DNA from: a virus
Direction: 5' to 3' (one strand)
Length of the DNA: 30,855 nucleotides
Virus record (IMG/VR): IMGVR_UViG_3300010885_040366
Span: 1 to 30,855 of that record
This document shows, one piece after another, positions 1 through 30,855 of the stretch. The notes beneath the pieces are model-generated. The model ran no database searches and was not told where the DNA came from. It saw nothing but the letters and a program-made list of their open reading frames with translations. The number at the start of each line of letters is the position of its first letter. The stretch's first letter is position 1. A program made the translations under genes and the position numbers.

Positions 1-267
1 GAATACAACATTCGTTCTCTCTGTGGAACGAAAGCATATTCAGCAGTCATCATCGACAAGAAAGAGTTTGGATCAGATTTCGAGGATATGGTTTCTTACC
101 ACATAGCCCATGAGGTGAAAGAAGATGGTTCTGTATATTATCTGGAACACGACTTGGAAGGAAGACGAGCAGATAAAGGGAATCAAAATGTTTTATATGA
201 TCGTGCATGGGTTCGATCACCCAAGGAAGGAAAAGAATTTCTTCGATACCTTGAGGCAAATCTTTAA
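1..267 (+). CDS. Partial hypothetical protein (C-terminal 88 residues)
   Basis: Frame 1 is open from the first base to a TAA at 265-267, so the gene starts upstream of the window. The visible protein is soluble, charged and free of membrane segments, and it ends ...FLRYLEANL. An AT-rich promoter-like stretch follows directly. I do not recognise the family. The call rests on an uninterrupted frame with ordinary coding composition and on the tight fit to the next transcription unit. Confidence 0.6.
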   Translation, partial: EYNIRSLCGTKAYSAVIIDKKEFGSDFEDMVSYHIAHEVKEDGSVYYLEHDLEGRRADKGNQNVLYDRAWVRSPKEGKEFLRYLEANL

Positions 268-275
268 AATAATTC

Positions 276-304
276 TTGACATATTTTCAAGAATAAAAGA
301 ATAT
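276..304 (+). promoter_or_regulatory. Promoter upstream of the DUF1281-like gene
   Basis: TTGACA (276-281), 17-nt spacer, GAATAT (299-304). The bases before it (AAATAATTC) match those before the -35 of the cassette promoters further on, and the spacer holds CAAGAAT where those have CCAGAAAT. It looks like a divergent member of the same promoter family. Confidence 0.5.
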
Positions 305-370
305 ATCGACTTCATTGATGGTAAAACATCATATATAACCAAAACAAAAACCAAATAGAAAGAAAAGCAA

Positions 371-847
371 ATGCCAAACCATTGCAACAACCAACTCACA
401 CTCGCAAGCGGAGAAGACCTTTTGAGTGTATTGAATCCCTACATAACATTAAAGGGAGATGACATTATCGGATGCCAAGAATACCACTTCGATTTCAACA
501 AGATCATTCCAGAACCAAAACCAGAAGTAGAAGACTGGTATGGATGGAGAGTAGAAAATTGGGGAACGAAATGGGAAGGATATGAGGGTCGATTCAATCA
601 GGATCAATCCGAATTCTCATTTTGCACAGCATGGAGTCCTCCACTTCCAATCATAAAGAAACTCGCAGAAATTACTGGACAGACTTTTGTTCTTGGGTAT
701 ATTGAAGAAGGAATGTTCTTCTGTGGAAAATATACAGCAGGACGAGAATTTGACCATGATGAGTATTACGATGACATCAAAGCAGCACCACAGGAACTTC
801 AAGATGAACTCGGATATGAGGAATGGGAAGAAGTAGAAACAGAATAA
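371..847 (+). CDS. DUF1281 / Api92-like phage protein
   Basis: A 158-residue soluble acidic protein. The opening MPNHCNNQLTL and the central run of FNKIIPEP, DWYGWRVENWGTKW and AWSPPLPIIKKLAE, then YIEEGMFFCG, match the signature of the DUF1281 family (Api92-like ferredoxin-fold domain), which is widespread in phages and plasmids and has no settled function. The length is typical of a single-domain member. The start is an ATG preceded by an A-rich leader without Shine-Dalgarno, as for most genes here. A promoter lies about 70 nt upstream and a CCAA repeat separates it from the next ORF. Confidence 0.8.
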   Translation: MPNHCNNQLTLASGEDLLSVLNPYITLKGDDIIGCQEYHFDFNKIIPEPKPEVEDWYGWRVENWGTKWEGYEGRFNQDQSEFSFCTAWSPPLPIIKKLAEITGQTFVLGYIEEGMFFCGKYTAGREFDHDEYYDDIKAAPQELQDELGYEEWEEVETE

Positions 848-871
848 CCAACCAACCAACCAACCAACCAA
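848..871 (+). repeat. Tetranucleotide repeat (CCAA)x6 in an mRNA leader
   Basis: Six perfect CCAA units start directly after the TAA of the DUF1281-like gene and continue as ACAAACAAT up to the ATG at 884. Shorter CCAACCAA runs precede the starts at 1028 and 6748. The leader has no G and no Shine-Dalgarno. Confidence 0.85.
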
Positions 872-883
872 ACAAACAATACT

Positions 884-1003
884 ATGAAATTCACAAGAAC
901 AGAATATGTAAGGCGTTATCCAGAAATGAACAAGATGCGGAAGAATGATCCAATACAATTCAGCGTTTTATTCAATGAGTGGGTTAGAAAAAATAAAAAA
1001 TAA
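884..1003 (+). CDS. Small basic hypothetical protein (39 aa)
   Basis: ATG at 884 follows the G-free CCAA leader; the frame runs 39 codons to TAA at 1001-1003. The product starts MKFTRTEYVRRYPEMNK and ends in WVRKNKK, so it is basic, unlike its acidic neighbours. It sits between two similar genes on the same strand with the same leader style, which supports coding. No family recognised. Confidence 0.5.
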   Translation: MKFTRTEYVRRYPEMNKMRKNDPIQFSVLFNEWVRKNKK

Positions 1004-1027
1004 AAACAACCAACCAATAAAAACCAA

Positions 1028-1198
1028 ATGAGAAAAATATATGTAGATGTAAAAGTTCGATTGATTATGAACCTTGAAGAAGGAGTATCGGTCGATGATG
1101 CAATCAGCGAAATGGATTATGTTTTTAATCTTGAAAATGAACATGGAGAGATGGTGGATACAGAGATAATGGATTACAATGTGGAGGATTCAAAATGA
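1028..1198 (+). CDS. Small acidic phage-type protein (56 aa)
   Basis: ATG at 1028 after an ACCAACCAATAAAAACC leader. The product (MRKIYVDVKVRLIMNLEEG...) has a beta-rich N-terminal half and a very acidic C-terminal half. This build, KVRLxMxxEEGVxVxDxIxExDY, recalls a class of small phage proteins of unknown role. The TGA stop overlaps the next ATG by four bases (ATGA at 1195-1198), suggesting translational coupling. Confidence 0.6.
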   Translation: MRKIYVDVKVRLIMNLEEGVSVDDAISEMDYVFNLENEHGEMVDTEIMDYNVEDSK

Positions 1199-1482
1199 AA
1201 ACAATTACATTGACAGAAGCGCATCGAATCCTTGAAGATGCAAGTGCCATAATCATTGACAATGATGTTGTGCTGTATCCATCATTGTCAGAATTGAAAG
1301 AAGACGATACAAACGAGTTCATGTATCTATCATGGGGTTATGAAGGAGAAGGTTATAGTCTCAGATTTGAAGAGTGGAGAAACCAAGAAGTAGAAGTTGT
1401 AGGTTCTTCAATGTTTCTTTATGCAAAAGGAGACAGTGACCATACCCAAATTACAATCCTAATAACAAAAGAATTAGAATAA
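1195..1482 (+). CDS. Hypothetical acidic protein (95 aa)
   Basis: The start is fixed by the ATGA overlap with the preceding gene. The product is strongly acidic with an N-terminal helix (TEAHRILEDA), a strand-rich middle (DNDVVLYPSLSE, MYLSWGYEGEGYSLRF) and an alternating hydrophobic C-terminus (QITILITKELE), so probably a small alpha/beta domain. No catalytic motif. It is part of the 1028-2285 run of small genes. Confidence 0.65.
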   Translation: MKTITLTEAHRILEDASAIIIDNDVVLYPSLSELKEDDTNEFMYLSWGYEGEGYSLRFEEWRNQEVEVVGSSMFLYAKGDSDHTQITILITKELE

Positions 1483-1483
1483 T

Positions 1484-1699
1484 ATGAACATCAACAAACT
1501 CATCAAACGACTCGAAAAGATTAAAGACTTGGGAGTCAAAGAAGTAAGTGTAATCGACTGCAACTGGAACGACTGGGACATTGAAACAATCGAACCAGAT
1601 ACAAGCGGAGGATTCGCAATGATTCAAATCTCACAATCAGAATCATTCGGACAAGATGAAGAGGATAGTGAAATCTATCCAGAAGAAATTGAAGATTAA
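1484..1699 (+). CDS. Hypothetical acidic protein (71 aa)
   Basis: ATG at 1484, one base after the previous TAA. It starts with an amphipathic basic helix (MNINKLIKRLEKIKDLG), continues with strands (KEVSVIDCNW, GGFAMIQISQS) and ends in an acidic tail (DEEDSEIYPEEIED). No family recognised. Operon position and tight spacing support it. Confidence 0.6.
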   Translation: MNINKLIKRLEKIKDLGVKEVSVIDCNWNDWDIETIEPDTSGGFAMIQISQSESFGQDEEDSEIYPEEIED

Positions 1700-1703
1700 A
1701 AAT

Positions 1704-1895
1704 ATGAAAATACTAACAGACAACCGATACATTGGAACCCTCGAACGAAAAATTGCAGTAACCCTAAACCAAAATCTAATTCCCGATGAAGAAGGAAAAT
1801 ACCTTTCTATGGCAAAATCTATGGATGCTTTGACAGAAGAAATTTCTCGATCCGTCCGCAGGTTTCAGAATGAAAGTATTCCAGAGAGTATCTGA
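1704..1895 (+). CDS. Hypothetical protein (63 aa)
   Basis: The frame is open further upstream, but the ATG at 1704 follows the previous stop by four bases and keeps the standard arrangement, so it is preferred. The product (MKILTDNRYIGTLERKIAV...) is mixed charged, with a predicted C-terminal helix (ALTEEISRSVRRFQNE). The stop TGA overlaps the next ATG by one base. No family recognised. Confidence 0.55.
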   Translation: MKILTDNRYIGTLERKIAVTLNQNLIPDEEGKYLSMAKSMDALTEEISRSVRRFQNESIPESI

Positions 1896-2113
1896 TGAAG
1901 GTTAAACCTCAACTATATCAAACTGCTGTGTCAAATCAACTTAAAAAGAAAATGACAATAGTCATGGAAGGCGGACTCATTCAAGATATTGTAAAGGAAA
2001 ATATCTCAGATGTTCTAATAGAAGTCCACGACTATGATGTTGATGGTATTGATCCCTCAACGCTTAAAAAAGATAACAACAACAAACAATTCCACAAAAC
2101 AACCTTAGATTGA
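1895..2113 (+). CDS. Small phage/plasmid-type protein (72 aa)
   Basis: The start overlaps the previous stop (TGATG). The core MEGGLIQDIVKENISDVLIEVHDYDVDG resembles a short module common in phage and plasmid accessory proteins, in which GGLIQ is followed by a strand ending in DYD-x-x-G. The tail is Asn/Lys rich. Its role is unknown. Confidence 0.55.
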   Translation: MKVKPQLYQTAVSNQLKKKMTIVMEGGLIQDIVKENISDVLIEVHDYDVDGIDPSTLKKDNNNKQFHKTTLD

Positions 2114-2114
2114 T

Positions 2115-2285
2115 ATGTCAAGCAAAGAAGCCAAAATTATTGCATTCGCCCTTCAACATCTTCTGATTGATTGGAACGATAACATTGAAAACCAACTCGA
2201 TGATATTGCAATCGACAAGGACATTGAATACCTCCAAAAGAAATACGAAGGCAAAAGCCAAACATACATAGCACACGAACTCTAA
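2115..2285 (+). CDS. Hypothetical helical protein (56 aa)
   Basis: ATG at 2115, one base after the previous stop; TAA at 2283-2285. The product starts MSSKEAKIIAFALQHLLIDW and seems largely helical and acidic. Position and one-base spacing make it the last gene of the first operon. No family recognised. Confidence 0.5.
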   Translation: MSSKEAKIIAFALQHLLIDWNDNIENQLDDIAIDKDIEYLQKKYEGKSQTYIAHEL

Positions 2286-2303
2286 TAGTGTTTTTATAGA
2301 ACA

Positions 2304-2340
2304 GCGTGTCAGAATGTAACATAGTGTTACATTGCAACAA
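2304..2340. promoter_or_regulatory. Operator-like palindrome, copy 1
   Basis: Contains the perfect dyad AATGTAACA-TAG-TGTTACATT (2313-2333) within a 37-nt element. A diverged copy, with most differences being transitions, lies at 6550-6586. Both are in intergenic DNA after a gene end. There is no T-run, so it is not a terminator; a repressor or activator site is the simplest reading. Confidence 0.45.
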
Positions 2341-2398
2341 AAAATCAAACACTTTATTTTTTTTCACACGCACATACGTAACGCATACGTGAGAGGAC

Positions 2399-2577
2399 TT
2401 GACAAATTTTTTTCCAGAGGTATGTATATTAAGAATACTTCTTAAATTATGAATTCTTCAGAATATATTAAGAATATATAATTATATATTAGTAAATTAA
2501 CAATTCTTTATAATATTAACAATATATAAAATATATAATAATATTAAGAAAATATAATAATACTAAGAATAGGCAAG
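2399..2577 (+). promoter_or_regulatory. Promoter plus very AT-rich leader with TTAAGAATA iterations
   Basis: TTGACA at 2399-2404 is followed at 16 nt by TATGTA (2421-2426); CCAGAGG in the spacer recalls CCAGAAAT of the cassette promoters. Then come about 140 nt of almost pure A/T with repeated (A)TTAAGAATA and AATATTAA units up to the ATG at 2578. This could be a long leader, an easily melted region or an origin element; nothing seen decides it. Confidence 0.4.
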
Positions 2578-2736
2578 ATGGAAAGTAATTTAGGAAAAGA
2601 ATTTGATTTGACCTTTGACGGAATATTAGATAGGTGGGTAGTCATTGGAATCTTTGAAGAGAATAATGACTATCAATACATCATTCAAAACAAAAAGGAA
2701 GATTGTAAAATTATTAACAAAGAAGAAATAGAATAA
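2578..2736 (+). CDS. Hypothetical acidic protein (52 aa)
   Basis: ATG at 2578 after the AT-rich leader, TAA at 2734-2736, followed 28 nt later by a strong terminator. The product (MESNLGKEFDLTFDGILDRW...) is acidic, with strand pattern WVVIGIFEENNDYQYIIQNK, and may be a small beta domain. No family recognised. Clear promoter and terminator flanks support it as the first single-gene unit of the array. Confidence 0.55.
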   Translation: MESNLGKEFDLTFDGILDRWVVIGIFEENNDYQYIIQNKKEDCKIINKEEIE

Positions 2737-2764
2737 ACCACATACAAAAAATAAATAGGGATTT

Positions 2765-2797
2765 CCCCAAGAGATTAAAAACTCTTGGGGTTTTTTT
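2765..2797 (+). terminator. Intrinsic terminator
   Basis: Perfect 9-bp stem CCCCAAGAG / CTCTTGGGG with an 8-nt loop followed by seven T. Confidence 0.9.
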
Positions 2798-2867
2798 ATG
2801 CGTATGGAATGGTTTTTTATATTTATACGCATAAATTTAGGTAGGCAAAATTTGCCCACTCCTGCAA

Positions 2868-2912
2868 GTTTTTGGAGGTATTAAAAAATAAAAATTTGAC
2901 ACCTCCAAAAAC
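2868..2912. repeat. GGAGGTGT palindrome, copy 1 (degenerate)
   Basis: Left arm reads GGAGGTATTAAA against right arm TTTGACACCTCC, giving one A-C mismatch and one wobble in the stem. It is the most degenerate of nine copies. Copy 2 follows after about 30 nt with no promoter between them. Confidence 0.85.
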
Positions 2913-2941
2913 CTCAAAGCCCATTGACGGAAAATTTTCAA

Positions 2942-2984
2942 GTTTTGGAGGTGTCAAAAAATAAAAATTTGACACCTCCAAAAC
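2942..2984. repeat. GGAGGTGT palindrome, copy 2 (perfect)
   Basis: Arms GTTTTGGAGGTGTCAAA and TTTGACACCTCCAAAAC are perfectly complementary around an AT loop. T-runs come before and A-runs after the GC core, the opposite of an intrinsic terminator. Confidence 0.9.
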
Positions 2985-3018
2985 TTTCCAGTTCGGCGTT
3001 TAAAAATAAAAATTATTC

Positions 3019-3047
3019 TTGCTTTTATCAGAAAAAAATTATAGTCT
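3019..3047 (+). promoter_or_regulatory. Cassette promoter, divergent form
   Basis: TTGCTT (3019-3024), 17-nt spacer starting TTATCAGAAA, TAGTCT (3042-3047). The ATG at 3058 begins 10 nt after the -10, so the transcript would be almost leaderless. Confidence 0.6.
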
Positions 3048-3057
3048 TCTCAACCTT

Positions 3058-3195
3058 ATGAAAAATCTATTCTCATTCCTATTCCCTGCAAAGAAACCTT
3101 CATTGCTTGCCTTGAGCATTGCCACCTTCACGAATGAAAGCCACCTTTCCCAAATTTTCCGACAAGGGAGAATATGGGAATACTCTATAAAATAA
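3058..3195 (+). CDS. Small putative leaderless gene (45 aa)
   Basis: ATG at 3058, TAA at 3193-3195. The promoter-to-ATG geometry matches the confident cassette genes, and the CCTTATGA context around the start is the same as at 3258, 4358 and 7285. The product starts with a short hydrophobic stretch (MKNLFSFLFPAKKPSLLALS) and then becomes polar and basic. The stop lies inside the upstream edge of the next promoter, with no terminator between them. No family recognised; coding is probable, not certain. Confidence 0.4.
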   Translation: MKNLFSFLFPAKKPSLLALSIATFTNESHLSQIFRQGRIWEYSIK

Positions 3196-3219
3196 TTTTC
3201 CCGATTGGAAAAATAATTC

Positions 3220-3248
3220 TTGCTATTACCAGAAATATCTGAGAAACT
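3220..3248 (+). promoter_or_regulatory. Cassette promoter for the DUF7227-type gene
   Basis: TTGCTA (3220-3225), 17-nt spacer starting TTACCAGAAAT, GAAACT (3243-3248). ATG follows after 9 nt (ATCTGCCTT). The upstream segment CCCGATTGGAAAAATAATTC is shared with other copies, though its inverted repeat is weak here. Confidence 0.7.
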
Positions 3249-3257
3249 ATCTGCCTT

Positions 3258-3935
3258 ATGAAGCTACTATCCACCACAAACACGAAAATCAAAAAGGGCG
3301 AAAAATTCGGATGGACTACCTTCGGGCTTTCCCTCGCTCCTGCAAACCTTTCAGGCAAACAGCTTTGCCCTCATCGCAGCAAAGGCTGTGAATTGGCTTG
3401 TCTCAACACCGCTGGCATGGGTGTCTTTTCAAATGTTCAAGAGGCTCGTATCGCCAAATCAAAATATCTGATTGAGGAAAAAAATTCTTTTGTTGCTCAA
3501 CTGAAAAAAGAATTGATTGCTGCCGAAAAGAAATCCAAGAAACTTGGCATGAAAATTGCGGTTCGTTTGAATGTCCTTTCCGATCTTCCGTGGTATAACA
3601 TGATTGAGATGTCTGAATATCCTAACATCCAATTTTATGATTATACTCCAAATGTTTCACGCATGATTCAATTCTTGCGTGGGGAATTGCCAGAAAATTA
3701 TCACCTCACTTTTTCCCGTAAAGAAAATAATCAAAGCAAAGTCGAATTGATTGCTTCTATGGGGGGAAACATTGCTGCCGTATTTGATACGCTTCCTGAT
3801 ACCTATCTTGGAAAGAAAGTTATTGATGGGGATGAAACCGATCTCCGCTTCATGGATGATAAGAATGTCATTGTCGGATTGAAAGCAAAAGGAAAAGGAA
3901 AGAAAGATACTTCGGGCTTCGTGATTAAAGCCTAA
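3258..3935 (+). CDS. Cys-rich phage/plasmid protein, DUF7227-type
   Basis: A 225-residue protein. Recognisable order of conserved blocks: LAPANLSGKQLCPHRSKGCE (19-45 region) with Cys37, Cys44 and Cys48, then CLNTAGMGVFSNVQEARIAK, VRLNVLSDLPW, IQFYDYT, YHLTFSRKENN, VIDGDETDLRF and a Lys-rich end VGLKAKGKGKKDTSGFV. I know this block pattern from many phage and plasmid proteins (DUF7227, from memory). The clustered cysteines suggest metal or Fe-S binding; the biochemical role is unknown. It starts 9 nt after its -10 box and is followed by its own terminator. Confidence 0.8.
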   Translation: MKLLSTTNTKIKKGEKFGWTTFGLSLAPANLSGKQLCPHRSKGCELACLNTAGMGVFSNVQEARIAKSKYLIEEKNSFVAQLKKELIAAEKKSKKLGMKIAVRLNVLSDLPWYNMIEMSEYPNIQFYDYTPNVSRMIQFLRGELPENYHLTFSRKENNQSKVELIASMGGNIAAVFDTLPDTYLGKKVIDGDETDLRFMDDKNVIVGLKAKGKGKKDTSGFVIKA

Positions 3936-3953
3936 AAACTTTCCTCCATAAAA

Positions 3954-3987
3954 ACTCCACACTCTGAAAGGGGTGTGGAGTTTTTTT
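3954..3987 (+). terminator. Intrinsic terminator
   Basis: Stem CTCCACAC / GTGTGGAG with loop TCTGAAAGG region, flanked by AAAA before and seven T after. Confidence 0.9.
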
Positions 3988-3988
3988 A

Positions 3989-4101
3989 TATCTTGGCACG
4001 ATCCTTGCTTGTAAGCAAAATCTGTGCCAACTATAAAATCTCCTCCCCCGTGAAACTTTTTTTGGAGGTGTCAAAAAATAAAAATTTGACACCTCCAAAA
4101 A
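3989..4101. repeat. 113-bp direct repeat, copy A
   Basis: By eye identical to 8939-9051. It starts directly after the terminator T-run and ends in the right arm of a GGAGGTGT palindrome. Inside are nested dyads: TTGGCAC / GTGCCAA enclosing TTGCTT-GT-AAGCAA. A long exact match in this otherwise divergent array points to recent duplication or conversion. Confidence 0.9.
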
Positions 4102-4102
4102 A
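4057..4102. repeat. GGAGGTGT palindrome, copy 3 (perfect)
   Basis: Arms TTTTTGGAGGTGTCAAA / TTTGACACCTCCAAAAA, perfectly paired over 17 bp. It forms the right-hand part of the 113-bp repeat. Confidence 0.9.
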
Positions 4103-4164
4103 CCCCTATCGCTGGGGTGTTCACCTGCCTATTACTTTTTGAAAATTGGTTATGTTTTCCTCCT

Positions 4165-4290
4165 ATGAAAACTCGAATCACTCTGCATCTTCGTTGTATG
4201 ATCAATAATCCTAAGAATTGGAAATTCTATGCCAAGGGAATCCTTCGTGAATTCCATGAAGTCTTTCTCACCTTCATGGATTGCTTCTGA
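4165..4290 (+). CDS. Possible small protein (41 aa)
   Basis: ATG at 4165 to TGA at 4288-4290. The product (MKTRITLHLRCMINNPKNWK...) is basic at its start and ends FLTFMDCF. A TATGTT box 8 nt before the ATG could be a -10, but no good -35 is seen. The stop abuts the inverted repeat of the next promoter, as for the 3058 ORF. Evidence for coding is modest. Confidence 0.3.
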   Translation: MKTRITLHLRCMINNPKNWKFYAKGILREFHEVFLTFMDCF

Positions 4291-4348
4291 AACTATTTTT
4301 CCAATTAGAAAAAAAGTTCTTGACTTTACCAGAAATATCTGAGAAACT
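4291..4348 (+). promoter_or_regulatory. Cassette promoter with upstream inverted repeat
   Basis: Inverted repeat AACTATTTTT (4291-4300) / AAAAAAAGTT (4309-4318) with one mismatch, then TTGACT (4320-4325), 17-nt spacer starting TTACCAGAAAT, GAAACT (4343-4348). ATG at 4358 is 9 nt downstream. Confidence 0.7.
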
Positions 4349-4357
4349 TTCTGCCTT

Positions 4358-4768
4358 ATGAAACTTAAATTCCAATACACCGATGGAGGACGCTCACTCG
4401 CTGGCTACTCAGGAAAGACTGGGGATTGCGTAGTTCGTGCGCTTGCACTTGCCACAGGCTCATCATATATGAATATGTATCAGTTCGTCAATGCAACCTC
4501 AAAGGCATTTGAATCTCATCGCAGAGTCAAATCCAATAATGTTCATGGAGTATATGAAGCATCCGTTCGCGGAATTATGAGGGTCATGAAATTCAAGTGG
4601 ACGGCAAAGAAAGTCGGAGCTATGCTAAAAATTCCAACAAAGGGAAGTTATATCGTTTCCATCCAAGGTCATGTTTGCGCTGTCGTCAATGGAATTATCT
4701 TGGACACTCACAATTCCCTCACCCCCGACAATCTTCGTTACTCCTACGGATACTGGAAAGTAAAGTAA
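4358..4768 (+). CDS. Papain/C39-like cysteine peptidase candidate
   Basis: A 136-residue protein. GDCVVRALALATG (22-34) puts a Cys24 at the start of a helix as in papain-fold enzymes. GSYIVSIQGHVCAVVNGIILDT (96-117) carries a His105 at the start of a strand followed by Asp116, giving a plausible Cys24-His105-Asp116 triad. Small phage proteins with this DCVxRA...GHxxAVxxG layout are common and uncharacterised. It could also be an inactive fold relative. No signal peptide, so a cytoplasmic role is expected. It starts 9 nt from the -10 (leaderless) and heads a three-gene unit. Confidence 0.6.
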   Translation: MKLKFQYTDGGRSLAGYSGKTGDCVVRALALATGSSYMNMYQFVNATSKAFESHRRVKSNNVHGVYEASVRGIMRVMKFKWTAKKVGAMLKIPTKGSYIVSIQGHVCAVVNGIILDTHNSLTPDNLRYSYGYWKVK

Positions 4769-4775
4769 AAATCTT

Positions 4776-5009
4776 ATGAACACACTAACAGACAAAACAA
4801 AACCTTGGGGAAAAATAACCTTTATCCATCACAAGACAGGCAAAGAACATTCTTTCTATTCATGCGTAAATAAACTATCAAATAGCCGCTTGTCTGCATT
4901 TGATAATGAAGCTCCTTCTATCGGAGACAACATGGCATGGGTAAAAAGCGTTTTTAGAAAAATCAATGGAAAGTGCAAAGTTTTATCATTTGAGGGAAAC
5001 ATAAAATAA
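4776..5009 (+). CDS. Hypothetical basic protein (77 aa)
   Basis: ATG at 4776, seven bases after the peptidase candidate's stop, so co-transcribed. The product contains WGKITFIHHKTGKEHSFYSC and WVKSVFRKINGKCKVLSFEG, consistent with a small beta-rich domain, with two Cys residues. No family recognised. There is no promoter or terminator between it and its neighbours. Confidence 0.55.
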   Translation: MNTLTDKTKPWGKITFIHHKTGKEHSFYSCVNKLSNSRLSAFDNEAPSIGDNMAWVKSVFRKINGKCKVLSFEGNIK

Positions 5010-5050
5010 AAACATTAACCACACTCCTCGCTACTATCACAGATACTAAT

Positions 5051-5164
5051 ATGAAATACCTAAACGACTCTCTAACCTTTGCAATCTTTATGGCTGTGTT
5101 CTTCTATTCCATGATGGGACTTATCCTTGCTCTTGGAAAGTTTGTAGAGACTCACGGACTATAA
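5051..5164 (+). CDS. Small membrane protein (37 aa)
   Basis: ATG at 5051, TAA at 5162-5164, 20 nt before the unit's terminator. After MKYLNDS comes a continuous hydrophobic stretch (LTFAIFMAVFFYSMMGLILAL) long enough for one transmembrane helix, then KFVETHGL. Role unknown; it may be an inner-membrane peptide or a partner of the upstream products. Confidence 0.55.
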   Translation: MKYLNDSLTFAIFMAVFFYSMMGLILALGKFVETHGL

Positions 5165-5183
5165 GCAAACATCGTTCCTCAGA

Positions 5184-5218
5184 ATCCCATCACTCGAAAG
5201 GGTGGTGGGATTTTTTTT
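5184..5218 (+). terminator. Intrinsic terminator with GAAA loop
   Basis: Stem ATCCCATCACTC / GGGTGGTGGGAT (12 pairs, two wobbles), GAAA tetraloop and eight T. Nearly identical to 7474-7509. Confidence 0.95.
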
Positions 5219-5242
5219 GTTCAACAATATTCAAGTTCAACC

Positions 5243-5287
5243 TTTTTTTGGAGGTGTTAAAAACTAAAAAATTGACACCTCCAAAAA
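5243..5287. repeat. GGAGGTGT palindrome, copy 4 (wobble form)
   Basis: Left arm GGAGGTGTTAA against TTGACACCTCC: the single change relative to perfect copies leaves a T-G (U-G) pair. Confidence 0.9.
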
Positions 5288-5290
5288 CCC

Positions 5291-5341
5291 TCGCCCCTGC
5301 CCTCGTTGGCGTGTCGCCAAAACTTGGCACAGGATATGCTT
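5291..5341. repeat. GC-rich spacer repeat with TTGGCG-TGT-CGCCAA hairpin
   Basis: A GC-rich block between palindrome and promoter containing a perfect 6-bp hairpin at 5306-5320. Copies lie at 7166-7216 (diverged) and 9060-9107 (near identical). It follows the palindrome in the same order each time. Confidence 0.8.
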
Positions 5342-5345
5342 CTGA

Positions 5346-5403
5346 AATTATTTTCCCGATTCTAAAAATAATTCTTGCTATTACCAGAAATTCCAATTAC
5401 TAT
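5346..5403 (+). promoter_or_regulatory. Cassette promoter with upstream inverted repeat
   Basis: Inverted repeat AATTATTTT (5346-5354) / AAAATAATT (5365-5373), then TTGCTA (5375-5380), 17-nt spacer starting TTACCAGAAAT, TACTAT (5398-5403). A leader ORF starts 7 nt after the -10. Confidence 0.75.
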
Positions 5404-5410
5404 TTTAAAC

Positions 5411-5452
5411 ATGATGAACAATTCATCATACCTAACAACAAACCAAATATAA
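5411..5452 (+). CDS. Leader ORF MMNNSSYLTTNQI before the DUF932 gene
   Basis: ATG at 5411 lies 7 nt after the -10, TAA at 5450-5452, and the DUF932 ATG follows at 5457. Two other units (7686 and 8584) have a tiny Asn/Ser/His-rich ORF in the same place. Position and recurrence suggest a translated leader that is leaderless itself and may couple to the main gene. The peptide need not have a function. Confidence 0.45.
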   Translation: MMNNSSYLTTNQI

Positions 5453-5456
5453 TACT

Positions 5457-6491
5457 ATGGCATCAGGAATCACACTCGTAGATCGCATTTACTCCGTCGA
5501 AGGCACAGAATGGCACAGAATGGCTATTCCAAAAGCAAAAATCCTTCGGGAAGAAATCAAAGACATTCTTTGGCCTATCATTCAATCTCCTGCAATGATC
5601 CAAGTGGATGGCAACAATATCGAACTCCCAAACTATAAAGTCCTCTGTGCAGACATGCGTGGACTTCGGGATGACTTGGAAACCGAAATCGTTCCTCTCC
5701 ATATTCCAAAGTCGGGTTATCAAGTCATTGACAATCCCCAAGTATGGGAAGTCATGGAGAAGGCACTGAAAGACTTGGATGCTACTATCACAAGCGTCGG
5801 AACTTTGGAGGGTGGTAAAAAGTTTTTTATCTCCTGCGTCATTGGTGACTCAGAAATGGTCATCAATAAAGATAAATTCAAGTTTTATATCAACTTCGTC
5901 ACTTCCCATGATGGGACTATCACGATGTTTGTTTATGACTCTTCCATGCGGATTGTCTGCATGAATACTCTTCGCTGGTCAATGCAAAAGGCAGGAGAAA
6001 TGGGTTTCCGAATCATGCACACTAAGAATGCTTCTCTGGCATTGGAGAATCTTCCTCAACTTGTGAATGCAATTCTCACAGGTCGTTCGGACTTGAAACA
6101 AGTCATGGAATACCTCTATAACCACAAGTGCGATAAGAATGATGCGCTTGCGATGGCAGCAGGATACTTTGTGGAAACTACTGGAAACAAAGAACTCACC
6201 ACAAGGTCATGGAAAGCAGCAGAGCAAATCGGAGGACTCTTTTATTGCGGAATCGAGTGCAATGGGGAGACTCTTTATGACTTGGCAAACGCCGCTACCG
6301 AATACTGGACAACAGGACTCGGAACAGGAATGAAAGGAACCTCACAAAGCGCAAGGCTTTACAAGTCTGCAATGGGTGGAGCAGCAGAACATAAAGAGCA
6401 GTTTATCGGAATGCTCTCGGATGAGACTCAGCGGACGATCATGCTGGATAAGGGTCGTTCAGCAGTCAAGACTGCCCTTGCGAACGCATAA
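5457..6491 (+). CDS. DUF932 family phage/plasmid protein
   Basis: A 344-residue protein. The N-terminal TEWHRMA motif (17-23) and the core NFVTSHDGT (146-154) followed by RIVCMNTL (165-172) are characteristic of DUF932 (phage/plasmid-like TIGR03299 group), found on mobile elements and often near anti-restriction or recombination genes; its activity is not established. Length fits a full family member. The C-terminal part is Ala/Gly rich (GTGMKGTSQSARLYKSAMGG). It is the largest cargo gene in the array, with its own promoter, leader ORF and terminator. Confidence 0.8.
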   Translation: MASGITLVDRIYSVEGTEWHRMAIPKAKILREEIKDILWPIIQSPAMIQVDGNNIELPNYKVLCADMRGLRDDLETEIVPLHIPKSGYQVIDNPQVWEVMEKALKDLDATITSVGTLEGGKKFFISCVIGDSEMVINKDKFKFYINFVTSHDGTITMFVYDSSMRIVCMNTLRWSMQKAGEMGFRIMHTKNASLALENLPQLVNAILTGRSDLKQVMEYLYNHKCDKNDALAMAAGYFVETTGNKELTTRSWKAAEQIGGLFYCGIECNGETLYDLANAATEYWTTGLGTGMKGTSQSARLYKSAMGGAAEHKEQFIGMLSDETQRTIMLDKGRSAVKTALANA

Positions 6492-6511
6492 GGGAATAAC
6501 CTCATAAGAAG

Positions 6512-6543
6512 ACCCCACTCTCAAAAGAGGGTGGGGTTTTTTT
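6512..6543 (+). terminator. Intrinsic terminator
   Basis: Stem ACCCCACTCTC / GAGGGTGGGGT (11 pairs, one wobble), AAAA loop and seven T. Confidence 0.95.
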
Positions 6544-6549
6544 ATCAAT

Positions 6550-6586
6550 GCGTGTTGAAATGTAACATGGTGTCGCATTACAGCAA
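6550..6586. promoter_or_regulatory. Operator-like element, copy 2
   Basis: Diverged copy of 2304-2340: AATGTAACA-TGG-TGTCGCATT keeps the left arm, with two changes in the right arm. It sits between a terminator and the next promoter. Confidence 0.4.
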
Positions 6587-6672
6587 GAATTCTACCCATG
6601 CGTTTTAAGTCATAGAAAAAACTGCGGATATGTATCATTTATATCATTTGAATTTTTTCTTGTAAAAAGTTA

Positions 6673-6701
6673 TTGCAATTACCAGAAATTATTGCTATAC
6701 T
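6673..6701 (+). promoter_or_regulatory. Cassette promoter
   Basis: TTGCAA (6673-6678), 17-nt spacer starting TTACCAGAAAT, TATACT (6696-6701). The ATG is 46 nt downstream, so this unit has a real leader, G-poor and containing CCAACCAA. Confidence 0.8.
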
Positions 6702-6747
6702 ATTTGCTCAATAAAATTCCATACTCAACCAACCAAAAATCCCTAAC

Positions 6748-6933
6748 ATGAAAGAAAACACCGCACTCATCCTCACCGATAAAAAGACCAATAACATTGC
6801 TCATATTATCGTCTGCAAAGATGAAGAAGAAATAAGCAAATACATAATGAAGGACGATCCCAAGATCAACTATCAAATCGTCCCAAACTGGAATATCGTT
6901 TGCAAAGCAGTTGAAAAGTTTCAAATCAAATAA
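6748..6933 (+). CDS. Hypothetical protein (61 aa)
   Basis: ATG at 6748 follows a leader of CCAACCAAAAATCCCTAAC with no Shine-Dalgarno. The product, MKENTALILTDKKTNNIAHI..., shows an alternating strand pattern (ALILTDKKTNNIAHIIVCKD), a helix (EEEISKYIMKD) and a C-terminal WNIVCKAVEKFQIK. It looks like a compact alpha/beta domain. No family recognised. Promoter and terminator frame it as a single-gene unit. Confidence 0.55.
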   Translation: MKENTALILTDKKTNNIAHIIVCKDEEEISKYIMKDDPKINYQIVPNWNIVCKAVEKFQIK

Positions 6934-7012
6934 TAACCCCAAACCAATAACACCATTGCTATGAAATACTATCCTTAAAAATTTTAATCAATAGTCAAAA
7001 ACTAAACAAACA

Positions 7013-7045
7013 CCCCATAGGCAGATTTTGCCTATGGGGTTTTTT
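7013..7045 (+). terminator. Intrinsic terminator
   Basis: Stem CCCCATAGGCA / TGCCTATGGGG (11 pairs, no mismatch), short GATTT loop, then a T-run. The stem contains ATAGGCA, also found in the palindromes just downstream. Confidence 0.95.
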
Positions 7046-7064
7046 ATGCGTATAAAAGTTAAGA

Positions 7065-7101
7065 TAGGCAAAAATTGCCCATAGGCAAAAATTGCCTACC
7101 T
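7065..7101. repeat. Tandem TAGGCAAAAATTGCC palindromes
   Basis: Two consecutive copies of a TAGGCAA / TTGCC(TA) dyad. The same element occurs at 2842-2856 and 8388-8408, in each case a short distance 5' of a GGAGGTGT palindrome. Confidence 0.75.
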
Positions 7102-7117
7102 CGGCGGAATTCCTGAA

Positions 7118-7161
7118 GTTTTTGGAGGTGTTAAAAACTAAAAAATTGACACCTCCAAAAC
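7118..7161. repeat. GGAGGTGT palindrome, copy 5 (wobble form)
   Basis: Same GTGTTAA / TTGACAC wobble as copy 4. Part of the 6934-7284 intergenic stretch, which holds terminator, short palindromes, this repeat, a GC-rich spacer and the promoter. Confidence 0.9.
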
Positions 7162-7165
7162 CTTT

Positions 7166-7216
7166 GCCCCCTGCCCTCGTTGGCGTGTCGCCAAAATTTG
7201 GCATGGTTTGTGCTTC
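7166..7216. repeat. GC-rich spacer repeat, diverged copy
   Basis: Contains TTGGCG-TGT-CGCCAA at 7180-7194 followed by TTGGCATGG instead of TTGGCACAGG. Confidence 0.75.
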
Positions 7217-7217
7217 A

Positions 7218-7275
7218 AATTATTTTACCGATTAGAAAAATAGTTCTTGCAATTACCAGAAATAAATTATACTCT
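7218..7275 (+). promoter_or_regulatory. Cassette promoter with upstream inverted repeat
   Basis: AATTATTTT (7218-7226) / AAAAATAGTT (7236-7245), then TTGCAA (7247-7252), 17-nt spacer starting TTACCAGAAAT, TACTCT (7270-7275). A better -10 word, TATACT, lies at 7268-7273 with a 15-nt spacer. ATG at 7285 is 9 nt beyond TACTCT. Confidence 0.7.
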
Positions 7276-7284
7276 ATCTGCCTT

Positions 7285-7458
7285 ATGAAATCAAAAGTCA
7301 TCACCTACGCAGAGTTTGAGAGAATTGCTGAAAAATTCCCCAAATGCCCCAAGGCAGAATTTCAAGCCTCCATCGAAGAATACTTCGTGGTTGAGTGGGA
7401 GGATGGGAAAAATTATCCCTCGCGCTTGGTTCACTATTTCAAGCCAATATTCGGTTGA
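7285..7458 (+). CDS. Hypothetical protein (57 aa)
   Basis: The frame is open upstream through the promoter, but the ATG at 7285 in the CCTTATGA context and 9 nt from the -10 matches the other leaderless genes and is chosen. Product MKSKVITYAEFERIAEKF... has one helix (YAEFERIAEKF), then PKAEFQASIEEYFVVEWEDG and a C-terminal LVHYFKPIFG. No family recognised. A terminator follows 15 nt later. Confidence 0.6.
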   Translation: MKSKVITYAEFERIAEKFPKCPKAEFQASIEEYFVVEWEDGKNYPSRLVHYFKPIFG

Positions 7459-7473
7459 TTAAAAAATCAATCA

Positions 7474-7509
7474 ATCCCATCACTCGAAAGGGTGGTGGGA
7501 TTTTTTTTT
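7474..7509 (+). terminator. Intrinsic terminator with GAAA loop
   Basis: Same stem and GAAA loop as at 5184-5218, followed by nine T. Confidence 0.95.
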
Positions 7510-7538
7510 GTCCAAAAATATCCGAGGGGACAGGGAGA

Positions 7539-7581
7539 GTTTTGGAGGTGTTAAAAACTAAAAAATTGACACCTCCAAAAC
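7539..7581. repeat. GGAGGTGT palindrome, copy 6 (wobble form)
   Basis: GTTTTGGAGGTGTTAA / TTGACACCTCCAAAAC. The downstream spacer (CCTCCGTCCCCTCCGCTCGTG...) differs from the other units. Confidence 0.9.
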
Positions 7582-7617
7582 CTCCGTCCCCTCCGCTCGT
7601 GCGTGAACTGCGGTTAG

Positions 7618-7675
7618 AATTATTTTTCGGAATTCAAAAATAATTCTTGCTATTACCAGAAATAAATGCGATACT
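7618..7675 (+). promoter_or_regulatory. Cassette promoter with perfect upstream inverted repeat
   Basis: AATTATTTTT (7618-7627) / AAAAATAATT (7636-7645), 8-nt loop CGGAATTC; TTGCTA (7647-7652), 17-nt spacer starting TTACCAGAAAT, GATACT (7670-7675). The 58-bp block matches 9109-9166 base for base by eye. Confidence 0.8.
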
Positions 7676-7685
7676 TCTTGGCGTG

Positions 7686-7721
7686 ATGAATGAATCATCA
7701 CAAAACCAAAATCAAAAATAG
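7686..7721 (+). CDS. Leader ORF MNESSQNQNQK
   Basis: ATG at 7686 lies 10 nt after the -10; TAG at 7719-7721; main gene ATG at 7728. Its Asn/Ser/Gln-rich content resembles the leader ORF at 5411. Confidence 0.4.
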   Translation: MNESSQNQNQK

Positions 7722-7727
7722 CCAAAT

Positions 7728-8267
7728 ATGAACATCAAAATCAGCGCAATCGACAGCCTCCGCGAGGCCACTAAAAGGGGATGCAAGTTTATGACATTCC
7801 TCTACACCAGCAAGGGAACAGGAGAAACCTCCAAGTATCAGATCAACTTCGGTATCAGCAACAAGTCCGCTTGCGAACATGACCGAGAAGCACTTCTTGC
7901 CTATGTCCCTCAATCAGAGCTTGAGGAAACCGCTAAAGCGGAATTGCTCAAGTCCCTCACCGAGACAATCGAAGAGGGTGTCAGCAAGTCCTACACGCAA
8001 GCCGATACATATGACTACATCGGCAAGGGCATCCGTCAGCATAAAGAGACTGGGGAAATCTACATTGACGGCTTCATTCAGTCCAAGGAACAGGTTGAGC
8101 CTCCGACCAATCCAAAGAAACCAGTCAACAGCCGACCCCTCACGCTTGCCAAGAATGCAATCAAAGAGACTTGCAACTTCAAGCGTAACAAGTTCGGCAG
8201 CTTCATTCTCAACCCCTCCAATATCGGCGGCATCGTTGTCTGTGGGGATGTCGTAGAGATTCACTAA
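7728..8267 (+). CDS. Hypothetical phage protein (179 aa)
   Basis: ATG at 7728 after a G-poor leader (CCAAAT). The product has FLYTSKGTGETSKYQINFGISNKSACEHDREALLAYVP in its N-terminal half, a helical acidic middle (ELEETAKAELLKSLTETIEEG), then TYDYIGKGIRQHKETGEIYIDG and a Pro-rich linker (VEPPTNPKKPVNSRPLTLAK) before a C-terminal NFKRNKFGSFILN. Similar small proteins occur in phages, without a known role. It is richer in G+C than the genes after 10.2 kb. Long ORFs in other frames across this gene are shadows. Confidence 0.65.
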   Translation: MNIKISAIDSLREATKRGCKFMTFLYTSKGTGETSKYQINFGISNKSACEHDREALLAYVPQSELEETAKAELLKSLTETIEEGVSKSYTQADTYDYIGKGIRQHKETGEIYIDGFIQSKEQVEPPTNPKKPVNSRPLTLAKNAIKETCNFKRNKFGSFILNPSNIGGIVVCGDVVEIH

Positions 8268-8284
8268 AGCACAACGCTCAACCA

Positions 8285-8315
8285 ACCCCACTCTTGAAAG
8301 AGGGTGGGGTTTTTT
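8285..8315 (+). terminator. Intrinsic terminator with GAAA-type loop
   Basis: Stem AACCCCACTCT / AGGGTGGGGTT with loop TGAAAG and a T-run. Confidence 0.9.
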
Positions 8316-8322
8316 GTTGCAC

Positions 8323-8387
8323 TTAATTAACTATTTAATTAACTATTTAATTAACTATTAACTATCACTTAATTAACACTTAATTAA
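8323..8387. repeat. TTAATTAACTAT tandem repeats
   Basis: Three perfect 12-bp TTAATTAACTAT units (8323-8358) followed by two more TTAATTAA palindromes separated by CAC. Related to the 33-bp repeats at 9818-9897. Part of the 8268-8621 intergenic stretch. Confidence 0.9.
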
Positions 8388-8408
8388 GGTAGGCAAAAAT
8401 TGCCTACC
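8388..8408. repeat. GGTAGGCAA palindrome
   Basis: GGTAGGCAA-AAA-TTGCCTACC, a perfect 9-bp dyad, followed by CTCGGCGGAA as after the 7065-7101 copies. Confidence 0.85.
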
Positions 8409-8425
8409 TCGGCGGAACTGCGGAA

Positions 8426-8470
8426 GTTTTTGGAGGTGTTAAAAACTAAAAAATTGACACCTCCAAAAAC
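8426..8470. repeat. GGAGGTGT palindrome, copy 7 (wobble form)
   Basis: GTTTTTGGAGGTGTTAA / TTGACACCTCCAAAAAC. The following spacer has a different GC-rich hairpin (GCGCGGGTGCGCG) in place of the TTGGCG one. Confidence 0.9.
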
Positions 8471-8518
8471 CTTTGCCCCCTGCGCGGGTGCGCGAACCTT
8501 GGCATGGTTTGTGTTTCA

Positions 8519-8576
8519 AACTATTTTCCCGATTAGAAAAATAGTTCTTGCAATTACCAGAAATATGAATTACTAT
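8519..8576 (+). promoter_or_regulatory. Cassette promoter; inverted repeat with paired substitution
   Basis: AACTATTTT (8519-8527) / AAAATAGTT (8538-8546) is perfect, yet both arms differ from the AATTATTTT / AAAATAATT form at the matching position. TTGCAA (8548-8553), 17-nt spacer starting TTACCAGAAAT, TACTAT (8571-8576). Confidence 0.75.
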
Positions 8577-8583
8577 TTTAACC

Positions 8584-8610
8584 ATGATGAACAACAATCA
8601 TCATATCTAA
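8584..8610 (+). CDS. Leader ORF MMNNNHHI
   Basis: ATG at 8584 lies 7 nt after the -10, exactly as at 5411; TAA at 8608-8610; main gene ATG at 8622. Shares the MMNN start with the 5411 leader ORF. Confidence 0.4.
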   Translation: MMNNNHHI

Positions 8611-8621
8611 CAATAACCACT

Positions 8622-8888
8622 ATGCTAATGCAAACACCAAAGGTAGGGGATCTTGTCCTCTACAGATTCCAAGGAACACGAACTGACATTCCATTCCGAG
8701 TCACGCAGGTCGATGAGGCTAAGGGAACTATCGTGGCTTATGACGAGGCCCCAGGGGGTTACGGCTCCGAAACTCATGGGTTCGATATGTGCGAGAAGGG
8801 ATTGACCAACTTCCCCACGGACAAGGCATCTCAAGACCTTGTCTGGAAGAAACTTCGGGCTTACGCGAAACGCGCAGGAGCGATTTAA
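8622..8888 (+). CDS. Hypothetical protein with SH3-like beta domain (88 aa)
   Basis: The frame is open back to 8400, but that part crosses the palindrome and promoter, so the start is ATG 8622 (or 8628). The product KVGDLVLYRFQGTRTDIPFRVTQVDEAKGTIVAYDEA has the strand pattern of a small SH3/Tudor-like barrel, followed by a Gly-rich turn and a C-terminal helix (SQDLVWKKLRAYAKRAG). Function unknown. Single-gene unit with terminator 16 nt after the stop. Confidence 0.6.
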   Translation: MLMQTPKVGDLVLYRFQGTRTDIPFRVTQVDEAKGTIVAYDEAPGGYGSETHGFDMCEKGLTNFPTDKASQDLVWKKLRAYAKRAGAI

Positions 8889-8903
8889 CTCCTCGACCCC
8901 ACC

Positions 8904-8937
8904 AAACCCTATCCTCGAAAGAGGGTAGGGTTTTTTT
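8904..8937 (+). terminator. Intrinsic terminator with GAAA loop
   Basis: AAACCCTATCCTC-GAAA-GAGGGTAGGGTTT plus T-run. The surrounding 47 bp recur at 9731-9779. Confidence 0.95.
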
Positions 8938-8938
8938 G

Positions 8939-9051
8939 TATCTTGGCACGATCCTTGCTTGTAAGCAAAATCTGTGCCAACTATAAAATCTCCTCCCCCG
9001 TGAAACTTTTTTTGGAGGTGTCAAAAAATAAAAATTTGACACCTCCAAAAA
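8939..9051. repeat. 113-bp direct repeat, copy B
   Basis: Matches 3989-4101 along its whole length by eye, again starting directly after a terminator. Copy B leads into a cassette promoter; copy A leads into the 4165/4358 genes. Confidence 0.9.
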
Positions 9052-9052
9052 C
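9007..9052. repeat. GGAGGTGT palindrome, copy 8 (perfect)
   Basis: 17-bp perfect arms as in copies 2 and 3; right-hand part of the 113-bp repeat. Confidence 0.9.
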
Positions 9053-9059
9053 TTCCGCC

Positions 9060-9107
9060 CCCTGCCCTCGTTGGCGTGTCGCCAAAACTTGGCACAGGAT
9101 ATGCTTC
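9060..9107. repeat. GC-rich spacer repeat, third copy
   Basis: Near identical to 5291-5341, with TTGGCG-TGT-CGCCAA at 9071-9085. Confidence 0.8.
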
Positions 9108-9108
9108 A

Positions 9109-9166
9109 AATTATTTTTCGGAATTCAAAAATAATTCTTGCTATTACCAGAAATAAATGCGATACT
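9109..9166 (+). promoter_or_regulatory. Cassette promoter with perfect upstream inverted repeat
   Basis: Same 58-bp block as 7618-7675. TTGCTA (9138-9143), GATACT (9161-9166), ATG at 9176 after 9 nt. Confidence 0.8.
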
Positions 9167-9175
9167 ATTTGTCCT

Positions 9176-9718
9176 ATGGTAAAAAATCCACCAGTCAGTA
9201 TCGTCCTAACAAATAACGGCGATCTCATCGCCACCAACGAAATCAAAGAGGGGGAAGTCCTAAAGCTAACAATTACGGAATACCCTGTCATTCGCGTTCC
9301 AGAAAAATTCCTATACGATCATATGATAGGTAGAGAATGTCCTTCTCCATTCATCGTGAGAGAAACCAAACAGCACTATTTCATTGCCGCTATCGACTGT
9401 GATGGCTGGAGGGATTTAGTGAGTGATGCAGAGTTCTACACTGATCCCTATGGCCCTGACGCTGAATACCTCCACGGCATCAAGAAGTCTGCAAAGGCTA
9501 CTCTGAAGGCAATGAGTGCAGTTACTCCGGTGACGCTTGAGCGAACCTACAAGATCGAGATGTTCGCCCATCACATCCCTGCGTGGGGATGGTTTGAGTT
9601 TGCCTTGGACAAGATTACTCCTCTTGTTCCGTTCCTTACCAGAAAATCAGCGAGAGAGTATATCAAGGATCGAAGCCTCGAAGGAAACGGCTTCGACTTC
9701 CGAGTAGTACCTTGCTGA
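9176..9718 (+). CDS. Hypothetical protein (180 aa)
   Basis: The open frame reaches back to 9071 through repeat and promoter; ATG 9176, 9 nt from the -10, is chosen. The product starts MVKNPPVSIVLTNNGDLIAT, has a strand-rich N-terminal half (EGEVLKLTITEYPVIRVPEKF), an acidic aromatic middle (CDGWRDLVSDAEFYTDPYGPD) and a C-terminal IPAWGWFEFALDKITPLVPF. No membrane segment or catalytic motif identified. Last gene of the cassette array, with its own terminator. Confidence 0.65.
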   Translation: MVKNPPVSIVLTNNGDLIATNEIKEGEVLKLTITEYPVIRVPEKFLYDHMIGRECPSPFIVRETKQHYFIAAIDCDGWRDLVSDAEFYTDPYGPDAEYLHGIKKSAKATLKAMSAVTPVTLERTYKIEMFAHHIPAWGWFEFALDKITPLVPFLTRKSAREYIKDRSLEGNGFDFRVVPC

Positions 9719-9742
9719 TAGCCGTCCGGTCTCGACCCCACC

Positions 9743-9776
9743 AAACCCTATCCTCGAAAGAGGGTAGGGTTTTTTT
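9743..9776 (+). terminator. Intrinsic terminator with GAAA loop
   Basis: Near-identical copy of 8904-8937. Confidence 0.95.
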
Positions 9777-9817
9777 GTAGCAGTCTGCAATAACGTAACA
9801 CTCTGCTACACCATCAC

Positions 9818-9897
9818 ACTTAATTAACTATTAACTATAATTTAATTGAGACTTAATTAACTATTAACTATAATTTAATTGAGACTTAATTAAATAC
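9818..9897. repeat. 33-bp tandem repeat x2.3, TTAATTAA-rich
   Basis: Unit 9818-9850 (starts ACTTAATTAACTATTAAC, ends TTTAATTGAG) is repeated exactly at 9851-9883, with a partial third unit. Very AT-rich. Possible iteron, protein-binding array or origin component. Confidence 0.85.
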
Positions 9898-9905
9898 TCC
9901 CTCCG

Positions 9906-9950
9906 GTTTTTGGAGGTGTTGAAAAATAAAAGTTTGACACCTCCAAAAAC
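9906..9950. repeat. GGAGGTGT palindrome, copy 9 (double wobble)
   Basis: GGAGGTGTTGAA against TTTGACACCTCC: two adjacent positions are T-G and G-T, both allowed as wobble in RNA. Last copy in the window, with no cassette promoter after it. Confidence 0.85.
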
Positions 9951-10243
9951 TCGTTTCTTTACAAAACTGATTTGATATAAAATGCGGTAATGAAACAAAC
10001 ATAGTATTAACCGAGGGTGGCTGTTAAAAAATCTTAATAGACAATTTAAAAGGGATGGGGGTAGGGGAGGCAATGCCCCTCCCCTACCCCCTATATAATC
10101 CTCCCAATCTTCCCAATATAAACAAGGTTCCTGCTAATCCTCTTAATATCAACAATTTTTGTATAATATTCGTAATATCCTTAATATTAATAATATAATA
10201 AAAAATCCCCCTGCGAAGCCTTTATTTAAGAGGGGTTCTTACT
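9951..10243. other. Non-coding stretch closing the cassette array
   Basis: No convincing gene. It holds a GC-rich hairpin (10057-10091) and then AT-rich DNA with AATATTAA-type words and several short C-rich words (CCTCCCAATCTTCCCAAT). It marks the change from the cassette array to AT-richer two-strand phage DNA. Confidence 0.5.
10057..10091. repeat. 14-bp perfect GC-rich hairpin
   Basis: GGGGGTAGGGGAGG (10057-10070) / CCTCCCCTACCCCC (10078-10091), 7-nt loop CAATGCC. No T-run follows. The G-rich strand also has the spacing of a possible G-quadruplex (GGG-AT-GGGGG-TA-GGGG-A-GG from 10052). Confidence 0.85.
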
Positions 10244-10516
10244 ATGCACAAAATAAGTATTAGTATTATGCCACGCAAGAAGACAGATTGGAATAGTAGG
10301 ATAAAACCTACTAATGACGATAAACCCATTAAGAAAAAGAATCAGGGGTTTACTGTTAAAAAAGTATTGATTGAAGAAGTATTAGATGAAAGTGGCGAAG
10401 TATTGGAAGATACTGTTATGCGATTTTCATTTGATGGGATATTGATATATCTGAGTATAGCGGATTCTATTAAAATGAATGTGGAATTAGGAAAGCTTTT
10501 AAATTTTAAGAAGTAG
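10244..10516 (+). CDS. Hypothetical basic protein (90 aa)
   Basis: ATG at 10244; the internal ATG at 10268 (MPRKKTDWNSRIKPTND) is equally likely as the start. A Lys/Arg-rich N-terminus is followed by strands (GFTVKKVLIEEVLDESGEVLEDTVMRFSFDGILIYLSI) and a C-terminal KMNVELGKLLNFKK. It ends directly against the stop of a gene on the opposite strand. No family recognised. Confidence 0.55.
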   Translation: MHKISISIMPRKKTDWNSRIKPTNDDKPIKKKNQGFTVKKVLIEEVLDESGEVLEDTVMRFSFDGILIYLSIADSIKMNVELGKLLNFKK

Positions 10517-11053
10517 TTATTGTTCTATTATTTGTTCTATTTTACGAGTATTAAATAATTCGTCCAGTCTTTCCATTGGGTATAATTTGTCTTTTGGAAG
10601 ATAGTAGTTATTAATATTCAGAGAGGAGAATATTTTAGTTGGTTGTTGTTGCATTATTTTCCTTGTTGTCCATCCAAGAAATTTTATATTAGTTTCAGAG
10701 ATGTATTCTGCTAGGATAAGAATATCGGAGCATTTATTGATTTCCCATTCTTTTACTAGGAGGTTAAATGCTTTTTGGTATGTTTTAACATCAAGGGTAA
10801 CAATTTTACTATCATCTATTTTAATTTTGAAATCTATGTGATTGTCACCTTTTGGTCTAAATTTTAGATCTGGTTCTAGGTTATATTTTTTTCCTAGGGC
10901 GATTTCTCCTGCTAGTCCTATGGTTTGTTCTCTATATTTGTCATCTTTATAATATCTTTTTCCTTTCAGGGAATTTTCAGAATTGGGTTTATCCTTTCTG
11001 TGGAGGTCTTGTCGTTCCTCGGCTATTTGTCTTGTATTTGATTTTTCGTGCAT
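10517..11053 (-). CDS. PD-(D/E)XK-like nuclease candidate
   Basis: The start is ATG at 11053 (MHEKSNTRQIAEERQ); the frame can extend to a TTG at 11065 overlapping the upstream gene, which is less likely. The product has GLAGEIALGKKYNL, then DFKIKIDDSKIVTLDVKTYQK, then hydrophobic strands (DILILAEYI, IKFLGWTTR). An acidic residue in the first helix, D-x(n)-D-x-K spacing and the GWTTR strand match small phage PD-(D/E)XK restriction-endonuclease-fold proteins. Catalytic assignment is tentative. Four bases separate it from the upstream gene, so they form one operon. Confidence 0.55.
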   Translation of the reverse strand: MHEKSNTRQIAEERQDLHRKDKPNSENSLKGKRYYKDDKYREQTIGLAGEIALGKKYNLEPDLKFRPKGDNHIDFKIKIDDSKIVTLDVKTYQKAFNLLVKEWEINKCSDILILAEYISETNIKFLGWTTRKIMQQQPTKIFSSLNINNYYLPKDKLYPMERLDELFNTRKIEQIIEQ

Positions 11054-11057
11054 AATT

Positions 11058-11531
11058 TTAAACAATAAACCATTCTGGTGTATTTCCCATCTTCCATTTA
11101 GAGAATTCTTTTTTGTCCTTGATATAATAGGTACGATATGCCTTTACCGGATCTTGGTCTTTGTATTCAGGAGGCATTGCTTGGGCGAAGTTTGTCATTT
11201 CTCCTTCTGGAATAAAGTTGGCATGATTCCTGCATGTTTGGAAAATAGGATATGATTTGTGTTGCTTTCCATAGCGTCTTGTATATTCTTGGAATAGTTC
11301 TTCGGTCATTTCACATAGCCAGTTAAAGTTACTTCTAGTTTGTCGTGTCCACTTGGAACAAGGATGATTCAAATGTGCCATCTTATAAACTCCTTCTACT
11401 GTGTCATTTGAATGAACCCGAATGGCAGTTGAAAGCATTTGGGTATGTTCGAGAATCATTTTCACGCAATGCTTATCGCTATGATATTGAGCAGCTTGTT
11501 TTGGATTGTTTGACAAGATAAAAATATTCAT
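11058..11531 (-). CDS. Phage protein of the pyrimidine-dimer-glycosylase-like group
   Basis: A 157-residue protein. The blocks MNIFILSNNPKQAAQYHSDKH, CVKMILEHTQMLSTA, HLNHPCSKWTRQTRSNFNWL, EYTRRYGKQHKSY, QAMPPEYKDQDPVKAYRTYY and FSKWKMGNTPEWF match a phage family often annotated as related to pyrimidine dimer DNA glycosylase. It is conserved and full length, so the family is fairly sure; the enzyme activity is not demonstrated by sequence alone. First gene of a two-gene minus-strand unit with the nuclease candidate. Confidence 0.65.
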   Translation of the reverse strand: MNIFILSNNPKQAAQYHSDKHCVKMILEHTQMLSTAIRVHSNDTVEGVYKMAHLNHPCSKWTRQTRSNFNWLCEMTEELFQEYTRRYGKQHKSYPIFQTCRNHANFIPEGEMTNFAQAMPPEYKDQDPVKAYRTYYIKDKKEFSKWKMGNTPEWFIV

Positions 11532-11568
11532 GAGTTGAGATTACATTGTGAAAACTTTCCCGTCAAGC

Positions 11569-11575
11569 ATAAATA
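11569..11575 (+). promoter_or_regulatory. T4-late-like promoter word before 11589
   Basis: ATAAATA, 13 nt before the ATG. Similar words occur before 17277 (TGTAAATA, 17260-17267), 18957 (18941-18948) and 21039 (GATAAATA, 21020-21027). In AT-rich DNA this is weak evidence. Confidence 0.3.
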
Positions 11576-11588
11576 TTAAAATAATAAG

Positions 11589-11795
11589 ATGAAAGACCAA
11601 AAAAATTCCAATACATTATCCTTCGAGGAATATTATCAAATCGTAGAAAAAAAAGAAAAATCAAAAAGAGATGCTTGTTATTACAAAGTAAAGGCAAGAT
11701 ATAAGGTTTGGCCTTCAGCTTATGGTTCTGGTGCTTTATCAGCTTGCCGTAAGCGTGGAGCTAAAAATTGGGGAAACAAGAGTAAAAATAAATGA
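11589..11795 (+). CDS. Small very basic phage protein (KVKARYKVWPSAY family)
   Basis: A 68-residue protein. YYKVKARYKVWPSAYGSGALSACRKRGAKNWGNKSK is a block I know from many phage and viral metagenome proteins (KVKxRYKVWPSAYxSGxLxxCRKxGAxxWG); its role is unknown. The N-terminal part, LSFEEYYQIVEKK, resembles the tag shared by other proteins here. High Lys/Arg content and one or two Cys fit a nucleic-acid-binding or virion-internal protein. First of four short genes on this strand. Confidence 0.75.
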   Translation: MKDQKNSNTLSFEEYYQIVEKKEKSKRDACYYKVKARYKVWPSAYGSGALSACRKRGAKNWGNKSKNK

Positions 11796-11844
11796 TAACA
11801 GAATTTGAAGTTGATAAAACAAAAAAATATAGAGGAATATAAAA

Positions 11845-12120
11845 ATGAAAACATTTAATGAAACATTTGAAATGTTGATGGAAGGGTTTGAGAAGGAAAA
11901 GAAAGAAGGGTTGCATGGTTGGTTTTCAAGAAATCATGGAAAGGGATGGGTAAATTGTAAAAAAAGTAGAAAGGGCCACATAGTACCGTGTGGTAGAAAA
12001 AAGGCAAGCGGTGGTAGTTATCCAGCTTGCAGACCTACACTATCCGCTTGTAATTCAAGAAAAAGATTAAAAAAAGGATCAAAGAGAATATCTTGGAAAA
12101 AAGGCGATAAGACTAAATGA
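11845..12120 (+). CDS. Small basic Cys-containing phage protein, DUF5872-like
   Basis: A 91-residue protein. GLHGWFSRNHGKGWVNCKKS, then VPCGRKKASGGSYPACRPT and a basic tail (RKRLKKGSKRISWKKGDKTK). The W-V-x-C ... PCGRK ... YPxCxPT order matches a small phage/virus family (DUF5872 from memory). Four Cys residues could bind zinc. The N-terminus MKTFNETFEMLMEGFEKE resembles capsid-targeting leaders of T4 internal proteins (MKTYQEFIAEA). Its stop overlaps the next start by four bases. Confidence 0.65.
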   Translation: MKTFNETFEMLMEGFEKEKKEGLHGWFSRNHGKGWVNCKKSRKGHIVPCGRKKASGGSYPACRPTLSACNSRKRLKKGSKRISWKKGDKTK

Positions 12121-12494
12121 AAAACAAAGACCAAATATTATTGGAAAGTATTTATAATAAAATTCTTTTAGAAAAAAAAGAAACTCTTTCGATTGACGAA
12201 TTTATCGATAAACGTTCCGCTGGTGCAAAAAAGATTCAGCAACAAGCAGAAGCAAAAGGCGGACCAGCATTATTAACATCTGTACATTTTAAGGCAAAAG
12301 AAAAACCATACGAATACTGTTCAAATAATTTTGATGACATCGAAAATATTACAAAAAAAGCCGATGAAGTATTTGATAAATTAAAGAATTGGAAAGAGAT
12401 GTCCCAAAGAGATTTTCAACATTATATGGGAATGTTAGAAGCATATGGCGAGATTTTTATAAAGATAAAGAAACCGAATAGTTTGGTTAAGTAA
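12117..12494 (+). CDS. Tagged hypothetical protein (125 aa)
   Basis: The start is set by ATGA overlap with the preceding gene. The N-terminus MKNKDQILLESIYNKILLE is the shared tag found on four other proteins in this window. The rest includes IDEFIDKRSAGAKKIQQQAEAKGGPALLTSVHFKAKEKPYEYC and a helical C-terminus (WKEMSQRDFQHYMGMLEAYGEIF). No family recognised. Tag and location suggest a virion-associated or internal protein; this is inference. Confidence 0.65.
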   Translation: MKNKDQILLESIYNKILLEKKETLSIDEFIDKRSAGAKKIQQQAEAKGGPALLTSVHFKAKEKPYEYCSNNFDDIENITKKADEVFDKLKNWKEMSQRDFQHYMGMLEAYGEIFIKIKKPNSLVK

Positions 12495-12498
12495 TATT

Positions 12499-12762
12499 AT
12501 GCCCTATACAATAAAAAAGAAAAAACAAGGATACAAAGTCTGTAAAAAAACTGGTGGAAAATGCTTTAGTAAAAAACCTCTTACAAAAAAAGGGGCAGTT
12601 GCTCAGATGGGAGCAATTATGTCAAATGAAAATAAAACACCATTAGAACTTCTTTTCATTGAAGCTTGTTGGAACAATTACAAACAAGTTGGAATGAAAA
12701 AGAAAGGAAGTAAAATGGTTCCTAATTGTGTTCTTAAAAAGAAATCAAAGACTAAACGGTAG
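12499..12762 (+). CDS. Small very basic phage protein with YKVCKKTGGKCFSKKPL motif
   Basis: An 87-residue protein with two halves. MPYTIKKKKQGYKVCKKTGG...FSKKPLTKKGAVAQMGAI is a compact module seen in many phage and large-virus proteins; the second half, YKQVGMKKKGSKMVPNCVLKKKSK, is another recurrent short motif. Together they make a strongly positive protein with three or more Cys. Probably binds nucleic acid; function unknown. Its end overlaps the convergent gene by 18 nt. Confidence 0.7.
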   Translation: MPYTIKKKKQGYKVCKKTGGKCFSKKPLTKKGAVAQMGAIMSNENKTPLELLFIEACWNNYKQVGMKKKGSKMVPNCVLKKKSKTKR

Positions 12763-13143
12763 GGGATTGTCTTTGTTTTCTGTGATTTGAAATTCTATAT
12801 TAAAGGGTTTCTTAATAGGTCGAATGAAGAAACAATCTGGATGTTTTCCTAAATACTGAAGAGTCACGGGACATAGAGTTCCTTGCATGTCTTTATATTC
12901 ATATAAAGCCCAGTCATCGCCCATATCTTCCACTTTTTTAATTTCTATCTGATCATCGAAATTTTTTTCCAATGAGAATTCAATATCGATTCCACGATGG
13001 CTTCCTGCCCATACGCCCTGTTCTTTAAGAACATAATCAATTAGTTCGCTAAAACCTCCTACAAAAGGTTCTTTTTCGATGCTTTTTGAGGCATCATCGA
13101 ACATCCACGTTCCACTTTCTTTATAAATTGTTATCGTTTGCAT
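12745..13143 (-). CDS. DUF6717-like phage protein
   Basis: A 132-residue protein. MQTITIYKESGTWMFDDASKSIEKEPFVGGFSELIDYVL followed by IDIEFSLEKNF, WALYEYKDMQGTLCPVTLQYLGKHPDCFFIRP matches the pattern of DUF6717 (TWVFDD...EPFV.....ID..), a family I recall from phages and bacteria with no known activity. The start lies 23 nt inside the end of the upstream gene, so it is translated from the same minus-strand transcript. Confidence 0.6.
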   Translation of the reverse strand: MQTITIYKESGTWMFDDASKSIEKEPFVGGFSELIDYVLKEQGVWAGSHRGIDIEFSLEKNFDDQIEIKKVEDMGDDWALYEYKDMQGTLCPVTLQYLGKHPDCFFIRPIKKPFNIEFQITENKDNPLPFSL

Positions 13144-13609
13144 TGATTTTTGGTGTTAGAATATACTTTCTTATAGCATCTCTATCATCAATGTCAACAT
13201 CAAAATTGTTTTTTATAAAACCAGTAGTAACAAACCTGTCGTATAATCTTGCTCTGTTCTTGTCATTTTTGTTAGCAATAAAATATACATCCTTCACATA
13301 ACGAATATATTGAGTAATAAATTGATTGAAAATATTTATTACTGCACCAAATACTTTTTGAGAAGCTCCTTTTTCGCCAGTATTTAAAATCGACATAGGG
13401 TGTTCTTCATATTCTTCATTTGTATTAGAAAATAAAAAACTGGTTGATTTAGTATCTTTTTGTATAGAAAAGACAACATCATATGTCAATCTACCAATAC
13501 TAAATTCGTAACTTATATCAACTTCTTTTCCCCTATCTTTTAGTGTTTTGTTTATGTTTTCCGGAACATAATCAAATGCTTCTAGATAGAAAAATTCTTT
13601 AAACTTCAT
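13121..13609 (-). CDS. Phage protein with CTS-like start (162 aa)
   Basis: N-terminus MKFKEFFYLEAFDYVPENIN resembles the MKTYQEFIAEA capsid-targeting leaders of T4 internal proteins. The body has strand-rich VDISYEFSIGRLTYDVVFSIQK, then VFGAVINIFNQFITQYIRYVKDVYFIANKNDKNRARLYDRFV, a pattern reminiscent of small phage GNAT-like or hypothetical proteins (VKDVYFIANKND...R..LYDR). ATGA overlap with the upstream gene indicates coupling. Enzyme activity not claimed. Confidence 0.55.
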   Translation of the reverse strand: MKFKEFFYLEAFDYVPENINKTLKDRGKEVDISYEFSIGRLTYDVVFSIQKDTKSTSFLFSNTNEEYEEHPMSILNTGEKGASQKVFGAVINIFNQFITQYIRYVKDVYFIANKNDKNRARLYDRFVTTGFIKNNFDVDIDDRDAIRKYILTPKINANDNNL

Positions 13610-14274
13610 TCCAACGGACCTTTAAGAGCGTTTTTTAATTCCTTTTCATACCCACCAATTACATCCACAAGAGTTTTTGGAATTTGCATACCTTTCATAA
13701 AGTATAGATATGCACATCTTTTTGCGGTATCTGGATTCGTAGCAATGATTTTTAACATTGGTTCTGGAACTAATTTATTTTTATGAAGATATTCAAGAGC
13801 CTTATCAAGTGCTTCGGGTGCGGTTGGTATTGATGGAGATTGAGCGTATTCAATAGCAGCTTTATCTGCATAATCATCTGCTGTCATTCCTTGTTGTGCA
13901 TTAGCACCTCCTGCTGTTGCTGCTGTCATTGCTGCGGCTGCTCCCATGCTTTTGAGCCAGTTTTCCTGTACAATTGAATAAGCTTCTTTTAAAGAATCTA
14001 AATCATTTTCTTTTTTGCAACATTTTGATCCACAATTACATTTTCCCTTTTTATGTTTCTTAGATTCGGTTATATCATCTCCACCGTCTTCGTCACCTTC
14101 ATCTCCACCTTCTACCATATCTCCACCTTCAAAATCTTGAGAGTCTGTAGATGTTGGTTCTTCGGCGGTTATGTCTTCTTCGGTTTCGTCTTTAAAACCT
14201 TCCATATCATCATCTTCTTTTAACAAAATTTTGATATATGCTTCTTCTAAATTTATTTTGTCGGATTTATTCAT
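13606..14274 (-). CDS. Tagged acidic protein with Cys cluster (222 aa)
   Basis: Starts with the shared tag (MNKSDKINLEEAYIKILLKE), then a long acidic segment (residues 22-66, rich in Glu, Asp and Gly), a Lys/Cys stretch (KKHKKGKCNCGSKCCKKEN, about 72-90) and a second tag-like segment (DSLKEAYSIVQEN, about 93-105). An Ala-rich stretch (SMGAAAAMTAATAGGANAQQG) and a helical C-terminal domain follow. The C-terminal half has AAIEYAQSPSIPTAPEALDKALEYLHKN. The Cys cluster may bind metal. Scaffold-like or virion-internal role is a guess. Confidence 0.6.
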   Translation of the reverse strand: MNKSDKINLEEAYIKILLKEDDDMEGFKDETEEDITAEEPTSTDSQDFEGGDMVEGGDEGDEDGGDDITESKKHKKGKCNCGSKCCKKENDLDSLKEAYSIVQENWLKSMGAAAAMTAATAGGANAQQGMTADDYADKAAIEYAQSPSIPTAPEALDKALEYLHKNKLVPEPMLKIIATNPDTAKRCAYLYFMKGMQIPKTLVDVIGGYEKELKNALKGPLE

Positions 14275-14314
14275 ATTATTTTATGTTTTTTTACAATTTC
14301 GGATCGTCTTTTGA

Positions 14315-15649
14315 TTATGGATTGTAATCTACTGCTATGCTATCCGGTCTTTCGCCAGAAAGTACTTCTCCTCCTCCACCTTTATATAGAAATGGATACT
14401 TTTCTTTTGGATAGAATTCTTCAAAATACTCTTTTGCAATGCCAGCGTTTAAAAGGTTTTCTATTTGAATTTTATTTTTTCCTATAAACGTCCGCTTTAG
14501 CGCAAGTGCGTTTTTGGGTTCAAAATTTACTAACATCGGGGGAGAACTCCATTGAGGTTCTCCTTCATATCTTGGAACTCTTTTTGCAGTCTCATGGAAC
14601 ATTTCACCTTCTACTACGCCTTGAGCAGGTACATATCCATTATATTTATATACAAAAAGTTCTGGCTCTAATAATTTAAATCTTTTATCATATTTATGTA
14701 TTAAATTTTTATTTATACTTTTCTCTCCTTTATATCCATGCCATCCTCCTTTGTTTTTGTTATTAAGCATTTCTTCGTCAAACAATCCCAACTCTATTCC
14801 TCTTTTATTTGCCCAAAAATAACGTTTGTCAGTATATCCTACGAGTTCACCATCTAAAAAGCATTTAAGTCTTTGTGCAAAATAATATAAAAGGGTTACT
14901 TGTCTACCTTTTGGATCCTCTTTAAGATTTCCATTTTCATATTCCTGTCCCTCCCACATACCGTTTCCTTGTTCATCAAGATCTGTTGCTTCATCATTGA
15001 TATAGTATATCCCATCTATCCATCCATCTTTTACGTCTTCTTCGGGAGTTTCGCCTTCATCTTTTGTTTTGATACTTTGAATAGCTACGTTTTCTGCTCT
15101 ATTTCCAAAAACAGGTAAATTTAATAATTTTCTTGCAGTTTTAAATATATCAAAAAGCTCTCTCGACCTTCCGGGAATTGGATTAGGACGTTTTTCTGTT
15201 TTCATCGATCCAAAACTTTTAACTCCATACATATATTGATTATAATTATTAGTGGCTAGCAATTCTTGTGGATTTTCATCTGATGATAAAGTTTTTAATA
15301 TCATTTCTAGAATTGTACGTGAATCCAGCGTTTCTTTATTATGTTCTAAGTCTGTAATCGGCATACCTGCATCCTTAAATTTTTTTAATATATTAAGTAT
15401 TGCATTAACTGCTTCTAAATTGTTTGGATCAGATTTAAAGAAATCTAACGCGTTTTTTAATGCTTCCTCAAGTAATTTTCGTTCTTGCTCATTCCTTACG
15501 TTCAATCTTTGAACTTTGCCCGGTGTTATTATTTTTTTTCCATAACCAATTGATCTATTACTGCCGCCATAAGATGCTCTGTCTCTTATCATTTCATTGA
15601 AAACCTTTAAATACGCATTTTCTAATAATATTGTATCTTTATTTCTCAT
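14315..15649 (-). CDS. Tagged large hypothetical protein (444 aa)
   Basis: N-terminus MRNKDTILLENAYLKVFNE is the shared tag. Then come a basic Gly/Ser linker (RASYGGSNRSIGYGKK), a helical domain (NEQERKLLEEALKNALDFF...ILNILKKFKDAGM), and a C-terminal alpha/beta region with DGWIDGIYYINDEATDLDEQG, RYFWANKRGIELGLF and LKRTFIGKNKIQIENLL. No catalytic motif is recognised. Size, tag and solitary late-type location suggest a virion or morphogenesis protein, but the family is unknown to me. Confidence 0.65.
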   Translation of the reverse strand: MRNKDTILLENAYLKVFNEMIRDRASYGGSNRSIGYGKKIITPGKVQRLNVRNEQERKLLEEALKNALDFFKSDPNNLEAVNAILNILKKFKDAGMPITDLEHNKETLDSRTILEMILKTLSSDENPQELLATNNYNQYMYGVKSFGSMKTEKRPNPIPGRSRELFDIFKTARKLLNLPVFGNRAENVAIQSIKTKDEGETPEEDVKDGWIDGIYYINDEATDLDEQGNGMWEGQEYENGNLKEDPKGRQVTLLYYFAQRLKCFLDGELVGYTDKRYFWANKRGIELGLFDEEMLNNKNKGGWHGYKGEKSINKNLIHKYDKRFKLLEPELFVYKYNGYVPAQGVVEGEMFHETAKRVPRYEGEPQWSSPPMLVNFEPKNALALKRTFIGKNKIQIENLLNAGIAKEYFEEFYPKEKYPFLYKGGGGEVLSGERPDSIAVDYNP

Positions 15650-15761
15650 ATATTTTTTTTTATGTATTTCTACTTACCTATTTATTTGTATTTTATATAT
15701 TAAAAAAATGTATTTACATTTTTTAATTAAAGTGGTTACTCTTTAAGATAAATTTTAGCAT

Positions 15762-16001
15762 ATGACAATTAAAGAATTAATTCAGGTGGTTGAAGATGCA
15801 CACGAATTGCTCGTTGCAGATTTTAAATCTGAAACTAAAAAAACACCAAAAGATGACGATTTACTCCTTCATGTTAAAACGCTTTATAAACAAGGATTGG
15901 AAAATACAATCTTAGAAGAGTTGTTTTTAGATGATTTTAATTGTCCAGAAGACTTTGAAAAACTCGTTTTAGTATGTGCTGCTAAATTAAAATCTTCTTA
16001 A
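15762..16001 (+). CDS. Hypothetical acidic helical protein (79 aa)
   Basis: ATG at 15762 after an AT-rich leader of about 110 nt. Product MTIKELIQVVEDAHELLVADFKSE... is acidic and mostly helical, ending EDFEKLVLVCAAKLKSS. It overlaps the convergent nucleotidyltransferase gene by 20 nt at their 3' ends. No family recognised. Confidence 0.6.
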   Translation: MTIKELIQVVEDAHELLVADFKSETKKTPKDDDLLLHVKTLYKQGLENTILEELFLDDFNCPEDFEKLVLVCAAKLKSS

Positions 16002-16686
16002 AGTATCCTGAAAAACTTTCCAAGGAAAGATCAGTATCTACGAGCTTTGCTTTATAGTCATAAAGATTTTTGATATATCCACTATGTCTTAAATTTTTAA
16101 AAACTAAATTTCCAATTGAAAATTCTCCATCAGTTTCTAATCCCACTTTTCTGAGATTTTTTATCTCATCTCGTATTTCTTTTAATTCTTCTAAAGAAAC
16201 TTTATTTTCAATCGCATTATCTATAATAGATTGCATTTCTTTTGTTTTTTTCAAAACTTCAGAATTGTTTAACGTTATTTCAGAATGAACAGGCGTTACC
16301 AACCATTTACCTTTCTGCAAATCATAAACCGCTTTATCTTTTAATAGATCTTCTTTTTCTTTAAGATTAACTTCTACAGGATATCCCTTTATAAAAATGT
16401 CATGTTCTTTATTATATAGCTTACTTTTAACATCGAAGTAGTCCTTTATTGTAAGTTCATCACAATATCCATCTTCAATAGAAACTATGATATGCAAATC
16501 CCAATCGCTTTCATCTGTCCATTCATAAGTGCAAAGAGATCCCGTAAGAAAAATATTTTTAATTTCTATAGGAGCTTCGATAGTATCTAAAAAGTCTTGC
16601 GAAATCGAAAGAAGTTTCTTTTTTATAGGATCATATAGATTGTTTCTAACATCCCATATTAATGTATTTAATTTTTTAGATTCCAT
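15982..16686 (-). CDS. Nucleotidyltransferase-fold protein
   Basis: A 234-residue protein. FLTGSLCTYEWTDESDWDLHIIV (47-69) is the pol-beta superfamily signature: Gly49-Ser50, then Asp61-x-Asp63 as metal ligands. The third acidic position is probably Glu105 in YPVEVNLK rather than Asp. The C-terminal half is helical. Phages carry similar stand-alone proteins with no defined substrate; tRNA or protein nucleotidylation and antitoxin-like roles are all possible. The start is ATG 16686, preceded on the minus strand by a TATAAATATAAATT stretch that could be a late promoter. Confidence 0.75.
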   Translation of the reverse strand: MESKKLNTLIWDVRNNLYDPIKKKLLSISQDFLDTIEAPIEIKNIFLTGSLCTYEWTDESDWDLHIIVSIEDGYCDELTIKDYFDVKSKLYNKEHDIFIKGYPVEVNLKEKEDLLKDKAVYDLQKGKWLVTPVHSEITLNNSEVLKKTKEMQSIIDNAIENKVSLEELKEIRDEIKNLRKVGLETDGEFSIGNLVFKNLRHSGYIKNLYDYKAKLVDTDLSLESFSGYFKKILI

Positions 16687-16756
16687 GATTTTATGAATTA
16701 TAATTTATATTTATATTTAAACTGTATTTAAAATTATTAAATATTAATAATATTTT

Positions 16757-16987
16757 ATGACAATACTTAATTTTAAGTATATATTTGCAATTGTAGCATT
16801 GTTAACATTTTTCAGTTTAGTTATATATAATATTATAGGAAAAACCGATTGTTTCTGGAATATATTCTATTCATTGGGAATTGGAAGTCTTGTTATATCA
16901 ATAGCATCATTTTTATTTTTATATATAGGAAATAAAATATTTTTAAATTCAAGTTTTAAAAAAACCAATAAAAAAATTAATTATTGA
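16757..16987 (+). CDS. Small two-TM membrane protein (76 aa)
   Basis: ATG at 16757. Two hydrophobic segments: YIFAIVALLTFFSLVIYNII (about 8-27) and FYSLGIGSLVISIASFLFLYIG (about 36-57), joined by a short loop GKTDCFWN, then a basic tail (KTNKKINY). Likely an inner-membrane protein with both ends in the cytoplasm. It could be a holin-type or superinfection protein, but it is far from the lysozyme gene and no family is recognised. Confidence 0.6.
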   Translation: MTILNFKYIFAIVALLTFFSLVIYNIIGKTDCFWNIFYSLGIGSLVISIASFLFLYIGNKIFLNSSFKKTNKKINY

Positions 16988-17010
16988 AATATTATTGATT
17001 TGTATTAATT

Positions 17011-17217
17011 ATGATTATGGAAGAAATAAAATCACCTGAATTAATAGAAGAACACATTTATTTAGTTACTAGTAAAGACAAAGATGAGCAAGGAAATTCT
17101 TTGGTAGAAATTGCTCAGTTTAGAAAAAACAAATTTTGGTTTTTTGGTTGGGAAGTTCCGGAACCTGTTGAAAAATTTGAATCTTGCAAAGAATTAGTAT
17201 TTGGAATAAAGGAATAA
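17011..17217 (+). CDS. Hypothetical protein (68 aa)
   Basis: ATG at 17011; ATG 17017 (MEEIKSPELIEEHIY) is an alternative start. The product contains EEHIYLVTSKDKDEQGNSLVEIAQFRKNKFWFFGWEVPEPVEKFESC, a strand-rich acidic domain with a Trp/Phe patch (FWFFGWE). No family recognised. It stands about 20 nt after the membrane protein gene and may be co-transcribed with it. Confidence 0.55.
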   Translation: MIMEEIKSPELIEEHIYLVTSKDKDEQGNSLVEIAQFRKNKFWFFGWEVPEPVEKFESCKELVFGIKE

Positions 17218-17276
17218 AATGATGTAAGTATATTTAAATAGTTTTTTTTAATTGATGGTTGTAAATATATAAACAT

Positions 17277-17516
17277 ATGAGTAAAACAATAACACTAAGA
17301 CCCGCACAAACAGTAACAGTAGAAGAAGTAAAAATTCTTGCCGTTAGAGATCTTTTTGAAGAAAAAAAGATCATTGCTCGCATTAAAGATCTTCCAGTAG
17401 GAGTTATCCTTTGGGAAGGCGACGAAGAATATGCAGCAGCTTCTAATTGGACAAATGAATCTGCACAAGCAAGAGTCGAAGAACTTTTGAATTCTGATTC
17501 TTTGAAGTTTGTTTAA
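17277..17516 (+). CDS. Hypothetical protein (79 aa)
   Basis: ATG at 17277 after a TGTAAATATATAAAC leader with a late-promoter-like word 10 nt upstream. The product MSKTITLRPAQTVTVEEVKILAVRDLFEEKKIIARIKDLPVGVILWEGDEEYAAASNWT... is strand-rich with a C-terminal helix (NESAQARVEELLNSD). The form recalls small tail or head accessory proteins of phages, but nothing specific identifies it. Confidence 0.6.
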   Translation: MSKTITLRPAQTVTVEEVKILAVRDLFEEKKIIARIKDLPVGVILWEGDEEYAAASNWTNESAQARVEELLNSDSLKFV

Positions 17517-17520
17517 ATTT

Positions 17521-17740
17521 GATGGTATCGAAAATATTTGATACCATTAAGAATAAAGCCAAATTTTTACGTACACGGTTCTCGCCGTAGTAAACAATTA
17601 GGCTCTCTGGATGAAAACTTGGAAGAGTTAGTAGTCCCCTGCGATTAAGAACGGTGCTTCCACACTGTTGGGATCGTTGGTATTTCTAGCCGTAGTTCTT
17701 TTTGTATTCTTGGACGCATAATACAACCCAACAGGCTACT
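17521..17740 (+). ncRNA. Candidate structured RNA or regulatory leader
   Basis: No ORF. Pairings visible: ATGGTATC (17522-17529) / GATACCAT (17540-17547); AGCC (17557) / GGCT (17601) enclosing ACGG-TTCTCG-CCGT; AACGGTG (17650-17656) / CACTGTT (17663-17669); TTGTATT (17702-17708) / AATACAA (17720-17726). CTGTTGGG (17665-17672) / CCCAACAG (17727-17734) is a perfect 8-bp match, and TAGCC (17687-17691) with GGCTA (17734-17738) crosses it, so a pseudoknot or a switch between forms is possible. G+C is above its surroundings. Strand is assumed from the neighbours. It matches no RNA class I can name. Confidence 0.45.
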
Positions 17741-17755
17741 TTTTAAAAAAAGTAA

Positions 17756-17783
17756 TTGACATATATATTATTTCCTGTAATAT
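17756..17783 (+). promoter_or_regulatory. Sigma70-like promoter of the metallophosphoesterase gene
   Basis: TTGACA (17756-17761), 16-nt spacer, TAATAT (17778-17783), 21 nt before the ATG at 17805. Confidence 0.6.
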
Positions 17784-17804
17784 TAGCCCCCTAACCCAAA
17801 AATT

Positions 17805-18911
17805 ATGGCTATATTCAACGAAAAGGAAAAACAAAAATTAATCGACTTTGCTATTTCTCTCAGAAAAGAGGGAAAGACAAATACTGAAATTTCAACATTA
17901 TTGAACATTCCTCGTTCAACACTATTTGGTTGGATTGGTGGAAGCACTAAAAAAATTATCATCGAAGAGACTATTACAACAGATGAAAACGATTTGTTCA
18001 ATGTTAATTCTCTTCAAAGTTTATACAACAACATTCAAAGCAAGGATGAAACTATTCTAAAATTTATTGAGAATATTAAGCCTATTAGTTATCCTGCTCC
18101 TGTCAGGAGTAAAGTTTCTCAATCTCCAAATAAAATTGCAGTCGTTATTGGTGATCTTCATTTCGGAATGGAGCATCAACCCACTATTGAGATTTTTTAC
18201 CAAGTAGTTTCTGATTTGAAACCAGAAAAGGTAATTCTCAATGGAGATACTCTTGATATGTTTGCTATTAGCAAATATCCAAAGGACGCTCGACATTTTC
18301 AGTCCCTATCAGATGAACAACAAAGGTATCATAAATTTTTGAAAATTCTTCATGATATTACAGTTGATTGGGATTGTGAAATTCTAGAAACGAATGCAAA
18401 TCATTCTGGAAATAGTCAAGAAGGTCGTTATTGGCGGTACATTAGCCAAGGAATTGGAACTCTTGCTTGTCTTCCAAGGGTTCAAGAACTATTGAGCTAT
18501 CAGAATGTATTTTTCCCACAAGAAGATTGGTGCAGGATTAAACTGGTCGATAGTGTAATTCTACCAACAAATCTCATCGTTCAGCATGGAACGGTTGTAC
18601 GGAAACATGGAGGAATGTCTGCTAGGGGAGAATTTGAAAAGATTCTTGCATCGACATTGACTAATCATACTCATCGATTTGGCTGTTCTTCTCAGCGTTT
18701 TCCTTCTGCTGGTCATCGAGAGGAACAAACATTTGTAAACTATGAGAATGCCTGTGCCTGTAGGTTTGATGTTGATTATGTTCAAAACGCAAACTGGCAA
18801 AATGGATTTGCTGTTGTGAATTATACAGATAATACGATTGGCGTTGAACAAGTTGTTGTTCATGGAAACAAGGCTACCGTTTGTTCATTGAATAAAACTA
18901 TAAGGGTTTAA
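17805..18911 (+). CDS. Metallophosphoesterase with N-terminal HTH
   Basis: A 368-residue protein. Residues about 20-46 (RKEGKTNTEISTLLNIPRST) form a homeodomain-like helix-turn-helix. The catalytic part follows: GDLHFG (116-121, Asp117 and His119), NGDTLD (146-151, Asp148), NANHSG (197-202, His200), QHGTV (His261) and NHTHRFG (287-293, His288 and His290), the metal-ligand order of calcineurin-like phosphoesterases. Phage proteins of this build are often annotated as DNA repair or nuclease-like MPEs; the substrate is unknown. The HTH suggests DNA targeting. Own promoter and full-length motif set. Confidence 0.85.
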   Translation: MAIFNEKEKQKLIDFAISLRKEGKTNTEISTLLNIPRSTLFGWIGGSTKKIIIEETITTDENDLFNVNSLQSLYNNIQSKDETILKFIENIKPISYPAPVRSKVSQSPNKIAVVIGDLHFGMEHQPTIEIFYQVVSDLKPEKVILNGDTLDMFAISKYPKDARHFQSLSDEQQRYHKFLKILHDITVDWDCEILETNANHSGNSQEGRYWRYISQGIGTLACLPRVQELLSYQNVFFPQEDWCRIKLVDSVILPTNLIVQHGTVVRKHGGMSARGEFEKILASTLTNHTHRFGCSSQRFPSAGHREEQTFVNYENACACRFDVDYVQNANWQNGFAVVNYTDNTIGVEQVVVHGNKATVCSLNKTIRV

Positions 18912-18956
18912 TTTTTTTAATACTATTATATCCAATCTAGTGTAAATAGTTTGGAT

Positions 18957-19121
18957 ATGATAACAAACGAATTAACACTCTTAACAAACATTGATAATAA
19001 ATTAGGTCAGATAGTAGATAGATTAAACAATACTACAATAACAGAAACCAATCCAGAAATAGAAACTGAGGAATCAGAAGTAAATTCTAACTCAAGATTA
19101 CTATTGGAAGTAATAGTTTAA
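18957..19121 (+). CDS. Small acidic protein (54 aa)
   Basis: ATG at 18957, 9 nt after a TGTAAATA word (18941-18948); TAA at 19119-19121, one base before the lipoprotein gene. Product MITNELTLLTNIDNKLGQIV... has a heptad-like N-terminal helix and an acidic middle (TETNPEIETEESE). Short coiled-coil proteins like this are common in phage lysis and tail regions. No family recognised; operon placement supports it. Confidence 0.55.
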   Translation: MITNELTLLTNIDNKLGQIVDRLNNTTITETNPEIETEESEVNSNSRLLLEVIV

Positions 19122-19122
19122 T

Positions 19123-19692
19123 ATGAAAATATTATTGCTTCCAATAGTTTCTTTCTTTTTACTGAGTTGTACTGTTTACACAGAAAAACAATCGGAAGCA
19201 TTGTCAAAAACTGTATATGCTGCCAAAGATTCATTGGATTCTGCTAGATTGGATTTAACAGATAACTATCTTACAGAAGCATCCCGAATAGTTCGTCCTC
19301 CGAAGGAAAGAATTGAAATCAAGTCTATATATAAATCTTCTACTATAGAACAAGGCAAAAAAAGAGTTTTGGTCGTTCCTGAAAAATATAAAAATGATAC
19401 AGTAATTGTAGTAAGCTCGATTGAATATGATCAGCTTTTAAAAGACAAAGAAGTATATAAGCAGATACAAGAAGATAATACAAGACTAATAGAAACTAAA
19501 AAAACCGTAGACGAAGAATTAATTAAACAACAAGAATATAATAATAAGATGGTTAAAGATCTTAATAATATGCAAAGAAAGCTAGTGGAAAAGGATCTTG
19601 CCATATTACAAAGAAATATTGTTATTGCATTACTGAGTTTGATTATAGCATTTGGTATTTATATTAGATTCAAAGGTGGTTTAGTATTTTAA
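19123..19692 (+). CDS. Lipoprotein with C-terminal TM: u-spanin candidate
   Basis: A 189-residue protein. The signal peptide MKILLLPIVSFFLLSC has a lipobox ending at Cys16; residue +2 is Thr, which favours outer-membrane sorting by Lol in enterobacteria. The body (about 60-155) is a charged helical stretch with likely coiled coil (KEVYKQIQEDNTRLIETKK). Residues about 163-182 (IVIALLSLIIAFGIYIRF) form a C-terminal TM. Outer-membrane lipid at one end and inner-membrane anchor at the other is the unimolecular spanin layout (phage T1 gp11). It lies directly upstream of holin and endolysin candidates. Topology is seen; function is inferred. Confidence 0.6.
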   Translation: MKILLLPIVSFFLLSCTVYTEKQSEALSKTVYAAKDSLDSARLDLTDNYLTEASRIVRPPKERIEIKSIYKSSTIEQGKKRVLVVPEKYKNDTVIVVSSIEYDQLLKDKEVYKQIQEDNTRLIETKKTVDEELIKQQEYNNKMVKDLNNMQRKLVEKDLAILQRNIVIALLSLIIAFGIYIRFKGGLVF

Positions 19693-19717
19693 TCCTCGTA
19701 TAAACTAAGTAGTTTAT

Positions 19718-20149
19718 ATGTGGCAGAATATTGTAGGAATTACAAAAAGCGCAACAGCCTTTTTACAAAATGGAGTTGCACCCCCAAATACACCAGAGTT
19801 TTTAAAAAAAACAATGGAAGATCAAAATCATTTTTCTTCCAAGAAGTTTTTTATAATTTTTACTTCTATTTTAATGTTAGCTATTCTTTATTACTCAAGT
19901 GTTTTTATTTTGAGCTTATTCAGTTCACCGGAGCATATAACAGCTTATGTAACAATTTTTTCCAAAACTATAGAAATATTTGCGATTATTATAGCTGCAT
20001 ATCTTGGGGTCCAATGTGCAGTTGATTTAAAATATAATAGTTCATCCAATGCATCATCACAAGGATACACAGAAATAATAAAAAAAGATATTGTTTTAAC
20101 TAATAATGCAAAAGAAGATGATTATAATATTTCGGAGGTAGAAGTATGA
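19718..20149 (+). CDS. Holin candidate, two-TM membrane protein
   Basis: A 143-residue protein with a polar N-terminus (MWQNIVGITKSATAFLQNG) and two TM segments: FFIIFTSILMLAILYYSSVFIL (about 44-66) and FSKTIEIFAIIIAAYLGVQCAV (about 80-101), then a charged C-terminal tail ending ISEVEV. Its stop overlaps the lysozyme start by four bases (ATGA at 20146-20149), strong support for a holin role. The leader has ACTAAGTAGTTTATATG, shared with the 25601 gene. No holin family is recognised by sequence. Confidence 0.55.
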   Translation: MWQNIVGITKSATAFLQNGVAPPNTPEFLKKTMEDQNHFSSKKFFIIFTSILMLAILYYSSVFILSLFSSPEHITAYVTIFSKTIEIFAIIIAAYLGVQCAVDLKYNSSSNASSQGYTEIIKKDIVLTNNAKEDDYNISEVEV

Positions 20150-20757
20150 AACTTCCATCACCAAAAGCATTAGCATTAATATTAGAATATGAAGTAGGAG
20201 GAGGCAAATCTTACTATGAAAAATATTTATCCAAACCAACATGGCCCGGCGGGGCAAGTGGATTTACTTTAGGAATCGGTGTAGATTGTGCGTATTATTC
20301 TCCAACAGAACTTGAAAAGTTATTTTATTTTCTTCCAAAAGAACAATTAGAAATCGTCAAAGGTGCTTCTGGCAAAACAAGCCAAGCAGGAAAAGAATAT
20401 ACAAAATTGCATAAAGATAGTGGAATAGTAATTTCATGGGACCAAGCACTTGAAATGTTTAATAACTTAACATGGACAAAATTTTCTAAACTCGCAGAAA
20501 AAGCATTTCCAGAATTGGATAAATTGTGTGATGATGCCTACGGAGCAATCGTTTCTTTGGTGTTTAATAGAGGTTCTTCAATGTCTGGAGATAGTCGTTT
20601 AGAAATGCGTAATATAAGAGCCTTGGTTCCTAAAAGAGATTATAAGGGCATTGCCAAGGAATTGCGTAAAATGAAGCGTATATGGCAAGGTAAGGGCTTG
20701 GATGGACTATTATCAAGAAGAGAAGCAGAAGCTAAATTAGTAGAAACTTGTGTATGA
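20146..20757 (+). CDS. Endolysin: pesticin/T4-type lysozyme
   Basis: A 203-residue protein. LILEYEVGGGKSYYEK (11-26) carries the likely catalytic Glu16 (Glu14 is the alternative), then WPGGASGFTLGIGVDCAYY (33-51) gives the beta hairpin with Asp47, and AYGAIVSLVFNRGSSM (131-146) the core helix typical of lysozyme-like glycosidases; LSRREAEAKL (189-198) is near the C-terminus. It would cleave peptidoglycan glycan strands. There is no signal peptide or TM, so export needs the upstream holin. The GGAGG before the start is also holin coding sequence and may act as RBS. Confidence 0.85.
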   Translation: MKLPSPKALALILEYEVGGGKSYYEKYLSKPTWPGGASGFTLGIGVDCAYYSPTELEKLFYFLPKEQLEIVKGASGKTSQAGKEYTKLHKDSGIVISWDQALEMFNNLTWTKFSKLAEKAFPELDKLCDDAYGAIVSLVFNRGSSMSGDSRLEMRNIRALVPKRDYKGIAKELRKMKRIWQGKGLDGLLSRREAEAKLVETCV

Positions 20758-21005
20758 GCCTATCAAATATATATCTAAATCAAGTAAAACATAATCCGGT
20801 AAATATGTTTAGCAGTTCTTTTGGAGGAATGCCAACTATTGAGAAAGATCCGACTATTCTTGGATTGGAACAACAGCTATTTGACAAATTTCAGGAGATA
20901 AATCCTCCCGAAGAGATTAAATCTCCTATTAACATAAAGCCAAACACCGTGGAAGATGCTATCAGAGAATTATTAGAATTACAAAAAAATAATTCTTTCC
21001 AGTAA
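20754..21005 (+). CDS. Small acidic protein in the lysis operon (83 aa)
   Basis: ATG at 20754 overlaps the lysozyme stop (ATGA). Product MSLSNIYLNQVKHNPVNMFS... ends with a helix (TVEDAIRELLELQKNNSFQ). Asn/Pro/Ile-rich middle (INPPEEIKSPINIKPN). No family recognised. Translational coupling suggests a role linked to lysis or to packaging of small structural parts. Confidence 0.6.
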   Translation: MSLSNIYLNQVKHNPVNMFSSSFGGMPTIEKDPTILGLEQQLFDKFQEINPPEEIKSPINIKPNTVEDAIRELLELQKNNSFQ

Positions 21006-21038
21006 TGCTTATAAAAAAGGATAAATATATGCAAGCAT

Positions 21039-21461
21039 ATGTCAGAGATAGATCCACCCACAGGAGAAACAGAGCCAAAAAGCATTGTCGATAAGTTAGT
21101 AGTATTTGAATTGACTCATCGTGCCTTTTTGAATGTTATTTTCAAACCATTATTGACCGTTATGGTTTTTCTTGCTATGGGCTATTATACTATGTGGTTA
21201 TCAACAAATTATGTAAAAGCAGATAAATTTACTGCATATGTTGAAAAACAAATTCAATCTGACAAAGTACAAGACGAAATTTTAAAAACTAGATTTGAAA
21301 TTACACAAACAAAATTAGAAACAATTATAAATCAACAAACTGCATATACAGAGCAGTTAAAAGCATATAATCAAGTCTTATCTAATTTTCAAAAACAAGT
21401 GGACTCTATTGATAGTAGACTTGTGTATTTGGAAAGAAGAAACTATTCTAAATCACCATAA
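21039..21461 (+). CDS. Membrane-anchored coiled-coil protein (140 aa)
   Basis: ATG at 21039, 11 nt after GATAAATA. Polar N-terminus (about 1-30), a single TM (PLLTVMVFLAMGYYTMWL, about 37-54), then a long helical, probably coiled-coil periplasmic part (VEKQIQSDKVQDEILKTRFE ... VDSIDSRLVYLERR). N-in topology with a periplasmic coiled coil is that of i-spanins and antiholins; here it follows the lysozyme. No o-spanin partner is seen nearby, and the 19123 product already fits a u-spanin, so the role remains open. Confidence 0.55.
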   Translation: MSEIDPPTGETEPKSIVDKLVVFELTHRAFLNVIFKPLLTVMVFLAMGYYTMWLSTNYVKADKFTAYVEKQIQSDKVQDEILKTRFEITQTKLETIINQQTAYTEQLKAYNQVLSNFQKQVDSIDSRLVYLERRNYSKSP

Positions 21462-21475
21462 TAGAATAATATTTC

Positions 21476-21646
21476 ATGAAAACTTTAAGCTATAGACAAG
21501 GAGTTGTAAATACAAATTTACACCCTACTCTACTAAATGGTCAAATCGTTTATATATTAGAAGATAATCAAGATTTTTATAAAGTCAAAGTTTGTAACAA
21601 TTCAAGGGTTGAGATTATAGAAAAAAAATATATTTTAATAAATTGA
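21476..21646 (+). CDS. Small hypothetical protein (56 aa)
   Basis: ATG at 21476, 14 nt after the previous stop; TGA at 21644-21646. Product MKTLSYRQGVVNTNLHPTLL... shows strand-like IVYILEDNQDFYKVKVCNNSRVEIIEKKYILIN, a compact beta-rich, basic domain. Its stop overlaps the -35 of the candidate tRNA promoter. No family recognised. Confidence 0.5.
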   Translation: MKTLSYRQGVVNTNLHPTLLNGQIVYILEDNQDFYKVKVCNNSRVEIIEKKYILIN

Positions 21647-21671
21647 CTTTATTGTTTAGAGGTGATAAGTT
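21643..21671 (+). promoter_or_regulatory. Candidate promoter for the tRNA cluster
   Basis: TTGACT (21643-21648), 17-nt spacer, TAAGTT (21666-21671), 8 nt before the tRNA-Thr 5' end. Confidence 0.45.
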
Positions 21672-21679
21672 TTAATAAC

Positions 21680-21754
21680 GCCTGTGTAGCTCAGTGGTAG
21701 AGCAACGGTTTTGTAAACCGTCTGTCATCGGTTCAAATCCGATCTCAGGCTCCA
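21680..21754 (+). tRNA. tRNA-Thr(TGT), CCA encoded
   Basis: Acceptor GCCTGTG / CTCAGGC (one mismatch-like T-T), D arm GCTC/GAGC, anticodon stem ACGGT/ACCGT with loop TTTGTAA (anticodon TGT at 21712-21714), T arm ATCGG-TTCAAAT-CCGAT, then T-CCA. A complete canonical tRNA. Confidence 0.95.
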
Positions 21755-21757
21755 TAT

Positions 21758-21830
21758 GCGGTTGAAGAGAAACAGCAGACTCGTCTCCCTTTCACGGAGA
21801 AGACAGCGGGGGCAGCACCCGTCAACCGTA
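21758..21830 (+). tRNA. Aberrant tRNA-Glu(TTC)-like gene
   Basis: Acceptor GCGGTTG / CAACCGT (first pair G-T), D stem GAG/CTC, anticodon stem TCTCC/GGAGA with loop CTTTCAC (anticodon TTC at 21791-21793), T stem GCGGG/CCCGT. The T loop is GGCAGCA, not TTCRANN, and the D loop AAACAGCAGA lacks the GG pair, so the usual D-T loop contacts are missing together. No CCA is encoded, unlike both flanking tRNAs. It may be a decayed or unusual tRNA, or a tRNA-like decoy. Confidence 0.6.
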
Positions 21831-21912
21831 CCTTACCTCTATTAGAAAATTTTCATTAAAAATGTATACAGTTTATGATAAGTTGTTAATAGCTTTGATG
21901 CTAAAAATAATT

Positions 21913-21999
21913 GGATGATTAATTTAACTGGCGTTAAACCTAGTCTTGAAAACTAGCGGTGCTGAAAGGCATGGGGATCGATACCTCAGTCATCCGCCA
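21913..21999 (+). tRNA. tRNA-Ser(TGA), CCA encoded
   Basis: Acceptor GGATGAT / GTCATCC, anticodon stem CTAGT/ACTAG with loop CTTGAAA (anticodon TGA), a long class II variable arm, T arm with loop ATCGATA, discriminator G and CCA. Length 87 nt fits tRNA-Ser. Confidence 0.9.
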
Positions 22000-22008
22000 T
22001 TTTTTTTG

Positions 22009-22036
22009 TTGACATTTTCAGAAAAAAAACTATAAT
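22009..22036 (+). promoter_or_regulatory. Consensus sigma70 promoter of the RNA ligase gene
   Basis: TTGACA (22009-22014), 16-nt spacer TTTTCAGAAAAAAAAC, TATAAT (22031-22036). ATG at 22044 is 7 nt downstream, so the mRNA would be nearly leaderless. TTTTCAGAAAA recalls TTACCAGAAAT in the cassette promoters. Confidence 0.8.
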
Positions 22037-22043
22037 ACTGATT

Positions 22044-23057
22044 ATGAAATTAGCATCAGTAGAAATCCTAAAAAACGTTCGTGAGCATCCTAATGCTGAT
22101 TCCTTAGAACTTTGTGAAGTTCTTGGATGGCAAACGGTAGTAAAAAAAGGAATCCATAAAGAAGGAGATATGGTTGTATTCATTACGATTGATACAATCG
22201 TTCCTCGATGTCAATGGTCAGAATTTCTAGTAGATTCTAAAAATCCAGACAAACCAATTAGGCTTAAAAATATAAAACTTCGTGGAGAATATAGTTCAGG
22301 ATTGGTTATACCTCTCAGTGAATTTCCTGATCAATTTACAGAAACTACTGTTATTGGTGAGGATTTAACTACTTTGCTTGGTATTCAAAAGTATGTGAAG
22401 GAAATCCCTGCAAATCTTTCCGGAGAAACATTGGGAGATTTTCCAACAAGTATTATCTCTAAAACAGATGAAGACAATGGGCTGAATGATCCAAATTTAG
22501 TTGAAAAGGTTCTCAATCACGATTCTCATATCACAGTAACAAGCAAACTCGATGGAAGTTCTATAACTCTAATTGTTGAAGATGGTGTACTTACACAAGT
22601 TTGTACAAGGAATCTTTCCAAGAAAGAGACCGAAAATAATACATTCTGGAAAGCCGCAAAAAAACTTACCATTCCAGAAAATTGGACAGGAACAATTCAG
22701 GGTGAACTTTGTGGAAATGGAATCCAACGAAATCAGCTTAAATTGGAAGATGTTAAGATCTTTGTATTTCAAATCAGTGAAAACAAAAAATACATGACCT
22801 ACGAAGAGATGAAAGATTTTTGCGAAAATTCTTTACATTGTGATATCGTTCCACTAGTATGTAAATTAGGTTTAGAAGAACAAATAAAACTTTGGGTAAA
22901 TCCATTGCAAAAACTTCAAGAACTTGCAGACAAACAAAAATATCCAAGTGGTTTAGACGGAGAAGGAATCGTAGTAAGACCATCATCTTATCCAAAAAGT
23001 TATTCATCTCGTCGCCCACTTGGATTTAAACTCATCAACCGAAACTATAAAGACTAA
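22044..23057 (+). CDS. Rnl5-type RNA ligase (DraRnl-like)
   Basis: A 337-residue protein. The N-terminal ~120 residues (MKLASVEILKNVREHPNADSL, KGIHKEGDMVVFI, GEYSSGLVIPL) form the OB-like domain typical of Deinococcus Rnl. The nucleotidyltransferase part follows: motif I TSKLDGSS with Lys168 as the AMP-accepting residue, GELCGNGIQ (220-228), EGIVVRP (308-314) and GFKLINRNY (327-335, motif V). It would seal RNA 3'-OH/5'-P ends. Location directly after tRNA genes suggests repair of nuclease-cut tRNA; no polynucleotide kinase is seen in this window. Confidence 0.85.
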   Translation: MKLASVEILKNVREHPNADSLELCEVLGWQTVVKKGIHKEGDMVVFITIDTIVPRCQWSEFLVDSKNPDKPIRLKNIKLRGEYSSGLVIPLSEFPDQFTETTVIGEDLTTLLGIQKYVKEIPANLSGETLGDFPTSIISKTDEDNGLNDPNLVEKVLNHDSHITVTSKLDGSSITLIVEDGVLTQVCTRNLSKKETENNTFWKAAKKLTIPENWTGTIQGELCGNGIQRNQLKLEDVKIFVFQISENKKYMTYEEMKDFCENSLHCDIVPLVCKLGLEEQIKLWVNPLQKLQELADKQKYPSGLDGEGIVVRPSSYPKSYSSRRPLGFKLINRNYKD

Positions 23058-23058
23058 T

Positions 23059-23238
23059 ATGTATAAACTAGAAAGAAAAGAAAATGCAGGAAATTGGTAT
23101 CAAGTTATGTTGTCTCCTTTTAAAACAAGGGAAGATATTATAGAATATCATGCAAAATATAGCAAATATTACCCGCATACCAATACTTCATACCGAGTTA
23201 CAAATCTTGAAACCGGAGGAATGAAAGTAATTCGATGA
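23059..23238 (+). CDS. Hypothetical basic protein (59 aa)
   Basis: ATG at 23059, one base after the ligase stop; the frame also opens upstream but this start fits the operon. Product MYKLERKENAGNWYQVMLSP... is basic, Tyr-rich and strand-like (WYQVMLSPFKTREDIIEYHAKYSKYYPHT) and ends RVTNLETGGMKVIR. The stop overlaps the next ATG by four bases. No family recognised. Confidence 0.55.
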   Translation: MYKLERKENAGNWYQVMLSPFKTREDIIEYHAKYSKYYPHTNTSYRVTNLETGGMKVIR

Positions 23239-23429
23239 AAGATACATATAAAGAAGCAGCAGAAGTAGGAGAGATTAAAGATCAAGTATCAATTATGCAA
23301 GATGATATATTGGATATATACACAAAAAATCCAAAAGAATGTAAAAACCTTCTCGTTGAGCTTTCAAAAATTAACAAAGAATTGGATGAACTGGATGCAG
23401 AATATGATATTCTTATAAAGCAATTGTGA
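23235..23429 (+). CDS. Small acidic coiled-coil protein (64 aa)
   Basis: Start overlaps the previous stop (ATGA). The product is nearly all helix with heptad-like spacing (VSIMQDDILDIYTKN, LLVELSKINKELDELDAEYDILIKQL), so a coiled coil is likely. It ends the ligase operon; a convergent gene follows after 37 nt. Confidence 0.55.
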   Translation: MKDTYKEAAEVGEIKDQVSIMQDDILDIYTKNPKECKNLLVELSKINKELDELDAEYDILIKQL

Positions 23430-23466
23430 TTGCTTTATAGTATTTTTAATGTTAAGTCTTAAAAAA

Positions 23467-24324
23467 TTAAGCAGTTAGCGTTCTACAATAAGAGGTATAA
23501 TCAACCCAACCGAAGGAATCATATCTTTTAAATCCATCTATGTTGATGTATGCACTATATCCATCGTCTACATTTATAAATGTACCATATGAAACAAAAA
23601 CCGGAGTTCTATTGCTATTGCCAAAATAAAAGCTATAAGCATTTGGAAGTATTACTTCGGTGATCGCAGAAGCAGCATTTAAAATACTTTTTGTAGCAAC
23701 TATCATTTTTGCACTTAGAGGAACATTTACAGGAGTTATATATTGTCTAGAATTCCAAACAATATCAGTAAGAACCCATTGCTGAAAATCTTCAACGAAA
23801 TTTGAACTTACAGGTGCTGTGTTATTATTTAAAACCCAATTAACAGCAAGTCCAACTGCTCCGCAAGTTGTTGAAAGACTTCCTCCTTGACCTCTTCTTT
23901 TTACATATCCAACATCCCCATCGATAGTGATTCCGAGATGCGGCATTACATTAAGATATAATGCACCAGATACTGCTGGAATATGACTAGCCCATGCAAT
24001 TAAACCAACAGTTCCTGCAAATGGATAGCCACCAATTCCACCTTCCATAAACGGTCCTAGAAATGGTTGTAAGGAAACTGGTTGCTGTCCTATATTATTA
24101 TTTCCGTATATAGGAGCATCTATATCATCTGCACAAATTGACTGAGCCATTAAAACGGTATTTGTATTAAAACCAGAAACATTTTTAATAAGTGTTGCTG
24201 CAATACTGCCAAAGCTTTGTGCTGTAATTGCACTTGATAATTTAAAAGAATTTGTGGAACTATTATCTCCCCAACTGTAATTAACAGAAGTAACCTTTTG
24301 GGTATATGTTGTTGGATTTGCCAT
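23467..24324 (-). CDS. LCIB-like beta-carbonic-anhydrase-fold protein (285 aa)
   Basis: Motifs in order: SICADDIDAP (62-71, Cys64, Asp66, Asp67), GGIGGYPFAGTVGLIAWASHIP (95-116, His114), MPHLGITIDGDVGYVKRRGQGG (127-148, His129, Arg143, Arg144), STTCGAVG (151-158, Cys154), and near the end GTFINVDDGY. This order is that of LCIB/LCIC-type beta-carbonic anhydrases (zinc by Cys-His-Cys), so Cys64, His129 and Cys154 are predicted ligands. LCIB enzymes interconvert CO2 and bicarbonate. No signal peptide. The gene follows its paralogue at 24328 by three bases. Activity is inferred; a structural protein reusing the fold is possible. Confidence 0.6.
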   Translation of the reverse strand: MANPTTYTQKVTSVNYSWGDNSSTNSFKLSSAITAQSFGSIAATLIKNVSGFNTNTVLMAQSICADDIDAPIYGNNNIGQQPVSLQPFLGPFMEGGIGGYPFAGTVGLIAWASHIPAVSGALYLNVMPHLGITIDGDVGYVKRRGQGGSLSTTCGAVGLAVNWVLNNNTAPVSSNFVEDFQQWVLTDIVWNSRQYITPVNVPLSAKMIVATKSILNAASAITEVILPNAYSFYFGNSNRTPVFVSYGTFINVDDGYSAYINIDGFKRYDSFGWVDYTSYCRTLTA

Positions 24325-24327
24325 AAT

Positions 24328-25533
24328 TTATAGTAAAGTGTTTTTAAATGCTGTTGTATAGTCTACCCATCCCGAAGAATTGTATTTAGCAAAGCTGCTT
24401 ACATCTACATACGCATCATATCCATCATCAGTATTTATGAATGTTCCAGAGCAGAAATATACATCTGGAGCAAATCCTACACTAGCAGCAATAGCATATG
24501 CAGCTGGAAGATTTGTTTCTACCCAAGATTGTATAGCACTTCTTATTATTTCCGTAGCAACTCTCATTCTATCGGCGGGAGCAGTAGCTAAAAGCGTACT
24601 TCTATTATTCCATAGAATATTTGTTAATGTAAATTGTTGATAATCATCTTTAACAGAAAATGCAAATGATGTGTTAGGATCTACTGCATTTGAAGCCACA
24701 ACGGTTGAAATTGCTAAGTCAACGGCTCCACAAGTGGAAGATAATATTCCTCCCTGTCCTCTTCTTTTCATAAATCCAACGTCTCCGTCAAATGTGATTC
24801 CAATATGAGGAGCAGCATATAAGAAAAGTGCTCCACTCAAAGCGGTTGTTGTATGTGTTAACCATGCAACCAATCCAGTAATTCCAGTGTGAGGATAGCC
24901 TGCTAATCCACCAGCCATAAATGCTCCGAGATATGAAGACATTGAAACCGGAAATTGTCCTATGTTTCCAATAAACTTAGGAGCATCCACATCGTCAGAA
25001 CATATAGATTCTGCTACAACAATGTTATCGGGAGTATATCCAAATTCTGATTGTATAAAGTTTATTGTTTTAGAACCAAATGTTTCTGATAATAATGCAT
25101 TTGGATATATTTGCTGTATTGTGGATGAATAAGAATCGGCGGAATTATATGCCATTACTGCTCCGTATGCTAATGTAATATTACGAATTTCTGTTTTAAA
25201 TTCAAATCCAACGGGCAATTCATAAACTGGTAATCTTCCGGTGGTTGTATTAATTGCTGTCAATCCAGAAATTTTACATGCGGACAAAACCTTTATACTT
25301 TGAAAGTTTCCATCATGCTGTAATTTATCATCAATAACAACAAATCCATTGCTATTGGGTTCATTTACAATTAAAGAATTTAATGCTTTATTAGTTTCTT
25401 GTAAGTTAACTATATAACCAGTCTGTGCGAACAATGCTCGATTTTGATCATTGTTTACTTTTATCCAAGAATTATTCCAACCAACATTTGGATTTATTGG
25501 ATTACTAGCAATTACTGGTGTTAAAGATGCCAT
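24328..25533 (-). CDS. LCIB-like protein with N-terminal extension (401 aa)
   Basis: Paralogue of the next gene. Residues 1-110 are a separate extension (starts MASLTPVIASNPINPNVGWN, Asn/Ser/Thr rich); the LCIB-like part then shows ESICSDDVDAP (175-185, Cys178, Asp180, Asp181), GGLAGYPHTGITGLVAWLTH (208-227, His227), APHIGITFDGDVGFMKRRGQGG (241-262, His243, Arg257, Arg258) and STCGAV (266-271, Cys268). Both end in a matching GTFIN-x-DDGY...GWVDYT block, so the shared part is a whole domain. The extension may mediate attachment or assembly. Predicted Zn site Cys178-His243-Cys268. Confidence 0.6.
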   Translation of the reverse strand: MASLTPVIASNPINPNVGWNNSWIKVNNDQNRALFAQTGYIVNLQETNKALNSLIVNEPNSNGFVVIDDKLQHDGNFQSIKVLSACKISGLTAINTTTGRLPVYELPVGFEFKTEIRNITLAYGAVMAYNSADSYSSTIQQIYPNALLSETFGSKTINFIQSEFGYTPDNIVVAESICSDDVDAPKFIGNIGQFPVSMSSYLGAFMAGGLAGYPHTGITGLVAWLTHTTTALSGALFLYAAPHIGITFDGDVGFMKRRGQGGILSSTCGAVDLAISTVVASNAVDPNTSFAFSVKDDYQQFTLTNILWNNRSTLLATAPADRMRVATEIIRSAIQSWVETNLPAAYAIAASVGFAPDVYFCSGTFINTDDGYDAYVDVSSFAKYNSSGWVDYTTAFKNTLL

Positions 25534-25600
25534 GTTATATCATACTTATCCTTTATAATGTTTTTTATTAATATTATTTTAAAATATACTAAGTAGTTTT

Positions 25601-25882
25601 ATGAATAAAAAAGATTTATTACTTTTAGCCGAAGCATATGATGATGTTGTTGAAAATGAAATTCCATATGAAATTTCTCCGGAACAAGCACTTGAAAATG
25701 AAAAGGAAGAAGTTGGTATGCTAAAAACTAGCTTGGAGAATACTCATAGAAAAATCGAAATGCTATTGAAGCTAATTGAAGATGGGCATGAAATTGAACC
25801 TTGGATGATGCAAAAACTTCCAACTGCATTAAAAGCTATTTCTGAAGTTGCCGATGTTGTTCAAACCAAACACGGCTATTGA
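25601..25882 (+). CDS. Tagged coiled-coil protein (93 aa)
   Basis: ATG at 25601 after ACTAAGTAGTTTT, a leader shared with the holin candidate. The N-terminus MNKKDLLLLAEAYDDVVENE is a variant of the shared tag. The body is acidic and helical (PEQALENEKEEVGMLKTSLENTHRKIEMLLKLIEDG), then PTALKAISEVADVVQTKHGY. Probably a small virion or chaperone-type protein; no family recognised. Confidence 0.6.
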   Translation: MNKKDLLLLAEAYDDVVENEIPYEISPEQALENEKEEVGMLKTSLENTHRKIEMLLKLIEDGHEIEPWMMQKLPTALKAISEVADVVQTKHGY

Positions 25883-25894
25883 TAAATTTTTTTG

Positions 25895-25923
25895 TTGCAT
25901 TTTTAATTATATTTTATTATAAT
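25895..25923 (+). promoter_or_regulatory. Promoter of tRNA-Val
   Basis: TTGCAT (25895-25900), 17-nt spacer, TATAAT (25918-25923), 8 nt before the tRNA 5' end. Confidence 0.7.
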
Positions 25924-25931
25924 TTGAAAAC

Positions 25932-26006
25932 GGAAGATTAGCTCAGTGGTAGAGCGGTAGTTTTACACACTATTGGTCAGGAGTTCGAATCTCTTATCTT
26001 CCACCA
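25932..26006 (+). tRNA. tRNA-Val(TAC), CCA encoded
   Basis: Acceptor GGAAGAT / ATCTTCC, D arm GCTC/GAGC, anticodon stem GTAGT/ACTAT with loop TTTACAC (anticodon TAC at 25964-25966), T arm AGGAG-TTCGAAT-CTCTT, then A-CCA. Canonical. Confidence 0.95.
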
Positions 26007-26018
26007 TTTTTAAAATGT

Positions 26019-26606
26019 ATGAATACGATTAGACAAGAAACTGTTTTAGTTTTAAATAGATGTTGGCAAGCAATTAACATTAAAAGTCCAGCAGAAGCCA
26101 TCTCAATGATGTATGATGATTCTGCAACTGGTTTGGATGTAAGAGGAGAGGATAATATGGTCCCATTAAAGTGGGAAGATTGGATTTCTATGCCTTATGA
26201 TGAAAATTCTTCATATATAAAAACAGTAAGTTTACAAATCAAAATCCCAAAAATTATCGTACTTTCTAATTTCGATAGAGTTCCTTTCAAGCGTCCGAAG
26301 TTTACAACCAAAAATCTTTGGATCAGAGATGGTGGAATTTGCCAATATACCGGAAAAAAACTAACCCCCAACAATGGAAACATAGATCATATAATTCCTA
26401 AAAGTAAGGGCGGTAAAAGTATTTGGACTAATTGCGTATTGGCTCATAAAGAAGTAAATGCAAAGAAAGCAGATAGAACTCCGGAAGAGTCTGGCTTGAC
26501 ATTAATTAGAAAACCATTAGCACCTAGAGATCTTCCAGTAAGTCTTTATATTAAAAATAAACACAATATAAAAGAATGGGATATTTTTTTAAAGGATTTA
26601 AATTGA
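26019..26606 (+). CDS. HNH nuclease family protein with reduced zinc knuckles
   Basis: A 195-residue protein. N-terminal half (VLVLNRCWQAINIKSPAEAISMMYDDSA) is the usual leading domain of phage HNH proteins of this group. The HNH core reads GICQYTGKKL, then NIDHIIPKSKGGKSIWTNCVLAHKEVNAKKADRTPEESG with Asp-His and Asn in place. Relatives normally have CxYC and ACxxCN pairs for zinc; here the second Cys of the first pair is Thr and both of the second pair are lost (LAHKEVN). It may be active without that zinc or be decayed. Starts 13 nt after tRNA-Val. Confidence 0.75.
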   Translation: MNTIRQETVLVLNRCWQAINIKSPAEAISMMYDDSATGLDVRGEDNMVPLKWEDWISMPYDENSSYIKTVSLQIKIPKIIVLSNFDRVPFKRPKFTTKNLWIRDGGICQYTGKKLTPNNGNIDHIIPKSKGGKSIWTNCVLAHKEVNAKKADRTPEESGLTLIRKPLAPRDLPVSLYIKNKHNIKEWDIFLKDLN

Positions 26607-26607
26607 T

Positions 26608-27015
26608 ATGAGAATTTCTTGGAAAGATTATGCTCTAAAAATGGCAGAAGTCACCACTCTTCGTTCCGAAGATCCTTTTATGAAGGTTGGTGCTGTTGTT
26701 TTAAATAAAGAAAATAGAGTTGTTGGTGTGGGATATAACGGACTTGCTTCTGGAAAAAATGTTACAGAAGAGTTTTGGAAAGATAGAGACGAACGCAGAA
26801 AATACATGATACATGCAGAAGCAAATGCTCTTCTTAATGTTAAAAGAGGAGAAGGTGATTTACTTGCGTGTACATTACTTCCTTGCGGTTCCTGTGCAAC
26901 ATTGATAGCTGCACACGGAATCAAACATGTAATATATAATGAAGTTTACAAGAGAGACACATCTTCCTTAGAGATTTTTAAATTCTATGGAATAGAATGT
27001 GAACAATTAGTCTGA
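26608..27015 (+). CDS. Deoxycytidylate (dCMP) deaminase
   Basis: A 135-residue protein. The zinc site is complete: HAEANAL (69-75, His69 ligand, Glu71 proton donor) and PCGSCA (92-97, Cys93 and Cys96). GAVVLNKENRVVGVGYNGLASG (28-49) is the substrate-side block of ComEB/dCMP deaminases. It would make dUMP from dCMP for thymidylate supply. Length is short but typical of the compact phage form. ATG one base after the HNH stop; 3' end overlaps the convergent AAA+ gene by nine bases. Confidence 0.85.
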   Translation: MRISWKDYALKMAEVTTLRSEDPFMKVGAVVLNKENRVVGVGYNGLASGKNVTEEFWKDRDERRKYMIHAEANALLNVKRGEGDLLACTLLPCGSCATLIAAHGIKHVIYNEVYKRDTSSLEIFKFYGIECEQLV

Positions 27016-29454
27016 AATAATATCTTCCAGACAATATAGAATCGAAACGACTCTATCATTGTCTTCCAATACTTCATCTATCAATTTTGTTGTTATTGGA
27101 CCAAATTCATGTTCTTCCATAAAATCTTTTATAAATTTTATAAGATCTTGTGTTTTAATTTTTTTCAATGCTCTTAAAATGTTAGAATCCAATGCACCTA
27201 TCTTGTAATGATCTTGAATTGTGTGTAACAATTTTTCTATTTTTAAATATTGTATTCTATTTTTAATAAGATTTGGAAGTTTATATGGAGTTTCTTCTTT
27301 TTTGAAATCAATTTTCTCGTAATTTTCCAATAAATTTTCGAATTTTGTCTTAAATGGTTTTAATCTACAAAAATTTTTATATCTAGATTCTTTCAGTTCT
27401 TCGTATTGAGATTTTCTTATAGGTAAATTATAATAGAAATATCTTTCTGCTAATATTTTGTGTCTTAGATTTGTACTGATATTTTCTTTCATTTCAAGTC
27501 TATTAGCTTCGATGTCTTCATCGCTATCAGGATTTGTTGATTTCTCTGCGTTCTTGTCCTGAACATATTGTACTAATATCTGCGAAGCTAATATTCCAAT
27601 TTCCTTTTCTTCAGGAGTTCTTGCACCACCAGTAGTTAAATAACTCGCAAACTCATCTAAAAACACCAATAACCCCTTAGCTTTTAATCTTGGCGTGATA
27701 GCCGCCATAAGTTGTTTATTTTTGTTGTATGCGTTATCAAGCGTTTCTAATACAGCTACCATATCATTATAAATACGTTCTTCGTTAGAATTAGGTTTTA
27801 TGTTTTTTAATTTGCTTACATCTGGTTTATATACATCGCCAACTTTTGTACCAAAAGCATTGGCTGCTTTGTTTACTGTTTGTGGGATTATATTAAATGG
27901 TATTGCAAATCCTCCTCGACTCCATGATTCTTGATCATAATCTGCTCCTCTTTTTCTTAAATTTTCCAATTTTATGCCGCCTTTTTCTTTTAAATACAAC
28001 CAAAAATCATCAGCCCATTTACTACCACAGTCGCTTTGTGCTGCTTTAATAACATCTTCTTGCCACCACGAAGAAACCACATCTACTTTATCAGTTGTTT
28101 TTTCTAAGTTTACATATTGTTTTATCTTTTCATAGTATCTATCATTCTCCGGTGTTCGAAGCTGGGGGTCTGATTTAATAATTTTTGTATAAACTATTGC
28201 AAATGACTTATCATAATTAAGTCTTTTAAAAGTTTTATTAAATCTTTCAATTGCTCTTGGAGAAGGTCTTATACCCTTTTCTTCTGGTTCTTGATAAGGT
28301 TGTTCCCATTCAGGAGCCGCAGATATAGCCGTTGCAGTATCATCAACAGTATTTTTTATAAGATTTTGGTTTTGAAGACCAAGTCTTTTATATGGTGCTT
28401 CTGCTACAAATCCTATAATATCTTTCTTAAATCCTTTTTTCTCTGCATAGTCAAACCAACTGGTAGCATCTAAATAGACATAATATTGTGTAGCTCTGGT
28501 CATTAATGCTTCTTGTTCAAAAACATCTCTAAAAACACCTCCAGATGCTTTTCCGTGTGGCTTTACGTTTCCAGCACCACAAATGGTTATACCATTTGAT
28601 AATTTATTTCCTCCCCATAATCCCTCATCAAAAAGTTTTATAAAAAGGTTGAATACATTTCCATTTTGAGTTCTATTAAACTCATCTATAAAAAAAATTC
28701 CCTTTGCATTGCCTTCCATAGCAAGCGTCATAGGAGCCTCTTTTATGTTATAAGTATCTACTGCAAGTTTATCTGCCTTTTCGTCTCCTGTTGGTTCTGG
28801 TCGATTCAATAAATCTGGAATACCCATAATTTCCATAGGAATTATTTGATCACCATTAACTTGAAAAAGTGTAAAAACATTTCCACTTCGAATTTCGTTT
28901 TCAATAAAAGATGCATTCTTTTTAAACTCTGGTGGAAGTTTGGCATAATCTATAAAAGATTTAGCTCCTTTTTCATCAGATGTATCCTTAAACCTTTTTT
29001 GATATTCATCAGATTCTCTCCATCTTTTATATTCAACAGAATTTTTAATCATTTTATTAAGCTCTCTTCCTCTAGCATCCAACCCAAGTTCAGCTGCTTT
29101 TTCATTACAAAAATTATAAATACCTTCTGTTTTTCCTGTAGAAGGCTCTCCGAAAAACAACATAGTTCTTTTATTTTTGTCTGGTTCTTCGTTATAGTTT
29201 TCATCCCAAGCTTTATTCAGATCAACCATTGCCATATGTGTTAACATAGGTTTTAGGTTTCTAACCGCAGCCAAATTTTTTAAATTTGGCATTGGTGCAT
29301 TGTCTTCCGTTGGGTTTATATCATATTTTTTACCAAACATAGCAGAAACCTCTTCATCACTTTCATCGTCTTCTTTTAATAAACGCTCATTATTTTCTCT
29401 TGAAATAATTTTATAATACATTTCTTCTAGGTTAACAATATCATTATTTTTCAT
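27007..29454 (-). CDS. Tagged MoxR-like AAA+ ATPase (815 aa)
   Basis: The N-terminus MKNNDIVNLEEMYYKIISRE is the shared tag, followed by an acidic stretch (ERLLKEDDESDEE). AAA+ core: Walker A GEPSTGKT (103-110 region), a long insert (about 120-240), Walker B GIFFIDEFNR (252-261), and sensor-1-like ICGAGN (291-296). Residues about 400-815 form a large helical C-terminal part rich in Lys and Glu. The downstream partner is the VWA protein in the same operon, the usual MoxR/VWA pairing for protein remodelling or metal insertion. The tag suggests that the ATPase is targeted to, or processed with, virion-type proteins. Confidence 0.8.
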   Translation of the reverse strand: MKNNDIVNLEEMYYKIISRENNERLLKEDDESDEEVSAMFGKKYDINPTEDNAPMPNLKNLAAVRNLKPMLTHMAMVDLNKAWDENYNEEPDKNKRTMLFFGEPSTGKTEGIYNFCNEKAAELGLDARGRELNKMIKNSVEYKRWRESDEYQKRFKDTSDEKGAKSFIDYAKLPPEFKKNASFIENEIRSGNVFTLFQVNGDQIIPMEIMGIPDLLNRPEPTGDEKADKLAVDTYNIKEAPMTLAMEGNAKGIFFIDEFNRTQNGNVFNLFIKLFDEGLWGGNKLSNGITICGAGNVKPHGKASGGVFRDVFEQEALMTRATQYYVYLDATSWFDYAEKKGFKKDIIGFVAEAPYKRLGLQNQNLIKNTVDDTATAISAAPEWEQPYQEPEEKGIRPSPRAIERFNKTFKRLNYDKSFAIVYTKIIKSDPQLRTPENDRYYEKIKQYVNLEKTTDKVDVVSSWWQEDVIKAAQSDCGSKWADDFWLYLKEKGGIKLENLRKRGADYDQESWSRGGFAIPFNIIPQTVNKAANAFGTKVGDVYKPDVSKLKNIKPNSNEERIYNDMVAVLETLDNAYNKNKQLMAAITPRLKAKGLLVFLDEFASYLTTGGARTPEEKEIGILASQILVQYVQDKNAEKSTNPDSDEDIEANRLEMKENISTNLRHKILAERYFYYNLPIRKSQYEELKESRYKNFCRLKPFKTKFENLLENYEKIDFKKEETPYKLPNLIKNRIQYLKIEKLLHTIQDHYKIGALDSNILRALKKIKTQDLIKFIKDFMEEHEFGPITTKLIDEVLEDNDRVVSILYCLEDIISD

Positions 29455-29504
29455 ACTTTATACTTTATTTATCTTAACTATATATTTATTCTACATTTAT
29501 TTTT

Positions 29505-30557
29505 TTAGGAATGAGGAACATCTGCCGTATATACTTTCATTAATGGAGATAATTTTTCAATTCCAGATTTAAGACTATAGCTATCTGCACATATTAATGC
29601 TATTTTTTCATTAGCAGTCGGAACTTTTGGACTATCTTCAACACCACCATCCGTAAAGACTAAAAATCCGTCTAATGGTTCCATTCGTTGAGATTTTATA
29701 TAGTTTGTAACATTTGATATATTAGTTCCCCCCCATTTTATATCTAAAGCACCAAATAATAAACTTTTTAGTTTTTTCTTATCGCTTACTAATTGAAACA
29801 ATACATTACTATCCTTAATATGTTTATTATTTGATGAAAATTCTTCTGTAGTATCTATTTCTATATGAGCATAAACCCTTGTATCAAAAAATAAAACAGT
29901 TAGAACAACCTGACTCAATTGCATTGCTATCTTATATATTTCGCTTAAAAATATATTTAATACATCACTACCAACAGATCCACTAGTATCTACGGCTATG
30001 ACGGTTCTTAGTAAATCTTCTTCTCCTACTTCTCTATAAGATGGTTCATATATATAAGATCCAATATATCTAGTATCTGGTCTGTTTCTTAATTCTTCAA
30101 TTTTTGGTGTTTTGTCCATCATTCTATACAAAACACCTTGCCAATCAATTTTTAAAGGAGTATATTTTCTATTAAATCTACTGCTTCCACTGCCGCTATC
30201 ATTCGATCTTCCGATTCCACTTTCTTTTAATCTTTCCTCTTCTTCTCTTTCAATCCTAGCGGCTATTTCTTCTACATCTGAATTTATTTGAGATTGGGAT
30301 TTTTCTCTTTCTTCTTTAGATTTTCTAGTATATTGCGGATTTCCTTTATATTTTTCTGGAAGATCGGTTACCTCTACCTCATCATCTTTTCCTAAATGAG
30401 AATCAAGACCCGGAACATGTATATCTTTATCTAAAATATCTTTTAGAGTGGGTGGTTTTGATTTACCGCTTTTAGAACCTTCGGGACCAACAGGACTATC
30501 TTTAGGTTGTTTTCTATACACCTGAATATCATTTATATTGTATGTTTTAGTTTTCAT
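29505..30557 (-). CDS. VWA domain protein, partner of the MoxR-like ATPase
   Basis: A 350-residue protein. Residues 1-130 are low-complexity and charged (Lys/Ser/Glu-rich, with SGIGRSNDSGSGSSRFNRK). The VWA-like domain follows: VIAVDTSGSVGSD (186-198) gives the MIDAS Asp190, Ser192 and Ser194; GGTNISN has Thr278; FLVFTDGG (298-305) has Asp303. All metal ligands are present, so it should bind Mg2+. Paired VWA and MoxR ATPases act together on client proteins. It lies 50 nt upstream of the ATPase gene (minus strand) and 4 nt after the GEGK gene. Confidence 0.8.
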   Translation of the reverse strand: MKTKTYNINDIQVYRKQPKDSPVGPEGSKSGKSKPPTLKDILDKDIHVPGLDSHLGKDDEVEVTDLPEKYKGNPQYTRKSKEEREKSQSQINSDVEEIAARIEREEEERLKESGIGRSNDSGSGSSRFNRKYTPLKIDWQGVLYRMMDKTPKIEELRNRPDTRYIGSYIYEPSYREVGEEDLLRTVIAVDTSGSVGSDVLNIFLSEIYKIAMQLSQVVLTVLFFDTRVYAHIEIDTTEEFSSNNKHIKDSNVLFQLVSDKKKLKSLLFGALDIKWGGTNISNVTNYIKSQRMEPLDGFLVFTDGGVEDSPKVPTANEKIALICADSYSLKSGIEKLSPLMKVYTADVPHS

Positions 30558-30561
30558 TTTT

Positions 30562-30855
30562 TTATTTTGCTAATCTATCTGCTTCTTCTTTACTAATAGG
30601 ACTTACCATAACTTCTCCCGTTTTTTTATCTATGTGATTTACTATTCCATATTCAGTAGGATTGTATTTAGTTTCTATGACTTGCCCAACTTTTAATGTA
30701 TTTTCTTGATCCTCTCCTTCACCTTTACCTTCACCCTTACCTTCACCCTTACCTTCACCCTTACCTTCACCCTTACCTTCACCCTTACCTTCACCCTTAC
30801 CTTCACCCTTACCTTCACCCTTACCTTCACCCTTACCTTCACCCTCGCCTTCGCC
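30562..30855 (-). CDS. Partial protein with (Gly-Glu-Gly-Lys)n repeat
   Basis: Open from the window edge to TAA at 30562-30564 on the minus strand. The visible part is about 11 tetrapeptide GEGK units, then EDQENTLKVGQVIETKYNPTEYGIVNHIDKKTGEVMVSPISKEEADRLAK, which looks like a small KOW/SH3-type C-terminal domain. The repeat is perfect at DNA level over most of its length. The N-terminus lies outside the window. It is the first visible gene of the operon with VWA and MoxR-like genes. Confidence 0.7.
   Translation of the reverse strand, partial: GEGEGEGKGEGKGEGKGEGKGEGKGEGKGEGKGEGKGEGKGEGKGEGEDQENTLKVGQVIETKYNPTEYGIVNHIDKKTGEVMVSPISKEEADRLAK
30715..30855 (-). repeat. 12-bp tandem repeat, about 11.7 units
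   Basis: Unit GGTGAAGGTAAG (minus strand), in frame, with small changes only at both ends. It runs off the window. Expected to vary in copy number. Confidence 0.9.

Follow-up and report, generated by a model that had tools for sequence, protein, structure and literature searches.

LCIB-type proteins of a giant T4-like phage and a phage-only clade with links to virion genes

Gene pair and source genome

The window analysed here, an IMG/VR record of 30,855 bases, carries two adjacent genes on its minus strand, P0002 (401 aa) and P0001 (285 aa), which a first-pass annotation had singled out as encoding paralogues with the motif set of LCIB-type carbonic anhydrases (Table 1). The ORF list bears out both genes, and the motifs read as quoted in that annotation: SIC(S/A)DD, GGxxGYP, PH(L/I)GIT, RRGQGG and S(S/T)TCGA, a set far beyond chance. 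P0002 is upstream, and a gap of 3 nt separates it from P0001 on the same strand, so the two are probably co-transcribed. Over 252 residues, the two proteins share 45% identity.

Members of the LCIB family are known in bacteria and in the CO2-concentrating mechanisms of algae. The proposed HMM check gave scores of 90.9 bits for P0001 and 109.5 bits for P0002 against PF18599 (LCIB_C_CA; curated Pfam cut-off, 25 bits), and P0002 matches LCIB chains in the PDB by sequence at 1e-16 to 3e-8. Together with the fold described below, this establishes both as LCIB-family members. Neither protein has a family match in PHROGs, and P0002 has no match in annotated phage records. One paralogue, P0002, does carry an extension, as first described; its length is approximately 116–132 residues, not 110. 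No relative of this N-terminus was found in viral contigs, phage records or the PDB.

Table 1. Features of the LCIB-type gene pair (positions in the window)
Feature	Position	Strand	Basis
P0001, 285 aa, faster-evolving LCIB-type paralogue without extension	23467..24324	-	PF18599, 9.2e-26
Inferred metal site of P0001	23863..24135	-	Cys64 24133-24135, His129 23938-23940, Cys154 23863-23865; alignment
His114 of P0001, counterpart of P0002 His227	23983-23985	-	Alignment
P0002, 401 aa, LCIB-type with N-terminal extension	24328..25533	-	ORF; PF18599, 1.9e-31 over residues 155-381
LCIB domain of P0002, residues 133-401, beta-carbonic-anhydrase fold	24328..25137	-	AlphaFold2 and Foldseek
Inferred metal site of P0002	24730..25002	-	Cys178 25000-25002, His243 24805-24807, Cys268 24730-24732
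Catalytic-site His227 of P0002	24853-24855	-	Alignment, including PtLCIB4
N-terminal extension of P0002, residues 1-132, unique to the window phage	25138..25533	-	Full-length model, pLDDT <50
Late-type promoter-like element GATAAGTAT, just upstream of P0002 start	25542..25550	-	TAA[AG]TA motif

A second record, G001 (202,880 bases), matches the window along its length at 99.97–100% identity; window positions 7743–10622 match the end of G001 and positions 10500–30499 its beginning. The ends of G001 overlap by 123 bases, so the genome closes at approximately 202,757 bases. Among its products are a T4-type major capsid protein (phrog_138, 8e-91) and, from the same contig, a tail sheath (phrog_23, 3e-66), in keeping with the phage origin claimed at the outset, and the window derives from a giant T4-like phage whose genome is complete. 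Its nearest known counterparts among T4-like phages are 30–35% identical, the closest known capsid and polymerase being cyanomyovirus-like. Genes neighbouring the LCIB pair encode an endolysin, an RNA ligase, an HNH endonuclease, a dCMP deaminase, an ATPase and a VWA-domain protein. At window positions 27007–30557 the large ATPase gene (phrog_1297) adjoins that of the VWA-like protein (DUF2201), an arrangement that recalls a MoxR–VWA pair.

The sequence ahead of P0002, GGATAAGTATGATATAAC-ATG, carries the TAA[AG]TA hexamer. In G001 this motif closely precedes 18 of the 32 genes in structural regions and 25 of 98 genes elsewhere (Fisher p = 0.002, an optimistic value, as the motif was picked by eye from the same data), and is thus also found ahead of many non-structural genes.

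Fold and metal site

An initial model built from 14 full-length sequences was poor overall (pLDDT 57) and was superseded by a domain-only AlphaFold2 model of P0002 residues 133–401, for which 32 aligned sequences were used (pLDDT 80.6, pTM 0.83; poor confidence in model residues 55–82). In the fold comparison that had been suggested as a check, the top Foldseek match of this model is PtLCIB4 of Phaeodactylum tricornutum (5b5y; 8.1e-13, TM 0.81), followed by 6kfs, then the Chlamydomonas proteins and then classical beta-carbonic anhydrases at approximately 1e-2. All seven matches with E < 0.001 are LCIB-family structures; the domain model has the LCIB variant of the beta-carbonic-anhydrase fold. 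Nothing in the viral structure library matched the domain model.

When 35 phage proteins, all distinct, were aligned with 23 cellular ones, Cys178, Asp180, His227, His243, Arg257, Cys268 and Gly269 (P0002 numbering) proved invariant throughout (35/35 and 23/23). The metal-binding histidine we take to be His243 in P0002 and His129 in P0001, by alignment to PtLCIB4. The ligand-bearing blocks of the domain model have mean pLDDT values of approximately 63–92. Given the fold match to PtLCIB4, the Cys and His residues, which the first-pass annotation expected to converge, are unlikely to lie far apart. The first-pass motif list, correct in what it gave, omitted the second conserved histidine (His227 in P0002, His114 in P0001). 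With a PtLCIB4 numbering offset derived by hand, P0002 His227 aligns with PtLCIB4 His88, mutated in PDB 5b5z, and Ser179 with Ser47, mutated (S47R) in PDB 5b60. At the latter position 34 phage proteins have Ser, P0001 has Ala and none has Arg.

Several features are restricted to the phage proteins. All have Asp181 in place of Glu (CSDD for CSDE), 34 of the 35 have Thr in place of Pro after the site His, and an NIG[QE]xP loop is present in 33 of 35, compared with none of the 23 cellular proteins. The phage loop between CSD and GG is eight residues longer than that of cellular relatives. Absence of the Arg after CSDE(V)xRP was considered as a signal of lost activity and rejected, since cellular members from Bacteroidota also lack it.

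PtLCIB4 (5b5y, 5b5z, 5b60) is the closest known structure, with the Cys, Asp, two His, Arg and Cys-Gly all aligned, and P0002 has Ser, not Arg, after the first Cys. The two differ in overall sequence (approximately 23% identity) and in their N-terminal parts, in the longer CSD–GG loop and the Asp and (in nearly all) Thr replacements of the phage proteins, and in that P0002 is a phage gene product. Chlamydomonas LCIB and LCIC (5k5w, 5b5x) belong to the same family, and as two paralogues resemble the pair described here; they are more distant (16–17% identity, TM 0.63–0.67) and serve a chloroplast CO2-concentrating mechanism. Bacterial LCIB proteins (6kfs, 9vzj and loci L103, L104 and L107–L136) share the metal and active-site residues of the phage proteins and a C-terminal (V/I)INT motif, but are short, single-domain cellular proteins of approximately 230–290 aa and lack the NIG[QE] loop.

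Phage clade and genomic setting

Scans of IMG/VR yielded 22 and then 49 loci, and PF18599 scored above the cut-off in all 44 related records tested. Many uncultured phages besides the window phage carry the LCIB metal site and fold, in a clade of at least 35 distinct proteins that the first-pass annotation had overlooked. In a tree that includes cellular LCIBs, the phage proteins fall on one side of a branch with 100/100 support. P0001 and P0002 are sisters in the phage-only tree (94/90), in agreement with their description as paralogues, with branch lengths of 1.41 and 0.46, respectively. They are unpaired in the mixed tree; this may be long-branch attraction, because the pairing appears once the cellular rows are removed.

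When 84,980 bacterial and archaeal genomes were scanned for the phage signatures, no relative turned up, and a prophage or host origin of the clade was rejected on this ground. No plasmid relatives were found. Locus L103 is from a Bacteroidetes MAG, and of 396 genomes from its phylum, 35 contain PF18599. In the cellular loci L103 and L104, the LCIB genes adjoin those of a PEP carboxylase and a SulP-type permease, respectively (both named by eye), a neighbourhood that fits a bicarbonate role in bacteria. The earlier statement that no phage member had been described holds for annotated phages, PHROGs, the viral structure library and the open-licence literature, in none of which a phage LCIB protein was found.

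In 16 crAss-like contigs, several of them near-identical, the LCIB gene occupies a fixed slot in the head module, with genes for the portal (phrog_6547, 2e-91), the major capsid protein (phrog_11589, 1e-32; also phiCrAss001 capsid protein gp32, 7e-4), a ring or structural protein (virion structural protein phrog_29507) and the virion proteins that follow lying within one to eight genes of it. Leptolyngbya phage Lbo-JY46 and Cellulophaga phage phi17:2 have the same gene order; there the LCIB gene is absent and the genes flanking the slot are directly adjacent. Small Lys-rich genes (WTRKEGKDPKGGLNAKG...) surround the LCIB gene in this crAss-like slot (L006 10813–11091 and equivalents).

Among T4-like contigs, the LCIB gene of L011 and L014 has the major capsid gene on one side and neck or sheath genes on the other, and that of L017, a shorter, cut contig, lies beside a neck gene. 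The N-terminus of the L014 and L017 proteins, ANLTLRxTKGSALTxxEMDGNFEYFTGSY, is common to neighbouring fibre-like proteins, and that of the L011 and L018 proteins to short neighbouring proteins; both are presumably of fibre type. In L059 and L060, the LCIB domain is inserted at approximately residue 113 of a conserved phage protein of approximately 500 aa. This protein has 255 relatives, and all 23 that were measured lack the domain and are 492–507 aa long; no family annotation was found for it. Its gene sits between a capsid gene and a gp5-like gene, the start of which, in our reading, resembles T4 gp5. Other contigs, such as L092 and L100, have mixed neighbours, including glycosyltransferase-like genes and a DNA polymerase.

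Altogether, at least five unrelated N-termini precede the same LCIB domain. Comparison of solved structures with the P0002 N-terminus, the L011 N-terminus and a crAss-group N-terminal profile recognized no anchor domain, and no relatives of the L044 host protein or of the TKGS fibre protein were found in annotated phages.

Possible functions

The phage proteins have the LCIB fold, family membership and intact metal-site residues, they form a phage-only clade, and in several related lineages they lie in a virion-module context or occur as fusions. A virion role is suggested because the domain is encoded in relatives among, and sometimes fused to, particle-building genes. For the family as a whole, such a role is the simplest account of the head-module slots, the shared fibre-type N-termini and the domain insertion, and it suggests that phages display the LCIB domain on particles rather than use it solely within the cell. 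The first-pass annotation had proposed either reuse as a virion protein or the handling of inorganic carbon or pH; of these, the former is much better supported in the relatives.

For the window pair, evidence points in both directions. The late-type motif at P0002 and kinship are counted in favour of a virion role, and the non-virion genes immediately beside the pair weaken it, as do the placement of the L092 and L100 genes and the missing family annotation of the protein that carries the insertion in L059 and L060. Structural-module location is found in the crAss-like and several T4-like relatives and is absent in the window phage; likewise, N-termini are shared in L014 and L017, and the domain is joined to a phage protein by insertion in L059 and L060, with no counterpart for the N-terminus of P0002 itself. 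On the whole, P0001 and P0002 are LCIB-type, predicted zinc-protein domains, probably made late in infection and built into or carried with the particle. In such an arrangement, the N-terminus of P0002, of some 130 residues, would be the particle-attachment part, a virion anchor by analogy only, and P0001 could join P0002 to form a dimer or hetero-oligomer, as with LCIB and LCIC. Zinc would be bound at the Cys-His-Cys site.

The reading we favour is that phage particles make use of an LCIB-type metalloenzyme domain, with putative CO2 hydration. The site may be catalytic once the particle has come close to the cell or entered it, interconverting CO2 and HCO3-, or the phage-specific loop may permit a shifted reaction. 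Carried further, phages of at least two kinds, T4-like and crAss-like, might repeatedly have attached an active carbonic-anhydrase-type enzyme to capsid or tail parts, where, during entry, it would alter pH or the levels of CO2 or bicarbonate around the cell surface, or act on another substrate by way of the loop; we regard this full version as tentative, with the balance somewhat against it.

Enzyme-bearing tail fibres and tailspikes offer a parallel, as they likewise place a catalytic-type domain behind interchangeable virion N-termini. Those known act on polysaccharides or peptidoglycan. No description of a carbonic-anhydrase fold on such structures was found in open-licence papers. The head-fibre and auxiliary capsid proteins of crassvirus phiCrAss001 are surface proteins, some of them dimeric, whose genes belong to a head module of this type (PMC10172136); the N-terminal profile of the phage LCIB proteins differs in matching no solved structure by sequence.

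A sub-case of the virion reading, whose probability overlaps that of the reading as a whole, is that the LCIB fold has been exapted as a non-catalytic binding or decoration module with a structural metal, for example as the tip of a fibre on the head or tail, with a surface glycan or carboxylate as its ligand. The virion context in relatives is consistent with this, as are the recurrent swapping of N-termini, which is typical of adhesion modules, the phage-specific NIG[QE]xP loop beside the site (where model confidence is low) and the change from E to D after the first Asp in all phages. A metal site can also persist without activity in this family, Chlamydomonas LCIB and LCIC being inactive in vitro. 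Nevertheless, a scaffold would not need the whole set of metal and active-site residues, including the equivalent of PtLCIB4 His88, to stay unchanged across so deep a phage clade, and we consider this sub-case less likely than not.

It is less likely still that the genes are auxiliary metabolic genes for a pair of carbonic anhydrases that act inside the infected cell and maintain favourable CO2/bicarbonate or pH there, for instance for the carboxylation steps of nucleotide synthesis. Such a role is compatible with late expression, with the complete LCIB active-site set, with the position of the window pair among genes of nucleotide and RNA metabolism, where a stand-alone enzyme gene unconnected to the virion is possible, and with the bicarbonate-linked genes beside the cellular LCIB genes of L103 and L104. 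It leaves unexplained the head-module slot, the fibre-type N-termini shared with neighbours and the insertion, and in the fused and head-module relatives the gene does not stand alone. A cyanophage-type auxiliary gene was rejected, as no photosystem gene of the psbA family (PF00124) was present in any of 24 records.

Finally, delivery as cargo, in which the head or tail would carry the carbonic anhydrase and release it into the host to act in the first minutes of infection, is improbable: crassvirus virions do store and eject cargo proteins (PMC10172136), and crAss-like relatives have the LCIB gene in their virion module, but the fusions and shared N-termini look like surface appendages and ejection has no direct support.

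A phage clade tied to particle genes is a third setting for the LCIB family, and this type of enzyme fold is, as far as could be found, not known on phage particles. With this clade, the importance of inorganic carbon or local pH for phage entry becomes accessible to experiment, and L059 and L060 provide a clear example of an enzyme domain inserted into a conserved phage protein. The clade also cautions that a family name alone is no ground for labelling such genes 'auxiliary metabolic'.

Other features of the genome were noted. Many otherwise unrelated proteins of the window and G001 open with a common N-terminal tag, e.g. MKTKDTILLEQAYEKV (window 12117, 13606, 14315, 25601 and 27007; G001 20063, 182611, 183376, 183791, 185438 and 185868), which may be a targeting or packaging signal akin to a capsid-targeting sequence. 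Window positions 3962–9166 contain several imperfect direct repeats of approximately 140–185 bases in a more GC-rich stretch (0.40–0.45). A TnpB-like protein (IS605 OrfB type, named by eye) is encoded at G001 32680–33942, with the late-type motif upstream. Shine–Dalgarno-like sequences precede only 16 of 226 ORFs of G001, and TTGAC..TAnnnT promoters lie within 60 bases ahead of 18 ORFs; these are a possible hint to the host.
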